From: Micromonospora sp. Llam0
GTDB lineage: Bacteria > Actinomycetota > Actinomycetes > Mycobacteriales > Micromonosporaceae
DNA: 64,000 bases
Direction: 5' to 3'
NCBI RefSeq assembly: GCF_003751085.1
Contig: NZ_RJJY01000002.1
Location: forward strand, 2,294,001 to 2,358,000
Positions 1 to 64,000 of the stretch are shown piece after piece. Under the pieces are notes generated by a model that was not told the origin of the DNA, did not search any database, and saw only the letters and a program-made list of their open reading frames with translations. Both the position numbers and the translations under genes were made by a program. Position 1 is the first letter of the stretch. Each line of letters opens with the position of its first letter.

Positions 1-781
1 CGGTGGTGGGCCGGGCGGTGCGGCGGTCGCGGTGCCGGATGGCCGGGCGCACGCCCGGCTGCTGCGGCACGCCGTCGCGGTCGGGGTCGTAGTGCGCGAT
101 GCCGCTGCGGTGCCGCTTGGCGGTGTACATCGCGCGGTCCGCGCGGCCGAGGCCGCCGCGCACGTCGCCGCCGGTGGCACGGCAGATACCGATGCTGAGC
201 CGCAGCGGAACCGGTGTGCCGTCGATCGTGACGGGTTCCCGAACGGCTGCGGCGAGGGCGTCGGCGAGTTGCTGCGGGGCGCGGGCGGAGATGAGGACGA
301 ACTCGTCACCGCCGAGCCGGGCCGCGACGTCGCCGTCGATGGTGACCGCGAGCAGGCGGTCGGCGACACCGGCGAGGTAGGCGTCCCCGAACTGATGGTC
401 ATGGCTGTTGTTGATGTCGTGCATGCCGTCGACGTCAACGACCGCCACGGTCAACTCCACGCCGGCGCGGGCGGCGAGGTGTTGCTCGGCGACCCGCCGC
501 ACGGGTAGCCCGGTGACGGGGTCGGTGTTGGCCTCGACCACTTCGGCTTCCAGCTCGGCGATGCGGCCGGTGGCCGTGTCCCGCTGCGTGCGGGCACGGA
601 TCATGCGGACGTCGGCCATGGCGATGAGGAACGCCAGCCAGGCGATGCCGAACAGGCCGGCGAACGCCGCCGCGTACGGCCGGGCGGTAAAGATCAGCGC
701 AAGGACGGCGGCTTGCGCGAGGCCGGTGGCAAGTAGTGACGGGCGACGAACAGCCGCGCGCAGATACGACGTGAGGGACAT
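1..781 (-). CDS. GGDEF-domain diguanylate cyclase, C-terminus off window
   Basis: Reads on the minus strand from ATG at 781 and runs off the left edge (about 260 codons visible). Residues about 20-60 hold two hydrophobic segments (LAQAAVLALIFTA and FAGLFGIAWLAFLIAMA), so the N-terminus is probably a two-helix membrane anchor. A helical linker follows, then a GGDEF domain with the DVDGMHDIN metal site and an intact RLGGDEFVLI signature, so cyclic-di-GMP synthesis is expected. The start is supported by GGAAGGAAG a few bases upstream. It is the last visible gene of the minus-strand conjugation block; GGDEF proteins are common cargo of actinobacterial transfer elements (family knowledge). Whether it acts in transfer control is inference. 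Confidence 0.85.
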   Translation of the reverse strand, partial: MSLTSYLRAAVRRPSLLATGLAQAAVLALIFTARPYAAAFAGLFGIAWLAFLIAMADVRMIRARTQRDTATGRIAELEAEVVEANTDPVTGLPVRRVAEQHLAARAGVELTVAVVDVDGMHDINNSHDHQFGDAYLAGVADRLLAVTIDGDVAARLGGDEFVLISARAPQQLADALAAAVREPVTIDGTPVPLRLSIGICRATGGDVRGGLGRADRAMYTAKRHRSGIAHYDPDRDGVPQQPGVRPAIRHRDRRTARPTT

Positions 782-1225
782 GGGCGGGCTTCCTTCCCGA
801 GCAGGGGCGGACACGAAAGAGGCGGACCGACAAGCTGGTCCGCCTTGCGGGTGCGGGATGGCCGGGTTTGCTGAGGGAGCCGCGTGTCCAACGCCTTGAC
901 AAGACCGTGGGCGCCAGCCGGGCCGACGGTCTGCGGGGTGTCGCCCAACGCGTCGAACAGCCTGGTGACGTGGCGGCGACGCCGGTCGGCGAGGGCGCGG
1001 CGTCCCCGCCGAAGGTACGGCGGGAGTTGGCTCGGGCGGCGGCCGGCGAAGTCGCCGTGAACGGGGAAGGAGCCGTGTCCGTCGATGGCGAATCCCCCGC
1101 AGTAGCGGACGATGGTGACGAACTCCCGCCGCATGACGACGGGTCGGCTGCTGCGCCGGCGCCAGGCGTGGACGAAGGGACCCGATGATGTCGATGACCG
1201 TGTGGACCGTCAGGTGGATCGCCAT
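694..1225 (-). pseudogene. element protein of unknown function, probable 1-nt frameshift
   Basis: Two minus-strand reading frames look coding and abut. The first begins at ATG 1225 (MAIHLTVHTVIDIIGS). The second carries FVHAWRRRSS, then MRREFVTIVRYCGGF and continues to a stop at 694, with codons strongly GC-rich at the third position. They would join into one protein if the run of three G's on the plus strand at 1177-1179 were one base shorter. The gene overlaps the start of the GGDEF gene by about 88 bases. I do not recognise a family. It may be a real decay event, a sequencing error, or a shorter gene starting at ATG 1134. Confidence 0.45.
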
Positions 1226-1436
1226 GTCAGGCCTTTGCTGAGGCGGCGGATCCGTGAGCGGATGGGCATGACGCGCTTCCCTTCCACGATGGCTGCGGGT
1301 CGCCGCCGGAACGGCTGGCGTTCGGTGGCGGCCCGTACGGCACGGCGAGGGAACGTGTTCAGACCTGCCGCGTGGCCGCAGGCGGGTAATCGGAGAGGGC
1401 GAGCCGGGTCACGGTTCGCCTTCTCCGTATCGAGGT

Positions 1437-2099
1437 TTATGAGGTGGCGACTGCCACGAGGTGGTCGCGAGGGCTGAGGGTGTTCAGGTGGTGTTGTGCG
1501 GATTCGAGGTAGGACAGGCGGTCGGCGAGCCGATCGGCAGTGGCCGCCAGGTGGCGGCCGTCGAGGGTGATGACGCCGTCACTCGGGACAGCGGTGAGCA
1601 GCCCGAGATGGGCGTAGGCGTGTGCGCCGGCCTGGAACGCTTCGAGCTGGTTGGTCGGCAGCGCCGTGACTTTGTTGGGTAGGGCGTTGTAGGTGCGCAT
1701 CGCGGCGATCCTGGGCTGGGCCAGGTAGTGCTGCCGGGCCTTGGCGAGGCTGTACTTGTGCGGTTCGCCGCGGTGCCGGTCGACGAAGTGCCAGTACGGT
1801 TGGGCGGGCCGGGTGCCGGCGACGACGTGCTGCCAAATGTTCCAGCGGTGCCAGTAGGCGTCGCGGGCGGTGGTACGCATGGTGTCGAGGTCGAGTAGGT
1901 GCAGCGGGCCGCCTGCGGCGGTGTCGTGCCAGGGCCGCACGAGGCTTCCGCGGCGCCAGCGGGTGGTGATCGGGAAGTGTCCGGCGGGGCCGGCGCTGGT
2001 CCAGGGGGTCGACGCGAGTCGGGCGGCGGCGGTGGTGGCCAGTTGGTCGGTGGGCGTGTCCTTGGACAGGCACACAACGACCACGAAGGTCTTGGGCAT
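1437..2099 (-). CDS. conserved hypothetical protein of conjugative element
   Basis: A 220-residue protein on the minus strand. I place the start at ATG 2099 (MPKTFVVVVCLSKDT) because GGAGAC lies at proper distance upstream, although the frame stays open to 2366. The opening is a hydrophobic strand-like segment, followed by a Trp/His-rich middle (YWHRWNIWQHVV, YWHFVDRHRGEPHKY). The C-terminal half is Ala/Leu-rich and probably helical. No signal peptide or membrane segment is seen. It lies downstream of the replication-relaxation gene in the same orientation, so it is probably part of the same element module. Function unknown. Confidence 0.7.
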   Translation of the reverse strand: MPKTFVVVVCLSKDTPTDQLATTAAARLASTPWTSAGPAGHFPITTRWRRGSLVRPWHDTAAGGPLHLLDLDTMRTTARDAYWHRWNIWQHVVAGTRPAQPYWHFVDRHRGEPHKYSLAKARQHYLAQPRIAAMRTYNALPNKVTALPTNQLEAFQAGAHAYAHLGLLTAVPSDGVITLDGRHLAATADRLADRLSYLESAQHHLNTLSPRDHLVAVATS

Positions 2100-2396
2100 G
2101 GTTGTCTCCGACGTTGAGTCATAGGGCGCGCGAGGTTGGCCTCCGCGCGAGGGCGTGGGTGAGAAGGCGACCGGAAGGCCGGTCGCGGCCGGCGCGGGCA
2201 TGACCGCAGGCTGCGGCGGGCGCGGCGCGGGGCCGGAAGTGGTGCACGGTGGTGCGGGTGGGCGGGGTGCCGACGGGCGGGGGCAGGCCGACCGGCCGAA
2301 GCGGGTGGGCGGTTGCGACCGCGGTCGTGGGCGACTGCGCCCGGCGGGTGATGCATGGGGGTTCAATAAAATTGAGGCTTCACCGTAGCCCGGCGG

Positions 2397-2518
2397 CCCA
2401 ACAGCAGCTCCGACGGCCGATCATGACGTTCATGGCTCTGACCTGCGGTGTTGGGTGATGAGCCCGGCGAGTCTGCTGAGCGCGCGTGCACTGTTGGGTA
2501 AGACGATGAGCTGTTGGG
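2397..2518. repeat. TGTTGGG motif cluster 1
   Basis: Four copies of the heptamer TGTTGGG or its complement lie here: 2397-2403 (minus), 2449-2455, 2492-2498 and 2512-2518 (plus). Same-strand spacings are 43 and 20 bp, close to four and two helical turns. See the motif finding for the full set. Confidence 0.7.
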
Positions 2519-2627
2519 CGAACCGCCAGCGTCTCCGCGCCTGTTCGGAGCGCTGGGTAGCCGTAGCGGATTGCTTCGGTGGAGTCTGTCTGTCCGGGCC
2601 GCCGGGGATGGCTTCCTGCAGGTTCAT
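2430..2627 (-). CDS. possible small basic protein
   Basis: A 65-residue minus-strand ORF from ATG 2627 (MNLQEAIPGGPDRQ) to a stop at 2430. It is rich in Arg and Gln and ends RLAGLITQHRRSEP. The frame remains open much further upstream, but that part is of low complexity. No convincing ribosome binding site is seen, and the ORF spans part of the TGTTGGG cluster, so it may be fortuitous. Confidence 0.25.
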   Translation of the reverse strand: MNLQEAIPGGPDRQTPPKQSATATQRSEQARRRWRFAQQLIVLPNSARALSRLAGLITQHRRSEP

Positions 2628-3225
2628 ACGGCTGCTGCGACCCCAAGTCCTCATCCGACGGACAGTGGCGGTGTGGGGTTGAGGGCCTGGGGTCGGCGCA
2701 GGGCGGAGCGCGGCGCGGCGGGTGGGCCGTGACCGAAAGAGGCTGCCAGCAGGAGTGATGATCATGTAGCAGAGCGTGATGGATGGCCGATCTGAGTGCG
2801 AACGGCGATGGAGGAAGGGGATCTGCGAGGTGATCGGGCCATCCAGATCTGACCGATGAGCGCGCGGGTAGGCGCAGCGGCCCGCCCAGCGATCCCCCGC
2901 CGTGCCGTCGCGTGCGGCGTCAACCAGGCTGACGACGAGTGGTGGATATGCCGGACGGCAGGTGGTTCGTCGTGCGGCTACACCTCCGGCGGCGCGCCCC
3001 ATGGCACGTTTGCCGACGACATGCCGCCACACGACGCTCCGCTTTGAGGACTCGGGAACGGAACGTGGGCTGCCTTGATGGGTGCACACATCTGGCGAGT
3101 CGCGCCATCCACAACCAGATCAGAAGAGAGGCATTTCGCCGGCTGCTCCGCGGACTCGGGAGGCCGATCACCTCGCGGCAACGCCATGGCCATTTGTCGC
3201 TCAGATTGGCCGTCTATTCGCCGAG
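2628..3225. other. gap without supported gene
   Basis: About 600 bases between the possible small ORF and the replication-relaxation gene. Several reading frames are open on both strands, as expected at this GC content, but none has a clear start, codon bias or recognisable motif. The sequence is somewhat less GC-rich than its neighbours. I see no gene in it; it could hold promoter or transfer-origin sequence. Confidence 0.5.
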
Positions 3226-4197
3226 TCACAGGATCGGCTGGAGTGGATGGTCGTGGGGTTGCGGTGGACCGGGATTGAGCGGTCCGGGTTGTTCGTGGCT
3301 GCTGGGGAGCTCGGCCAGGGTGAGCCGGTGGCGGCCGTTGCGGGCCACCCGCCATACCGGTCCGGCCGGGTTCGATCCGGCCTCGGGTGAGGTGGTCGCG
3401 ATGGTGAGGCTGGGCTCGGGCCGTTCCGCGAGCTTGCGATGCAGGTTCTGCTCGCGGGCGCGGTTGGGCAGCACGAACAGTACCGGGTAGGTGGGTCCGC
3501 CTTCGGCGTGTAGCCGCCGGTGCGAGGCCAGGCGTTCGGTCAGGCGCCGCAGCGGTTCGGTTCCCCGGTCCAGTTCGAGGTGGAAGCCGGTGCTGGTCTG
3601 CCCGTCGACCCAGACGCCGTGGCCGTCGGGGTGGATGCGGCGTCCGAATGCCGCGGCGGTGCTGCGTTCGCCCCACCAGCGGACCAGGCCGGTGCCGGGG
3701 TGGCGACGGGCGTGGGCGAGCAGGTCGACGAAGAACTGGTTCGCGGCGAGCAAGTGTTCCAGCATCGGGGTGGCGTAGATGCGGTCTTGGCGTTCCCGCA
3801 GGGCCTTCGCGGTTGGTGGAGTCTCGTCGGTGGCGAGGGCCATGTAGCGGGCCGAGAAAAGTCCGGGTACCCAGCAGACCGGGTTGGGTGCGCCGGGGCG
3901 GGTGCGGACGAACCGGTCAACGAAGGCGAGTTTGCGAAGGGCGTGTAGGCGGTGGCGGCAGGTGGTCGGGTTGGTGAAGAGGATCGCGGTGAGCTGGTCG
4001 GTGGTCAGGGTGGTGTGTTCGTGCAGGAGGGAGGCGATCGCGTAGTCGCGGGGCCGCAGTCGGTGGGAGATGTCGATGAGGGTATGAGCGGGGCCGATGG
4101 TGCGGGCGGCTGAGTTCGTGCGGAGCACGACTAGTTGCCGGCTCCCCGGTAGAGAGTTCCCCTGGGGGAATTGTCGGGCGTCGTCGGCGGCGGGCAT
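3226..4197 (-). CDS. replication-relaxation family protein
   Basis: A 323-residue protein starting at ATG 4197, preceded by a strong AGGAGG. After a variable N-terminus comes a winged-helix-like segment, RDYAIASLLHEHTTLTT then QLTAILF, followed by a central conserved part (LEHLLAANQFFVDLLAHAR, WWGER) that resembles the replication-relaxation family (PF13814 type) found on Streptomyces and Micromonospora plasmids and integrative elements. Such proteins are thought to act in plasmid replication or relaxation (family knowledge). It follows the coupling-protein gene, separated by a hairpin and part of the TGTTGGG cluster, and belongs to the conjugation module. Confidence 0.75.
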   Translation of the reverse strand: MPAADDARQFPQGNSLPGSRQLVVLRTNSAARTIGPAHTLIDISHRLRPRDYAIASLLHEHTTLTTDQLTAILFTNPTTCRHRLHALRKLAFVDRFVRTRPGAPNPVCWVPGLFSARYMALATDETPPTAKALRERQDRIYATPMLEHLLAANQFFVDLLAHARRHPGTGLVRWWGERSTAAAFGRRIHPDGHGVWVDGQTSTGFHLELDRGTEPLRRLTERLASHRRLHAEGGPTYPVLFVLPNRAREQNLHRKLAERPEPSLTIATTSPEAGSNPAGPVWRVARNGRHRLTLAELPSSHEQPGPLNPGPPQPHDHPLQPIL

Positions 4198-4228
4198 GGT
4201 GCCTCCTAGCTGGGGTGTTGGGTGGGTG

Positions 4229-4269
4229 GGCCCGGCCTGGCCCCGGCAGTGCGGGGCTGAGGCCGGGCC
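4229..4269. terminator. GC-rich hairpin between coupling protein and relaxation gene
   Basis: Arms GGCCCGGCCT (4229-4238) and AGGCCGGGCC (4260-4269) are perfectly complementary, with a second nested GCCCCG/CGGGGC pair between them. It lies just upstream of the relaxation-gene ribosome binding site on the minus strand. It could be a terminator for the coupling-protein transcript or an attenuator. Confidence 0.45.
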
Positions 4270-4570
4270 GGGCTGCGGTCTGGCTCGGTGGCCGGGCTGA
4301 GGCCGGATGTGATCCCGCGCTGGCCGTCCGCCGGTGCTGGTCGATGTCCGGCTCGGGGTGCGCCTTCGGTCAGTGGCTGGTGGCATCGCCTGGGGCATGT
4401 GGAAGGCTCGGGCCGCTGGCGCGGACCGCAGGTGTCTGGTGTGCACGGCGATGCCGTCGGCGGGGACGCCGGGTTGGTGGTTGTCGGCTGCGCGGACCGG
4501 GCGTGCGGCTCAGCCGGATGGTTCGAGGTGGCCGGGGCGCCGGTACTCACCGGGCGAGAGGTGCCGCACC

Positions 4571-4650
4571 TGTTGGGTTACGGTGTGTTTCTTTCGTTGT
4601 CTGTTGGGTCGTTCGATGGGTCTGTTGGGCTTGGTCCGTGCGCTGTTGGG
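4571..4650 (+). repeat. TGTTGGG motif cluster 2
   Basis: Four direct copies of TGTTGGG at 4571, 4602, 4623 and 4644, spaced 31, 21 and 21 bp (about three, two and two helical turns). Most of the cluster overlaps the low-complexity C-terminal codons of the VirD4-like gene, read on the other strand. Confidence 0.75.
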
Positions 4651-7127
4651 TCGTTGTCGACGCCAGCGAGCTGGGCGATTGCCGCCTGCTTGCCGCTCTT
4701 GATGGTGACGGCTGCGGCGGCGGCCTGCCGGACCGCGGTCGCCTCGCCGGCCAGTGGCCTGGGCGGGTTGGTGTGTAGCGTGAATGCTGCGGTTTCGCGA
4801 CCGTCGACGACGAGGCGGCACGCGGCCCGGTAGGCGTCCATGTGGCTGAGGTCGTGCTCGTCGAGTTCGGGCCGGGTGTGCCGGGCGAGTTGGTGCGCGT
4901 CCTCCGGCGCGCACGAGAAGAAGATTTTGCTGCGGGCGTTGGCGCTGATGGCGAGTTGGGTGTCGCGCGGCATCTGGGCGAGGTTCTGGTGTGCGAGGAC
5001 CATGCCGAAGTGGTAGCCGCGGGCTTCGGCGAGCATGTCGCCGATGGAGCCGGGCAGGGTCAGGAAGTTGTGTGCTTCGTCGATGTAGCAGACGGTGTCG
5101 CGGCGTTGGGGCTCGGGCAGCCGGACGCGGCCGGTGGCGGCCTGCCAGGCGGAGGCGAGGACGAACGAGCCCATCAGCCGGGCGGTTTCCTCTCCGATCT
5201 GCCCTTTGGGTAGCCGGGCGAGCAGGATGCCGCCGTCGAGGACCCGGCGCATGTCGAACGAGCTTCTCGGGGCGCCGAAGGTGCGGCGTGGGAAGTCCCG
5301 CAGCAGCACCGAGCGCAGCCGCGACAGTAGCGGCGCGATGACCTGGGACCGCAGCATGACCGGCGCCGTCTCGTACCACTCCCAGAACCCTCGCAGGCCT
5401 TCGGGATCGTCGAGGTCGGCGGTGAAGTTGTACCGGAATTTGCGGTCTTGCAGCAGTGACGGGATCAGCGTCAGCGTCGCGTTCGACTTGCGTAGCAGGG
5501 TCAGGCACGCGACCCGCAGCACGTCGTCCATGCGTGGGCCCCAGTGCTTGGCGAAGATCTTGCCGAAGATGGAGACGACGTTGTCGACGAGCAGGTCGTG
5601 GTCGGTGCCAGCGAGGGGGTTGAGAGTGACGCCGGCGGGCTGGTCGGGGTCGATGAGGACGAGCCGGTTGGCCAGCTTCGCCGGGATCCGGTCGAGCAGG
5701 TCGATGATGAGGTCGCCTTTGGGGTCGATGACGATCGTGCCGCGCCGGGCGTGGATGTCGTCGAGGATCATGTTGAGCAGCAGAGTGCTCTTCCCACTGC
5801 CGGTGGAGCCGAGTACGTGCAGGTGCTGCCGGGCGTCGGGCACCTTCAACGCGACGCTGTGCCCGCCGATCTCCGCCCGGCCGAGCACCTTCGTACCTCG
5901 GCCGCCGAACGGCACGGCCACCGGGGCCGGCATCGGCTTGGCTCTGGCGCGGTCCAGACCGGGCACCGCGATGTCCTGCGGCAGCGCGGCGATGCTGGCC
6001 AGTTCGTCGGTGTTGAGCAGGAAGCCCCGGCGGAACACTCGGGCGTCCAGCACCTGCGCGGGGCGGGTGATCCGGAGGCGACGCAGCCGGTTACGGCCGG
6101 TCCACATCCCGAACGCGGACGCTATCGTGTGGGCGAGGGTGACCAGCCGAGGTTTCAGGTCCTCGGGCTTGCTGTCGCGGGGATTGCTGTGCGCGACCGC
6201 GTAGCGGATTGCCACCTCCCACTGGATGCCGGCGAGCTTGTCGACGCCGGCGCGGCCGTCGCGCTCACGCTGCGGGTCGGCGCCGGGCAGCACCGCGCTG
6301 CGGCCCGGCTGGTAGGTGGCGCGGCGGGTGGGGCCGAACAGTTCCATCACCAGGTCGAGGGCGAGCCGCAGCCAGGTGGCCGGGTCGAGCAAGGCGCGCG
6401 GCGGCCTGCCGGTCCGCAGCGCCTGCACGCCACGGCGCAGCCGGCGGACCTGCCGCGCGGTGGCGGGCCGTGCCAGGACCTGTACGCACGCGGACTCGGC
6501 CGCGTGCAGTCCGGACGCGGCGGCGATCAGGGTCCGCATCGGGTCGGCGTCGTGGTCAGTCTCCAGCGGGAACCAGGCCGGCAGGATCGGCGCCAGCGCG
6601 CCGCCGACGGTCACCGCGTCGGCCGGCACCGGCGGGGCCGCGTCGACCACGGTGCACGCGGCGCCGGGCCACGCCCCTCGTACTGCCGCCTGGATGGGGC
6701 CGGTCTGCAGTGTGCCGGGCACCCACACCGTGATGGATAGTTGGCGGCCGGTCCACCGGTACTCGACGGCGATGTGAGCGCGGCCGTCGCGCAGCCGGCG
6801 ACGCCAGCCGACGTGCAGGATCTCGGCCATGGTCGCCCAGAACGCGGCGGTGCCGGACGGATCGACCTCCGGCGGCGGGGTGATGATCAGGCACGTGGCG
6901 TGGCGGGCCATCATCTGCTGCCGCCACCGTGCGTGGGCCACCCGGGCTGCGAGGGCAGCGGCCAGGACGACGGCGGCGACGCCGAGCAGCCACGGCCGCT
7001 GCGCGCACCAGGTGACGGCCGCGCTGGTGGTGTCGAGGAGCCATTGCGACGGGGCCGGTAGGTCCGGTGGCACCGGTGACGGCGGCGGCGTGACGCCGGG
7101 GGGCGAGGGGATGGTTGGCGGATTCAT
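4578..7127 (-). CDS. VirD4/TraG-type coupling ATPase
   Basis: An 849-residue protein from ATG 7127. The order is a Pro-rich start, a membrane segment near residue 45-62 (RPWLLGVAAVVLAAALAA), a long cytoplasmic region, then a FtsK/TraG-like motor domain. The Walker A motif is LGSTGSGKSTLLL and the Walker B strand is DTVCYIDEAHNF; MVLAHQNLAQMP matches the sensor region of coupling proteins. The C-terminus is Asn/Pro/Thr-rich and disordered-looking. Such ATPases link the relaxosome to the secretion channel and pump DNA (family knowledge). It lies downstream of the VirB4 gene after a strong hairpin. No relaxase is visible in the window. Confidence 0.85.
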   Translation of the reverse strand: MNPPTIPSPPGVTPPPSPVPPDLPAPSQWLLDTTSAAVTWCAQRPWLLGVAAVVLAAALAARVAHARWRQQMMARHATCLIITPPPEVDPSGTAAFWATMAEILHVGWRRRLRDGRAHIAVEYRWTGRQLSITVWVPGTLQTGPIQAAVRGAWPGAACTVVDAAPPVPADAVTVGGALAPILPAWFPLETDHDADPMRTLIAAASGLHAAESACVQVLARPATARQVRRLRRGVQALRTGRPPRALLDPATWLRLALDLVMELFGPTRRATYQPGRSAVLPGADPQRERDGRAGVDKLAGIQWEVAIRYAVAHSNPRDSKPEDLKPRLVTLAHTIASAFGMWTGRNRLRRLRITRPAQVLDARVFRRGFLLNTDELASIAALPQDIAVPGLDRARAKPMPAPVAVPFGGRGTKVLGRAEIGGHSVALKVPDARQHLHVLGSTGSGKSTLLLNMILDDIHARRGTIVIDPKGDLIIDLLDRIPAKLANRLVLIDPDQPAGVTLNPLAGTDHDLLVDNVVSIFGKIFAKHWGPRMDDVLRVACLTLLRKSNATLTLIPSLLQDRKFRYNFTADLDDPEGLRGFWEWYETAPVMLRSQVIAPLLSRLRSVLLRDFPRRTFGAPRSSFDMRRVLDGGILLARLPKGQIGEETARLMGSFVLASAWQAATGRVRLPEPQRRDTVCYIDEAHNFLTLPGSIGDMLAEARGYHFGMVLAHQNLAQMPRDTQLAISANARSKIFFSCAPEDAHQLARHTRPELDEHDLSHMDAYRAACRLVVDGRETAAFTLHTNPPRPLAGEATAVRQAAAAAVTIKSGKQAAIAQLAGVDNDPTAHGPSPTDPSNDPTDNERNTP

Positions 7128-7151
7128 GGGATTGCCCTTCCGGTACGGAAC

Positions 7152-7188
7152 GAGGGGTGGGACACGCCAGCGGCGTGTCCCACCCCTC
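7152..7188. terminator. 17-bp perfect hairpin between virB4 and virD4 genes
   Basis: Bases 7152-7168 and 7172-7188 form a perfect 17-bp inverted repeat with a 3-base loop in the 92-base gap between the VirB4 stop and the VirD4 start. No U-tract is seen on either strand. It may be an intrinsic terminator, a processing site or an attenuator that sets different levels of VirB4 and VirD4 from one transcript. Confidence 0.65.
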
Positions 7189-7219
7189 CAGTGGATGTGA
7201 TGGAGGCGTTGAATGGTGT

Positions 7220-9010
7220 TCAGTCGTCGTCGGTGAGTTCCAGATCCCCTACGCAGAGACGGTGCTCTTTCTTCGACGCCACGGCCTGGAAGCTGACCCG
7301 GTGCGTGCCCGCGAGCAGGAGACCTTCGCCGCGGCGGGCGCCGAGCAGCAGCCGGGCCTCGCCGGCGGTCAGCCCGAACACGTCAGCGACGACATCCACC
7401 GCCTGCGGGGCCTGCCGCAGCAAGATCTGGGTGGCCGCGTTGGCGATCACCACCTGGCCAAGGTCGGAGCCGAGCAGGTCACCCACGTCCTGGGTGATGA
7501 CGGCCAACCCGGCCCGGCGTTTGCGTGCGCTCTTGGCCAGCCGGGACAGGAACTTCGCGCCCTCCCCGTCCCTGAGCAGGGTCCAGGCCTCGTCGACGAA
7601 GACGAGCCGGCGGGGCGGGTTCGCCGACCACACGGCCGGGGCGTCGACGTCGCGCCAGATCGCGTCGAGCGCCAGCAGCATGCCCGGAGCGCGGAGTTCG
7701 TCGGCCAGGTGCCGGGTGGACCAGGCGATCATTTGCCCGGACGGCACGCTGGTAGTAGGGCCGTCGAACATCTCCTTGAACGACCCCGTGGTCCAAGGAG
7801 TGAGCCGGGCTGCGAGGGTCTGCGCCGCCTCGGTGCCCTGCTCGACCAGAGCCGCCGCCACGTCGCGCAGCAGCGGCGCCTGCCTGCGCCAGGTAGCCGG
7901 GTCGTTGGAGATCCCGGCGGCGTCGTACGCGGTGTTGATCGCCTTGTCGAGCGCGGCCCGTTCCGACGGCGGCGGCTGCTGCCCGAGCAACACCGCGATC
8001 AGGGTGTGCAGGAACAGCGCCCGGTAAGTGCGTGCCTGCGGCCTGCGGTCGGCGGGCGGGATGTCGAGCGGGTTGAGGCGCACCCCGCCGACGCCCAGGG
8101 CGATGGTGACCCCGCCGACCGCCTCGGTGAGCCGGATGTACTCGTTGTCCGGGTCGATCACCGCGACGTGCACCCCATCGGCCAGCGACCGCAACACTTC
8201 GAGCTTGATGAAGTAGCTCTTGCCGGCCCCGGACCGGGCGAGGACGACACTGTTGGCGTTGTGTTGGCTCCAGCGGTCCCACCACACGACGCCGTTGGAG
8301 TCGGGGTTGAGTCCGTACAGCATGCCCCCAGCGGGGCCGGACTCTCCCGGCAGCGGTGCCGGCAGGTCCGCCGACGCCAACGGAAACGCGGTCGCGATGG
8401 CGTCGGTGTCCATCACCCGCCGGATGCCGAGGGTGTCGGTGGCCAGCGGCAGGGTGGTCAGCCAGCCCTGCAGCTGTCGCCAGGTCGCCGGCTGCGTGTC
8501 CAGTAGCACCGACGCCGCGGTGGCCCGTACGTGGGCGACTGCCTCGTCCAGCTCGTCCAGGGTCGGGGCGTGCACGCACAGGTACAGTCCGACGCGGAAC
8601 AGCCTCGACTGGCCGCGGGCGATCCGGTCGGCCAACTCGGCGGCGTCCTCCGTGGCGGCCTCGGTGATCGGATCAGCGAGGCGGCCCTTCCCTGCGTCGT
8701 CGCGCCGGTTGGACTCCAACCGTGCCCGCTGGCGCCGCAGCCGCGCGGCGGCCACCTGCGGGGCGAGCGGGTCGATGTAGACGACGACGTCGAGGCGGCC
8801 GGGCCATGCCAGCAGCGGATCCAGCCAGGCGCCGCCGACCTCGGCCGGGTACCCGGTGACGATCAACGTGGCGGCGTAGCCGTCGCCGACCGTGATGTGT
8901 CGGGGGCTGTTCTCGACCGTGGCCGGCCCCAGAACCGACGCGAGCCCGGCCGACACGGCCGGGCTCGCGGGGGTTGCGCTGTCCGATCGCCTTCTCGTCG
9001 GTAGTTTCAT
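7220..9010 (-). CDS. VirB4-type conjugation ATPase
   Basis: A 596-residue protein from ATG 9010. Residues about 60-200 resemble the N-terminal VirB4 domain. Walker A is VVLARSGAGKSYFIKLE with Walker B LVFVDEAWTLL, followed by VITQDVGDLLGS, as in VirB4 and TraE homologues. It supplies energy for pilus and channel assembly at the inner face of the membrane (family knowledge). The start overlaps the upstream PrgI gene by four bases, so the two are translationally coupled. An 11-bp perfect hairpin (arms 8941-8951 and 8957-8967) lies within the first 25 codons and might modulate translation. Confidence 0.88.
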   Translation of the reverse strand: MKLPTRRRSDSATPASPAVSAGLASVLGPATVENSPRHITVGDGYAATLIVTGYPAEVGGAWLDPLLAWPGRLDVVVYIDPLAPQVAAARLRRQRARLESNRRDDAGKGRLADPITEAATEDAAELADRIARGQSRLFRVGLYLCVHAPTLDELDEAVAHVRATAASVLLDTQPATWRQLQGWLTTLPLATDTLGIRRVMDTDAIATAFPLASADLPAPLPGESGPAGGMLYGLNPDSNGVVWWDRWSQHNANSVVLARSGAGKSYFIKLEVLRSLADGVHVAVIDPDNEYIRLTEAVGGVTIALGVGGVRLNPLDIPPADRRPQARTYRALFLHTLIAVLLGQQPPPSERAALDKAINTAYDAAGISNDPATWRRQAPLLRDVAAALVEQGTEAAQTLAARLTPWTTGSFKEMFDGPTTSVPSGQMIAWSTRHLADELRAPGMLLALDAIWRDVDAPAVWSANPPRRLVFVDEAWTLLRDGEGAKFLSRLAKSARKRRAGLAVITQDVGDLLGSDLGQVVIANAATQILLRQAPQAVDVVADVFGLTAGEARLLLGARRGEGLLLAGTHRVSFQAVASKKEHRLCVGDLELTDDD

Positions 9011-9951
9011 GTCCGGTCTCCTGGTCCGGTGATGACGGCGTCGGGCCTGGCGCGGGGCCAGGTGACGTCGGTGGGTGTGTAGGGGTCGACCGCGCAGGTC
9101 AGCACGGCGGTGGCGCGGTCGCCGTCGAGTACGGCGGTCTGCGCGCCGAGCGCGGACAGGGCGGAGGCAGCGTGCTCGGCCCGGCGCAGCACCTCGGTGT
9201 CACGGCCTTTCTCGCCTCGGGCGGTGACCGCGATCGTGACCGTGCGCCACAGCGGGTCACGCCGCACGGCGAGATCATCGAGGAACTCCGCGTAGTCCTG
9301 GGCGGCTTCCGCCAGCGCCGGGTTGGCCAGGGTGTCGGCGGTATCGGCGATGCGTTGGGCGTGGCTGGACAGGTCCACCCGCTGGGCGGAGATGACGATC
9401 TGCACCGGCGACGACAAGCTGTTGAGCCAGCGACCGTACGCGCCGATGAGAGCGTTCTGCTCGTCGCCGGTACGCAGCCCGATGTTGACGGTGGTGCAGG
9501 CGACCAGGGCGACCGCCTGCGGCCCGGTGTCGATGACACCGGCGTCGCTGATCGCCGTGGCCGGCAGCCGCAGCGGCGGCACCGTCGCCGCCGGCGTGTC
9601 GGTGTCCGGCGCCCAGCCCGGCACCGCAGGCGGACGTGCGGACGTGGCAGGCGCGAGCCGCTTCGGGCCGCGGGTGTGCCGTATCGCGGACAGCAGCCAG
9701 GCATCCATCGACAGGCCGTCGCGGCGGCCCAGGGCCAGCACGACCGCCGCCCCGGCCAAAGGTGTGAGGATGGCGAACAGGACCGGCTGCGGCAACAGTG
9801 TGCCGACCGCCCGGAAGATGCCGTAGCCGATCACACCGGCCACGACCAGGATGGCCAACTGCCGCGCCGTCAAACCGTAGACGATCTTGTCTGGGGTGTC
9901 GACATCCGCAGGAATTCGGGCGCGCGGGGTGGCGTCGTCGCTATCGCGCAT
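9007..9951 (-). CDS. PrgI-family conjugation membrane protein
   Basis: A 314-residue protein; I take ATG 9951 (MRDSDDATPRARIPADVD) as the start. The N-terminal 100 residues match the PrgI pattern: KIVYGLTARQLAILVVAG, two membrane helices (AILVVAGVIGYGIF and VLFAILTPLAGAAVVLALG), then GLSMDAWLLSAIRH. The remaining 200 residues form a soluble domain carrying an SSPVQIVISAQRVDL segment, which actinobacterial PrgI fusions share with the VirB4 N-terminus. It lies between the tiny DELAxGVDLYTRAMK protein and VirB4 with short overlaps at both ends, so it is part of the tightly coupled transfer operon. Confidence 0.8.
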   Translation of the reverse strand: MRDSDDATPRARIPADVDTPDKIVYGLTARQLAILVVAGVIGYGIFRAVGTLLPQPVLFAILTPLAGAAVVLALGRRDGLSMDAWLLSAIRHTRGPKRLAPATSARPPAVPGWAPDTDTPAATVPPLRLPATAISDAGVIDTGPQAVALVACTTVNIGLRTGDEQNALIGAYGRWLNSLSSPVQIVISAQRVDLSSHAQRIADTADTLANPALAEAAQDYAEFLDDLAVRRDPLWRTVTIAVTARGEKGRDTEVLRRAEHAASALSALGAQTAVLDGDRATAVLTCAVDPYTPTDVTWPRARPDAVITGPGDRT

Positions 9952-10159
9952 CGCGGTCACCCCGCTCCACGACATCAGCGGCGCGCGCCTTCATGGCGCG
10001 GGTGTAGAGGTCCACGCCTTCGGCGAGTTCATCGACGCTGTATGAACGAATGGGTCGACCGGTGGGCCAGGCGATAGCGATGACGTCGAAGGTTTCCTCT
10101 GGGATGTCGGACCGCTTGGTGGTCTCGTACGCGGACGAGGGCGGCTGGTGGGTAGTCAT
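9941..10159 (-). CDS. 72-residue protein sharing the TrbL C-terminal motif
   Basis: The ATG at 10159 shares one base with the stop of the TrbL-like gene, and the end overlaps the PrgI gene by 11 bases. The C-terminal part reads GRPIRSYSVDELAEGVDLYT followed by RAMKAR. The same block, GRPARPYTRDELAAGVDLYT then RAMKSR, closes the TrbL-like protein immediately upstream. This points to duplication of a short peptide module, perhaps an interaction tag for the transfer machine. No membrane segment. No family recognised. Confidence 0.75.
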   Translation of the reverse strand: MTTHQPPSSAYETTKRSDIPEETFDVIAIAWPTGRPIRSYSVDELAEGVDLYTRAMKARAADVVERGDRDAR

Positions 10160-11469
10160 CAGGGTGCCTTTCGTGAGGACGAGCCGAAACGGGACTTCAT
10201 GGCGCGGGTGTAAAGGTCGACGCCTGCGGCGAGTTCGTCTCGGGTGTATGGCCGAGCCGGTCGGCCGGACGGGTAGACGACGCTCGTCCGGCCGCGTCCT
10301 GCGCCCGTCGGCCGCGGCACCTCGCCGCCAACCCGCGGCGCTGGGTCACCGGGCCGCGGCGAAGAGACAGCGGGCCGTAGGAAGCCGGCGGGCCGAGAGG
10401 TGTGCGACACCGACGACGGCGAAGCGGCGCGGGAGGCGCCGCCACCGGATCTCACCGGCCAGGGCCGGTTGACCGGTACGCCGCCCGCACCTTGCGGACC
10501 TCGGCGTCCGATGGCGGCACGGCCGGTAGGGCGACCACGACCCAGCCCGCGACTCAACCCCTGGGTGATCTGCTGGATCAGCACGACCCGCAGCATCGCC
10601 CCGAGCGGGTTGGGCTTGGACTGGGTGATGTATCGGCTCATCAGCCCGGGGATCTTGACGACACCCCACAGCAGGCACACGACGATGAGTAGATTCATCA
10701 CCGCTCCGGGATCGCCGCCGGGAATCGGCAGTCCCAGGACCGGGAAGTTGCTGTTCGGGTTGAGGAAGATGGTCAGTGTGGTGTGCAGGGCAACGGCCTG
10801 GATGACCACGGTGCCGAGCGTGCCGAGGATCGTGCGCCACCACAGCTTCGCAGCCCCTTCGGTCTGCGGTGTGCCGTGCAATGCCAAGGCAATGGGCGAC
10901 ACGCCCACCGCCACGACCAGCACCCCCAACCGGATGATCCACTGCACGATGAGAGCGCCGGCGAGAACCGCGATCAGCAGGGCGATGAGCAGCAGTAGGA
11001 AACTGATCGCGTTCGCCCCGGTCTGACCTTCGATCGCGCTGATCGTGGTGGCGCGTAACTGCTGCATCGAGCCAGGTGCGGTGATGTCCTGACTGGTTAT
11101 CGCGGCAGTGAAAGCGTTGGCCAGTCCGATGACCGTCGAACACAAGGGGACCGCGAAGTTGGCGCCGATCAGCCCGATGATCAGACGGGGAATAAGCTCA
11201 CCGGGCCCGTGCTTCGCCTGAATGGTGTCACGACCCAACACCAGGATCGCCATCCACAGGAACGCCAGCACGTAGCAGGCATTAACAATGCCTAGCGACG
11301 TGCTGGCGAAAGCGGTGACCTGTGGCAGCTGCGTGACATCCGGGCTGACGAACACAGTAGCCGACAACAGCTCCCACAGGGCGTTCAGCACACCCAGAAT
11401 GGTTTTGGCGAACCATTCGAGAATGCCGCTGATGATGCTGTCGACCATCCAGCCGCCCACGTCAGCCAC
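10159..11469 (-). CDS. TrbL/VirB6-like conjugation membrane protein
   Basis: A 436-residue protein; GTG 11469 (VADVGGWMVDSII) is chosen because it overlaps the pilin stop by a few bases. At least six hydrophobic segments are visible between residues about 20 and 300 (for example LLLLIALLIAVLAGALIV and LGVLVVAVGVSPIALALHG), with WWRTILGTLGTVVIQAVALH between them, typical of TrbL/VirB6-like channel proteins. The last 110 residues are Arg/Gly/Pro-rich and cytoplasmic-looking and end in the DELAAGVDLYTRAMK motif. It probably forms the inner-membrane part of the mating channel with PrgI and VirB4. Confidence 0.8.
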   Translation of the reverse strand: MADVGGWMVDSIISGILEWFAKTILGVLNALWELLSATVFVSPDVTQLPQVTAFASTSLGIVNACYVLAFLWMAILVLGRDTIQAKHGPGELIPRLIIGLIGANFAVPLCSTVIGLANAFTAAITSQDITAPGSMQQLRATTISAIEGQTGANAISFLLLLIALLIAVLAGALIVQWIIRLGVLVVAVGVSPIALALHGTPQTEGAAKLWWRTILGTLGTVVIQAVALHTTLTIFLNPNSNFPVLGLPIPGGDPGAVMNLLIVVCLLWGVVKIPGLMSRYITQSKPNPLGAMLRVVLIQQITQGLSRGLGRGRPTGRAAIGRRGPQGAGGVPVNRPWPVRSGGGASRAASPSSVSHTSRPAGFLRPAVSSPRPGDPAPRVGGEVPRPTGAGRGRTSVVYPSGRPARPYTRDELAAGVDLYTRAMKSRFGSSSRKAP

Positions 11470-11800
11470 CAATCCAGCCCTGAACGACTCCGAGCAAGAT
11501 CGGCGCAAGAACAGCGAGGGCGTAACCGAGAAGCGCGGACTTAAACGCGGACTTGGCCTTCTCGACTTCGGTGGGATCGCCGCCCGCAGCGAGATACCGT
11601 ATCCCGCCGATAGTGAGGAAAAGGGTCGCTACCCCCACGAGCAGGCCAATGATCCAGTTCGTGATGTTGGAAATGATCGTGGGCAGGTCGTAGGCGGCCA
11701 GGATCTGCGGCTCGGCCGCGAAAGCCGTGCCCGCCCCGGCGAGCACCGTCAACGTGGCGACAGCCACAACGACGACGCGGATGATGGTGCGGCGGAACAT
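11462..11800 (-). CDS. VirB2/TrbC-like pilin (Mbov_0395-type)
   Basis: A 112-residue protein from ATG 11800, preceded by GGAGGTG. It has a clear signal peptide (MFRRTIIRVVVVAVATLTVL, then AGAGTAFAA) and two further hydrophobic helices. Between them is the signature GGIRYLAAGGDPTEVEKAK, which marks the pilin-like conjugal proteins of Gram-positive bacteria and mycoplasmas. It should be processed and polymerised or inserted as the extracellular or channel subunit. It is the first structural gene of the transfer operon and overlaps the TrbL-like gene start. Confidence 0.82.
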   Translation of the reverse strand: MFRRTIIRVVVVAVATLTVLAGAGTAFAAEPQILAAYDLPTIISNITNWIIGLLVGVATLFLTIGGIRYLAAGGDPTEVEKAKSAFKSALLGYALAVLAPILLGVVQGWIGG

Positions 11801-11926
11801 GGTGGACACCTCCCGCCCCGGAATCCGGGGCTCGAAATAGGGGTTGAGGTGCGCCACCGGGACCGGGGCGGGCCGTGGGAGCAACGCTCCTTTCAGCCGT
11901 GCGTGGATCGGTGCGAACGCGGCCAC

Positions 11927-12817
11927 TCAGGCCGGCGCCGCCCCGATCCCGGGGGCACCGACACCGGCCGCTTCTCGGTCCGATGTCTTGCCCCCAAAAG
12001 CCCGCTGTTGGGTGGCCAACAACGCACCCGCGCCACGGTCGGCACCCAACAGCCGCCCAACAGCCCGACCGCTGACCCGTGGCCGCAACGGGATGAAGGC
12101 GAGTTCCCCCTCCGAGATCGCCTCCGCCAAACGCCGCTCCGCCCGCGCCCGCCACGCGCTGGCCGTGCTCGGCGCGATCCCGAGCTTCTTGGCGGCCTGC
12201 GCCACGGTGGCGGTTTCCATCCGGGTCGCCGCGATCAAGTTGGCCTCATCGGCGTCGACGACGCCGGCAGCGACCGCCCGCGCGAGCACCAGATCGGGGT
12301 GATCCCACGGCTGGATCGGGGCGATCGGCCCGGTCGCGTCGGTGTGGATGAGTTGGGCGTCGGAGTCGGCGTCGCGGGCCTTGCGGGCGGCCCGCAGACC
12401 GGCGTCGACCAGCCGGCCGCAGACGCGCGGCACGTCCAGGTCGATTGTCTTGAGCCGGGCGACGAACCCGACGAGCAGCTCGGAGTCCAGATCATCGGTG
12501 TCACCGCGCCAGCCGGCGGCGAGCATGCCGGCCACCCGGCGCAGGCGGGGCATCGCCGTCCCTACCGCAGCGACCACCCACGCGGGTCCGTCGCGGCGGG
12601 CACGCACGACCAGTTCCCGCCACACCGCGTCGCGGACCTCGGCCGGCGTCGCGGAAGACAGCAGCAGGGCACGCAGGTCGTCCAGGAGCACGATCGCGTC
12701 GGGTAGACCGGTGAAGCCTCGTCCGTCGAAGCCGACATGGCTCGGCGGCTGGACGAGAAGATCGAAGGCACGTTCGGCCGCGTCCAGCGGAGACGACGGC
12801 CAGGATGAAGCGGACAT
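11927..12817 (-). CDS. sigma-region-4-like HTH protein of the transfer operon
   Basis: A 296-residue protein from ATG 12817. Residues about 200-250 read NLIAATRMETATVAQAAKKL followed by GIAPSTASAWRARAERRL, a helix-turn-helix like sigma-70 region 4 or an RNA-polymerase-sigma-like plasmid protein. The rest is helical and Ala/Arg-rich. It opens the minus-strand conjugation block and sits beside the divergent control region holding most TGTTGGG copies, so it is the best candidate to bind that motif or to direct transcription of the block (inference). Its own 3' codons contain three of the motifs. Confidence 0.6.
   Translation of the reverse strand: MSASSWPSSPLDAAERAFDLLVQPPSHVGFDGRGFTGLPDAIVLLDDLRALLLSSATPAEVRDAVWRELVVRARRDGPAWVVAAVGTAMPRLRRVAGMLAAGWRGDTDDLDSELLVGFVARLKTIDLDVPRVCGRLVDAGLRAARKARDADSDAQLIHTDATGPIAPIQPWDHPDLVLARAVAAGVVDADEANLIAATRMETATVAQAAKKLGIAPSTASAWRARAERRLAEAISEGELAFIPLRPRVSGRAVGRLLGADRGAGALLATQQRAFGGKTSDREAAGVGAPGIGAAPA
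12006..12062. repeat. TGTTGGG motif cluster 3 (inside the HTH gene)
   Basis: One plus copy at 12006-12012 and two minus copies at 12045-12051 and 12056-12062. The two minus copies are 11 bp apart, one helical turn. They lie in the C-terminal coding part of the HTH gene. Confidence 0.65.
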
Positions 12818-13441
12818 GTGAACCTCGCGGGAATCGGGCGCCGCGCTGCAGCGACGCGAGACCCCCATCCGCGCACGTCGACCCAACAGCCCCATCCGGC
12901 CACGATCAGCCAAACCGTCGTGTTGGCGCAGGTCACAGCCCTGCACACCCAACGAACCCGTCCGCCCAGGTTCGGGCGGAGGCAAGCAGGCAGACACCCA
13001 ACAGTGCAGGTCAGCGCGTCGTTGGGCGCTGTTGGGCGGCAAGATCGCCACATCTCGTGGAGAGCGTGGTTTGCCCGCGCGGCGAGGCAAACTTGCTGGC
13101 ACCTCGGGTCTACAACCCCGGCCACACCGCCCAGATCCGCCGACACCTCGTCCACATGACGGTGCACGGCAGCGTCGGGGAGTTCCTGACCCGCGCCTGG
13201 CCAACCGCCGTCGCAGCTAGCAAGGCACCAACGGCTCCAACGGCCAGGCACCGCATCCCCCGAGCCCGGACCCCTTGTTGCCTACCCAACAGTCAGCCCC
13301 CGCCGTACCTGTTGGGTAGGCCCGCGTTGCCTGTTGGGCGCTGTTGGGTAACCCGGCTCCCGCCAATGCGGCGAGATGGCCCGCTGTTGGGCATTTGGTG
13401 GATGCGAACACGGCCAACCGGGCACGGGGGCCACCTGCCCC
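12818..13441. promoter_or_regulatory. divergent control region of the element, possible oriT
   Basis: This 624-base gap separates the minus-strand transfer operon from the plus-strand operon ending in the recombinase. It holds eight exact TGTTGGG/CCCAACA copies (12882, 12997, 13030, 13285, 13310, 13332, 13342, 13385) and near-matches. A small inverted repeat, GTTTGCC (13069-13075) and GGCAAAC (13086-13092), could be a nicking-site hairpin. No coding frame is convincing. Divergent promoters and possibly the transfer origin are expected here. Direct evidence is limited to the repeats. Confidence 0.5.
12882..13391. repeat. TGTTGGG motif cluster 4
   Basis: Eight copies of the heptamer in both orientations. 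The right part has four direct copies at 13310, 13332, 13342 and 13385 (spacings 22, 10 and 43 bp), again near whole helical turns. This is the densest cluster in the window and lies in non-coding DNA. Confidence 0.75.
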
Positions 13442-14161
13442 ATGACTGCTCATCCAGATCGCGACCCACACCGACTCGACCGCCGACCCACCGACTTCCC
13501 GACCGCGAATCCCGACGACTCACCCCGGGTCACCGGCGACGTCCCCATCACCGTGTGGCGACTCGACGACCACAGCGACTCCCCGCAGACGGCCGAACCC
13601 GACCCCGGCTTCGCGTCGCGGCTGGCCCGCCGACTCGTCCTCATCTACACCCGACACGGCGACACCATCGTCTCCCTCGACGACGACCCCCACCTGCAGA
13701 CGGCCGCCACCGAAGCCGGCCGCACGTACCTGTCCATCACCGAACCCGCCCACCTCGCTGACCTCGACCAGATCGAACAGCCCGTCACCCTGGTCACGCT
13801 GCACTGGCCCCGCGACGACCACTCACCCGCCGCAGACCGAATCGCCGACCTGTTCACCGCCTGCCGACTCATGATGGTCGGCGACGCGTGCGTCATCGCC
13901 GCCGTCCGCCCCCGCACCACGCCGGGCACGACATACGCCGACCACGCACACACGCTGCGCGCAGCCGCAAACGACGTCGGATTCACCCACATCCTGCAAA
14001 TCGTGGCCGTCAGCGCCGCCGGAAAGGGCGACCAGTTCACCTTCTACGCCAGCGAAGCCGACGCCGCCGAGGTAACCCGCCAGGCCATGTCCACGCCCGG
14101 CCGTCGAGTTCTACACATCGACCTGATGGTCTTCACCGCCCCGGTGAGTCGCGATGGCTGA
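13442..14161 (+). CDS. element protein resembling a degenerate DNA methyltransferase
   Basis: A 239-residue protein from ATG 13442. The segment RLVLIYTRHGDTIVSLDDDP followed by AATEAGRTYLSI has the layout of the SAM-binding region of amino-methyltransferases (LIxxxTxxGDxVLDPFxGSG then AAxxxGRxxxGI), but the Gly-rich FxGxG loop is replaced by SLDDDPH. A later YADHAHTLRAAANDVGFTHI segment resembles the substrate half of the same fold. I infer a methyltransferase-like protein that has probably lost catalysis, perhaps DNA-binding. It starts a plus-strand operon with the next small gene, which it overlaps by eight bases. Confidence 0.6.
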   Translation: MTAHPDRDPHRLDRRPTDFPTANPDDSPRVTGDVPITVWRLDDHSDSPQTAEPDPGFASRLARRLVLIYTRHGDTIVSLDDDPHLQTAATEAGRTYLSITEPAHLADLDQIEQPVTLVTLHWPRDDHSPAADRIADLFTACRLMMVGDACVIAAVRPRTTPGTTYADHAHTLRAAANDVGFTHILQIVAVSAAGKGDQFTFYASEADAAEVTRQAMSTPGRRVLHIDLMVFTAPVSRDG

Positions 14162-14504
14162 CCACGACGCACCACGAGTGCAGCCAGACGTTTCGCGACT
14201 CACCCCCCGACGTCAGACCAGTCCGCGCGACTCAGCGCGAGTCGCCGAAACCGATCCCCCAACTGGCTTGAAACCCGCAGGTGAGTCACGCTACGGTGCC
14301 GCCTCCGCAAGCCCGCGAGACGCATCAATCGGCCAACGCGGGCCGGACAGAAGCCGAGCGATCGTCCCGAGGCTCACCGCCCCGGACATCGTCCCGATCA
14401 CGGAGAAACAGCACCGTCAGGCCGTCGACATCCTCGCGGCCATGATCGTCTCCTGGGTCGAACGAAACGCCAGCGAACCGGCCGACGAGGGCCACACCCC
14501 GTAG
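14154..14504 (+). CDS. small hypothetical protein before the recombinase
   Basis: A 116-residue protein from ATG 14154 overlapping the previous stop. The first 70 residues are Arg/Ser/Pro-rich and disordered-looking. The C-terminus, PITEKQHRQAVDILAAMIVS followed by WVER, is a plausible amphipathic helix. Position between a DNA-related gene and the recombinase suggests a recombination accessory or control protein, but nothing in the sequence proves this. Confidence 0.55.
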   Translation: MADHDAPRVQPDVSRLTPRRQTSPRDSARVAETDPPTGLKPAGESRYGAASASPRDASIGQRGPDRSRAIVPRLTAPDIVPITEKQHRQAVDILAAMIVSWVERNASEPADEGHTP

Positions 14505-14506
14505 CC

Positions 14507-14540
14507 GTCGGGCCGCCGGATCCCATTCCGGCGGCCCGAC
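14507..14540. terminator. 13-bp perfect hairpin before the recombinase gene
   Basis: GTCGGGCCGCCGG (14507-14519) and CCGGCGGCCCGAC (14528-14540) are perfect arms around an 8-base loop. The hairpin starts just after the upstream stop codon and ends 23 bases before the recombinase ATG. It may end the upstream transcript and limit read-through into the recombinase, keeping integration or excision tightly controlled. Confidence 0.65.
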
Positions 14541-14563
14541 CACCCCTCTCGAAGGAATGCCAT

Positions 14564-16201
14564 ATGCCACGCAAATCGCGCCGCGCCAAGGCGACTCTCC
14601 CTCTAGCGGCTACACACCTGCGGATCGCCATCTACACCCGGCGGTCCACCGACGAAGAAAACCAGCCGTTCACCATCGAGGCCCAAGACACCAAACTCGA
14701 CGCCTACACCACCTCCCAGGACGGCTGGAGCATCATCGCGAAATTCTCCGACGACGCCTCCGGCGCCAGCCTCGACCGACCCGGACTGCAACGCGCGCTC
14801 GCCGCCGCACGCGCCGGCAAATTCGACGTCCTGCTGGTCTACCGCGTCGACCGATTCAGCCGCCGCATCAGCGACCTCGTCATGCTGCTCGACGAACTCG
14901 ACCAAGCCGGCGTCGTCTTCCGCTCCGCCACCGAACCCTTCGACACCTCCACCGCAGCCGGACGGATGCTCGTTCAAATGCTCGGCGTGTTCGCCGAGTT
15001 CGAACGAGAAATGATCATCGACCGAGTCATCAACGGCATGGAACGTAAGGCCGCCAAGGGCGAATGGACCGTCGGCGTCGCCCCCATCGGCTACGCCGTC
15101 AACCCGGCCACCAAACACCTACAGATCATCGGCGACGAGGCACCAACCATCGAAACGCTCTTCGACCTCTACACCGTCCGCCGCAAGGGCAGCCGCGGCG
15201 TCGCGGCGGAACTCAACCAACGCGGCCTGCTCCGCCGGGGCGGCAGGCGGTGGAGCTACAAGACCGTCATCGACGCACTCACCAACCCCGCCTACATCGG
15301 CAGCGTCGCATTCCGGGACATCCTCGCCGAGGACGCCCACCCACCCATCACCGACCGAGCCACATTCGCCCTCGCCCAGGAAATCCTGACCGAACGCGGC
15401 GAACACCCCGCCAAGTCCGCAGGCGCCGCCACCGACTACCACCTCACCGGCAAGATCCGCTGCCCGCGCTGCGGGCAGGCGTACCTCGGCACCTCCGCCA
15501 CCGGCAAACTCAAAAAGCGGTACCGCTACTACACCTGCTTCACCCGCAACCGGTACGGCACCGCCCACTGCAACGCCCCCCGCATCCAGGCCGACGTCCT
15601 CGACCAGACCGTCCTGCAGACCCTCGGATCGTTCTACCGAGACCGCACCGACCTGATCATGCAAGCCGTCACCGCAGCACATGACCGGCACCGAGCAGGG
15701 AACGCCGCCCTCGAAGCAGAGCTACGCACCGTCAAAGCCCAACTCACGCAGAAGGAAACGGTCATCGACCGGTACTTCACCGACTACGAAGACGGCAAGA
15801 TCGACAGATCCCTCCTGGAAACCCGCATCGCAAAGCTCTCCGACGACCTCACCCAACTCCGCCGACGGCACGACCGCCTCCAGATCCGCCTCGACAACCT
15901 GCCCGAGCCCGTCACCACCGACCAACTCGACACCCTCGGCACCGACATCACCCGCATCATCACCCACGGCACCGACCCCGAACGCAAGCAACTCTGCGAG
16001 CTACTCATCGAAGAAATCAAGATCAACACCGAGGCCGTCACGGCAACCCCCGTCTTCCGGGTAAACCCCGGCGCTACCGAGGCCCTCAACGCAACAAGCG
16101 CCCCGCCCAGAAACCTGGACGGGGCGCAAAAGCCCAGCTCGCGAGGTGTTCGCGAGCGTAGACCTTTAGTGGGCCGCCTGGGACTCGAACCCAGAACCTA
16201 A
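14564..16201 (+). CDS. large serine recombinase (integrase)
   Basis: A 545-residue protein; the start at 14564 follows GAAGGA. The resolvase domain begins at about residue 19 (LRIAIYTRRSTDEE, catalytic Ser28), with YRVDRFSRR and GRMLVQMLGVFAEFERE as in serine integrases. The recombinase domain is around 160-270 (GSRGVAAELNQRGLLRRGGR). A zinc ribbon follows (CPRCG, then YYTC and HC near 303-345), then a coiled coil. The extreme C-terminus, LVGRLGLEPRT, is encoded by a tRNA fragment read antisense. The protein should integrate and excise the element at that tRNA site. Its position against the att core supports this. Confidence 0.9.
   Translation: MPRKSRRAKATLPLAATHLRIAIYTRRSTDEENQPFTIEAQDTKLDAYTTSQDGWSIIAKFSDDASGASLDRPGLQRALAAARAGKFDVLLVYRVDRFSRRISDLVMLLDELDQAGVVFRSATEPFDTSTAAGRMLVQMLGVFAEFEREMIIDRVINGMERKAAKGEWTVGVAPIGYAVNPATKHLQIIGDEAPTIETLFDLYTVRRKGSRGVAAELNQRGLLRRGGRRWSYKTVIDALTNPAYIGSVAFRDILAEDAHPPITDRATFALAQEILTERGEHPAKSAGAATDYHLTGKIRCPRCGQAYLGTSATGKLKKRYRYYTCFTRNRYGTAHCNAPRIQADVLDQTVLQTLGSFYRDRTDLIMQAVTAAHDRHRAGNAALEAELRTVKAQLTQKETVIDRYFTDYEDGKIDRSLLETRIAKLSDDLTQLRRRHDRLQIRLDNLPEPVTTDQLDTLGTDITRIITHGTDPERKQLCELLIEEIKINTEAVTATPVFRVNPGATEALNATSAPPRNLDGAQKPSSRGVRERRPLVGRLGLEPRT
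16098..16127 (+). terminator. hairpin inside the 3' end of the recombinase gene
   Basis: GCGCCCCG (16098-16105) and CGGGGCGC (16120-16127) pair perfectly, followed by AAAAG. This looks like a terminator but sits about 25 codons before the recombinase stop. The last codons may therefore have been added by the flanking att sequence rather than being part of the original gene. Confidence 0.5.
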
Positions 16202-16212
16202 GGATTAAAAGT
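16170..16212 (-). other. tRNA-Lys(UUU) 3' fragment, putative att core
   Basis: Read on the minus strand, the block carries an anticodon loop CTTTTAA (anticodon UUU), the 3' anticodon-stem strand TCCTT, variable loop AGGTT, a perfect T-arm CTGGG-TTCGAGT-CCCAG, and the 3' acceptor strand GCGGCCC plus discriminator A. The 5' half of the tRNA does not follow: bases to the right of 16212 cannot complete the anticodon stem. This is therefore a truncated tRNA, as left by integration of a mobile element at a tRNA 3' end. CCA is not encoded. Confidence 0.85.
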
Positions 16213-16407
16213 TTGCATCACCGGCCACCCCGGCTGTTCAGGCCCTCCTGGCAATCGGCCTGACCTGCGGGAACGTGGCCGCGTTCAACTGAAGGTGGTC
16301 CACCATGGATCCATGGTGCTCCGTGGGTGCTCCCCTGTCCCAACGTACCCCCGGCACATACGAGTGCCAGGACGGCGGCGTGGAGGTCTCCGTCGGCTGG
16401 GCGCAGC
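16213..16407. other. short non-coding stretch with an 18-bp palindrome
   Basis: Between the tRNA fragment and the first decayed CRISPR repeat I see no gene. A perfect palindrome, CACCATGGATCCATGGTG, occupies 16301-16318. It could be a protein-binding site or simply a chance feature of a decayed array trailer. Confidence 0.4.
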
Positions 16408-19400
16408 GGGAAGACCCCCGCGCGTGCGGGGACGACCCGTTGCTCGAGCCGCATCGCGAACAGCCGAGACGTGGGATCACCCGCGTACGCAGCGAGTAGT
16501 ACGCGGGCGACTACCGCGAGCGTCCGCGTCAGGGATCACCCCCGCGTGCGCGGGGAGCAGCTGCTCATGGGCGGCGGCGTTCGTTCCTTCCAGGGATCAC
16601 CCCCGCGTGCGCGGGGAGCAGACCAGCAGCGTCGGGACCGAACGCTCGAAGGCGGGATCACCCCCGCGTGCGCGGGGAGCAGCCGAGGACGGCGCGCTTC
16701 AGGTTGTCGCTGGCGGGATCACCCCCGCGTGCGCGGGGAGCAGGAGTGTGACAGACACCCGGTAGGCCTAGCAAGGGGATCACCCCCGCGTGCGCGGGGA
16801 GCAGGTGCGGGGTCTGCTGGACCGCCTGGACGCCGGGGGATCACCCCCGCGTGCGCGGGGAGCAGACGGTGACCCGGCACTCCTGGATCGGCTTGTTGGG
16901 ATCACCCCCGCGTGCGCGGGGAGCAGTGTGGCCCCGTCCCGCTGGATCCGGCTGGTCAGGGATCACCCCCGCGTGCGCGGGGAGCAGCCGACCTGCTCCT
17001 GCCCGAGCGGCGCGAAGCTGGGATCACCCCCGCGTGCGCGGGGAGCAGCTGCCGATGCCGTGGGACCAGATCGATGCCGTGGGATCACCCCCGCGTGCGC
17101 GGGGAGCAGGATACGGGCGCGTTCGCGGACGCCCGGCCCGTGGGATCACCCCCGCGTGCGCGGGGAGCAGGACCACCCGCTGGTCAAGGAGCGGCCGGAC
17201 CTGGGATCACCCCCGCGTGCGCGGGGAGCAGAGCAGGGAGATCGACTCCCACTGCTCGCGGCGGGGATCACCCCCGCGTGCGCGGGGAGCAGCGGAACAC
17301 CATCCAGCGGTGGGAGGACGGGAAGGGATCACCCCCGCGTGCGCGGGGAGCAGGACGGCGTCCGGCTGGTCGGCCACGCCGCCGCGGGATCACCCCCGCG
17401 TGCGCGGGGAGCAGAGTAGTCGACCCTGACCTGCAGTTTTTCGCCAGGGATCACCCCCGCGTGCGCGGGGAGCAGGATCGCCGCGATCGTGTCGCTGATG
17501 CGGTCGAGGGATCACCCCCGCGTGCGCGGGGAGCAGCGGCGGAACCGGTCGCGAGCAAATCCGGAACCGGGATCACCCCCGCGTGCGCGGGGAGCAGGAC
17601 CGCCTTGATACGCGGCATCCTCTGCCAGAGGGATCACCCCCGCGTGCGCGGGGAGCAGCGGCGGAACCGGTCGCGAGCAAATCCGGAACCGGGATCACCC
17701 CCGCGTGCGCGGGGAGCAGGACCGCCTTGATACGCGGCATCCTCTGCCAGAGGGATCACCCCCGCGTGCGCGGGGAGCAGGACCGCCTTGATACGCGGCA
17801 TCCTCTGCCAGAGGGATCACCCCCGCGTGCGCGGGGAGCAGACGATGGTGCCGTGGCAGGTGTCGCCGAGCTGCGGATCACCCCCGCGTGCGCGGGGAGC
17901 AGATCGGCTGCCTCGGCGAGGATGGAGAGGAGCTGGGATCACCCCCGCGTGCGCGGGGAGCAGGAGCTTTTCGCCGTCACCCCGACCGACACCCCGGGAT
18001 CACCCCCGCGTGCGCGGGGAGCAGATCGGGTCGCACAGGGTGGCCGAACGAAGCACGGGATCACCCCCGCGTGCGCGGGGAGCAGGGCGTCGAACCGTCG
18101 ATCCCGATCACCGACATGGGATCACCCCCGCGTGCGCGGGGAGCAGGCCTGCTGTTCGGCCGGGTAGCGGTGTTCGGTGGGATCACCCCCGCGTGCGCGG
18201 GGAGCAGCGGCGACCTGCCGCCACCCGTCGGCGCCGGCGGGGATCACCCCCGCGTGCGCGGGGAGCAGCGGCGCCCGTCCCGGATGTCGGCCAGCAGCCG
18301 GGGATCACCCCCGCGTGCGCGGGGAGCAGGTACACGTACAGCGTGTCGCGGTACGCGGCCGGGGATCACCCCCGCGTGCGCGGGGAGCAGGACGGCTCGA
18401 TCTTCGATCCGCCGACCGAGGTGGGATCACCCCCGCGTGCGCGGGGAGCAGGGGAGCGGGCAGTGCAGCCGGGCGTCACGCGAGGGATCACCCCCGCGTG
18501 CGCGGGGAGCAGGACTGGGTGAGGTCGGTGCAGCTGCCGATCGAGGGATCACCCCCGCGTGCGCGGGGAGCAGACGGCAAGACGAAGGTCATGCCGAGGC
18601 CATTCGGGATCACCCCCGCGTGCGCGGGGAGCAGGGTGGGCTACTGCCGGGCCGGACACCTTCGACTGGGATCACCCCCGCGTGCGCGGGGAGCAGGCGT
18701 CCTCGACCTGGGCGTCCACCTCGGCCGCGGGATCACCCCCGCGTGCGCGGGGAGCAGTACGCGAGCGTCACGGCGGTACGCGGCATCGCCGGATCACCCC
18801 CGCGTGCGCGGGGAGCAGGTGATCATCGCGACCGGCGGCGCGGCAGCAATAGGATCACCCCCGCGTGCGCGGGGAGCAGGGCCGACATTCGGTCAAGGAC
18901 AGCCTATCGACGGGATCACCCCCGCGTGCGCGGGGAGCAGAGCTGCCCCCATCGGGCGTAGGTGAGCTTGACGGGATCACCCCCGCGTGCGCGGGGAGCA
19001 GACCACCTCCGCCGCGCCGCTGGACGGCGGCGAGGGATCACCCCCGCGTGCGCGGGGAGCAGCGGGGCCAGGCGGCTCTTGGTTGGCTGGCGGTGGGATC
19101 ACCCCCGCGTGCGCGGGGAGCAGATCGCTGGGCAGGCCCGGGACGCGGTCGCCGAGGGATCACCCCCGCGTGCGCGGGGATCACCCCCGCGTGCGCGGGG
19201 AGCAGCCCACTCCCGGGCGACGGGTTCCTCCAGCAGCGGGATCACCCCCGCGTGCGCGGGGAGCAGGGCGGAGAAGGCCACCATCCGGGCCACACTCCGG
19301 GATCACCCCCGCGTGCGCGGGGAGCAGCCGCCCGCGACAACCTTCCCCAGGTACGACGGGGGATCACCCCCGCGTGCGCGGGGAGCAGGGCTACTGCACC

Positions 19401-19754
19401 GACACGCAGCTGCGCGCCCAGGGATCACCCCCGCGTGCGCGGGGAGCAGGTGGTCACCTACAGCACGGGTGGGAATTACGGGGGATCACCCCCGCGTGCG
19501 CGGGGAGCAGGCAGCTGTCCACCCGGCGCACCCGGTCCAGGTGGGATCACCCCCGCGTGCGCGGGGAGCAGGGATTGTTGCCGACGTCGATCGGCAACTG
19601 CGGGGGATCACCCCCGCGTGCGCGGGGAGCAGCGACCAGCAGTGGATCGTGCTGCCGCTGGCCTGGGATCACCCCCGCGTGCGCGGGGAGCAGCGAGTTT
19701 TCGGGCGGGTCGGGTGTCTCTCAGGGGGATCACCCCCGCGTGCGCGGGGAGCAG
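16408..19754 (-). CRISPR. CRISPR array 1, type I-E, 53 full repeats
   Basis: I count 53 canonical 29-bp repeats from 16532 to 19754, with 32-nt spacers (one 33-nt, at 18635-18667). The repeat core in crRNA sense is CTCCCCGCGCACGCGGGG followed by the 8-nt handle GTGATCCC, so the array is read on the minus strand. Two decayed repeats, at 16408-16436 and 16473-16499, mark the old trailer end on the left. The leader is at the right, beyond 19754. A truncated repeat is fused directly to a full one at 19157-19205. Spacers at 17537/17659 are identical, as are those at 17598/17720/17781. Long ORFs across the array are artefacts of the repeat. Confidence 0.97.
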
Positions 19755-19810
19755 GCTTGTTGACCTGGGGCGCTAAAGATCAACTGCAGGGTTTTTAATC
19801 ACTTTGGTTC
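19755..19810 (-). promoter_or_regulatory. CRISPR array 1 leader
   Basis: Read on the minus strand into the first repeat, this stretch contains CAAAGTGA (19799-19806), AGTTGATCT (19777-19785) and CAGGTCAA then AAGC next to the repeat. The same blocks occur at exactly the same distances (52 and 31 bases) ahead of array 2. It overlaps the stop codon of the upstream DNA methylase gene. It is the likely site for Cas1-Cas2 docking and new-spacer insertion. Confidence 0.8.
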
Positions 19811-21981
19811 GTAGGGCGGTTCTCCGAGCCGGTGTTTGTGGGCTGTGGCTCTACGGCTGGGTACAGCGTATCCTTCGACGGCTCGGCTGAGCGTTGTAGC
19901 GTCGGCCGAGGGCTGAGACCAAGGGTTCCGCTGGTTAGAGCATCGGTGATCTCGCGAGCCAGGGTGGCGCCGGTCGTTGCGGCGCGGTCGAGGGTTATGC
20001 GGAACTCGACGAGTTGGCGGAAGGCGTGTCCGTACGCTCGCTGCTGTTCCGGTGGCATGACCGGGATGGTGAGGCGCCTGATGTCGATGCGCAGGGCGCC
20101 CGTGGTGCTGGCGACTCGGCCGGCGAGGCGGACGTTGTCGGTGCGGGAAATGATGCCGGCGACGAACCATGGGTCGAACTGGGTGGTGTCGACGCGAAGC
20201 AGTTGAGTGCCCGGTCCGAGCTCGGCCTCGATCTGTTCTGGGGTGGCCACGCGAGCGTTGATTCTGTGGCCGATGATCGGGATCAGGATGTCGCCCGCAC
20301 GTATCCGAGGTCCTGAGGTGTCGGCTGTGCGGGTTGTCGTGCCGGTGGGGGCGCTACCGGACAGGATGTCGGCGGCGGTCAGGACGACGGCGTTGATGGC
20401 GGGTTGGCCGGTGCGACCGCGAGTGGTGGCGCGTAGGACTGTGATGCTGCCGGAGCGGATAAGGTCGGCGATGTCGGCCTGGGGGGCTTCGCGTAGTGGT
20501 GCCGATTGGGTTTTGCGTACTGCTGGGAGGCCGCGTCGTAGGTCGTCGAGCAGGTGATCGAAGTCGCTGATGCTGGCGATGAGCTGGGCCGGGCTGGCGG
20601 TGAGCTCCTTGGATTGCGGTAGGTAGCGTTGCGGGGTCAGATCGACTTCGGCATCGAGCATGTCGATGGCGGGTACGGCGCGGTGCATGCCGGGTTGTTC
20701 GGTGTACTGGTCGGACCGGTAAGAAGCCCAGGCGGTGCCGATGATGTCGATGAGCGGTTCCCCGGTCGTGTCGGCGGTGGTGTCGACGACGAGAACGTTC
20801 CCGGCGGGTGGCTGCTGTGGATTGGGGTGGGTGAGGACCCAGATGTGTAGTCCGATGTTCGTCGGTGCCATCAGGCCGGGGGGAAGGGCGACGACCGCGC
20901 GCAGCGCCTGGCGACGGATCAGTTCCGCGCGGACCCGTCGGCCGGCGGGCCGGGACGCGGCGGCGGGTGGCATGAGCACGACGGCGGTGCCGGTGGTGGC
21001 GAGGTGCGCCAGGGCGTGCTGTACCCAGGCGAGTTCGGGTTCGGTGCGTGGGGGTAGCCCGAAGGCCCACCGGGCGTCGTAGGCGAGGCGGTCGTGGCCC
21101 CAGTCGTGGATGCCGAACGGGAAGTTCGCCACGACCAAATCGGCGCGTAGGTCGGGCAGGGCGTCGGCGAGCATGCTGTCCCCGACGTGGACGACGGGCG
21201 GTGGCGCGTCGTGCCTGTTCCGGCGGGCGCGAAGGTGCACGAACCACAGCCGTACCAGGGTGATCAGGGCGTACTGCGGGTTGATTTCTTGTGCGTAGCA
21301 GCGGGTGATGGTGTCGTCGTGGAGTGCTCGGTCGGCGGCCATGCGCAGGATCGATCCGGTGCCGCTGGTGAAGTCGAAGATGTGGGTGCCGCGTCCGGCG
21401 AGTGTCAACATCGCCTCGGCGACGGTGTCTGGTGTGCCGGCGAGCCCGGACAGCGAGTGGGCGGAGTTGACGTACTGCCGGTGCAGGGACTCGAAGGCGG
21501 TTTCGGCGCCGTGCTCCGAGCCAAGTTCATCCACCGCGTGCAACAGTGTGGTGAGTGGGGTGGTCCACTGCGTCGGCGTGACGTCGGCGACGAGGTCGGC
21601 CAGGTGGGGATCCAGTGAACGCAGGTGTGCGACCAGCTGTTTCGGGGTGGTGGGACGGTCACCGCCGGCCCGGGTGAGCAGGTAGGCGCCGGCGATGCCG
21701 AGGACGTCGCTGATCTGTGCGGCGGGTTGGTAGGTCTCGATGTGCCGCCATGCCCGCCGGGCGGTGTCCGCCTGATGCAGTCGGCCGTGACGGCGCAGCC
21801 ATTGCTCTATCTCTGCCGCGTCGAATGTAGGGCTTGTCGGGGTGCCGCCTACGGGAGTGGGGAAGTCGGCGTAGCGGCGACGCCAGTTGCTGACGGCTGC
21901 CCTGCCGACCTTGGCCAGTTGCGCGATGCCGCTGGCCGTCAGGGTGGCCGCGCTGACGGCCGCGTTCGACTCGTTTGTCAC
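19795..21981 (-). CDS. N6-adenine DNA methylase (HsdM-like) with HTH and S-like region
   Basis: A 728-residue protein from GTG 21981. Residues about 12-65 form an excisionase/MerR-like helix-turn-helix (TASGIAQLAKVGRAAVSNWR). SAM-binding motif I is FDFTSGTGSILRMA (203-216). The catalytic motif IV reads VVANFPFG (284-290), an NFPF form of the usual NPPF/NPPY. The last 230 residues contain a specificity-subunit-like part (AGDILIPIIGHRINARVATP). So methylation and target recognition seem fused. No restriction subunit is nearby, so it is either an orphan or a host-defence modifier. It is read towards, and runs into the leader of, CRISPR array 1. Confidence 0.8.
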   Translation of the reverse strand: MTNESNAAVSAATLTASGIAQLAKVGRAAVSNWRRRYADFPTPVGGTPTSPTFDAAEIEQWLRRHGRLHQADTARRAWRHIETYQPAAQISDVLGIAGAYLLTRAGGDRPTTPKQLVAHLRSLDPHLADLVADVTPTQWTTPLTTLLHAVDELGSEHGAETAFESLHRQYVNSAHSLSGLAGTPDTVAEAMLTLAGRGTHIFDFTSGTGSILRMAADRALHDDTITRCYAQEINPQYALITLVRLWFVHLRARRNRHDAPPPVVHVGDSMLADALPDLRADLVVANFPFGIHDWGHDRLAYDARWAFGLPPRTEPELAWVQHALAHLATTGTAVVLMPPAAASRPAGRRVRAELIRRQALRAVVALPPGLMAPTNIGLHIWVLTHPNPQQPPAGNVLVVDTTADTTGEPLIDIIGTAWASYRSDQYTEQPGMHRAVPAIDMLDAEVDLTPQRYLPQSKELTASPAQLIASISDFDHLLDDLRRGLPAVRKTQSAPLREAPQADIADLIRSGSITVLRATTRGRTGQPAINAVVLTAADILSGSAPTGTTTRTADTSGPRIRAGDILIPIIGHRINARVATPEQIEAELGPGTQLLRVDTTQFDPWFVAGIISRTDNVRLAGRVASTTGALRIDIRRLTIPVMPPEQQRAYGHAFRQLVEFRITLDRAATTGATLAREITDALTSGTLGLSPRPTLQRSAEPSKDTLYPAVEPQPTNTGSENRPTNQSD

Positions 21982-22079
21982 ACGTGAACCCTAACACGGA
22001 TGATCAATTTGTGTACGCAGTTCACAGCCTGCTAACTTGCCTGGCAGTCCGCAGTGAGACGAGCCTGTTTGGAGGGACC

Positions 22080-22250
22080 ATGCCACGCCGCGGTCGCAGC
22101 ACCACCATCGGGAAGATCGCCAAGGTCCATCAGGACCGTCGGGTCTCCGAGATTCGGATCCTCGGTGAGCTACTGCGTGGCGAGCGGCCCGCGCAGTGCG
22201 ACGAGGAGCCATCACCCCTGGGAAGCCGGCAGGACCTGGCAGCCCGCTGA
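22080..22250 (+). CDS. 56-residue basic small protein
   Basis: ATG at 22080 is preceded by GGAGGGACC. The product (MPRRGRSTTIGKIAKVHQDR, then RVSEIRILGELLRG) is rich in Arg and Lys in its first half and acidic near the end, with a likely helix in the middle. Together with the next two ORFs it forms a plus-strand run divergent from the methylase. No family recognised. Confidence 0.6.
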   Translation: MPRRGRSTTIGKIAKVHQDRRVSEIRILGELLRGERPAQCDEEPSPLGSRQDLAAR

Positions 22251-22286
22251 CCCGCGTTCCATCATCCCGTCGATCGAAGGAGGACC

Positions 22287-22433
22287 ATGAGTACTTTTGT
22301 CCGCATCCACGCTGCCCACCGTTGCCTCGCCGTGCTTTCCGCCGGTCGCCTACGTCTGCGACGGGGCGGCGAGGCTCGGCCGAGGGTCCACAGCAATGCC
22401 ACCTTCTCGCGGGTACGCGCGAGTGCGCCTTGA
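22287..22433 (+). CDS. 48-residue ORF with perfect ribosome binding site
   Basis: ATG at 22287 follows AAGGAGG at ideal distance. The product begins MSTFVRIHAAHRCLAVLSAG and is Arg-rich. It overlaps the start of the HDxFGH gene in another frame and ends 38 bases inside it. It may be a leader peptide that couples translation to the downstream gene, or a small basic protein of its own. Confidence 0.45.
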   Translation: MSTFVRIHAAHRCLAVLSAGRLRLRRGGEARPRVHSNATFSRVRASAP

Positions 22434-23004
22434 CCCGGCCGTCGGTTCGGCCATCGCTGAGGCGTACGCGGCGGCGCCGGTCCGCGACGAACGGGCCTAC
22501 CCCGCGTACGCCGCGTTCTGCCAGGAGACGGTGCGGCAGTACCACTTCCTGGTGGGTCGGGTGGAGTTCGGTGGCCTGGGCGTGTCGGTGCGGATCGTCG
22601 ACGAGGACCCCTATCCGGATGTCGCGTCGATGGTCGACGACGTGCGGCGACGTCGGCTGAAGGTGTGGTCAAGCGCCGCCAGCGACAATCCGCATCCGTA
22701 TCTGAGTGACGCGGAGAACGACATGTTCCGTGCGGTGCACGACGTGTTCGGACATGCGGCGAGTGGCCGCGGCTTCGACCGCCACGGTGAGGAGGCGGCC
22801 TGGTTGAAGCACTCCGGTACGTACTCCTCGCTTGCCGGTCGGGCGATGAGCATGGAGACGCGTGGGCAGAACTGCTTCCGGATCTTCGGCAGTGGGGGTG
22901 ACCGCTTCGCGGCGCAGAAGGCGGCGCTGCTGCCGCGGGTGTTCAGCGATCCGCGTCTGGCGTGGAAGACCCTTCAGGCGACGGTGCCCGCCGCTCGCTG
23001 CTGA
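22396..23004 (+). CDS. conserved phage/actinobacterial protein with HDxFGH motif
   Basis: About 202 residues from ATG 22396, with GAGGG nine bases upstream; longer starts back to 22297 are possible. The core reads AENDMFRAVHDVFGHAASGR then GFDRHGEEAAW and MSMETRGQN. The paired His in HDVFGH plus the downstream HGEE recalls the iron-binding HDxxGH of aromatic amino-acid hydroxylases, but the similarity is local. From memory, proteins of this shape occur in actinophages and actinomycetes with no assigned function. The gene overlaps the kinase gene by 62 bases at their 3' ends. Confidence 0.6.
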   Translation: MPPSRGYARVRLDPAVGSAIAEAYAAAPVRDERAYPAYAAFCQETVRQYHFLVGRVEFGGLGVSVRIVDEDPYPDVASMVDDVRRRRLKVWSSAASDNPHPYLSDAENDMFRAVHDVFGHAASGRGFDRHGEEAAWLKHSGTYSSLAGRAMSMETRGQNCFRIFGSGGDRFAAQKAALLPRVFSDPRLAWKTLQATVPAARC

Positions 23005-24283
23005 GGCTCGCGATCTCCTGCCGCAGCTGCACCACGACCGCATGCTCCTGACCGTCGACCCGTGTCCGGCGTTCCAGCAGCAGGTTCATCTGACGCACCG
23101 CGCGGTCGGGCTCGCCGAGCGGCAGGTGAGCGCGAGCGGCACGTAGCCGGAGGTCGAACACGACCGGATCGTCGTCGCCGTGTCGTCGGGCGTGTTCGTC
23201 GGCGAGTTGCCGCCACTTCCGTGCGGCGGCGCGGTACTCGCCGGCCGCGTACAGCTGGTCGGCTCGCCTGACGCCTTGCTGCATGTCGGGCGGCCCGGGC
23301 ACGTCCGCGGGCGCGGGGCGGGAGAGGGCCTGGTGCGGCACTCGACCCACGATCGCGGCGTAGGCCTGCACCGCTTCCGCAGCGGCGGGGATGAGCACTC
23401 CCGGTAGTGGCGGCAGGTCGCGGGCATACGGTGCCAGCACGGTGTAGACATCAGCGGCCGTGGCGGGCCGGTCCTGAGGATCAACCGCCAACAGCCGGTG
23501 CACCAGTTCGTCGACCTCGGCGGGGATCTCCGGTTGCAGCTCGGCAGGACGCGGCGGGGAATTCTCCAGCTGATGCCGCACCGTGGTCACGGTCGTCTCC
23601 GCGTCGAACGGTGGTCGGCCGGTGCTGAGGTCGAACAGGGTGGCGCCCAAGCCGTAGAGGTCGGTGCGGTGGTCGGCGGGCCTGCCGAGGATCTGTTCGG
23701 GCGCCATGTAGCCCACCGTGCCCAGGCTCTGTCCGGTCTGGGTGATCCGCGAGTACCGGGCGTCGTCGCGGATCACCGCCAGACCGAAGTCGAGCACCTT
23801 GGCTGCGCCGCTCGTGTCCAGCATGACGTTGCTCGGCTTGATGTCGCGGTGGACCAGGCCGATCCGGGTCGCCGCGAGCAGCACGCTGCTGACCTGGGCT
23901 CCGATCGCGGCGACCCAACCGATCGGCAGCGGGCCCTGCTCGGCGATCAGGTCGGTGAGCGTGGTTCCGTCGATCCTCTGGAGGACGACGTACGGCTGGC
24001 CCTCGTGATCGCCGAGGTCGTGGATGGCGGGTACGCCGGGGTGATCGAGACGAGCGGTCAGGAGTGCCTCGCGGCGGAACCGGCGCACCATGTCCGGGTC
24101 GAGCGTCGCGGGGTCGACGAACTTCACGATGACCTGACGTTCGAGCAGTATGTCCCGGGCCGGCCAGACCTCGCCCATCCCCTTGTGCGCCAACGGGAAT
24201 CGGCCTAGCTCGTATCGACCTTTGACTCTCGTCCCGGGTACCACCCGCCCAGGATAGCGACCGTTTCGCCTGCGGCTGTGCAC
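22943..24283 (-). CDS. Ser/Thr protein kinase with TPR-like C-terminus
   Basis: 446 residues from GTG 24283; an inner GTG a few codons later is an alternative. The kinase domain has VIVKFVD (catalytic Lys), HRDIKPSNVML, VLDFGLAV and GTVGYMAPEQILGRPAD, all intact. No transmembrane segment or PASTA repeats follow; the C-terminal 150 residues are helical and include RRADQLYAAGEYRAAARKWR, like a tetratricopeptide unit. The kinase is therefore probably soluble. It is divergent from the helicase-cas operon, with a shared 213-base promoter region. A role in controlling that operon is possible but not shown. Confidence 0.85.
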   Translation of the reverse strand: MHSRRRNGRYPGRVVPGTRVKGRYELGRFPLAHKGMGEVWPARDILLERQVIVKFVDPATLDPDMVRRFRREALLTARLDHPGVPAIHDLGDHEGQPYVVLQRIDGTTLTDLIAEQGPLPIGWVAAIGAQVSSVLLAATRIGLVHRDIKPSNVMLDTSGAAKVLDFGLAVIRDDARYSRITQTGQSLGTVGYMAPEQILGRPADHRTDLYGLGATLFDLSTGRPPFDAETTVTTVRHQLENSPPRPAELQPEIPAEVDELVHRLLAVDPQDRPATAADVYTVLAPYARDLPPLPGVLIPAAAEAVQAYAAIVGRVPHQALSRPAPADVPGPPDMQQGVRRADQLYAAGEYRAAARKWRQLADEHARRHGDDDPVVFDLRLRAARAHLPLGEPDRAVRQMNLLLERRTRVDGQEHAVVVQLRQEIASLSSERRAPSPEGSSTPDADR

Positions 24284-24496
24284 TCGAGTAGGGTCGACCG
24301 CGTTATCTGGTGAATGAAGTTAACCGGAGATGCCTTGCAAATTAGGTTCACAAGATGCTTTGATGTTGGCCGGCGTTGACCCCGACCCGGGTGCGCCACC
24401 GCCATGCTTCGCGATCGACACGGTCAGCCGTGTCCGACGCGCGACACTTCCGACCATCAGCCCTGGCTCCGCCTGGGTTGTCGACAAGGGATGGTT
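24284..24496. promoter_or_regulatory. divergent promoter region, kinase / helicase-cas operon
   Basis: This 213-base gap lies between divergent starts. It contains the most AT-rich stretch of the neighbourhood around 24305-24370 (for example TTGCAAATTAGG at 24334-24345). Promoters for both units are expected here. I cannot assign exact -35 and -10 boxes. Confidence 0.45.
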
Positions 24497-26599
24497 ATGG
24501 CTGAGTTGGCCATCGGCCGGGACTTCCTCCCCGCCTACGCCAGGCTGCAGCGCCCGGTGCAACGCGCTGTCGAAGCCGCCATCAGCAAGTTCGCCGAACA
24601 CACCCACGCGGGCCTGCACCTGGAGAAACTGGTCGGGGCGCGGGACGACAACATCCGTACGATCCGTATCGACCAGTTCTATCGCGGCGTCGTACTCTCC
24701 CTCGGGGCCGAAAGGTACGCGCTGCTCAACGTCCTACCGCACGACGACGCGATCACGTTCGCGGTGAGCCGGCGGTTCACCGTCAATCAGGTCCTCGGCG
24801 TGCTGGAGATGCGTGACCAGGCGGGGATCGAGGAGTTCACCCGCACCACGCCGCCGCGACCCGCCGAGGAAGCGCTGTTCGGGCGCGTCTCCACCGCCGA
24901 CCTGCGGCGACTCGGCGTGGACGCCGACCTGATGCCGCTGCTGCGCGTCATCGCCACCGACCGACAGCTGGAAAGCCTTGCCGGACGGCTGCCGGAGAGT
25001 CAGCTCGACGCGCTTCGTGGCCTGGCCAGTGGACTGTCAGTCGAAGAGGTGCGGTTGGAGGTATTGAGAGAAACGCTGTCTGGTGTGGACACCGACGACC
25101 TGTTGACCGCCGCCCGCCGTACTCCCGAGCGGATCGCCTTCGTCTCCGGCCCGGTGGAACTCGCCGCGATCCTCGCCTACCCGTTCGACGTGTGGCGCAC
25201 CTTCCTGCATCCGACGCAACGCGACATCGCCTACCGCCCCACCTACAGCGGTCCCGCGTTGGTGACCGGCAGCGCCGGTACCGGGAAGACCGTGACCGGC
25301 CTGCACCGTGCGGTGTTCCTCGCCGAGCGGCTGCCCGACGGTGAGAAGGTCTTGCTGACCACGTTCACCCGGGCCCTCGCCGACGCTCTCACCCGTCAGC
25401 TGTACCGGCTCACCACCGACCCGGCGGTGCGGGCACGCATCGACGTGATCGGTGTCGACAAGCTGGCCTACGAGATCGTGGCCCGCGACAGCAGAAGACC
25501 CACTGTCGCCGACAGCGACACCATCGACCAGTTGTGCGACGCCGCGGCGAAGAACGGGCCCACCTACATCAACCGCGCGGGACACGTCGCCACCGTCAGC
25601 GCCGCGTTCCTCAAGCACGAGTGGGAACAGGTGGTGCTGGCACGCCAGCTGACCGACCTGGCCGCCTACCGCGATGCCCCACGCCGTGGCCGGGGCACGG
25701 GCCTGCGCGCCAACCAGCGCGAGCAGGTGTGGGCGGCGATCGACAGTGTGTCCCGGGAGCTGGCGAAGCGACGCCTGCGCACCCACACCCAGCTCGCTGA
25801 CGACGCCGCCGAGATCGCCCGCCGTTCCCCCGCCCCCTACCGACACGTCGTCGTCGACGAAGGCCAAGACCTGCACCCGGCGCAATGGCGGCTGCTGCGC
25901 GCCCTGGCCGCCCCCGGACCAAACGACATGTTCCTGCTCGCCGACCCGCACCAGCGCATCTACGACAGCCACGTCTCACTCGCCCAGCTCGGCATCGAGG
26001 TCCGTGGGCGAACCCGACGGCTCACCGTCAACTACCGCACCACCCACGAAATCCTCGACCTGTCAGTCAAGGTCCTCGGCGGCGACGCCACCATCGGCCT
26101 GGACGGGCAGGACGACACCCTGCGGGGCTACCGCTCCATCACCCGCGGCGGCATGCCCCAACGATCCGCCTACGACAGCCGCGACGGCGAATGCGAAGCG
26201 CTGATCGAAAGGGTCGGCACCTGGCTGGACCACGGTGTGGAGCCACACGCCATCGGCGTCGCCGTCCGCACCGGACAACTCGTCAAGAGCATCAGAAGGA
26301 TCCTCACCGAGGCGCACATCCCCGTCGCCGACGACAAGCGCGGCATCGACGGGGTGCACGTGGCCACCATGCACCGTATGAAAGGTCTCGAGTTTCAGTG
26401 CCTCGCGGTCGTCGGACTCGACGCGGGCATCCTGCCGGCACCCCACGCGCTCACCTCAGCGACCGAGGACCCCCACGCCCACCGGCAGGACCTGCAACGG
26501 GAACGCTGCCTGCTGTTCGTCGCACTCACCCGCGCCCGCGACGTGCTCTACCTGTCACACACCGGCGCACCCAGCCCACTGCTGCCGGCGCTCCAATGA
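24497..26599 (+). CDS. RelE/ParE-like domain fused to UvrD-type helicase
   Basis: 700 residues from ATG 24497, with AAGGG six bases upstream. Residues 1-100 (LAIGRDFLPAYARLQRPVQR, IDQFYRGVVL, YALLNVLPHDDAI) look like a RelE/ParE/YoeB-type toxin fold. An SF1 helicase follows: Walker A VTGSAGTGKTVTG, Walker B VVVDEGQDLHPAQW, motif V TMHRMKGLEFQ, motif VI FVALTRARDVLYL. The stop shares an ATGA overlap with cas3, so the gene heads the cas operon and is translationally coupled to it. It could unwind or process DNA after Cas3 cleavage, feed adaptation, or be a separate toxin-helicase defence module. The domain reading is firm for the helicase, moderate for the toxin-like part. Confidence 0.8.
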   Translation: MAELAIGRDFLPAYARLQRPVQRAVEAAISKFAEHTHAGLHLEKLVGARDDNIRTIRIDQFYRGVVLSLGAERYALLNVLPHDDAITFAVSRRFTVNQVLGVLEMRDQAGIEEFTRTTPPRPAEEALFGRVSTADLRRLGVDADLMPLLRVIATDRQLESLAGRLPESQLDALRGLASGLSVEEVRLEVLRETLSGVDTDDLLTAARRTPERIAFVSGPVELAAILAYPFDVWRTFLHPTQRDIAYRPTYSGPALVTGSAGTGKTVTGLHRAVFLAERLPDGEKVLLTTFTRALADALTRQLYRLTTDPAVRARIDVIGVDKLAYEIVARDSRRPTVADSDTIDQLCDAAAKNGPTYINRAGHVATVSAAFLKHEWEQVVLARQLTDLAAYRDAPRRGRGTGLRANQREQVWAAIDSVSRELAKRRLRTHTQLADDAAEIARRSPAPYRHVVVDEGQDLHPAQWRLLRALAAPGPNDMFLLADPHQRIYDSHVSLAQLGIEVRGRTRRLTVNYRTTHEILDLSVKVLGGDATIGLDGQDDTLRGYRSITRGGMPQRSAYDSRDGECEALIERVGTWLDHGVEPHAIGVAVRTGQLVKSIRRILTEAHIPVADDKRGIDGVHVATMHRMKGLEFQCLAVVGLDAGILPAPHALTSATEDPHAHRQDLQRERCLLFVALTRARDVLYLSHTGAPSPLLPALQ

Positions 26600-29439
26600 C
26601 CGGCCGCACCCACGCCGAAGCCCCCACCCTCGGCGCCGCCGCCCGCGCCGCGTGGGGCAAGACCGACCGCACCGGCACCTCACCAGTCGGGTGGCTGCCG
26701 CTGTGGCGCCACCTCGCCGACACCGCCGACGTGGCCGGACAACTCTGGGACCACTGGCTCGGCCCCGCGGTTCGTCGACGCATCGCCGACGAACTGCCCG
26801 GCGGCGACGCGGACGGCCGCACTCTGGCCGTCTGGATCGCCGGCGTGCACGACATCGGTAAGGCCACGCCCGCCTTCGCCCACCAGGCGGGCAACCTCGC
26901 TGAACGCATGCGCGACCACGGGCTCGGCTACCAGCGGGACCTGATCCGCGCCGACCGCCGGTACGCCCCCCACGCCACCGCCGGGCACATCGTGCTGGCC
27001 CACTGGCTGGACCAACAGAACTGGACCGACCCCCACCCCTTCGCCGTCATCGTCGGCGGCCACCACGGCGTGCCACCCACCGACGAGGGCCTGCGCGACG
27101 TCCAACTACGCCCCCACCTGCTCGGCGACGACGCCTGGCGGCACGTGCAACAGGAACTACTGGACTGGATGGCGCAGCGATCAGGCGTGGCCGAACGACT
27201 CGACGACTGGAGCACCGTCACGCTGTCACAACCCACGCAGGCCGTCCTCACCGGCCTCGTCATCGTCGCCGACTGGATCGCCAGCAACGAAAACCTGTTC
27301 CCCTACCTCCTGCACGACACCGACGCCCGCCGCCTGCACACCGGCTGGGACCTACTGGACCTTCCCACCCCCTGGCAGCCGGCCGCACCGCCGCCGAGCG
27401 TGGACCACCTGTTCGCGACCCGCTTCGCGCTACCCGCCGGCGCGGCACCACGCCCGGTGCAACGCACCGCCGCCGACCTGGCCGAGGTCATGCCCACTTC
27501 TGGTATGATGATCATCGAGGCGGCGATGGGGGAAGGCAAAACCGAAGCGGCCCTGGCAGCCGTGGAGATCATCGCCCGCCGGACCGGCGCATCAGGCTGC
27601 TACCTGGCGCTACCCACCCGCGCGACCAGCGACGCCATGTTCAACCGAATGCTGTCCTGGCTGCGCCGACTGCCCGACGTCCAGATCGGCCGCGGCGACC
27701 GGGACGTCCGACTCGCCCACGGCAAGGCAGCGCTCAACCCCGACTACGACCGGCTGCGCACCACCTCACTGCCCAGCGGTATCGCCCAGGACGAAGGCGG
27801 CACCGACATCGGCGTGCACACCTGGCTCGCAGGACCGAAGCGGACACTGCTGTCCAGCTTCGTCGTCGGCACCATCGACCAACTGCTGTTCGCCGCGCTG
27901 CGCAGCAAACACCTCGTGCTGCGCCACCTCGGCCTCGCCGGCAAGGTCGTCGTCATCGACGAGGCCCACGCCTACGACGTCTACATGAACCGCTTCCTCG
28001 ACCGCACCCTCGAATGGCTCGGCGCTCACGGAGTACCCGTGATCGTGCTCTCCGCGACGCTACCCGCGCACCGCCGCGCCGAGCTGATGAGAGCCTACGA
28101 CGACGGCCGCCACGGCCCCCCGCCCCCGCTGACCTGGCGCGACCGCGGCAAACCGCGAACCGACCCGTACGCCGCGCTGCGCACCGACCTGCGCTACCCC
28201 CTGATCACCGCCTCCACCCCGCAACGCGGCGCCAGCGCCACCACCTGCGCCGACTCCGGCCGAGGCCTCCAGGTAACCCTTCGGCGGCTGGACGACGACC
28301 TGCCCACACTGGCTAGTCTGCTCCGCGAGCAACTGGCCGACGGAGGCTGCGCGCTCGTGGTCCGCAACACCGTCGCCCGAGTCCAGGACACCGCAGCCGC
28401 GCTGCGCGCGGCACTCGGCCCGGACACACCGGTGTCGGTGGCGCACTCCCGCTTCATGGCCCTCGACCGCGCCGCCAAGGACCGGTGGCTCCGCGACACC
28501 TTCGGCCCACCCGGCAGCGGCGGCCGCCCCCACCGGCACGTGGTGGTGGCCAGCCAAGTCGCCGAGCAGTCCCTCGACATCGACTTCGACCTGCTCATCA
28601 CCGACCTCGCCCCCGTCGACCTGGTCCTGCAACGCATCGGCCGCCTCCACCGCCACCCGCGTGAGAACCGCCCCACCCGGCTCGCGGCACCGACCTGCTG
28701 GATCACCGGAGCCGACTGGACCACCGAGCCGCCACAACCAGTCACCGGCTCCCGTCGCGTCTACCAACTGGCGACCCTGCTGCGCAGCGCCGCCGTGCTG
28801 CTCCCGCACCTGGACGGCACACCACTGCGCCTGCCCGCCGACATCGCACCGATCACCCAAACCGCCTACGACGACGCGCCCCTCGGCCCGGCGTCCTGGC
28901 AGCCGGCCATGATCGAGGCAGAAACGAAGCAGCAAGACGAGATCGCCGCCAAGGAGATGAAAGCCGACGGCTTCCGCCTCGCCGGCGTCGCCGAGCCCGG
29001 GACACCCCTCATCGGCTGGCTCTCCGGCGGCGTCGGCAACGCCGACGACCGCGTCGCGCAAGGCCACGTCCGCGACACCGACGCCGAATCCCTCGAGGTC
29101 CTGCTCCTGGTACGCACACCGGACGGTCTCATCCTGCCGCCCTGGATCGACCACGCCAGCACCATAGTGCCGACCGACAGCCCGCCGCGCCGACCACTGC
29201 CTCGGATGATCGCGCGCTGCACCCTGCCACTGCCCCGAGCGATGACCTCCGCAGACGTGATCGACGAGGTCATCGCCGAACTGGAACACCGAAATGACCT
29301 CAGCGCCTGGCAGGACGACCCCTGGCTGGCCGGCGAGCTCGTGCTCGACATCGACACAGCCGGCCTCGCGACCGTCGCGGGCTTCGACCTGCACTACGCC
29401 CCGGATGAAGGGCTGCGCGTCACCCGCGCAGCGACCTGA
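26596..29439 (+). CDS. cas3: Cas3 nuclease-helicase, type I-E
   Basis: 947 residues from ATG 26596. The HD nuclease domain shows HLADTADVA, AGVHDIGK, HATAGHIVLAHWL and VGGHHGVPP. The SF2 helicase part has Walker A IIEAAMGEGKTEAAL, VVIDEAHAYD (DEAH box) and LSATLP, with a C-terminal RecA lobe ending in a motif VI-like QRIGRLHRH. All catalytic motifs look intact, so the protein should degrade the target strand after Cascade binding. The length is normal for fused type I-E Cas3. It overlaps the helicase gene upstream and precedes cse1 by about 30 bases. Confidence 0.96.
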   Translation: MTGRTHAEAPTLGAAARAAWGKTDRTGTSPVGWLPLWRHLADTADVAGQLWDHWLGPAVRRRIADELPGGDADGRTLAVWIAGVHDIGKATPAFAHQAGNLAERMRDHGLGYQRDLIRADRRYAPHATAGHIVLAHWLDQQNWTDPHPFAVIVGGHHGVPPTDEGLRDVQLRPHLLGDDAWRHVQQELLDWMAQRSGVAERLDDWSTVTLSQPTQAVLTGLVIVADWIASNENLFPYLLHDTDARRLHTGWDLLDLPTPWQPAAPPPSVDHLFATRFALPAGAAPRPVQRTAADLAEVMPTSGMMIIEAAMGEGKTEAALAAVEIIARRTGASGCYLALPTRATSDAMFNRMLSWLRRLPDVQIGRGDRDVRLAHGKAALNPDYDRLRTTSLPSGIAQDEGGTDIGVHTWLAGPKRTLLSSFVVGTIDQLLFAALRSKHLVLRHLGLAGKVVVIDEAHAYDVYMNRFLDRTLEWLGAHGVPVIVLSATLPAHRRAELMRAYDDGRHGPPPPLTWRDRGKPRTDPYAALRTDLRYPLITASTPQRGASATTCADSGRGLQVTLRRLDDDLPTLASLLREQLADGGCALVVRNTVARVQDTAAALRAALGPDTPVSVAHSRFMALDRAAKDRWLRDTFGPPGSGGRPHRHVVVASQVAEQSLDIDFDLLITDLAPVDLVLQRIGRLHRHPRENRPTRLAAPTCWITGADWTTEPPQPVTGSRRVYQLATLLRSAAVLLPHLDGTPLRLPADIAPITQTAYDDAPLGPASWQPAMIEAETKQQDEIAAKEMKADGFRLAGVAEPGTPLIGWLSGGVGNADDRVAQGHVRDTDAESLEVLLLVRTPDGLILPPWIDHASTIVPTDSPPRRPLPRMIARCTLPLPRAMTSADVIDEVIAELEHRNDLSAWQDDPWLAGELVLDIDTAGLATVAGFDLHYAPDEGLRVTRAAT

Positions 29440-29472
29440 GTCACTCCGACGATCAAACGAAAGGTGACGCCG

Positions 29473-31134
29473 GTGACCGGATCACCGCACACCACCGAGT
29501 ACTCCCTTATCGACGCAGCATGGATTCCAGTGTTGGATGCTGCGGGCCAGCGTCGGGACGTATCGCTGCTCGGTCTGTTCGAGCAGTCCGACGACGTACG
29601 CATGATCGCCTGCGAGCTACCGACGCAGACCTTCGCGATCCTGCGACTCGCCCTGGCGATCCTGCACCGCACCACCGGTGGCCCGCCCGGTGAAGCCGCC
29701 TGGCGTGCCCTGTGGCGCGACCGTCGGCTGCCGGTCGACGACATCGCCGACTACCTCGGCACCTTCCGCGACCGTTTCGACCTGCTGCACCCGAAGCAGC
29801 CGTTCTACCAGGTCGCGGACCTGCGCGCGGAGAAGGACAACACCTACGGGCTCGAACGCCTCATCGCCGACGTACCCAACGGCATGCCCTTCCTGACCAC
29901 CCGCGCCGGATCGGGAATGGACTCGATCACGCCCGCCGAGGCGGCCCGCTGGTTGGTGCACAGCCAGGCGTACGACCCGTCCGGCATCAAATCCGGCGCG
30001 GTCGGAGACCCACGGGCCACGGGCGGCAAGGGCTACCCGATCGGCGCCGGCTCGCTGGGCTGGCTGGGCGGTGTCCACCTTGAGGGCGCCAACCTGCGGG
30101 AAACTCTGCTGCTGAACCTGGTGCCGATCGCACCCGGGTGGCAGGTCTCCGACGAACGGGACCTGCCGGTGTGGGAACGCGAGCCACACACCGCCGCCGA
30201 GGAGGCCGACGCCGCCCGCGGCCCCTACGGTCTACTCAGCCTCTACACCTGGCAGTCCCGCCGGATCCGCCTCTTCGGCGATGCCGCTGGCATCACCGGC
30301 GCCATGATCTGCAACGGCGACCGGTTCGACTGGCAGGACCGGCACCTGCTGGAACCGATGAGCGTCTGGGGACGCAGCCAGCCCAAGGAGCGCGAACAGA
30401 AACGCACTCCGATCTACCTGCCCCGGCCACACGACCACAGCCGCGCACTGTGGCGCGGTCTGCAGACATTGCTCCCGGCACCGCCACCGCCCGGCTCAGA
30501 GCCGCCGCAGCGGTTGTCACCGATGGTGGTGCAGTGGCTGGCCAGGCTGACCGTCACCGGCGTCATCGACCCGCGGTTCCAGACCCGCACCCGCGCCACC
30601 AGCATCACCTACGGCGCCAAGCAGTCAGTGGTCGACGAGGTGTTCAGCGACGCGTTGACCATGAACGTGCTGCTGCTGGTCGAAGACTCGGCACAACGTG
30701 CGGCGGCAGTCGACGCCGCTGGCGACGCCGAAAAGGCCGTGAGGGTGCTACGCCGGCTCGCCGACAACCTGGCCCGCGCAGCCGGTAGCCGGGACACCGA
30801 CAGCGGCGACGCCGACCGGGCCGCCGAACGCGCGTACGCCCTTTTGGACCGCGCCTTCCGAGACTGGTTGGCCCGACTGGGACCCGGCAGTGATCCGGCG
30901 GCCGAGCGCGCGGCATGGCAGCGGCTGGTCCGCCGGGCCATCGCCCGCCTCGGCAGCGACCTGCTCCAAGCGGCCGGCCCGAAGGCATGGACCGGCCGGT
31001 CCGGCAAAGACCACGCCGGCAAGGAGGTGCACTACTCCAGCTCACAGGCCGAGGCGTGGTTCCGCACCGGCCTGGCCAAGGCGCTGCCGATGGCGGCCGA
31101 GTCTCCATCCCAGACGCAGGAGGAAGCAGCATGA
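29473..31134 (+). CDS. casA: Cse1/CasA large subunit of Cascade
   Basis: 553 residues from GTG 29473, which has GAAAGG about nine bases upstream; GTG 29464 is also possible. The opening YSLIDAAWIPVLDAAGQRRD, then VSLLGLFEQSD, and the internal FLTTRAGSGMDSITPAEAAR then WLVHSQAY match Cse1 of type I-E systems. It recognises the PAM and stabilises the R-loop for Cas3 recruitment (family knowledge). The stop overlaps the cse2 start (ATGA). Confidence 0.93.
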   Translation: MTGSPHTTEYSLIDAAWIPVLDAAGQRRDVSLLGLFEQSDDVRMIACELPTQTFAILRLALAILHRTTGGPPGEAAWRALWRDRRLPVDDIADYLGTFRDRFDLLHPKQPFYQVADLRAEKDNTYGLERLIADVPNGMPFLTTRAGSGMDSITPAEAARWLVHSQAYDPSGIKSGAVGDPRATGGKGYPIGAGSLGWLGGVHLEGANLRETLLLNLVPIAPGWQVSDERDLPVWEREPHTAAEEADAARGPYGLLSLYTWQSRRIRLFGDAAGITGAMICNGDRFDWQDRHLLEPMSVWGRSQPKEREQKRTPIYLPRPHDHSRALWRGLQTLLPAPPPPGSEPPQRLSPMVVQWLARLTVTGVIDPRFQTRTRATSITYGAKQSVVDEVFSDALTMNVLLLVEDSAQRAAAVDAAGDAEKAVRVLRRLADNLARAAGSRDTDSGDADRAAERAYALLDRAFRDWLARLGPGSDPAAERAAWQRLVRRAIARLGSDLLQAAGPKAWTGRSGKDHAGKEVHYSSSQAEAWFRTGLAKALPMAAESPSQTQEEAA

Positions 31135-31802
31135 CGGTAGTGGAAACCGACCCATCGACGGCCACACGAAGGACGTGGTCCCGGCGCCGCAAGGACCTCG
31201 GCGATCACGTCGCCCGGACAGTCGGCACCCTTCAGGTCCGGGTGCTGAACACCCCACCCCAGCCCGAGGCAATCAGCGCCCTGGCCCGGCTACGGCGCGG
31301 TATCGGCCGAGACCCAGGCTTCGACTTCACCCTGGAGCGCTACCTGCAGATCCCCGACGACCTGTTGGGCCACCGGCCCGCCGACGACGCCGAAGCGAGT
31401 GACGCCGAGCACGCCGTACACGACGCGGTGACCCTGTACGCGCTCCACCAGCAGTCCCGTCGGGAACGGATGCACGCCGACGGGCGAGGCCTGGGACAGG
31501 CACTTGCCGAACTGGTCCGCAGGTCCGCCGGACCCGAAGGAGTACGCCGCCGCTTCGCCGCCCTCGGCACCGCCAGCACCTACCACGAGAGCATCTACCA
31601 CCTGCGCAGCCTGATCACGATGCTGCGCGAACACCAGATCCCACTCGACTACGGCCTGCTCGCCGACGACCTCAAAACCCTTCGCGGCCCCGCCGGCTGC
31701 CCCACGGTCCAGGCCATCTGGGGCCGGGAGTTCTTCCGCACCCGACCCAGCGCAGACCCCGACGCCCCCGCCAGCGAATCTCCCGAGGAGGACCCATCAT
31801 GA
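31131..31802 (+). CDS. casB: Cse2/CasB small subunit of Cascade
   Basis: 223 residues, ATG at 31131 overlapping the cse1 stop. The protein is helical, with LARLRRGIGRDPG near residue 47 and YHLRSLITMLREHQIPLDYG then LLADDL near the end, both typical of Cse2. It dimerises along the Cascade backbone and holds the non-target strand (family knowledge). The C-terminal 20 residues are acidic and Pro-rich. Overlaps cas7 by four bases. Confidence 0.92.
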   Translation: MTVVETDPSTATRRTWSRRRKDLGDHVARTVGTLQVRVLNTPPQPEAISALARLRRGIGRDPGFDFTLERYLQIPDDLLGHRPADDAEASDAEHAVHDAVTLYALHQQSRRERMHADGRGLGQALAELVRRSAGPEGVRRRFAALGTASTYHESIYHLRSLITMLREHQIPLDYGLLADDLKTLRGPAGCPTVQAIWGREFFRTRPSADPDAPASESPEEDPS

Positions 31803-32923
31803 GCCGCACCATCATCGACGTGTACGCCCTGCAGACCGTACCCCCGAGCAACCTCAACCGCGACGACACCGGTTCGCCGAAAACCGCCGTCTACGGCGGC
31901 GTACGCCGCGCCCGAGTGTCCAGCCAGGCGTGGAAGCGCGCCATCCGGCTCGCGTTCGCCGACCTGCTCGACCGCTCACAGCTCGGCGAACGCACCAAGC
32001 GTGTCGGTGAATCCCTCGCCGCGCGGATCCGTGCCCTCGACCCGAGCCTGTCCGCGGAGGCCGCGTCCGCGTTGGCCACCGACACCTTCGTGGCCGCCGG
32101 CCTCGCCAAGGTCGACAAGAAGAAGGGCGAGCTCAAGGACGTCGAATCCGGCTACCTGCTGTTCCTGAGCCACCGGCAACTGGACAACCTCGCCGCCGCC
32201 GCGCTGGAAGCCTCGCGAACTGGTACCGCCCTCGACAAGGCCCGGTTCAAGAAGCTGGCCGCCGCCGAGCATTCCGTCGACATCGCGATGTTCGGTCGGA
32301 TGGTGGCCGACATGACCGACATCAACGTCGACGCGGCCTGCCAGGTATCCCACGCCATCAGCGTCCACGCCGTCGACAACGAATTCGACTACTTCACCGC
32401 AGTCGACGACCGCAAGGCCGACGCCGCCGAAACCGGCGCCGGCATGATCGGCACCATCGAGTTCAACTCCTCCACCCTGTACCGCTACGCCACCATCGAC
32501 GTTGACGCACTCCACCGCACCCTCGGCGACGCCACGGCCACCCGAGCCGCCGTCGAAGCGTTCCTCACCGCGTTCGCCCGCAGCATGCCCACCGGCAAGC
32601 AGAACACCTTCGCCCACCGCACGCTGCCCGACGCCGTACTGGTGCGGCTGCGCGACACCCAGCCGATCAACCTCGTCGGCGCCTTCGAAACACCCATCCG
32701 CGAGACGAACACCGCCGGGCGGATCGCACTGGCCGCCGAAGCGCTGGCGAAGCACACCACCGACGTCGAGAACGCCTACGGGGAAAGGCCAACAGGCAGC
32801 TGGGTCACCCAGGTCGGAGAGAAGACCGCGGTCCTCGCCGACCTCGGCAAGGCAGTCAGCTTCACCGAACTGGTCACCAGCGTGGGAGAGCAGGTCACAA
32901 CGGCGCTCGGCCAGCCAGCATGA
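31799..32923 (+). CDS. cas7: Cas7 (Cse4/CasC) backbone subunit
   Basis: 374 residues from ATG 31799. The start IDVYALQTVPPSNLNRDDTG and the block RARVSSQAWKRAIR are hallmarks of Cse4. KADAAETGAGMIGTIEFNSS then TLYRYATID and FAHRTLPDAVLVRL follow in the usual order. It forms the six-fold filament that carries the crRNA spacer. Length and order are normal for type I-E. Confidence 0.95.
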   Translation: MSRTIIDVYALQTVPPSNLNRDDTGSPKTAVYGGVRRARVSSQAWKRAIRLAFADLLDRSQLGERTKRVGESLAARIRALDPSLSAEAASALATDTFVAAGLAKVDKKKGELKDVESGYLLFLSHRQLDNLAAAALEASRTGTALDKARFKKLAAAEHSVDIAMFGRMVADMTDINVDAACQVSHAISVHAVDNEFDYFTAVDDRKADAAETGAGMIGTIEFNSSTLYRYATIDVDALHRTLGDATATRAAVEAFLTAFARSMPTGKQNTFAHRTLPDAVLVRLRDTQPINLVGAFETPIRETNTAGRIALAAEALAKHTTDVENAYGERPTGSWVTQVGEKTAVLADLGKAVSFTELVTSVGEQVTTALGQPA

Positions 32924-32984
32924 ACCAGCCACCGCGCGCAGCACAGGCGCCTCACGGCGGCGAGCCACGAAGCGGGGTGACAGC

Positions 32985-33686
32985 ATGAGCGTCCTGCTGC
33001 TGAAACTTGCCGGCCCCCTGCAGTCCTGGGGCTCATCCAGCCGCTTCGCCCGCCGAGGCACCGAGATCGCACCCACCAAGAGCGGAGTGATCGGCCTCCT
33101 CGCCGCGGCCAAGGGCATCCGACGCACCGAACCACTCACCGAACTACTCGGCCTGCAATTCGGCGTACGGCTCGACCAGCCCGGACAGATCCTGCGCGAC
33201 TTCCAAACCGCCCGGTCCCTCAACGGCGAACGCAGCGCCCCACTGACCTACCGCTTCTCCCTCTCCGACGCCACCTTCCTCGCCGCCGTCAACGGCGAAC
33301 AGGAACTGCTCGACGGCCTGGCCGAAGCACTGGACCGGCCACGGTTCCCCCTCTACCTCGGCCGGCGCTCATGCCCACCAACCGGACCGATCAACCTCGG
33401 CGTACACGACTCCACCCTCGACGACGCACTCACACAATGGCCGTGGCTCGCACCCACGTGGTACCGCGAAAAGGCGGCCCGCACCGTCCGGTTGGAAATC
33501 ATCCGCGACGCCCGCCCGGGTGAACCCGTCACCGAGACCGTGCCCGACGAGCCGATCAGCTTCGACCCCGCCCATCGGCAGCACACCTGGCGATCCGTGC
33601 TGCGTCAGCACGTCGACATCACCAACGACCTCGCTGAACGGGCCGCTGTCACCGAACACGACCCGCTGAGCCTGCTGGGAGGCTGA
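32985..33686 (+). CDS. cas5: Cas5e (CasD) subunit of Cascade
   Basis: 233 residues from ATG 32985. It begins MSVLLLKLAGPLQSWGSSSR, the Cas5 opening with QSWG. KSGVIGLLAAAKGIRR and FPLYLGRRSCPPTGPI match the conserved core and end of Cas5e. It should cap the 5' handle of the crRNA (GTGATCCC here). Unlike the other cas genes it does not overlap its upstream neighbour: 61 bases separate it from cas7, with GGGGTGA ahead of the start. Confidence 0.93.
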   Translation: MSVLLLKLAGPLQSWGSSSRFARRGTEIAPTKSGVIGLLAAAKGIRRTEPLTELLGLQFGVRLDQPGQILRDFQTARSLNGERSAPLTYRFSLSDATFLAAVNGEQELLDGLAEALDRPRFPLYLGRRSCPPTGPINLGVHDSTLDDALTQWPWLAPTWYREKAARTVRLEIIRDARPGEPVTETVPDEPISFDPAHRQHTWRSVLRQHVDITNDLAERAAVTEHDPLSLLGG

Positions 33687-33688
33687 GC

Positions 33689-34363
33689 ATGTACCTCACC
33701 CGTCTCCGGATCAACCCCGCCCGCCGTGGCGCGCGTAAGCTGCTCTCCTCACCGCACGCCATGCACGCAGCGGTCCGCGCCGCCTTCGCCGACGCCGCAA
33801 GCTATGAACGCCCCGGCGCCCGTACGCTCTGGCGCCTCGACACCCCGGCCCCCGCCACCGTGCACCTCTACATCGTCAGCCCCGGCCGACCCGACCTCAC
33901 CCACCTGGTCGAACAAGCCGGCTGGCCCACCACCGAAACCTGGACCACCCGCGACTACGACGGGCTGCTCGCCTCCCTGCGCCCCGGCCAGGAGTGGGCG
34001 TTCCGGCTCACCGCCAACCCGACCCACAGCGGGCGAAAGACCGCCGACGCCAAGGAAACCCAACGCTTCGGCCACCTACGCGAACCAGAACAGGTCCAAT
34101 GGCTGACCCGACGAGCCGAACAACACGGCTTCGCCCTGGCAAGCCAACACGACGGCCACCCGAACCTGAGACTGCACCAACGCCAGAACCACACCTTCAA
34201 ACGCGGCCTGGGCACCGTCACCCTCACCACCGCGACGTACGACGGTATCCTCCAAATTATCGACATCGATCTCTTCCGTCGTGCACTGACCAGCGGAATC
34301 GGCCACGCCAAAGCCTACGGCTGCGGCCTGCTCACCCTCGCCCCCACCCAGGCCAGCCCGTGA
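33689..34363 (+). CDS. cas6: Cas6e (CasE) crRNA-processing endoribonuclease
   Basis: 224 residues from ATG 33689, two bases after cas5. LLSSPHAMHAAVRAAF near residue 20-35 contains the expected catalytic His, and the C-terminal Gly-rich loop GIGHAKAYGCGLLTLAP is intact. It cleaves at the 3' base of the repeat hairpin, leaving an 8-nt 5' handle. The perfect CCCCGCG/CGCGGGG stem in both arrays fits this enzyme. Confidence 0.93.
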   Translation: MYLTRLRINPARRGARKLLSSPHAMHAAVRAAFADAASYERPGARTLWRLDTPAPATVHLYIVSPGRPDLTHLVEQAGWPTTETWTTRDYDGLLASLRPGQEWAFRLTANPTHSGRKTADAKETQRFGHLREPEQVQWLTRRAEQHGFALASQHDGHPNLRLHQRQNHTFKRGLGTVTLTTATYDGILQIIDIDLFRRALTSGIGHAKAYGCGLLTLAPTQASP

Positions 34364-35328
34364 ACATCCCCGGTGTCCCACCGGCGGAGCTAGCCGACCT
34401 CAACCGCGCACAGGACCGACTCAGCTTCCTCTACCTCGAACGCTGCGTCATCCACCGCGACAGCAACGCAATCACCGCCACCGACGCCCAAGGCGTCGTC
34501 CACATCCCGGCCGCCACCCTCGGCGTACTGATGCTCGGCCCGGGCACCAGCATCACCCAACAGGCCATGATGCTCCTCGCCGACAACGGCGCCACCGCAG
34601 TCTGGGTCGGCGAGCACGGCGTCCGCTACTACGCGCACGGACGCCCACTCGCCCGATCCAGCCGGCTACTCGTCGCCCAGGCCACCGCCGTCTCGCACCG
34701 TGACCGCCGCCTTCAGGTAGCACGCGCGATGTACCGGATGCGCTTCCCCGGCGAAGACACCACCACCCTGACCATGCAGCAACTCCGCGGCAAGGAAGGA
34801 GCCCGCGTACGCCGCTGCTACCGCGAACACGCCAAACGCACCGGCGTCACCTGGAACAACCGCGACTACAACCCGGAGGACTTCACCAGCGGCGACCCGG
34901 TCAACCAGGCACTATCGGCTGCCCACGCCTGCCTCTACGGCATCGTGCACGCCGTCATCGTCGCCATCGGCGCCTCACCAGGGCTCGGCTTCGTCCACAC
35001 CGGCCACGACCGGTCCTTCGTCTACGACATCGCCGACCTCTACAAAGCCGAACTCACCATCCCCGTCGCCTTCGACATCGCCGCCAGCGGATCAACCGAC
35101 ATCGGCCCAGACACCCGCCGCGCCGTCCGCAACCGCGTCCACGACGGCACGCTCCTCGACCGATGCGTACGGGACATCCGAAATCTCCTCCTCACTCCAG
35201 GTCCAAGCGGACCCATCGACGAAGCATGGCTCGACGACGAAGCCGAGAACGACGCCGTACGCCTCTGGGACGAGGACGGATACGAACTCACCAGCGGACG
35301 CAATTACAGCACCGAAGTCGACTTCTGA
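34360..35328 (+). CDS. cas1: Cas1 integrase, type I-E
   Basis: 322 residues from GTG 34360, overlapping the cas6 stop. LNRAQDRLSFLYLERCVIHR at the start, RGKEGARVRRCY (catalytic Glu), and GFVHTGHDRSFVYDIADLYK (catalytic His and Asp) are all present. It should integrate new spacers with Cas2 at the two leaders. The C-terminus (LWDEDGYELTSGRNYSTEVDF without the last residue is typical) ends one base inside the cas2 start. Confidence 0.96.
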   Translation: MNIPGVPPAELADLNRAQDRLSFLYLERCVIHRDSNAITATDAQGVVHIPAATLGVLMLGPGTSITQQAMMLLADNGATAVWVGEHGVRYYAHGRPLARSSRLLVAQATAVSHRDRRLQVARAMYRMRFPGEDTTTLTMQQLRGKEGARVRRCYREHAKRTGVTWNNRDYNPEDFTSGDPVNQALSAAHACLYGIVHAVIVAIGASPGLGFVHTGHDRSFVYDIADLYKAELTIPVAFDIAASGSTDIGPDTRRAVRNRVHDGTLLDRCVRDIRNLLLTPGPSGPIDEAWLDDEAENDAVRLWDEDGYELTSGRNYSTEVDF

Positions 35329-35738
35329 TGACCGTCATCATCCTCACCGCATGCCCGGAAGGACTACGCGGCCACCTCACCCAGTGGCTCCTCGAGATCT
35401 CCGCCGGCGTCTACGTCGGCCACGTCAACAGCCGAATCCGGCACCGACTCTGGACCAAGGTCATCGAGATGGCCGGACCAGGACGGGCACTGCTCGTCTA
35501 CCAAAAGCCAAGCGAACAGCGGCTCAGCTTCGACGTGCACGACCACCACTGGAACCCAGTCGACTTCGACGGCATCACCCTGATACGCCGACCCACCGAG
35601 CGGAAGACCCACAACCCCGCCCTAGCTCAGGGATGGAGCAAAGCCTCAAAGCGCCGACGCTTCGGACGACGCGGCGCGGGACGCGGGGACCTCTCGGGCG
35701 GCAGCCCAAAACAAAGTGAACAAAATCGGGAAAGTTGA
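35328..35738 (+). CDS. cas2: Cas2, type I-E, with long C-terminal tail
   Basis: 136 residues from ATG 35328 (TGATG junction with cas1). MTVIILTACPEGLRGHLTQW then LLEISAGVYVGHVNSRIR is diagnostic for type I-E Cas2. The core ends near residue 90 (GITLIRRPTE). A further 45 residues, basic and Gly/Ser-rich, have no counterpart in short Cas2 proteins that I know, and their codons overlap the array 2 leader. The tail may be functional or simply read-through of leader sequence. Confidence 0.93.
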   Translation: MTVIILTACPEGLRGHLTQWLLEISAGVYVGHVNSRIRHRLWTKVIEMAGPGRALLVYQKPSEQRLSFDVHDHHWNPVDFDGITLIRRPTERKTHNPALAQGWSKASKRRRFGRRGAGRGDLSGGSPKQSEQNRES

Positions 35739-35763
35739 TCTCTAAAACTGCAGGTCAAGAAGC
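35705..35763 (+). promoter_or_regulatory. CRISPR array 2 leader
   Basis: AT-rich stretch directly before the first repeat: CAAAGTGA (35712-35719), AGTTGATCT (35733-35741), CAGGTCAA then AAGC. Its first half lies in the cas2 C-terminal codons. Distances to the repeat equal those in the array 1 leader. Only 25 bases separate the cas2 stop from the array, so the array may be co-transcribed with the cas operon. Confidence 0.8.
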
Positions 35764-38700
35764 CTGCTCCCCGCGCACGCGGGGGTGATCCCTGTTTCAA
35801 CTGGTGCGGGTGAGGGGGCCGGTCCCTGCTCCCCGCGCACGCGGGGGTGATCCCTCCTCGGCCGCCGACGTCTCACCCCGACGAATCTGCTCCCCGCGCA
35901 CGCGGGGGTGATCCCTTCTTCAAGCTCGCGGGCGTGACCAACGCGTACTGCTCCCCGCGCACGCGGGGGTGATCCCGACCTTGAGAGGATCGCCGACGGA
36001 CTCGGCGTCTGCTCCCCGCGCACGCGGGGGTGATCCCACTTTCGGCGCTACAGCCAGGAACGATGCATGCTGCTCCCCGCGCACGCGGGGGTGATCCCTT
36101 CTCCTGGACGCACCGCGGCTGATCAGCGCCCCTGCTCCCCGCGCACGCGGGGGTGATCCCTCGTCTACCGCGAACCAGAACGCATCCGAGCCCTGCTCCC
36201 CGCGCACGCGGGGGTGATCCCGGGTCCACGGATTATATAGAGGGATTCGCTTTCTGCTCCCCGCGCACGCGGGGGTGATCCCGTGAAGAAGATGTTGCGC
36301 AACCCGTCGTACCCTGCTCCCCGCGCACGCGGGGGTGATCCCGATCGCGCTGCCCCAGTCGAACAAGTTGTACACTGCTCCCCGCGCACGCGGGGGTGAT
36401 CCCTCCCCTGTTCCCTGTTCCCTGCTCCCTGCTCCCCGCGCACGCGGGGGTGATCCCGCACACCGGCAGCGGGCCGCCCGACAGGCAGTCTGCTCCCCGC
36501 GCACGCGGGGGTGATCCCGTTAACGTTCGCTGGGGGTCGCGTCAAGTCGACTGCTCCCCGCGCACGCGGGGGTGATCCCCGGGAGCCGGAGGTACGCCGG
36601 TAGCGTGGCCACTGCTCCCCGCGCACGCGGGGGTGATCCCGCCGGGCCTCACGTGGGAGGTGAAAAACGCCTCTGCTCCCCGCGCACGCGGGGGTGATCC
36701 CCATGGCGTCCTGGTAGGTGCGCCGGGTGAGTTCTGCTCCCCGCGCACGCGGGGGTGATCCCCAGAACCGGGCGACATCACGACGGACCAGGAACTGCTC
36801 CCCGCGCACGCGGGGGTGATCCGCGCGGGACCAGGGCGACGACGGGGACCAGGACCTGCTCCCCGCGCACGCAAGGGTGATCCCCTGGACCCTCGCCCGC
36901 AGCCGCCACCACCTCGCTGCTCCCCGCGCACGCGGGGGTGATCCCCGGGCCGGGCAGACGGAAGCCGAAGAATGCCATCTGCTCCCCGCGCACGCGGGGG
37001 TGATCCCACCCGGCTACGGCCGATCAGGGCGACCACGATCTGCTCCCCGCGCACGCGGGGGTGATCCGGGGCTGCGGTGGACGCGCTGACCGAGACAACT
37101 CTGCTCCCCGCGCACGCGGGGGTGATCCGCAGCTGCAGGAACTCCATGTTGATCAGGGTGGCGCCCTGCTCCCCGCGCACGCGGGGGTGATCCCGTCGCC
37201 CACGCCGAGTCGTCTGGCTGATCGGCCTGCTCCCCGCGCACGCGGGGGTGATCCCTCCCCGCCGGTAGTACGGGTCGGGCAGCGGGCCTGCTCCCCGCGC
37301 ACGCGGGGGTGATCCACGGCTAAGTGCGTGGGGTCACCCGTCTCAACCCTGCTCCCCGCGCACGCGGGGGTGATCCCCTCGCCCGGGATCCGGAGCTGCG
37401 GTTCACGCCCTGCTCCCCGCGCACGCGGGGGTGATCCCTGCTACCAGTTCGTCAACGACGCCAGCACCGACTGCTCCCCGCGCACGCGGGGGTGATCCCG
37501 ACCACGACGTGCGGAACGGCCGCGACGTTGTCTGCTCCCCGCGCACGCGGGGGTGATCCCAGTCTCCTGTTTTTTTAGATGGCCGGTCACCGCTGCTCCC
37601 CGCGCACGCGGGGGTGATCCCACCTCAGCCGGCGTCGACGGCTTCGAGCGGTTCTGCTCCCCGCGCACGCGGGGGTGATCCGGTGGTGACCTGTGACGCT
37701 CGTTCTCGGCGAACTCTGCTCCCCGCGCACGCGGGGGTGATCCAGGGGGTCCCCTGTTATGAGGGCGAGTTATTAGCTGCTCCCCGCGCACGCGGGGGTG
37801 ATCCCACGGGCGGAACATCAACAGCACCATCCATGCCCTGCTCCCCGCGCACGCGGGGGTGATCCTGGCTCGTCGGTGGTCGGGTCGCGGCAGATCGCCT
37901 GCTCCCCGCGCACGCGGGGGTGATCCCCGTTCCCCTTTTCCCACACCAGATCCTGGCTGCTGCTCCCCGCGCACGCGGGGGTGATCCCGACGGAGACCAG
38001 TCGCAGCAGTCCCACTCCCACTGCTCCCCGCGCACGCGGGGGTGATCCCGCGCCACCGGTGACGTTGGCCCAGCTGTCGGTCTGCTCCCCGCGCACGCGG
38101 GGGTGATCCCGTCCTGGAAATTAGCGGCGGCGTCCATTTGCACTGCTCCCCGCGCACGCGGGGGTGATCCCACGATGTTGCCGTCTCCGTCAACGGTCAA
38201 CAACTGCTCCCCGCGCACGCGGGGGTGATCCCTCGGTCTGCTGGACGTCCATGGTCGGCAGCCACTGCTCCCCGCGCACGCGGGGGTGATCCCGTCTCCC
38301 ATTCCCCGTCCAAGGAGACCCGGAACTGCTCCCCGCGCACGCGGGGGTGATCCCCAGCTGCGTCAGCGCGGCGTCCAAGGCCTTCGCTGCTCCCCGCGCA
38401 CGCGGGGGTGATCCCGCATAGGCGCTGTGGCCCAGCCCGAGCTCGGTCTGCTCCCCGCGCACGCGGGGGTGATCCCGCGACCGAGGCCAGCCTGCTCGGT
38501 GGTGACTGCTGCTCCCCGCGCACGCGGGGGTGATCCCCTGACGCTCCCGCTGTCCGGCGCGGTCAGTCGCTGCTCCCCGCGCACGCGGGGGTGATCCGGG
38601 GGATGGATTCAAGCAAGAGCGCGAGAAAGCCTGCTCCCCGCGCACGCGGGGGTGATCCCTCGCCGGCTCGGGCCTCAAGGCCGCGCAGCAGCTGCTCCCC

Positions 38701-41700
38701 GCGCACGCGGGGGTGATCCCGTCAAGGAGTCCCTGACCTTCCTGGATGCGCTCTGCTCCCCGCGCACGCGGGGGTGATCCCTCCTCGACCGACACCACTT
38801 CCACCGACCCGTCCTGCTCCCCGCGCACGCGGGGGTGATCCACGACGAGACCGCCGCCGCACAGCGCCCGGACGGCTGCTCCCCGCGCACGCGGGGGTGA
38901 TCCCCCCGGTCCCCTCCGACCACTCGGCAACAACGTCTGCTCCCCGCGCACGCGGGGGTGATCCCCGGCACCGGCGGCCGCCGTGGCGTCGACGGGGCTG
39001 CTCCCCGCGCACGCGGGGGTGATCCCGTCGACGGCGACGTCAGCGGCCGGGGACACCGCTGCTCCCCGCGCACGCGGGGGTGATCCGCTGCTCGGCACCA
39101 CGCTGAACTCTCGGCGGGACTGCTCCCCGCGCACGCGGGGGTGATCCCCGCCACCCATCAGCAGGATGCGCATCACGTCGCTGCTCCCCGCGCACGCGGG
39201 GGTGATCCCAGGCTGTGCGTGGCCCGCTCACCGCCGGACAGCTGCTCCCCGCGCACGCGGGGGTGATCCCGCCACCGAGTCGGGGGCGGTGATCGTCCAG
39301 GCCTGCTCCCCGCGCACGCGGGGGTGATCCCTCGGAGAAGTCCATGAAGTTTTTGCCGTCCCACTGCTCCCCGCGCACGCGGGGGTGATCCCCAAGTCCT
39401 CGAACCGCCACCATGACGATTCGGCTGCTCCCCGCGCACGCGGGGGTGATCCCCAGTGGAAGCACCTGCTGTTCATCGACCGCCCCTGCTCCCCGCGCAC
39501 GCGGGGGTGATCCCCGGTGGCGGCGGCCCTAATTGGAAATCTGGGGCTGCTCCCCGCGCACGCGGGGGTGATCCTGTCCTGCCTGCTCAGGGGCAGCGGT
39601 CGGTGATCTGCTCCCCGCGCACGCGGGGGTGATCCCCAGTCCGGCGGACAGTGCGGTCTGCAGACACCCTGCTCCCCGCGCACGCGGGGGTGATCCTCGT
39701 CGCCGGCCGCGAGGTAGCCGGCGAGGGTGCTGCTCCCCGCGCACGCGGGGGTGATCCCGCCCTGGTTCTGCGACTGTCCAACCGGGGCTCCTGCTCCCCG
39801 CGCACGCGGGGGTGATCCCAGGTCGCGTGGGCTGGGCGGGTCGACCAGGTCCTGCTCCCCGCGCACGCGGGGGTGATCCCGCCAGCTGCCCCGACTCGCG
39901 ATAGGTGGAGTCCTGCTCCCCGCGCACGCGGGGGTGATCCGGCCGCGATCGCCTTCTCTGCCATGTCGGCCAGGCTGCTCCCCGCGCACGCGGGGTGATC
40001 CCCGGTCCCGGGCCTCGTTCAGGATCGGGATACCCTGCTCCCCGCGCACGCGGGGGTGATCCCCGCTGGTCACCGTCCCGCGCCGCCCACCTGTACCTGC
40101 TCCCCGCGCACGCGGGGGTGATCCCAACGCCTCATAGCGGGCGAGCCGAGCAGGGACCTGCTCCCCGCGCACGCGGGGGTGATCCCGCACCGCCGTGCAC
40201 GTGTGGCACGACAAGCGCCTGCTCCCCGCGCACGCGGGGGTGATCCCCGGGCGGCGGTGAGCGTCACGGTGTGGCAGCCCTGCTCCCCGCGCACGCGGGG
40301 GTGATCCCACGAGCCAGGGGTACATGCAGGTGACCTCTGACTGCTCCCCGCGCACGCGGGGGTGATCCCGGCGGCAGCTCGCTCAAGGACCAGGTCAGCC
40401 GCTGCTCCCCGCGCACGCGGGGGTGATCCCGTGCGGGTAGTGCGGGGACAGCGGCCACAGCGCTGCTCCCCGCGCACGCGGGGGTGATCCCCAGCGCCGC
40501 TGCCCGCGTCGAGCAGAGCAAGCCTGCTCCCCGCGCACGCGGGGGTGATCCCGTGCTGCGGCATGTGCTGGACGTGTACCGCTCCTGCTCCCCGCGCACG
40601 CGGGGGTGATCCCGCCCGCTTCAGGATCCGATGCACCTGCAAGATCTGCTCCCCGCGCACGCGGGGGTGATCCCAACGCCTCATAGCGGGCGAGCCGAGC
40701 AGGGACCTGCTCCCCGCGCACGCGGGGGTGATCCCAAGAAGCACCTCTGCCGGCACGCACGACACGCCTGCTCCCCGCGCACGCGGGGGTGATCCCAGCG
40801 GCTACGACCTGCCACCGAACCCGCCCACCTGCTCCCCGCGCACGCGGGGGTGATCCCACCCGGCCGACCTGCCAGCTCTGCTGACATCCCTGCTCCCCGC
40901 GCACGCGGGGGTGATCCCCACATCCACATCAGCGGTCACCGCCCCGGTCCCTGCTCCCCGCGCACGCGGGGGTGATCCCCGGTCGACGCGCCCGAACCCG
41001 ACCCGGAACCCCTGCTCCCCGCGCACGCGGGGGTGATCCCGCGCTGCGGGTGGCGGGGCATCTACTGTCCAGCTGCTCCCCGCGCACGCGGGGGTGATCC
41101 GGAGCAGGTCGAGTCGCGGACGTTCATGGTGCCCTGCTCCCCGCGCACGCGGGGGTGATCCCTGGTCCGATTACCCGGACGGCTGCAAACGCGGCTGCTC
41201 CCCGCGCACGCGGGGGTGATCCCGTTCTCGTGACCCTGTCCAACACCGGCCACCGCTGCTCCCCGCGCACGCGGGGGTGATCCCCGCCGTTGATGTCGAA
41301 GCTGGCGCGAGCCAGCCTGCTCCCCGCGCACGCGGGGGTGATCCCTGATGCCAGAGGAACCCGCTACCCGCCGGCAGCTGCTCCCCGCGCACGCGGGGGT
41401 GATCCCGACAGTGGTGTCTGCGCCAGCCGGGCCGCCGCCTGCTCCCCGCGCACGCGGGGGTGATCCCAAGCTTTCCCAGGCAGGGCAGGACGCCGGCTAC
41501 TGCTCCCCGCGCACGCGGGGGTGATCCCCACTCGACCGGGTGAATCCACACCAGCGCGGCGCTGCTCCCCGCGCACGCGGGGGTGATCCCCACTGCGGCG
41601 GCGCGGGCATTGGGCGGCCTGGCTGCTCCCCGCGCACGCGGGGGTGATCCTCGTCATCCCAGCCGGCGCGGTGCGCGAACCACCTGCTCCCCGCGCACGC

Positions 41701-42685
41701 GGGGGTGATCCCTCCGCAGGCAGCCGCCGCGACGGAAACACGTCCTGCTCCCCGCGCACGCGGGGGTGATCCGGAAGCGGCACAGCCGGCAGCCGACCCG
41801 GTCACCTGCTCCCCGCGCACGCGGGGGTGATCCCGCCGTGACCACGGTGGTCGGCATCGGCAGACCCTGCTCCCCGCGCACGCGGGGGTGATCCCGGTGA
41901 CGGCGATCGTGCGGCCGGAGCCCGTCGCTGCTCCCCGCGCACGCGGGGGTGATCCCATCTTCCAGTTGTTGGCGGTGTACCTCGCCAACTGCTCCCCGCG
42001 CACGCGGGGGTGATCCGCGGCTGCGGTGGGGTCGCCGACTGTGGACGTGCTGCTCCCCGCGCACGCGGGGGTGATCCCCGTGTGGAACGTGCCCACCTCA
42101 AGATGCCCGGCTGCTCCCCGCGCACGCGGGGGTGATCCCTTTTGGAAGCCGCTTTCGGCCTGGCCGAGGCCCTGCTCCCCGCGCACGCGGGGGTGATCCC
42201 ATCACCAACGACGAGTGGCGGGGTGTGTCGTCCTGCTCCCCGCGCACGCGGGGGTGATCCCGCCAGCACCGGAACCGCCCCGCGTCGCCGACCCTGCTCC
42301 CCGCGCACGCGGGGGTGATCCCCGGATGTGCATCGTCTGCGTCATGCCGTAATTCTGCTCCCCGCGCACGCGGGGGTGATCCGTGCCGCACCAACCTCGC
42401 GCACATGGGCTGGCCGCTGCTCCCCGCGCACGCGGGGGTGATCCCGCGCTCACGAACCTACGACCCGCTCACCAGGGCTGCTCCCCGCGCACGCGGGGGT
42501 GATCCCATCTAAGCAACGTCATCACCAATTTGACTGACCTGCTCCCCGCGCACGCGGGGGTGATCCCGACGAGCCCGTGGCCCTCATGGAGGACACCAAC
42601 TGCTCCCCGCGCACGCGGGGGTGATCCCCTCCCTGGGAGTACTGCTGGAGCACGTCGCGGCTGCTCCCCGCGCACGCGGGGGTGA

Positions 42686-43645
<960 letters not shown>

Positions 43646-44360
43646 ACTGGGTGGAGTGGCTGCACCCCGCGCACGCGGGGGTGATCCCACCCGCGCGGTG
43701 GTGCGCATGACGACCGTGCCCTGCTCCCCGCGCACGCGGGGGTGATCCCAGGATGCAGTCGGCCGGGATGGTCGGCTCACCCTGCTCCCCGCGCACGCGG
43801 GGGTGATCCCGTGTCGCCCAGCAGGGTGACCTCGTCGTCGGTCTGCTCCCCGCGCACGCGGGGGTGGTCCCTGTCCACCGCGAACCGGCACATCCGCGCT
43901 CTCCTGCTCCCCGCGCACGCGGGGGTGATCCCAGCTCGAAAGCTTGCGGGCCCTCGAATCCGATCTGCTCCCCGCGCACGCGGGGGTGATCCCGGATGGG
44001 CCTTCCCTCCCGGCGCCGTCCAGTGCTGCTCCCCGCGAACGCGGGGGTGATGTCGGCTGGCCCTGCGGCTGCGGCGGCTGGTTGAGCTGCTCCCCGCGCA
44101 CGCGGGGGTGATCCCGAACGGCCTAGTGTCCCGTGATCCTGATGTGTTTACTTGGCGTTGTTGTCGACGAGTTGCTTGATGCTGGCCTGTACGAGTTGGA
44201 CTTTGGCGAGGATCTCGTCGGCGGTGGCGGTCCATTGGAACGGGCGGGGGTTGGCGTTCCAGGTGGTGATGTAGTCGCGGATGGAGCGGATCAGGACCTG
44301 GACGGACGAGAAGGTCCCGCGGCGGATGGCCTGTCGGGTGATGATGCCGAACCAGGTCTC

Positions 44361-46904
44361 GTCGGGTAGCCCCGGCGCATTGCTGCGCCGGGGCCCCCTC
44401 AGAACCGGCCGTGCCCGCTTTCCGGGCAACCGGCTCAAGCAAGCCCTGGAGGCTCGCGGGTGGGCGGAAGTGCTGGGCTGCCGTTGCTGGTGGTCCGGCG
44501 GTGGCAGTGGGTGTGTATGAGGCGGTTGGCGACGCGTTCGTCCGGTGTTCCCGCTCCCCAGACGGTGACCGCGTGTCTGCGGACCGCTCTGCGGGTGGCG
44601 GTGAGCCATTGTTCCCACTCACGTGGGCTTCGCGGCTCGTGGTCGGCGTGCAGCAGCAGGTCTCGGCAGATCGGACACCGGCCGTGCTGGGCTCGCAGGA
44701 GCCGTTGCGTGGTGATGTCCACCGGGAGATTGCTGCGGCGACGCCGCCGGGTCCAGTAGTCGGTCAGGGTCGGGTCGTCGGGTGACGCCGTCCCTGCGAC
44801 CATCCGGTGCCGGACAATCGGAGTCCAGGCGAACTTGCGCAGGTAGTAGCCGGTTTCCCGGCTCCCGAATACCCACCTGTCACGCCGGGACGAGTTGAAC
44901 TCGCCGAAGTACCGGGCTACCACCCAGCGTCTCGGCTTGTTCGCGTGGGTGAACCTGGCCCACTTGTAGACCAGTTTCCACGCGTGGGCGTCCAGCGCGT
45001 TGAACACGCGTTTGGACACCCCGATCCGGTAGTAGGCGCACCATCCGTTGATGATCGGGTTGAGCTTGCCGATCATCGCGTCGGCGTTGGACCCGCGCAG
45101 GGCCCGCACCTCCACGGACAGGCGTCTGCGGATCCGTCGCACCGCGTCGTTACTCGGCTTGGTCAGCAGCTTGCCGTTGGGGTAGCGGCGGATGTTGAAC
45201 CCCAGGAAGTCCACGCCCTCGGTCAGGTGCGTGATCCGGGTCTTGTCCTCGTTGAAGACCAGACCCCTGGGCGCCAGCCATCCGGCCAGTGCCGCCTTGA
45301 CCTGTTCGGCCTGCTCACGGGAGTGACACAAGGCGATCAGATCGTCGGCGTAGCGGACCACGACCGGGCAACCGTCCATCGTCTTCCCGGCACGGGTGCC
45401 GGTGACGTGGTAGCGGACCCCGGCCGCAACCTCCATGCCGTGCAGAGCAACGTTCATGAGCAACGGACTGATCACCCCGCCCTGGGGAGCGCCCTCCCCG
45501 GTGGGGGTGAACCGGCCGTCCTCGACCACGCCCGCTTTCAGCCACTGCCGGACCAGTCCCCGTCCGGGGAACCAGCCCAGCGACCGGCAAATGTGGTCGT
45601 GGTCGAGCCGGTCGAACGCCGCCGCCAGGTCGGCGTCGAGCACCCACAGCCGTTTGGCGTCGGTGCGGCTCGACGTCGTGTGGATGGCCACGATGGCGTC
45701 GTGGCAGCCACGACCCGGTCGGAAGCCGTAGGATTTCGGCTCGAACCGGGCCTCCCATTCGGGCTCCAACGCGTTCACCGTCAGGGCTTGCAGCGCCCGG
45801 TCAGCGATCACGGGAATCCCGAGGCCGCGACGGCGGCCGTTGCTCTTGGGCACATACACGCGCTTGACCGGCAGGGGAGTCCACGGCTTGGCGTCGTTCT
45901 GGATCCAGTCGGCCAGTTCGGCCTTCTGCTCCCCAGTCACCACGACCTGCCGGTCCACCCCGGCCGTCCTGCGACCAGCATTGCGCTCCGTCACCCGCCG
46001 CACCGCCACCACGGCGTTGCTGCGCGAGCGGAGCATCAACTTCTGCAAGTTCCGGACCTTCTTCAGGTCCCCGTCCCGCGACGCCGCGAAGATCCGCTGC
46101 CGTAGCCGCCGTACGTTGTCCTCGCAGGTCCGCCAGTCGATGGCGTCCCAGCCAGCAGGATCGTCCTCCGGTCCGTTCACGTCGAGAGCCGCCATCGCCA
46201 AAGCGAAGGCATGAGCTGTCATCGTGTCTAACTTGCCCTTCGGTTCCGAAGCTGTGGTCAGCAGTAGCTCCGCAGGCTCACCCGACCCGCGTCAGCGCCC
46301 TTTCAGGCCAGGGCACATGCCCTTATCCGGCCGGTTATCCGGCGACCGCTGGCGGAGGAGCCAGCATCACCGCCGCCGGTTTCCCGCTGCCTTTCGGCCA
46401 CCGGCATTCGCTTCTCGGGTCGTCCTGCGCCCGCTGGGACATCGTCCGCCCTCACAGGCGGCCTACCAGCCGAATCACTGTCCGTCTGGACCCCATCGGG
46501 GTTGTCACGTTCCGCATGAGACAGATACGACCGGGTAGGGCGCCCTCTGAACCCCGGGGACGGTGGTGCGCTCCCGCCCGGCTAGATTCCTCCGAGCGGC
46601 ACCTGCCGCCTTGCAACGGCTGGCCCCTGTCTCCCGCTGGCGCGTCCCATCGAGCGGAAGTGCCTATGACGAGGCGTCATCGAGGGTTCACTTGCGTTCA
46701 CCCGTCCGGTCTTCCCCAGCCGGTAACCCCTGGATGGAACAGGAGTCCTTGGGCCCTTCCCCGGGCTTCGCACCCCGCGGTTACCCGCGACGCACGCCGA
46801 GGCGGGGACGGTCCTTGCGCACGGGACCGGACACTACATCCGCGACGTCACGCCGCACCCCCTTCGATGAGTGTCGCTGTACTCATGCGACTTGCGTGTC
46901 GCAC
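44361..46904 (-). mobile_element. group II intron, complete, in IS630 transposase
   Basis: On the minus strand the intron begins GTGCGACA at 46904 and ends CTACCCGAC at 44361, giving the GUGYG...AY rule. Domain V is recognisable as GAGCCGGTTGCCCGG, loop, CGGGCACGGCCGGTTC, followed by a domain VI stem with GCCCCGGCGC/GCGCCGGGGC arms. About 680 bases upstream of the encoded protein would fold as domains I-III. Flanking exons are continuous in frame, which fixes both boundaries. Length 2,544 bases. Confidence 0.88.
44435..46222 (-). CDS. ltrA: group II intron reverse transcriptase-maturase with HNH domain
   Basis: 595 residues from ATG 46222. Order: N-terminal RT-0 region, RT core with KRVYVPKSNGRRRGLGIPV, FRPGRGCHDA, PQGGVISPLLMNVALHGME and the catalytic VRYADDLIAL. 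A maturase X domain follows (INGWCAYYRIGVSKRVFNAL), then an HNH endonuclease (HGRCPICRDLLLHADHEP and HTHCHRR). All key residues are present, so splicing aid, reverse transcription and DNA cleavage for retrohoming are expected. The gene lies wholly within the intron. Confidence 0.92.
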   Translation of the reverse strand: MTAHAFALAMAALDVNGPEDDPAGWDAIDWRTCEDNVRRLRQRIFAASRDGDLKKVRNLQKLMLRSRSNAVVAVRRVTERNAGRRTAGVDRQVVVTGEQKAELADWIQNDAKPWTPLPVKRVYVPKSNGRRRGLGIPVIADRALQALTVNALEPEWEARFEPKSYGFRPGRGCHDAIVAIHTTSSRTDAKRLWVLDADLAAAFDRLDHDHICRSLGWFPGRGLVRQWLKAGVVEDGRFTPTGEGAPQGGVISPLLMNVALHGMEVAAGVRYHVTGTRAGKTMDGCPVVVRYADDLIALCHSREQAEQVKAALAGWLAPRGLVFNEDKTRITHLTEGVDFLGFNIRRYPNGKLLTKPSNDAVRRIRRRLSVEVRALRGSNADAMIGKLNPIINGWCAYYRIGVSKRVFNALDAHAWKLVYKWARFTHANKPRRWVVARYFGEFNSSRRDRWVFGSRETGYYLRKFAWTPIVRHRMVAGTASPDDPTLTDYWTRRRRRSNLPVDITTQRLLRAQHGRCPICRDLLLHADHEPRSPREWEQWLTATRRAVRRHAVTVWGAGTPDERVANRLIHTHCHRRTTSNGSPALPPTREPPGLA

Positions 46905-47852
46905 GATCTGGTTCATCCAGCTGGAGCCGGTCGGGGTGAAGTGGAAGTGCACGTGCGGGTTCTTGTCCAGCCAGGCCAGCACCTCGGGGGTGGTATGGGT
47001 GGACAGGTTGTCCAGCACCACGTGAACCTCCTTGCCGCGGTGCGGGGCCACGGCCTTGCGGAGGAAGGACAGGAACTCCGCCCCGTTGCGGGACGGGCGG
47101 CACTCGCCGACGACCTCGCCGGTGGCGACGTTCAGGGCGGCGAACAGGTTCGTGGTCCCGTGCCGGACGTAGTCGTGGGTGCGTTTCTCGGTGGCGTCGA
47201 ACTCGATCGGCAGCAGCGGCTGCATCCGGTCGAGGGCCTGGATCTGGGTCTTCTCGTCAAGGCTGAGCACGACCGCACCACCGGGCGGGTCCAGATACAG
47301 CGCCACGATGTCGGCGACCTTCCCCGCGAACGCCGGATCCCGCGACAGCTTGAATGTGCCGGACCGGTGTGGCTTGAGGCCGTGCTCGCGCCACAGGTTG
47401 GCCACCCAGTGATGAGAGACCGGTACGCGCTCGGTGCGCGTGATGTAGGCGGCCATCTCACGGCTGGACCAGTGCGACAGGCCGGTATCAGGAGGTGGAC
47501 TCATCCGGGTCAACGCCAGGACCCGCGCCCGGATCCGAGCCGGGACCTGCTCCCGAGCCCCGCCGGGCCGCTGGCTGAACAGACCAGCGGCACCGTCGGC
47601 GGCGTACCGGCCCAGCCACAGGTCCACCGTCGGACGCGACACCCCAGCCAGCGCCGCGATGTCCTTCTTCAGCCGGCCCTCGGCATGCCACAACACGATC
47701 CGCGCCCGCGTCCCGACCGCCGCCGACACTTCAGCACCGTTGATCAGAGCCCGAAGCTCGACCTGCTCGTCCGATGTCAACTCCACCAAGACAGCGAACC
47801 ACAACAACATCACGTAAAGGCAACAGAATCACGAGACACTAGTAGTGCTTTG

Positions 47853-47992
47853 TTAGGTCGGTGGATGTCTGTTGTGGGGTGAGGGATTGACGGTTTGGTG
47901 GCAGGTGATGCAGGCGCCGGTCCAGGTCGCGAGGAGGTGTTGCAACTCGCTGACGACGACGAGCACCTTCGACGTCAGGGCCTGGTACGTCA
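47853..47992 (-). pseudogene. C-terminal scrap of an IS transposase
   Basis: A 45-codon minus-strand remnant reads VTYQALTSKVLVVVSELQHL then LATWTGACITCHQTVNPSP and stops at 47853. This matches, from memory, the C-terminal tail of transposases in the IS701/NF041680-like group. The adjacent CTAACAAAGCAC would be the element's terminal sequence. The IS630 inserted at its edge. The rest of the element is gone. Confidence 0.45.
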
Positions 47993-48430
47993 CTGGCTGC
48001 CCGCGGTCCAGTCGAGCGACGGCTGCTGACCGGTGCGGAGGAACTCGCGGGCGGCCTCGCGGGCGCGGTGCGGGCTGATGCGGGTGCGGTCGGGTGGCAC
48101 CTCGCTCCAGTCTCCGTAGAAGTCGAAGGCGATCGTCTCGGCGGCTGGGTCCAGGTCTGGGTCGATGGCGTAGCGGTTGCCGCTGCCGTGGGGTTGGCCG
48201 CGGTCAAGCCAGTCGACAAAGGACCGTTCGTGGTGGCCGATGCCGATCATGATGGCGCCGTGCCGGCCAGGTCGGTGGATCTGGACCGCGTAGGGCAGGT
48301 CCTCGGCGGCCGCTTGCGCGTGGACACGGTCGAGGACAAGGTCCAGTTCCTCAACCGTTGACACCGCGACCTCGTTGCCGCGGTGCGGCTCCTCGGCGGA
48401 GGGACCGTCCCAGGAGACGGTATAGCTCAC
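47990..48430 (-). CDS. Imm1-like immunity protein for deaminase toxin
   Basis: 146 residues from GTG 48430, which overlaps the toxin stop (GTGA). VSTVEELDLVLDRVHAQAAA, YAVQIHRPGRHGAIMIGIG and FDFYGDWSEVPPDRTRISPH then RAREAAREFLRTGQQP follow the Imm1 pattern that accompanies SCP1.201/DddA-type deaminases in actinobacteria. It should neutralise the toxin in the cytoplasm. The gene looks intact although the toxin is frameshifted. Its 3' end abuts the transposase scrap. Confidence 0.75.
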   Translation of the reverse strand: MSYTVSWDGPSAEEPHRGNEVAVSTVEELDLVLDRVHAQAAAEDLPYAVQIHRPGRHGAIMIGIGHHERSFVDWLDRGQPHGSGNRYAIDPDLDPAAETIAFDFYGDWSEVPPDRTRISPHRAREAAREFLRTGQQPSLDWTAGSQ

Positions 48431-49222
48431 GACGCGATGCCCTCCCCTGTGCCGGTGTAGACCTTCAACGGTCTGGTGGTCGCTCCGTCGGACACGTGGA
48501 CCGCCAGTCGGCTGCCCTCGGGCAACATACCGGGTAGCACCTCGTCGCAGCCGACGTACTCACCTCGGCTGACGCAGGTGGGCTTGTTGACCACCAGGAC
48601 CGCTTCCTTCGGCGCGCCGGGCTTGCGTAGCAGCGCCGCGGCGTGTGCCTCCACGTGCTCACGGGTGCCCTGCGCCAGTGGATGCCAGTCAGGTCGGAGC
48701 CCGTCGCGGGCGCCGGGCGCCCGCGCCGCTACGGAGAAGCCCTCCTGACTGGGTGAGCGGTGTTCCGGTGAGCGAGGTGCCGTCGCCGTCGAAGAGCAGT
48801 CCGTGGGTGGGGCCCTTGCCGCCGGGACGGCGCGGCAGCCGGCTTCCGGCGTGGTCGACCCATGGCGAGAGTGGAGGAGACGCCTCGGCTGTGGCTGGTG
48901 TCGTGGTTGGTCCACCCGTCGGGCTGATCTCACTGTGCGGCTGGCCGGAGCCGGCGATGGCGATGCCCATCGCGCGGGCGTACCCCCTGGCGGCCTCTCC
49001 TGCCTGGGCGGCGAGGTCGTCGGCCTCCCGAACACGGTCGGTCGCCGCAGCGATCGCGTCCAGCGCCCGCATGGTAAGCGGATGGCGACTCTCCCGTACC
49101 GTCGCGGCAAGGCGGTCGCGGCTGCTCTGGAGAGCAGCGGCCACCTGTGCGGCGCGCTGGCGTTCACGCTCGATGCCGTCGATGACAGCCCGCAGGGCGG
49201 CGCCTACGTCGGCCAGGCTCAC
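48427..49222 (-). pseudogene. SCP1.201/DddA-type cytidine deaminase toxin, frameshifted
   Basis: The N-terminal part starts at GTG 49222 (AAGGGCGG upstream) with a helical coiled-coil region (ALRAVIDGIERERQRAAQVA) of the type found on secreted WXG-like toxins, then GKGPTHGLLFDGDGTSLTG. The deaminase core, HVEAHAAALLRKPGAP, PTCVSRGEYVGCDEVLPGML, is in another frame. It keeps the HVE zinc/catalytic motif and both cysteines. The frames switch between about 48685 and 48755. The full-length toxin is thus not made unless this is a sequencing error or a programmed shift. Confidence 0.75.
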
Positions 49223-49291
49223 CAGAACCCGCCCTTCACCACTGCGGCGGTGAAGTGTATCGATTGGATCTGCGTGTCTGCTGTCCTGGTA

Positions 49292-49320
49292 GTCCTCCCC
49301 ACGCACGTGGGGGTGTTCCG
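49292..49320 (+). repeat. isolated type I-E-like CRISPR repeat
   Basis: A single 29-base block with CCTCCCCACGCACGTGGGGG at its centre and GTGTTCCG at its end. It keeps the hairpin by compensatory change (CCCCACG/CGTGGGG in place of CCCCGCG/CGCGGGG) and the length of the array repeats. There is no second copy around it. Confidence 0.6.
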
Positions 49321-49417
49321 TCGATCACCCGGTTCAAGGCGTTGGCCCGCTGGTCCCCTGAACTACCCCCTGCTTTGATGGTGCGTCAGGACGCGGAGAG
49401 TCGCCGTAGCGTTGTGA

Positions 49418-49972
49418 TCAGCGGTGGCGGCCAAGTGCGGCGAAGGCAGCTGCCATCAGCAGGTCCTGGCATACCTGGTCGGGGTCCTGCGTGCCGTCGA
49501 CAGGGACAGCGCCAAGCCGCCGCCAGGTCGCGACGAACGCCTGGTAGCTGGCCATCGCGGTGGCCAGTGAGTCGTTGGCCCGGCAGACGCCGCCGTTCTG
49601 TTCGATGGCAGTCAACCGCCTCCGCATCGTGGTCTGGTCGATCTCGAGCAGCAGGCAGGCGTCGAACCGGTCTTTGAGCTCGGGGGCGTTGGTGGCCTGG
49701 CCGCACAGCCACAGTGTCTGTACGCCGTCATGGCGGGCGGTGGAGATGATCTCCTCGAGTCGGTACGGGTTCCACGTTCGTCGAAGTGGCGGCGGCGAGG
49801 AGCTGTTGTCCTGACGGCCGGGCTGCGTGTCCTGGGGACCGTCGAAGTATGGCCAGGAGCAGGTGCTGTTGTCGTCGTCCAGGCTGATGCTGGTGTGGCC
49901 CCAGTCGGACAGCTTGTGCGCGACGGTCGACTTGCCGGCTGCCGGCACGCCGGTCACTAGGAGCACCAACAC
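49418..49972 (-). CDS. small P-loop NTPase (AAA_33/kinase-like)
   Basis: 184 residues from ATG 49972. MLVLLVTGVPAAGKSTVAHK is a textbook Walker A, followed by SISLDDDNS (possible base or phosphate acceptor Asp), a Pro-rich insertion, and CLLLEIDQTTMRRRLTAI with NNDS-like lid residues (VCRANDS). This is the arrangement of small nucleotide or sugar kinases and zeta-toxin-like P-loop proteins. The substrate cannot be told from sequence. Single gene, flanked by intergenic DNA. Confidence 0.75.
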   Translation of the reverse strand: MLVLLVTGVPAAGKSTVAHKLSDWGHTSISLDDDNSTCSWPYFDGPQDTQPGRQDNSSSPPPLRRTWNPYRLEEIISTARHDGVQTLWLCGQATNAPELKDRFDACLLLEIDQTTMRRRLTAIEQNGGVCRANDSLATAMASYQAFVATWRRLGAVPVDGTQDPDQVCQDLLMAAAFAALGRHR

Positions 49973-50265
49973 GGATCCACCTTCGCATGCCCGGTCGACC
50001 TGCGATGCACCTCGGCCACCCCGGCGTCGCTGCCGGTAACGCTCCGGACACGAATCGGGCTACTTGTCGTCCTCGCGTGGTGCGTGGCCGCTCTTTCCTG
50101 CCGGGGAGTTCAGGGCTGACGGAAGTGGTTTCGAGAAGGAGGAGTGCAGGTGCGCCACATGTTACTGGGGGCGGCAGATCCTGGGTGGACCGCGGTGTCG
50201 ACGTCGCGCCGCGGTATGCGATCCGGTGCTTCCACAGGTGTTGCTGGTGAGCGGCGGTTCGCCGG

Positions 50266-50787
50266 ATGAGTCTTTCGCGTGAGGTGGATGAGCAGTTCAC
50301 AGCGTTTTTCCGGCGGTGGCGGGATCCGTTGCGGCGGGCGGTGGTGGCGTGGACGGGGGATCGGTTTCTCGCTGATGACGTGGTGCAGGAGGTCATGTTG
50401 GTGGTGCGTCGCTACTGGGGCCGTTACGAACGTCCGGAGGTGCTGATGTACCGGTTGGCACGTCAGCAGCTGACTCGTGAGGGTGCCCGGGTGGAGTCGT
50501 TGGAGGCGTGCCGTGGCGAGGTGGAGCGGATCCCGGCGGGCGAGGGCGGTCGTGATCTGGCCGAGCACGTGGATGTGCTGCGGGCGGTGCGGATGTTGCC
50601 GCCGCGTCAGCGGGAGGTGATCGTGTTGACGCAGGTGTGTGATCTTGACGTCGGGGCTGTCGCCGAGATCCTCGGTGTCGGTGAGTCGACGGTCAAGACG
50701 CACCGGTCGCGGGGTCTGCGCAGGCTGCAGGGGTTGTTGTCGGGACGGCTGACCGTCGTTGACCGGGCGGGAGGTGGGTTGGCGTGA
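50266..50787 (+). CDS. ECF-type RNA polymerase sigma factor
   Basis: 173 residues from ATG 50266. Region 2 reads FFRRWRDPLRRAVVAWTGDR then FLADDVVQEVMLVVRRYW. Region 4 reads MLPPRQREVIVLTQVCDLDV then VAEILGVGESTVKTHRSRGL. It should direct RNA polymerase to a dedicated promoter set. No anti-sigma factor with a membrane segment follows; instead the stop overlaps the next gene (GTGA), whose product is soluble and may be its regulator. Confidence 0.88.
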   Translation: MSLSREVDEQFTAFFRRWRDPLRRAVVAWTGDRFLADDVVQEVMLVVRRYWGRYERPEVLMYRLARQQLTREGARVESLEACRGEVERIPAGEGGRDLAEHVDVLRAVRMLPPRQREVIVLTQVCDLDVGAVAEILGVGESTVKTHRSRGLRRLQGLLSGRLTVVDRAGGGLA

Positions 50788-51734
50788 GCATCGGTGATGT
50801 GGTGCGGCAGGCGGTGGACGCGGTGGACGCGCGACGGCCGGTCGGTGATGTGGAGGATGAGGCGGCCGCGTTGTTGGACCGGTATCGCCAGCGTGCCGCC
50901 GACCCGAGGGGGCGGTTGTTCATGGAGTTGCAGGCGGCGGACGCCGAGTTGGGCGTGGCTGCGTACCTGTTGGGGGTTCATCTGCAGGTTCATGATCATC
51001 CGGATGCGTTGCGGTGGTTGCGGTTGGCGGCGGAGCGGGATGTGGCGGACGCTGCGGCACGGCTGGCCTTGTTGTATGAGCTGCGCTCGGTGGTGGAGGC
51101 GAACTGTGGCCGCGGCGAGGGCGGGGCGGATCTGGACGCCGCGCGGCGGTGGGCGACGGCGGCCGCGTCGGCGGGGTATCCGGGCCAGGGCGATCGGCTG
51201 GATGATCCGGCGGCGCCTGTGTGCTGTGCGTGCGTCGAGTCGGCCGCGGCGGTCCGGGAGGCTGAGCAGGTCCGTGTTGAGGCCTCGCGGGAGCGGGACC
51301 GGATGGCGCGTCAGGCGCGGGCGGATGCCCAGTTGGTGGTGGACGTCGCTCGGGCTGAGGTCGGTGAGCTGGCGCGACGGCACGCCGAGCTTGAGGTGCG
51401 GTTGTTACAGCTGAGGAGGGTGGTCTACGACCTGGCGGCGATCACGCCGGCGCGGCCGCGTGGTCTCGCGTGGAGCCGTCGGCATCGGGCGGCGCGGCGG
51501 GTGGCCGCTGCACGTTCGAGTGATGATTTTTGGGAGTCGCTGCTGGATGAGGTCCGGGAGCGCGCCGTGACGGCGGGCTGTGAGCACCTGCTGCGTCCGT
51601 TGGTGGCTCGGATCATGATGATGGTCGACGAACCGTCGGCACCGGCGGGGTCGCGCTCCGGTCTGGACCGGCAAGGAGTGTCGGCGAGGGGCAACCGGAG
51701 GAAGCGGGTGGTGTTGCGTCCGCGGACAGGTTGA
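50784..51734 (+). CDS. soluble helical/coiled-coil partner of the sigma factor
   Basis: 316 residues from GTG 50784, coupled to the sigma gene. Residues about 45-130 carry Sel1/TPR-like units (AAYLLGVHLQVHDHPDALRW, RLAAERDVADAAARLALLYE). A CCACVESAAAVREAEQVRVE segment begins a long Glu/Arg coiled coil to about residue 215. The C-terminus is basic. No transmembrane helix. The operon position suggests an anti-sigma or scaffold role (inference); two Cys in CCAC might be redox- or metal-responsive. Confidence 0.65.
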   Translation: MSIGDVVRQAVDAVDARRPVGDVEDEAAALLDRYRQRAADPRGRLFMELQAADAELGVAAYLLGVHLQVHDHPDALRWLRLAAERDVADAAARLALLYELRSVVEANCGRGEGGADLDAARRWATAAASAGYPGQGDRLDDPAAPVCCACVESAAAVREAEQVRVEASRERDRMARQARADAQLVVDVARAEVGELARRHAELEVRLLQLRRVVYDLAAITPARPRGLAWSRRHRAARRVAAARSSDDFWESLLDEVRERAVTAGCEHLLRPLVARIMMMVDEPSAPAGSRSGLDRQGVSARGNRRKRVVLRPRTG

Positions 51735-52045
51735 GGATCTCCCGCGTCGATGCTCATTCGTGAATGATGATCACATCTGAATCGTCAACCAAAGCGTGCC
51801 AGACTCATCGGCGTGTCTCGATCAAATATGTTGCTATGCGAATGTTTCTCGCCTTGCCTAATGCAATTTGCAGCCAGCAAGGAAAGCCCCAGGTCAGCGA
51901 CGACCAGTGCCGACCTGGCCCGGATGTGGCGTGTTACTCCATAGCGAGGCGGGGTCAGGGTGGCCCGAAATGGCCTCGGAAATCACAGAAGGCGATGGTC
52001 CTTCGTGGTTTGATCCTGGCGGCCGAACATGTGGCCGTGTAGTGC
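51735..52045. other. gap without supported gene
   Basis: Following the sigma partner there are about 310 bases of lower GC content (AT-rich around 51760-51860). An open frame from 51764 lacks a ribosome binding site and codon bias. Probably contains the promoter for the downstream small-protein unit. Confidence 0.45.
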
Positions 52046-52077
52046 GGGACGGCATCCGTTGCAGCGGATGCCGTCCC
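52046..52077. terminator. 13-bp perfect hairpin upstream of small membrane protein
   Basis: GGGACGGCATCCG (52046-52058) and CGGATGCCGTCCC (52065-52077) pair perfectly around TTGCAG. It ends 38 bases before the GTG of the small membrane protein. It may be a terminator, a 5'-UTR structure shielding the message, or an operator. Confidence 0.6.
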
Positions 52078-52115
52078 TGTGCCTTCCCCCGGTTGTGTAG
52101 AGAGGAAAGGGAACC

Positions 52116-52268
52116 GTGAAGTTAGCAAGTAGGTGGCCAAGATCCAAGGCGCGTGGCAGGGTGCGCCGTGGGCGGGGTGTCAACTTGGGTGACGTGGCTG
52201 CGGTCCTTGGCGGCGTGGCAGCGGTGATCAGCGCGGTCGCCACAGCCCTGGCCGTGTTCCGCCAGTAA
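52116..52268 (+). CDS. 50-residue single-span membrane peptide
   Basis: GTG 52116 follows GAGAGGAAAGGG. The product opens with a very basic segment (MKLASRWPRSKARGRVRRGR) and continues to one hydrophobic helix (VAAVLGGVAAVISAVATALA) ending VFRQ. This is the shape of small membrane peptides, holin-like or type I toxin-like, though no family is recognised. The gene is bracketed by two strong hairpins, so it is a discrete transcription unit. It is short but the start, helix and terminator agree. Confidence 0.6.
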   Translation: MKLASRWPRSKARGRVRRGRGVNLGDVAAVLGGVAAVISAVATALAVFRQ

Positions 52269-52285
52269 TCCAGTGGAGCGAACGG

Positions 52286-52316
52286 GTGTGGAGCCGGTCC
52301 TCGGCCGGCTCCACAC
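52286..52316 (+). terminator. terminator-like hairpin after small membrane peptide
   Basis: GTGTGGAGCCGG (52286-52297) and CCGGCTCCACAC (52305-52316) form a 12-bp stem with a 7-base loop, 18 bases after the stop. No U-tract follows, as is common in high-GC actinobacteria. Confidence 0.65.
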
Positions 52317-52439
52317 TCGGACACCGAGGTCGCCCACGTACGGTTTGATCACGCGGTGGCCGAGGCACGCCGCCTCGGTAATGGCTGAGCTGAACCCGCG
52401 ACGAAAGAGGTCGATGGCTCCTGGCGGGGCTGCCCACGG

Positions 52440-52640
52440 GTGGCTGAACTCGGTCGAGGGTGTCGCTCGCCGTCGTCGGTTGTGTTTGGTGCCCTCATGG
52501 TGCCGGCAAAGGTCGTCCGCCTCCCGGACGCGGTCGATCCCTTCGGCGGCTGCGACCGGCGTTCGCACAGCAAGCGGATGGCAACTCGCCCGCAGCGTCG
52601 CGGGACGGCGGTCTGGCTGTGGTGACGGCCAGGGCGACGG
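52440..52640 (-). pseudogene. remnant of a second deaminase-toxin N-terminus
   Basis: On the minus strand this stretch encodes ATLRASCHPLAVRTPVAAAE then GIDRVREADDL. It parallels ATVRESRHPLTMRALDAIAA then ATDRVREADDL in the frameshifted deaminase toxin at 48.4-49.2 kb. Homology stops on both sides. The surrounding gap (52317-52929) holds no other gene that I can support. Confidence 0.55.
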
Positions 52641-52929
52641 TGTGGGTGTAGCGAGCAGGTAGTGCCCTACCGCCCCGAGGAGTACGGCGGGCAGCTGGCG
52701 GCGCCGAGCAGGGCGGCGAGGGGACGTCTCCCATTCCCGTGGTGCCTGCGGCGACGGCGAGGATGAGGGTCCGAGGCCGAGCCCACCACCGGCGGTGAGC
52801 GCGGTGATCAAGCAGCTCGGGTCGGCGGACGATCGCGACACGTGCTGGTTTCTGGGGACTGGTCAAGAGCGGTCAGCACGCGGCTCGGAGTTTCCGCTCC
52901 AGGACCTGACGGACGTCGAGGGTGCTGGG

Positions 52930-53979
52930 TCACCTGAGTAGGTCGATGCTTTCCTCTGTCTGTGGCCTGGGAGTTGGGTTGATGGTCAACACGTAGGGGG
53001 AGCTGGTGAGTGCTTGCGCTGTGCGCGCGAGGTGGGCTGCGATCGTGTCCAGGTCGGTTGTGGTGGCGGGCACGACGGTGCCGGGCGGGGCGTCGCGGGG
53101 CGGTGCGCCGATGGCGCAGGAGTCGAGGGCTGCACGTACGGCGGTGGCTGCGGCGATCGCGTCGATTTCGACTTCGGAGAGGCACGCACGTCTCGCGCGG
53201 TGTCGAGCCTGACTGAGGATCGCCGGGTCGATGAAGGCGCTCAACCGGCGGAGTCCGTCGAGAATTTCGATGGTTCGTCGGTAGTAGGCATACGGAAGAC
53301 GCGTCAAGGGGACGGGGTCGTCGAGTGGAAACCCTTCGTGCCACACGACTCCGTTCAACCCCGTCGGCTGCGTTGTGGGTGCGTTGTGGTGGAGTGCGAG
53401 CCAGAGTGGACGCATCTGCCAGTGGTACTGGCAGCGGGTCCACCATCGGGCCAGACGGGCACGGAGGCCGCTGCCGAGGTCTCCGGTCGGGTGGGCGGGC
53501 GTAGCCGGTCGTCTCCGAAAAGCGGACGGTGTTTCGAAGCGCGATCGTGCCCTGGTGAGACGGGCAGAGAGGATGTCGGCGGCTTGTTCGGCCTCGTGTT
53601 CTTCGGTTAGGTCGCCGACGTGGTTGTCAGTGAGCCGTGCCCCTCGGTGGCCGAGGATGATGTGGGCGATCTCGTGGAGGATTGTCTGGTTTCGTGCTAG
53701 CGGAGACAACGCTGCATCGACAAAGATGAGGTCGGTGGTTGTCGAGTCCATCCATACGCCTGGTGCTTCGTGTGCGGGGATGGTCAGGGGAACGATGGTG
53801 ATGGGTCGCGCCCGGGTGGATCCGATGGCGTGGCACCACGCGTCGACGGTGTACGGCGGAGGCGGCGGAGGCAGGTGCAGCCGGCGTAGGCGTCGTTCAA
53901 GGCGACGCCGCTGGTGCCAACCGCCGCTCGGAACTGGCTGCGTGTGCACCTGGTCTCCGGATTTCCGAGTTGGTGCCAC
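52930..53979 (-). CDS. ImmA/IrrE-family metallopeptidase
   Basis: 349 residues from GTG 53979; an inner start is possible since the first 45 residues are Arg/Pro-rich. TILHEIAHIILGHRG carries the zinc HExxH motif, with EEHEAEQAADILSARL supplying the third ligand, as in ImmA/IrrE proteases that cleave phage- or element-type repressors. The second half is a separate helical region (YYRRTIEILDGLRRLSAFID, LSEVEIDAIAAATAVRAAL). No XRE partner is adjacent; two XRE genes lie about 5 kb to the right. Confidence 0.8.
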   Translation of the reverse strand: MAPTRKSGDQVHTQPVPSGGWHQRRRLERRLRRLHLPPPPPPYTVDAWCHAIGSTRARPITIVPLTIPAHEAPGVWMDSTTTDLIFVDAALSPLARNQTILHEIAHIILGHRGARLTDNHVGDLTEEHEAEQAADILSARLTRARSRFETPSAFRRRPATPAHPTGDLGSGLRARLARWWTRCQYHWQMRPLWLALHHNAPTTQPTGLNGVVWHEGFPLDDPVPLTRLPYAYYRRTIEILDGLRRLSAFIDPAILSQARHRARRACLSEVEIDAIAAATAVRAALDSCAIGAPPRDAPPGTVVPATTTDLDTIAAHLARTAQALTSSPYVLTINPTPRPQTEESIDLLR

Positions 53980-54329
53980 CTGGATGATGCCGGTGGTGCG
54001 TTCAGCCGCTGACCGGCGGGTGCGCCGCAGCTGCTGTTGGCAAGGTCATCCGATCATCATGCCGTTCATCGACGCCGGTCGGCTACTGGTTCCAGGGTTG
54101 TTGCCGGAAGAGGCGGCGGGAGGCCATCCTGCCGGCCATGCTTCTCACCTGCTGTCCGGGCTGGTCATCGTGTTGTCCGAACCAGACGTGCGCAGGCCGG
54201 TCCAGGTCGAGATGTACCCAGAGCCGAGATTGCCTGATTGCACTAATTGCTAACTATGTCTGATGTGGGGTTGGATCCGACGGCCGTATTGCCTAGCTTC
54301 GGGCTGAGAGCGCGTGAGAGGAGGTGAGC
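53980..54329. other. gap without supported gene
   Basis: About 350 bases between the metallopeptidase start and the 9-codon ORF. A 64-codon plus frame from ATG 54059 (MPFIDAGRLLVPGLLPEEAA) ends at 54253, but it lacks a ribosome binding site and I do not call it. Promoters for both flanking units are expected; GC content drops after 54240. Confidence 0.4.
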
Positions 54330-54359
54330 ATGAACGGTAAGGGCTACGACTGGAACTGA
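54330..54359 (+). CDS. 9-codon ORF (MNGKGYDWN) before the GGDEF/EAL gene
   Basis: ATG 54330 is preceded by GAGAGGAGG at ideal spacing, and the ORF stops at TGA 54357-54359 after MNGKGYDWN. A strong ribosome binding site on so short an ORF is unlikely by chance. It lies 79 bases before the likely GGDEF/EAL start. It could be a leader peptide controlling the downstream gene, or the precursor of a signalling peptide sensed by that membrane protein. Confidence 0.5.
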   Translation: MNGKGYDWN

Positions 54360-54437
54360 CCGCCGCCATTGGCTGTTAACCTGGGCTGCCGGAACCGGGC
54401 GGAGCTCCCGACAGGTGCGACGGGATTGGCAGCAGGC

Positions 54438-56918
54438 ATGGGACGACAGGACCGCCGGCTATGGGCACTGACGCTTGCCGTATGCGTACTCGCCGGCTCC
54501 TCGGTAGCGCTTGCGGTCACCCGGCTTGCGCTGCCGAACGCTAACCTGTGGATGTACCCCGTCACGGCAGCCACGCTGATCGCGGTCGGTAATGCATGCT
54601 CGGTGGAGGTGCCGGTCCGGTCGGGGGTGCGGTTGACCCTCGCTCCGACAGCGATCTTCGTCAGCGCGGTCGTGCTGCCGGCACCGTGGCTCGTCCTGGC
54701 CACCGTGGTGGGTGTCAGCATCGCGAAAATAATCACCCGGTATCCGACGAGTGCGGCGGTACACAAGGCTATCCACAACACGGCGAAGGACACGGTCGCG
54801 GCTACGGCGGTGGGTGCTGCTGTCGGGGTTGCAGGAGTTCATCCTGATTTGGGAAGCGAGGTTCTGCCTGCGACGGTACCGTCCTACCTGGTGGCCTTGG
54901 CGTTGTCCGTTCTGGCGCTGGTGCTGGTGGAAGAGACAGTGACCACAACGACGGTGTCCGTCGCCACCGGCAGAGCGTGGCGTACCGTCGCTAGTACCGC
55001 AGTGGACCTGCGGCTCGCGGTCGTGCTGGCCGAGTTTGTGGTAGCGGCGGTCTCGATCGCCTTGGTCAAGGTGGACCTGCGGCTCATGATCGCAATGCCA
55101 CTGGCAATGCTGCTGGTCTACGCGGTTTACAACCATCGCATGTGGTTGCGAGCGGAGCGGGAGACCTGGCAGCGGCTAGCCGGTGTCACAGATACGCTCA
55201 GCACCGCGGATCCGACGGACGTGTTACTCACTGCGGTTCGCGGAGCCGTCGGGTTGTTCGGGGCTCGGCATGCTGAGGTGGAGGTCACCCTGCCAGCCGC
55301 AGGCCGGCGTCTCGTCCGAGCGTGTCCGACCTGCGTGTGCTTCGATGGCCCGCCGGACGGTGTGCCTCCGCTGGAACGCGCCGACGTCGTACAGCCCCTG
55401 ACGACGGGCAACGCAGATTCAGGGGCCGTCCGCATCGTTCTACATGGTCCACGTGACGTGCTATCCGGTCGGGAGAAGGCCGCCTTGCGGGCCTTCGGCG
55501 CCGCGTTGTCGACCTCGCTGGACAACGCGGTGGCCCACGCCCGCCTCGCCGCTGACGCCAGGATGTACGCCCACCTCGCTACCCGTGACGGACTGACGGG
55601 TCTGGCTGGCCGGCGCGCCTTCACCGCTACCGCTGGCCCGCGCTGCGCCGACCGCTCAGCCGATGTCGGTGTATTGCGTCTACGCCTGGTGGGATTCGCT
55701 GGCATCGCCGCCACTCTCGGTCATGCCGCAGGTGATCTTCTGCTGGTCGAGGTGGCGACGAGGCTGAAGCGCGCGGTCGCCGTGGCGGGGTACCTCACAT
55801 GCCGGCTCGGCGTGGACGAATTCGCGGTCCTGCTGACCGGGAAGACCAGCGTCGCGATGGAAAGTGAATCCTTGCGGATTGCTGAGGCCCTGCGTCGGCC
55901 GGCGGACGCAGGCGGAGTCTTGGTCGGTGTGCAGATCGGCATCGGGCTGGCCGTAGGCGCGGGCGTGGGCATCGAGGAGTTACTCGGTCGCGCGGATGCC
56001 GCGCTACGGCGGGGCGGAGGGAACGCGTCGGTGAGGCTAGCGGTGTACGACCGGCTGGAGGATCATCAGGATGGGGAACCTCAGCTGGCGGAACTCGTGC
56101 ACGACCTGCCTGCTGATCTGCGCGCCGGCCGTCTCCATGTCGAGTTCCAGCCGGTCCTCGACCTGACAACGGGCGTCCCTGTCGCCATCGAAGCCGTGGC
56201 GTCGTGGCAGCATCCGCGCCACGGGGCTCGTGAAGCACAGTGTTGGTGCGGGATCGCCGAGTCCGTGGTGCCGCCGGTATCGATCACCCAGGTTGTGCTG
56301 GACGAGGCACTGGCTGGAGTCACAGCGTGGCGCGATGCCGGCTTCGACTTGCCCGTGGTGGTGACTGTGTCCGCGCCCTGCCTGCTCGATGCGCGATTCA
56401 CTGGCTTGCTCTTCGGCAGCCTTCTGCGCCACGACGTGGCACCGGATCGCCTGATCCTCCAGATACCTGAAACGGACCTGCTTGGCCCGGGCGCCCTCGT
56501 CGAGACGCTGACCGAGGTAGACAAGGCCGGTGTCCTGCTGGCGTTGGAGCGCTTCGGAGCGGGTCCCGCATCGCTGGCGACCCTGGCCACGCTGCCGATC
56601 CGCGGCCTCAAGGTCGATGAGACGTTCATCGACAGCATGGCGAGCCGTCACTCGGCGGTCGTGATCCGGGCTGCCGTGACCCTCGGAGGTGATCTAGGAA
56701 TTCCGGTCTGCGCGCCCGGGGTGCGCAGCCACGAGCAGCGGCAGGCTCTGCGTGATCTGGGCTGCCGAGTTGGCGAGGGCGATCTACTCGGTCCGGCGAT
56801 GGAGCTTGACCAACTACTCATTGCGTTGGGACGTGGCGTCAACGGCGTGCCTGGGCAGCTGGCCGCCGCGTTGGAGGAGGTACGCGTGTTGCCGCTGCGA
56901 TCCCGGCCTGCCAGCTGA
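54438..56918 (+). CDS. membrane GGDEF/EAL protein with degenerate active sites
   Basis: 826 residues from ATG 54438 (MGRQDRRLWALTLAVCVLAG). Seven or so hydrophobic segments fill residues 5-235, a membrane sensor. A GAF-like linker follows, then GGDEF and EAL domains. The GGDEF signature reads RLGVDEFAVLL and the EAL motif reads EAVASW; the EAL acidic pair appears as LERFGAGPASL instead of DDFGTGYSSL, and the Asn strand is VTVSAPCLLD. Both enzyme activities are therefore probably lost and the protein may bind cyclic-di-GMP as a receptor. LKVDETFID is kept. Confidence 0.85.
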   Translation: MGRQDRRLWALTLAVCVLAGSSVALAVTRLALPNANLWMYPVTAATLIAVGNACSVEVPVRSGVRLTLAPTAIFVSAVVLPAPWLVLATVVGVSIAKIITRYPTSAAVHKAIHNTAKDTVAATAVGAAVGVAGVHPDLGSEVLPATVPSYLVALALSVLALVLVEETVTTTTVSVATGRAWRTVASTAVDLRLAVVLAEFVVAAVSIALVKVDLRLMIAMPLAMLLVYAVYNHRMWLRAERETWQRLAGVTDTLSTADPTDVLLTAVRGAVGLFGARHAEVEVTLPAAGRRLVRACPTCVCFDGPPDGVPPLERADVVQPLTTGNADSGAVRIVLHGPRDVLSGREKAALRAFGAALSTSLDNAVAHARLAADARMYAHLATRDGLTGLAGRRAFTATAGPRCADRSADVGVLRLRLVGFAGIAATLGHAAGDLLLVEVATRLKRAVAVAGYLTCRLGVDEFAVLLTGKTSVAMESESLRIAEALRRPADAGGVLVGVQIGIGLAVGAGVGIEELLGRADAALRRGGGNASVRLAVYDRLEDHQDGEPQLAELVHDLPADLRAGRLHVEFQPVLDLTTGVPVAIEAVASWQHPRHGAREAQCWCGIAESVVPPVSITQVVLDEALAGVTAWRDAGFDLPVVVTVSAPCLLDARFTGLLFGSLLRHDVAPDRLILQIPETDLLGPGALVETLTEVDKAGVLLALERFGAGPASLATLATLPIRGLKVDETFIDSMASRHSAVVIRAAVTLGGDLGIPVCAPGVRSHEQRQALRDLGCRVGEGDLLGPAMELDQLLIALGRGVNGVPGQLAAALEEVRVLPLRSRPAS

Positions 56919-57250
56919 GCGCTGCTGCCGTGACCCGGAGACGGCGGCGCGGTGTCGGCGTACATGATCGAGCACAGAGAGAAGGTAGCTGCAAATGTAC
57001 CGCTCTCAGCTCAGCGCCTTGCCGCCGACGGCTTCGACTTCCGCGACGCACTCGACAGCGATATCCCGCTTGGGCCGTCGCTGCACAACGTTTTTCGTTG
57101 GACGAATCGCCGACAAGTCCACCCTGAGCGGCGCCCCTGGGGTCGGAGGCCGATCGGCTCGTCCCGGCCTGCTTGCGCTCCGGCTGCGCAGCGTCATATG
57201 GGCTGTCCAGCCGAGATACGTCCTTCCCTGACGGGCCGCGCCCCTGTCTG
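56919..57250. other. gap without supported gene
   Basis: About 330 bases between two converging genes. A plus-strand frame near 56952-57120 (MIEHREKVAANVPLSAQRLA then ADGFDFRDALDSDIPL) looks mildly coding but runs on across the opposite-strand methyltransferase and has no clear start signal. It may be a gene fragment. Confidence 0.35.
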
Positions 57251-58075
57251 TCAATCTGGTCTGCGGCCAAGACCCGCATGTGCTCCCGAACCGACCGGGT
57301 CGTCGGCGAAATCCTCCGCTGGTCCGGGTCTCCATTCAGGCAGCCAGACGATCCCGGGCTCTTGGACCTCGAAGTTGGCGAAGAACTGCGCTACCTGTTG
57401 GCGTGATCGTGGAGTAGGTAGTGGTGCCGATCGGGCGCCGTAGGCAGCAGCGACGCGTTGTGCTTCCTGCTGGGTGTACGACTCTGAAGCGCCGTGGCTG
57501 ATGGCCAGGTAGCTGCCGGGAGCAAGCTGGTCGCGTAGATGTCCGACAGCCTGGTACGGGTCAGCGTCGTCAGGGATGAAGTGCAGCACCGCGACGAGGA
57601 GCAGTGCGGTGGGTTGCGCAAGGTCGATGACTGTCTGCACGTCGGGCCGGTTGATCTGGCCGAGCAGCTGCTCAGGCCGGCGAAGGTCTGCCTCGATCGC
57701 GGTGGCATGGGGGTTCTCGGCCAGTATCTGGTTGGCTGTCATCACGGCTACTGGGTCGATATCGACGTAGAGGACGCGTGCGTCGGGTGCGGCATCCTGG
57801 GCGATGTCGTGGACGTTGCCGGATGCTGGGATACCCGATCCTATGTCGAGGAACTGTCGGATACCCAGGTGCACAAGGTACTTGACCATTCGTTGAAGGA
57901 AGGCTCGGTTGGCGCGGGCCTGGCGCGGCACGTTCGGTGTGATGCTGACGACGGCTTCGGCTGCCTGGCGATCGGGCGGTAGGTGGTACCTACCCCCGAG
58001 GAAGTAGTCGTAGACCCGGGCCGCGCTGGCCCGTCCTGGGTCCACGCCGACAGTCCACGCCTCGTCCGCGTCCAC
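57251..58075 (-). CDS. S-adenosyl methyltransferase of DUF574 family
   Basis: 274 residues from GTG 58075, preceded by GGAGGCGAGGAC. VGVDPGRASAARVYDYFLGG then RYHLPPDRQAAEAV is the signature opening of the actinobacterial DUF574 (PF04672) methyltransferase family, with FLDIGSGIPASGNVHDIAQD as the SAM-binding motif and RVLYVDIDPVAVMTANQIL next. Substrate is unknown for the family. It is followed upstream by an XRE regulator in the same direction, a common pairing. Confidence 0.88.
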   Translation of the reverse strand: MDADEAWTVGVDPGRASAARVYDYFLGGRYHLPPDRQAAEAVVSITPNVPRQARANRAFLQRMVKYLVHLGIRQFLDIGSGIPASGNVHDIAQDAAPDARVLYVDIDPVAVMTANQILAENPHATAIEADLRRPEQLLGQINRPDVQTVIDLAQPTALLLVAVLHFIPDDADPYQAVGHLRDQLAPGSYLAISHGASESYTQQEAQRVAAAYGARSAPLPTPRSRQQVAQFFANFEVQEPGIVWLPEWRPGPAEDFADDPVGSGAHAGLGRRPD

Positions 58076-58128
58076 GTCCTCGCCTCCATCGTTGGTTGCC
58101 TCGTACGTACGGGGATCTGTTGTCTGGC

Positions 58129-58581
58129 TCAGGACGGCTCGGGTGTCTCTTCAGCGGGTTCATCACCGTTATGAGCTGCCTTGCCTTCGATCTTGCGGGC
58201 GAGGTCGGCCATGGTGGCAAGCGTCTCCAACGACGGTGTCGACAGTCCTGCCGCTCTGAAGGCCAGCCGTGCGACGCCAGCGTCGTGTAGCAGCGCGACC
58301 CGGTCCATGACTTCGTCGACGTCGTCGGCTGTCTGCGGATCGAGGAAGTAGGTGACCGGGACAGCGAAGAAGGTAGCGAGCGCGATCAGGACCTTGATGG
58401 TGGGGTTGTCGCTCTTGCCCTTGTGGAGCCGCCAGATGTAGGTGTGGGTCACCCCTACACCTTGCTGTGAGCGGATCGCCTCGGCGACCTGCTCGTAGCT
58501 GTAGGGCTTGCCGTCAGGACGGCGGATCTTGTCGAAGAGGTGATCGAGGCGGCTGGCTAGTGATCCGTCGACGCCGGCCAT
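58129..58581 (-). CDS. XRE-family transcriptional regulator
   Basis: 150 residues from ATG 58581, with GGAGGGACG upstream; the frame extends further but this start is favoured. LASRLDHLFDKIRRPDGKPY then SYEQVAEAIRSQQGVGVTHT then YIWRLHKGKSDNPTIKVLIA is the helix-turn-helix of EspR-like actinobacterial XRE proteins. The C-terminal half is helical and may dimerise. Divergent from the XRE gene at 58847, with a 265-base control region between. Confidence 0.85.
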   Translation of the reverse strand: MAGVDGSLASRLDHLFDKIRRPDGKPYSYEQVAEAIRSQQGVGVTHTYIWRLHKGKSDNPTIKVLIALATFFAVPVTYFLDPQTADDVDEVMDRVALLHDAGVARLAFRAAGLSTPSLETLATMADLARKIEGKAAHNGDEPAEETPEPS

Positions 58582-58846
58582 GCCACGTCCCTCCATGCCT
58601 CGATCGGCTGTCACCGCAGCGGCGCCGATCACCGACGTCGCCACGTGCCAGATGAGTTTATGCTTCTGGTTGGTAGTTATCAACCACGGGTGACAACGGG
58701 CTGGTCCGGGCCTGAGCCACATGGGTTCAGCACGGACGTCAGCTACTGCTTGCAGTCGCTGCTCACGTCGGGTGGCGCACATGCTGACCACACAAGTGTG
58801 CCCAGCGTCAGGCTGGGTGCCACGGGGAGATTCGGTGGGAGGAACC

Positions 58847-59146
58847 GTGCTGAGCAGTTCGAATCAGCCATCGCGCAGCGATCGGACACGCAGCCCTGGT
58901 CGGCTGATCCGGCGAGCCCGGATGCAACGTGGATGGACGCAGGTTCGCCTGGTGAAGGCCATGCAAGACGAGGCTGCGCGTCGGGGCATGGCGCTGGCCA
59001 AGAGCGAGTCTCTCCAGGCCAACCTGTCGCGCTGGGAGCGGGACAGGCAGGTACCTGATCAGCTGCACAGACGGGTGCTCGGTGCCGCGCTCGACGTCCG
59101 TGTCGAGCACCTGGGGCTAGACGTCGACCCCGACTTCCCCTGGTAG
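58847..59146 (+). CDS. small XRE-family regulator
   Basis: 99 residues from GTG 58847, chosen because GGGAGG lies four bases upstream; the frame is open from 58721. RLIRRARMQRGWTQVRLVKA begins a Cro/CI helix-turn-helix, with LQANLSRWERDRQVPDQLHR as the recognition part. The C-terminus ends VDPDFPW. Tandem with the hypothetical gene at 59288. Confidence 0.8.
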   Translation: MLSSSNQPSRSDRTRSPGRLIRRARMQRGWTQVRLVKAMQDEAARRGMALAKSESLQANLSRWERDRQVPDQLHRRVLGAALDVRVEHLGLDVDPDFPW

Positions 59147-59287
59147 CAGGGCACGGTCCGCAGACCTGATCACCCCATCAACCATCGTCGGGTGGCATCC
59201 GGTCACGTCCAGTCGCGTCGTCTTTCGGGATGTGGCCGCCATCCGGCAGGGTCTATTCGTCAGATCCCGTGCCGAGTGGGGTGGAAA

Positions 59288-59584
59288 GTGAACATCGACG
59301 AGCGAGCCAATGCGGTGGTACAGCCCCAGGGCCTCGATAGGCAGCCGCAGCCTTATGCGGAAACGCTGCAGATTGTCGCCCGACGACTCCGCCAGTTGCG
59401 GCGCCTACTGCAGGTCGCCCGTACCGTACAACCGACGGAGCATGACCGGGCGCTCCGAGAGCTGTATGGGACCACGCGGGCGATATCCATGTCTCTCAAC
59501 CGCGCGCTCGACGACGGTCGAAGCGCTGATTCCGACGACAGTCCCGAGGTCGCCGTCCAGCCGGAGCTCACTACGACCGATTGA
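59288..59584 (+). CDS. hypothetical helical protein
   Basis: 98 residues from GTG 59288. AETLQIVARRLRQLRRLLQV is a clear amphipathic helix, followed by a second helix (HDRALRELYGTTRAISMSL) and an acidic, disordered tail (DDGRSADSDDSPEVAVQ). Same direction as the small XRE gene, 141 bases apart. No family recognised. Confidence 0.55.
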   Translation: MNIDERANAVVQPQGLDRQPQPYAETLQIVARRLRQLRRLLQVARTVQPTEHDRALRELYGTTRAISMSLNRALDDGRSADSDDSPEVAVQPELTTTD

Positions 59585-59755
59585 CATGCCGCGCGGTACC
59601 GGAGCTCCCTCCTAGACGGCAAGAACGACCAACGTCTCCGGCGAGCAAATCCGGGGCCGACTCGTGTGATTAAGGCACAAATAGGTAGGCACAAGGATCA
59701 GTGGAGTGATCAACATATGCCGATAATTATGTTCAACAACCTGATGGGCGTCTGT

Positions 59756-61086
59756 CACGGCCGTTTCAAGATCATTATGACGGTGGGTGACAGTTGCTGT
59801 GGTGACGTGTCGAGTAGGGACGAAGCTCCGTTAGGACGAGGTCTTCTCAAGGATCTTGTCCACCCGGAGCTTCGTCATGTCGCATTCTGTCACCCCCGCT
59901 GTCGATCCGGTGTCGACGCCGGTCGTCGGGGACGTCGCGTCGTCGTGTCACGACCTGCTGGAGCTGTTGTTGGCGGTGTCCGACGGCCGGTCGGCACAGG
60001 GCCGTGACCATCCGGTCGCGGTCGTCCTGACGCTGGTGGCGGCCGCGACCGTGGCCGGGGCGACCGGCTACACCGCGATCGCGGGCTGGGTCGCCGACGT
60101 ACCGGCCGAGGTCATGGACAGCCTCTACGAACGGGTCGGGGCCAGACCGGCGGGACCGCCGTCCCGGTCGACGATCTGGCGGGTCTGCACCGACACCGAC
60201 ACCGACGTGCTCGACGCCGTCATCGCCGAATGGACAACGACGCGACACGCCCACGTCAGAGCCGGCGCGCCGACCCAGCTACGCCTGGACGGCAAGACCG
60301 TGGGCGGCGCCGTCGGCGACGACGGGAACCAACTGCACCTGCTGTCCGCTCTCGCCGGGGACCCGCGACCGGGCGCGGTCGGCGTCGTGCTCGCCCAGGC
60401 ACCGACCGACGGCGCGAAGACCACGGAGCCGGCCACCGCCCGCGCCCTGCTGCAGACCCTCGACCTGCCAGGCATGACCGTCACCGCGGACGCGTTGCAC
60501 ACCGTCAGGGCGACCGCCGAACTCATCCACCACCACGGCGGCCAGTTCATGTTCCCGGTCAAGGAGAACCGGCGGACCCTGTTCGACGCACTCAACGCGC
60601 TGCCCTGGGCCGACACACCGCCTGACCTGGAAAGCGTCGACATGGGACATGGCCGCCGGACCCGCCGCACCATCCGTGTCCTGCCCGCCCCGCCCGATCT
60701 GCCGTTCCCGCACGTCAACCAGGTCTGGCTGATCGAACGCTACGTCACGCACACCGCCACCGGGAAACAGTCCGCCGCCGCGCAGCTCGGCGTCGCCAGC
60801 CACACTCCCGACCAGGCCGGCCCCGCCGAACTGGCCGCCTACAACCGGAGCCACTGGGCCATCGAGTCGTTGCACTGGATCAGGGACACCTGCTACCGGG
60901 AAGACCGGTCGACCACGCGTACCCGGTCCGGGCCCCGCGTCCTGGCCTCGCTACGCAACCTAGCGATCAACGCCCTACGCCTGGCCGGCCGAACCGACAT
61001 CACGGAAGCCACCAGATGGGCCGCCCGCGACATGACCAGGCCATTCGCCATCCTCAACCTCACCAGATGATCTTGAAACGGCCGTG
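59756..61086 (+). mobile_element. ISAs1-family insertion sequence
   Basis: Terminal inverted repeats are CACGGCCGTTTCAAGATCAT on the left (59756-59775) and its exact complement at 61067-61086. The target duplication TGGGCGTCTGT occurs at 59745-59755 and 61087-61097. The element is 1,331 bp and carries one transposase gene. The perfect ends and duplication point to a recent insertion. Confidence 0.93.
59877..61070 (+). CDS. ISAs1-family transposase
   Basis: 397 residues from ATG 59877, with GGAG upstream. The N-terminal DUF4338-like/helical part (DHPVAVVLTLVAAATVAGAT) is followed by the DDE core: LRLDGKTVGGAVGDDGNQLH, MTVTADALHTVRATAELIHH, FPVKENRRTLFDAL, and SHWAIESLHWIRDTCYRED with the catalytic Glu. 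All appear intact, so the element is probably still active. Confidence 0.92.
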   Translation: MSHSVTPAVDPVSTPVVGDVASSCHDLLELLLAVSDGRSAQGRDHPVAVVLTLVAAATVAGATGYTAIAGWVADVPAEVMDSLYERVGARPAGPPSRSTIWRVCTDTDTDVLDAVIAEWTTTRHAHVRAGAPTQLRLDGKTVGGAVGDDGNQLHLLSALAGDPRPGAVGVVLAQAPTDGAKTTEPATARALLQTLDLPGMTVTADALHTVRATAELIHHHGGQFMFPVKENRRTLFDALNALPWADTPPDLESVDMGHGRRTRRTIRVLPAPPDLPFPHVNQVWLIERYVTHTATGKQSAAAQLGVASHTPDQAGPAELAAYNRSHWAIESLHWIRDTCYREDRSTTRTRSGPRVLASLRNLAINALRLAGRTDITEATRWAARDMTRPFAILNLTR

Positions 61087-61772
61087 TGGGCGTCTGTGCT
61101 GGGCTGTCGTTGCTGCTCGTTCCGAGATTGTGGGCAGTGATCACCAATGATCGACCCCCACTGCTGCTGTTTACTCCGACGGGTTTCAGCAGGTCCGGGT
61201 GGAGTGCGACCTTCGGAATTCTCGGCACCATCCTGACTCTCCTTGGCTTCATCATGACGATCGCACATCCGTTGTCGAGAGCAAAGCCATACATTGATTC
61301 GGTTTTCGGAGAACCTTGCCTCCTCCTAGGTATTGTGCTGCTCGCTGCCGCCGTATGGCTCGCATGCACTCCCCAGTCGCAGGCGTTTGACGAGCAATAC
61401 GTGCGAGCTTCCCTGGCCCCGATGGGTTGGATCATTTTCGCTACCGGAATCGTTCTTCTCTGGTGTACTTTGGCGATCGTCCGGTTCGACCTGATCGGCT
61501 CCGCGCCGCAGCACGAACCGATTACCGGACTCCTTCACGGTTATCCCGTGGAGAACGTCTTCTTCGCCGTCGTCCTGTACGGTCCATCGGCGGTGGGTTG
61601 CCTGCTCTTTCCTGCCGTCGTCCGGGGTGGAGGCCGGGCTTCATGGCTTGTCCTCTACTGGTGCTGGACGGTCGCGGGAGCTGCCTTTCTGCTCTTCAGT
61701 GCGATGAACTACTACACCCATGCCGGGATGCTCGTCAACGAGGTGTCCGACGGGACCGTCCTCCGCTGGTGA

Positions 61773-62133
61773 GTCACCGGCTGACGCGTTATTGGAAGTC
61801 GCCGAGACCAACTCCGTCCCCAGAAGAATTGTAAACCACCTTGATCGCCACCAAGATGACTCTGCCCATGGTGTCGACAGACCTGATCAGCTCACTAGCG
61901 AGTTGTGCGCATGTCAGTTGGAACCACACCTTCGGCAGTGGCTAGTTCGGCACCCTCCGAGAATTCTATGCGCAGCGCTTGCGTCTGACGGTGAGGCCAC
62001 GACTGCCAGTGTCTGCTGCCGCCCACATAGGCATGAATGAATTAGGTGATGATCGGACGGCTCCGCCGTGTTTAGGGGGTCGGGTTACCGGGCGTTGTGC
62101 ATTCATCTTCGCCAACGAGAATGGAGAGATCTT
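61773..62133. other. gap without supported gene
   Basis: About 360 bases following the DUF981 gene. GC content is lower than average and no frame shows a start signal or codon bias. Nothing is identified beyond a probable promoter for the downstream cassette. Confidence 0.5.
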
Positions 62134-62457
62134 ATGATTCGCAGGCGTGAAGAATTCCCTGCTGGCCGGAGTGGCCGGCTTGACCCTGAAGTAGAGCTGG
62201 CTCCCGGATCAAGTCTTGGGAAGACTGGTCTGGGAAAAAGCCGCAGGGTCAACCGACAAGGGTGGAGTCGTGGGTTCAGGATCACCATGGCGATACTTGG
62301 CGCGGTCTCCCTTGCCGGCCCTGTCCCGGAAATGGGTGGGAACGGCAATGGGAACGTCGACTGCAGCACCGATCCGAGCGCGCCTGGGTGCGAAGCCATT
62401 ATCGGTGCGCCCGATGACGATGACGATGGCAGGGGCGGTGACGGGTTGAGCTCTGTG
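62134..62457 (+). pseudogene. truncated secreted-protein gene fused in frame to lipoprotein
   Basis: ATG 62134 follows GGAGAG. The product has a basic start, a hydrophobic stretch (RITMAILGAVSLAGPVP) and the motif NVDCSTDPSAPGCEAIIGAP then an Asp run. The same CxxDPSAPxCE pattern occurs in the partial gene at the right edge (VNCRQNPSAPECEVSAGTP). Here the gene ends abruptly after DDDDDGRGGDG and runs without a stop into the lipoprotein gene. It is best read as a truncated copy, possibly still translated as a fusion. Confidence 0.5.
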
Positions 62458-63003
62458 GTGAACCGTCGGCTTATGGCCTGTCTGGTTGGGGCATTGGCGC
62501 TGTTTGCTACGGCGTGTGGCGCCGACGAGACCTACGAAACACCGTCTACGTCGTCGCCTGCGACGGCATCGGGCACGCCGAGCCTGGACTCAGCCGACGA
62601 GGCAGAGCGAGACGTCCTGAGGGCGTACCGGGGCATGTGGGATGCATTGGTGGAGGCGGGCAAGGTGTCGGATCCCGACGCCCCCGACCTGCGTAGGCAC
62701 GCCTCCGATCAGGCGCTGAGGTTGATCGTCAAGGCACTCTACATCAATCGCGAGCAGGGTGAGGTTGTCCTCGGCGAGCTGGTACTTGACCCGGAGATCA
62801 CGGCTCTCGTGCCTGCCACAGATCCCACCACGGCCACGGTCCTGGATTGCGTGAACGACGAGAACTGGTTGCAGTACAACGTATCCGGCGGTCCGGTCAA
62901 CGACGAGCCCGGAGGCAGACACCGCATGACCGCCACCGTCAATCGGACCGCCGAGGGCTGGCGGGTGAGCTCATTCCTCCTGGAGGAGACCGGGACATGC
63001 TGA
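62458..63003 (+). CDS. predicted lipoprotein, cassette copy 1
   Basis: 181 residues if started at GTG 62458. VNRRLMACLVGALALFATAC gives a lipoprotein signal with lipobox FATAC, followed by a Ser/Thr-rich linker and a domain with VLRAYRGMWDALVEAGKVSD, LRLIVKALYINREQGEVVLG and VLDCVNDENWLQY. The second cassette at 63234 has the same layout (ALDAYRGMWAAYAKAGLTAN, VTDCIDDSSFLVY). Anchored outside the membrane; function unknown. The end overlaps the next ORF as ATGCTGA. Confidence 0.7.
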   Translation: MNRRLMACLVGALALFATACGADETYETPSTSSPATASGTPSLDSADEAERDVLRAYRGMWDALVEAGKVSDPDAPDLRRHASDQALRLIVKALYINREQGEVVLGELVLDPEITALVPATDPTTATVLDCVNDENWLQYNVSGGPVNDEPGGRHRMTATVNRTAEGWRVSSFLLEETGTC

Positions 63004-63138
63004 CCCGCGGACGACGACTCGCGACTCTCGCCATCGTCGTGGCGGCAGCCCCACGTGGTTATCGCGAGCAGCCGCAGACGCGGCGGCGGTACCGGCGGTG
63101 TGCACTGCAGCGGGAACGACACTCGCCCGGACTGTTAG
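62997..63138 (+). pseudogene. decayed secreted-protein gene, cassette copy 1
   Basis: ATG 62997 lies in the same ATGCTGA junction as the intact pair at 63824. It opens MLTRGRRLATLAIVVAAAP, a signal peptide like MLTRRTVRYLIAASVAPIVL of copy 2. A shifted frame then gives GGGTGGVHCSGNDTRPDC and stops at 63138, recalling GGIGGVNCRQNPSAPEC. One frameshift and an early stop have removed the body of the gene. Confidence 0.5.
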
Positions 63139-63233
63139 GAGGTCGATCCAGGCATTCGTTCGTGAATCTTCCACGAAAAGCGGCCGCGAGTCAGCGCCGC
63201 TGCCGCCACGAACCGTAAGGAGGCAGGACAGAT

Positions 63234-63830
63234 ATGACGATCCGTAGCAGACGGCAGACGTCCACCGCCCAGCCGCGAGGCCGCCGGCTCCGTGTAGCGG
63301 GCTCGATGATCGGCCTGTGCCTGGCGGTCGGCGCAGGAGCATGCGACGCCGGGGACACCGGGCAGAAGCCTTCCTCCACCGTCTCCATCGCTGTGTCGGC
63401 GCCCAGCCAGGATCCGCGCGGTGCCGCCGAGAATGCCGCGCTGGACGCTTACCGAGGCATGTGGGCCGCTTATGCGAAGGCAGGGCTCACTGCCAACCCC
63501 GACGAGCCGGATCTGAGCCGATTCGCCAGTGACGGTGCGCTGGAGACGCTGAGACGCGGTCTGGCCACCTACCGGGGCAAGAAGCAGGTACTCAAGGGCG
63601 AGTACGTCCTGAATCCACAGGTGGCCGAGGTGGCGCTGACCTCGTCACCCGCGACGGTGACGGTCACCGACTGCATCGACGACAGCAGCTTCCTGGTCTA
63701 CACGCAGTCGGGTGAGCCCATCAACGACGTGCGCGGGGGGCGGCAGGCCGCGCGCGCCACGGTCACGAACCTCGACGTCGGTGGCTGGAAGGTCACCAGC
63801 TTCGGCGTCCAGGACGTGGGATCATGCTGA
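63234..63830 (+). CDS. predicted lipoprotein, cassette copy 2
   Basis: 198 residues from ATG 63234, preceded by AAGGAGG. The signal region (RLRVAGSMIGLCLAVGAGAC) ends in a lipobox GAGAC. The mature part contains ENAALDAYRGMWAAYAKAGL, RRGLATYRGKKQVLKGEYVL and VTVTDCIDDSSFLVYTQSGE then PINDVRGG, matching copy 1 at 62458. The last residues, WKVTSFGVQDVGSC, parallel WRVSSFLLEETGTC. Function unknown. The stop overlaps the next gene start. Confidence 0.75.
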   Translation: MTIRSRRQTSTAQPRGRRLRVAGSMIGLCLAVGAGACDAGDTGQKPSSTVSIAVSAPSQDPRGAAENAALDAYRGMWAAYAKAGLTANPDEPDLSRFASDGALETLRRGLATYRGKKQVLKGEYVLNPQVAEVALTSSPATVTVTDCIDDSSFLVYTQSGEPINDVRGGRQAARATVTNLDVGGWKVTSFGVQDVGSC

Positions 63831-64000
63831 CGCGCCGTACCGTTCGATACCTGATCGCCGCCAGTGTGGCCCCGATCGTGCTGACGCACGCGGGTCCGGC
63901 AGGTGCCGACGGCGGCATCGGCGGGGTCAACTGTAGACAGAATCCGTCGGCTCCTGAGTGTGAGGTCAGCGCTGGCACCCCCGGCGGGCAGGGCGACGCC
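63824..64000 (+). CDS. secreted protein, C-terminus off window
   Basis: ATG 63824 within ATGCTGA, coupled to the lipoprotein gene. The first 28 residues (MLTRRTVRYLIAASVAPIVL then THAGPAGA) form a signal peptide. The mature start is DGGIGGVNCRQNPSAPECEV then SAGTPGGQGDA, a Cys-paired, Gly-rich segment seen in other actinobacterial secreted proteins downstream of such lipoproteins. The window ends after 59 codons. Confidence 0.7.
   Translation, partial: MLTRRTVRYLIAASVAPIVLTHAGPAGADGGIGGVNCRQNPSAPECEVSAGTPGGQGDA

Follow-up and report, generated by a model that had tools for sequence, protein, structure and literature searches.

A putative ArmD-family helicase gene heads the type I-E cas operon in one lineage of Micromonosporaceae

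Results

The type I-E cas operon in the window (the whole 64 kb stretch of Micromonospora DNA that was analysed) is led by a gene for a RelE-UvrD helicase, which by sequence belongs to the ArmD family and whose stop codon overlaps the start of cas3. Comparison of related loci shows a single recruitment of the gene, its position in the operon, its overlap with cas3 and purifying selection on both of its domains. Recruitment and operon membership, taken by themselves, are highly probable. That one ancestral Micromonosporaceae type I-E system recruited an ArmD-family gene once and that the product also works with the CRISPR effector stage is a wider proposal, to which we give an even chance.

The helicase protein

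The original prediction of a RelE-like/UvrD fusion is borne out: an AF2 model and PDB matches give a RelE fold at the N-terminus, and a complete UvrD-type helicase follows (Table 1). By its fold, the N-terminal domain falls in the RelE/ParE superfamily. A PDB search with its sequence led no further, giving 3bpq RelE3 (E 0.42) and a synthetic helix of no relevance. At least 29 of 31 copies keep residues R54, R57, R63 and H82; presumably H82 occupies the place of the catalytic arginine of RelE, a placement made by the RelE motif and not by residue-level superposition. Cami1 is a CARF-RelE effector of type III CRISPR systems that is not known to have a helicase; the protein studied here differs in that it has a helicase and that no CARF domain was found in it. 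The best PADLOC matches of the protein were GajB models, and among those listed the best-matching stretches were residues 250-690, outside the RelE domain. A housekeeping UvrD/PcrA/Rep identity was rejected, the PcrA score being 76.7 bits against an equivalog cut-off of 911.2.

Assignment to the ArmD family, a step that the original prediction did not take, follows from the fusion of an N-terminal RelE-like domain to a UvrD/GajB-like helicase. An ArmD homologue from an E. coli plasmid aligned at 35% identity over 712 columns and 99% of the length (E 2e-120), and the N-terminus alone at 38% over 108 (E 3e-20). The plasmid protein carries K266 and D454 at exactly the published numbers, to which K264 and D454 are equivalent here, and its gene follows a DruE/YprA-like (SF2 helicase, ArmC-like) gene with a 4-base overlap; by these two residues and this position we took it to be of the NCTC 12900 ArmD kind. 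A 4-base overlap is likewise found here, where the helicase gene stands before cas3 in a type I-E operon. ArmD of ARMADA type II from E. coli NCTC 12900 likewise joins a RelE-like N-terminus to a GajB-like UvrD helicase. According to the accessible part of PMC12458937, its deletion or K266A substitution abolished protection and D454N weakened it, all four ARMADA genes were required in E. coli, and infected cells stayed viable, the system being non-abortive.

The locus is neither ARMADA type II nor Gabija, as tblastn (E ≤ 1e-8) returned no match in the window to ArmA, ArmB or ArmC, nor to an OLD-TOPRIM (GajA-type) nuclease. With Gabija it has in common a UvrD-like helicase, which in Gabija is GajB. 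In the accessible part of PMC10681800 no unwinding, ATPase or DNA binding was observed for GajB, and therefore motor activity of the helicase cannot be assumed. The window's own genome also carries an ARMADA type II-like set of ArmA-, ArmB-, ArmC- and ArmD-like genes (C2:2219827-2245900; L070 and L095), approximately 97 kb from the CRISPR locus, that holds a 40% paralogue of the helicase.

The operon and its junction with the helicase gene

Cse1, Cas7, Cas6e and a Cas3 with HD and helicase domains, together with an array, identify the system as type I-E. After the helicase gene the order is cas3, cse1, cse2, cas7, cas5, cas6e, cas1 and cas2, which are the same eight genes in the same order as in standard type I-E systems; here there is a conserved ninth gene in front. 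The variants I-E2, I-E3 and I-E5 carry other additions, as far as the accessible part of PMC12669027 describes them. The helicase gene lies between two CRISPR arrays. A scan of the 213 bases between the kinase and helicase genes for the sigma-70 consensus gave no match. The cas3 of the window is of full length and keeps its HD, GKT and DEAH motifs. Therefore the earlier suggestion that the helicase takes over from Cas3 is not upheld, and substitution for a dead Cas3 was rejected, since cas3 appears intact.

Table 1. Features of the CRISPR locus and its surroundings, in window coordinates
Feature	Position	Strand	Remarks
CRISPR array beyond methyltransferase gene	16533..19754	-	53 repeat matches
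N6 DNA methyltransferase (type I MTase-like)	19795..21981	-	conserved neighbour, occurs away from cas genes as well
pah	22297..23004	+	conserved neighbour gene, phrog_3170
Ser/Thr protein kinase	22943..24283	-	conserved neighbour, divergent from helicase gene
Space between kinase and helicase genes	24284..24496	.	213 bases; presumed divergent promoter region
RelE-UvrD (ArmD-family) helicase gene	24497..26599	+	700 aa; leads cas operon
RelE-fold N-terminal domain	24497..24787	+	residues 1-97; AF2 model and PDB matches; median dN/dS 0.203
Helical linker	24788..25201	+	residues 98-235; lowest conservation in protein
SF1A UvrD-like helicase core	25202..26596	+	residues 236-700
ATGA, helicase stop overlapping cas3 start	26596..26599	+	in-frame overlapping start in 25/28 loci
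cas3 (HD nuclease-helicase)	26596..29439	+	apparently intact
cse1/cas8e	29464..31134	+	
cse2/cas11	31131..31802	+	name from position and conservation
cas7 (Cse4)	31799..32923	+	
cas5	32985..33686	+	name from position and conservation
cas6e (Cse3)	33689..34363	+	
cas1	34360..35328	+	name from position and conservation
cas2	35328..35738	+	136 aa; name from position and conservation
CRISPR array 3′ of cas2	35764..44114	+	123 repeat matches, at most 4 mismatches

Distribution among genomes

We surveyed 354 Micromonosporaceae genomes, counting as a relative any match at E ≤ 1e-80 and as the close kind any at 63% identity or more. Relatives were found in 142 genomes and the close kind in 31 (in two pieces in G294). 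A cas3 of the clade-A kind (at least 68% identity) is present in 30 genomes (in two pieces in G147), and 29 genomes hold both genes. By coordinates, the helicase gene stands directly before cas3 in all 28 genomes that have both on one contig; in the 29th (G181) each gene sits at a contig end, which leaves their placement undecidable. The 31 genomes with the close kind are thus made up of these 28, two in which it lies beside cas operons lacking a working cas3 (L042 and L043) and the unplaced G181. Among the named genomes, 18 of 29 loci reach at least 64% identity, 17 of them with cas3 adjacent and one (L010) on a 3 kb contig; no cas gene of this kind accompanies the remaining 11, all of which fall below 60%.

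The overlap is similarly consistent. An in-frame cas3 start lies on the helicase stop in 25 of 28 loci, with a second start 6 bases on in four of the 25. The three remaining loci are L104, where cas3 starts 10 bases past the helicase stop, L108, where it starts 19 or 25 bases past it, and L045, whose cas3 is broken. The proposed coupling to cas3 is real and old, with adjacency in 28/28 and overlap in 25/28.

The remark that an extra gene before cas3 is out of the ordinary also stands. Sister cas3 lineages (50-61% identity) occur in 18 genomes, and in all 18 of their type I-E loci the helicase gene is absent from the stretch examined, though three of the contigs reach less than 1.5 kb beyond cas3. 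Outside the family, in a 397-genome draw of the order, none of the 31 genomes with relatives at E ≤ 1e-90 has a cas3 adjoining the helicase, the nearest cas3 being 29 kb away (G654). None of 25 phage records covered 80% of the helicase protein. The original prediction allowed that homologues mostly away from cas operons would count against it. This is true of the relatives at large, only 31 of the 142 genomes having the close kind, but not of the close kind itself, found at cas3 wherever the locus is intact and can be judged.

Trees, selection and co-inheritance

In a quick tree (no bootstrap) of 68 chosen proteins, comprising 30 cas-linked helicases (L054 was left out) and 38 others, the cas-linked helicases form one side of one branch (30/68 rows, 1 change, SH-aLRT 100). 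Of the other proteins, L025 of Catellatospora stands nearest to them; it adjoins ArmA- and ArmB-like genes. On a tree of 47 Cas3 proteins, likewise quick and without bootstrap, helicase presence requires 2 changes, which we read as one gain and one loss at the degraded locus L044. L108, then L024 with L107, are the earliest branches in both trees.

Median dN/dS, calculated over 26 of the 31 copies (leaving out L010, L042, L043, L045 and L054), is 0.253 for the helicase and 0.232 for cas3, compared with 0.335 for the methyltransferase (18 loci) and 0.376 for the kinase (24 loci). Inside the helicase gene it is 0.203 for the RelE part, 0.358 for the linker and 0.235 for the helicase part, and thus the RelE part is under selection as well. 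Distances correlate with those of cas3 at 0.916 for the helicase and 0.926 for cse1, at 0.951 for the methyltransferase (18 loci) and 0.935 for the kinase (24 loci), and at only 0.515 for cas1 and 0.579 for cas2. Chance juxtaposition, or hitch-hiking of chromosomal neighbours, was rejected, as no gene of the flanks outside the methyltransferase-pah-kinase block was common to any pair of loci (44 genes from 15 of 20 loci, 105 informative of 190 pairs).

Exceptional and decayed loci

Three genomes break the helicase-cas3 pattern, and all have degraded cas loci in the stretch examined. In G311 (L042) cas3, cas1 and cas2 were not found there; in G085 (L043) cas3 is 29% covered, cas1-cas2 were not found and the helicase is frameshifted; and G265 (L044) has cas3 but neither helicase nor Cascade, and its whole genome gave no repeat match. 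Elsewhere, L018 has intact cas3 and Cascade but altered RelE residues (G39R, R57P, R63Q), and L054 has a frameshifted helicase next to intact cas genes; both speak against a strict need for the helicase. L013 keeps helicase, cas3 and Cascade without cas1-cas2 in the stretch examined, and these may sit with the 97 repeats found elsewhere in its genome. L045 has an intact helicase, a broken cas3 and only a remnant of cas2 in the stretch examined.

The helicase is altered in 2/3 loci with lost or broken cas3 versus 2/27 with a whole cas3 (p 0.039), and in 3/5 loci without complete cas1-cas2 in the stretch examined versus 1/25 with cas1 (Fisher 0.009). Both tests were post hoc on few and related loci, and three of the five loci without cas1-cas2 also have no working cas3. 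Joint decay of the helicase with the cas genes is therefore suggestive only.

The neighbouring block and other ArmD-family loci

The genes for the methyltransferase, pah and the kinase (19795-24283) form a block between the two arrays whose inheritance follows that of the cas operon in different genera, and all three occur in every clade-A locus for which enough flank was fetched. The pah and kinase genes converge, and the 3′ end of pah runs approximately 60 bases into the end of the kinase gene. Nine methyltransferase orthologues (64-77%) lie outside clade-A loci, and a tenth, in G181, is alone on its own contig. Of the nine, seven have no cas gene within approximately 20 kb and two are beside a different type I operon (L082 and L083); several of these loci lack the kinase or have only part of it. 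None of the nine has a clade-A helicase beside it, which indicates that the helicase tracks cas3 and not the co-inherited block. Membership of the helicase in a methyltransferase-kinase block was rejected on this basis (9/9 occurrences elsewhere lack it), and from these comparisons the block is evidently a separable neighbour. It is co-inherited just as tightly (r 0.951 and 0.935), and so the working unit could be larger.

All or part of the block is found away from cas genes in L084-L090. The methyltransferase and pah orthologues of L089 are accompanied by 11 same-type CRISPR repeats, with no cas gene within approximately 20 kb, and L087 has one CRISPR repeat match. Next to L086 lie an ArmC gene of the ARMADA type and a relative at 35%.

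Sampled relatives of the helicase were placed in ARMADA-like, DISARM-like and Gabija-like loci. Defence-type genes (ArmA-, ArmB-, ArmC-, GmrSD-, OLD-, HsdM-, kinase-, methyltransferase- or similar genes, named from PADLOC and Pfam matches of one representative each) lie in the fetched flank of 28 of 36 non-cas loci and in none of the other eight, a count that is partly so by construction because eight of the queries came from six of the same loci. Kinases are common in such genomes, and the kinase part of this count is therefore weak. Kinases lie near the helicase in 8/36 of these loci and related methyltransferases in 4/36.

Several arrangements stand out among these relatives. L026, L027 and L037, from Streptomyces and Spirillospora, are Gabija-like, with a RelE-UvrD helicase immediately followed by an OLD-TOPRIM nuclease and a divergent HsdM nearby. 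The closest non-cas relatives (L025, L047, L048, L050, L051 and L052) adjoin an ArmA/ArmB-like pair with no ArmC in the stretch examined, possibly a further defence variant, and two of these six loci (L048 and L051) have a GmrSD-type nuclease. L093-L094 and L097-L098 are ARMADA-like clusters with an added methyltransferase and two Ser/Thr kinases. L065 carries, on the same strand, a methyltransferase, a kinase, a 1761-residue protein and a RelE-UvrD helicase.

Discussion

The most likely role of the protein is that of an accessory motor, co-expressed and acting with Cascade-Cas3. As the comparison of loci shows, one ancestral type I-E lineage took a RelE-fold protein with a GajB/UvrD-like SF1 helicase once from the antiphage gene pool and has kept its gene at the head of the cas operon, overlapping cas3. 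The protein would be made in step with Cas3 and Cascade. We infer that, once Cascade-Cas3 has opened and nicked a target, the helicase might load on the single-stranded product and extend unwinding or strip bound proteins, such that the target would be more completely destroyed or held inactive. The RelE-fold domain may dock the helicase to nucleic acid or to a ribosome-associated target transcript. Against this role we count that type I-E systems of the other lineages do without the gene.

Alternatively, the gene may be an autonomous antiphage gene of the ArmD/GajB kind that is merely co-regulated with cas as a second layer, with no contact between its product and Cascade or Cas3. We consider this somewhat unlikely. 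Relatives serve in, or adjoin, innate systems, and we also count in its favour that E. coli ARMADA needs all four genes (accessible part of PMC12458937); yet the window has no ArmA-, ArmB-, ArmC- or OLD-type match, though the tested relative needs its partners, and the close kind is at cas3 in 28 of 31 genomes and beside cas operons in two more. More doubtful is a defence module made of the helicase with the divergent methyltransferase and kinase, to which the CRISPR operon would be a mere neighbour. The constancy of the three flanking genes in clade-A loci, their co-inheritance with cas3 as tight as that of the helicase, and the kinases and related methyltransferases of other ArmD-family loci all agree with it. 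However, no clade-A helicase stands beside any of the nine outside methyltransferase orthologues. In L108 the helicase still adjoins cas3, with the methyltransferase and pah on the far side of the array. In L044 the block persists where the helicase has been lost. The block is also oriented divergently from the helicase gene, which overlaps cas3.

The original prediction also raised a supply of fragments for adaptation and a toxin that acts when CRISPR fails. Supply or trimming of DNA fragments for Cas1-Cas2 in primed adaptation could account for the altered helicases in loci without cas1-cas2, if that post hoc association among related loci is real, but cas3 is likewise lost or broken in three of those five loci, the coupling is to cas3 and not to cas1, and L013 and L045 keep an intact helicase where cas1-cas2 are missing or broken in the stretch examined, albeit they may lie elsewhere; we regard such a role as improbable. 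It is most improbable that the RelE domain is a toxin that halts translation or kills the cell once CRISPR is defeated, a form of abortive infection, since no antitoxin gene lies beside the helicase gene, whose neighbours are the divergent kinase gene 213 bases off and cas3, and since the conserved H82 presumably stands where RelE has its catalytic arginine, as placed by the RelE motif. Moreover, ARMADA proved non-abortive when tested (PMC12458937, accessible part).

Beyond the accessory motor, we can imagine a hybrid immune system in which an ArmD motor has swapped its ArmC partner for Cas3-Cascade, so that an innate motor would be aimed by crRNA while the methyltransferase and kinase provide self-marking or signalling. 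This we consider unlikely.

No description of a helicase-cas3 association was among the matches listed from the open-access literature, outside which most subscription journals fall. The accessible part of PMC12669027 mentions no such gene, and the supplements of two CRISPR surveys (PMC12669027 and PMC10910872) may list it. The accessible part of PMC10910872 names UvrD in a figure key and in connection with Cas12a2 loci. As here, these loci place a UvrD helicase beside a CRISPR effector; they differ in being type V, with UvrD occasional, accompanied by TPR and DUF3800 proteins and, in that part of the source, without a RelE fusion.

Taken together, these data suggest that, in a single family of soil-dwelling bacteria, a motor protein of innate immunity now acts together with RNA-guided immunity. 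Type I-E serves as the model CRISPR system, and Cascade, Cas3 and host factors are generally held to suffice for it. A helicase of an innate defence family that is conserved and strictly coupled to cas3 would demonstrate that modules of innate and adaptive immunity can combine. It would also allow the limits on Cas3 to be studied in a natural experiment, and the function of ArmD-type proteins to be put to a clean genetic test.
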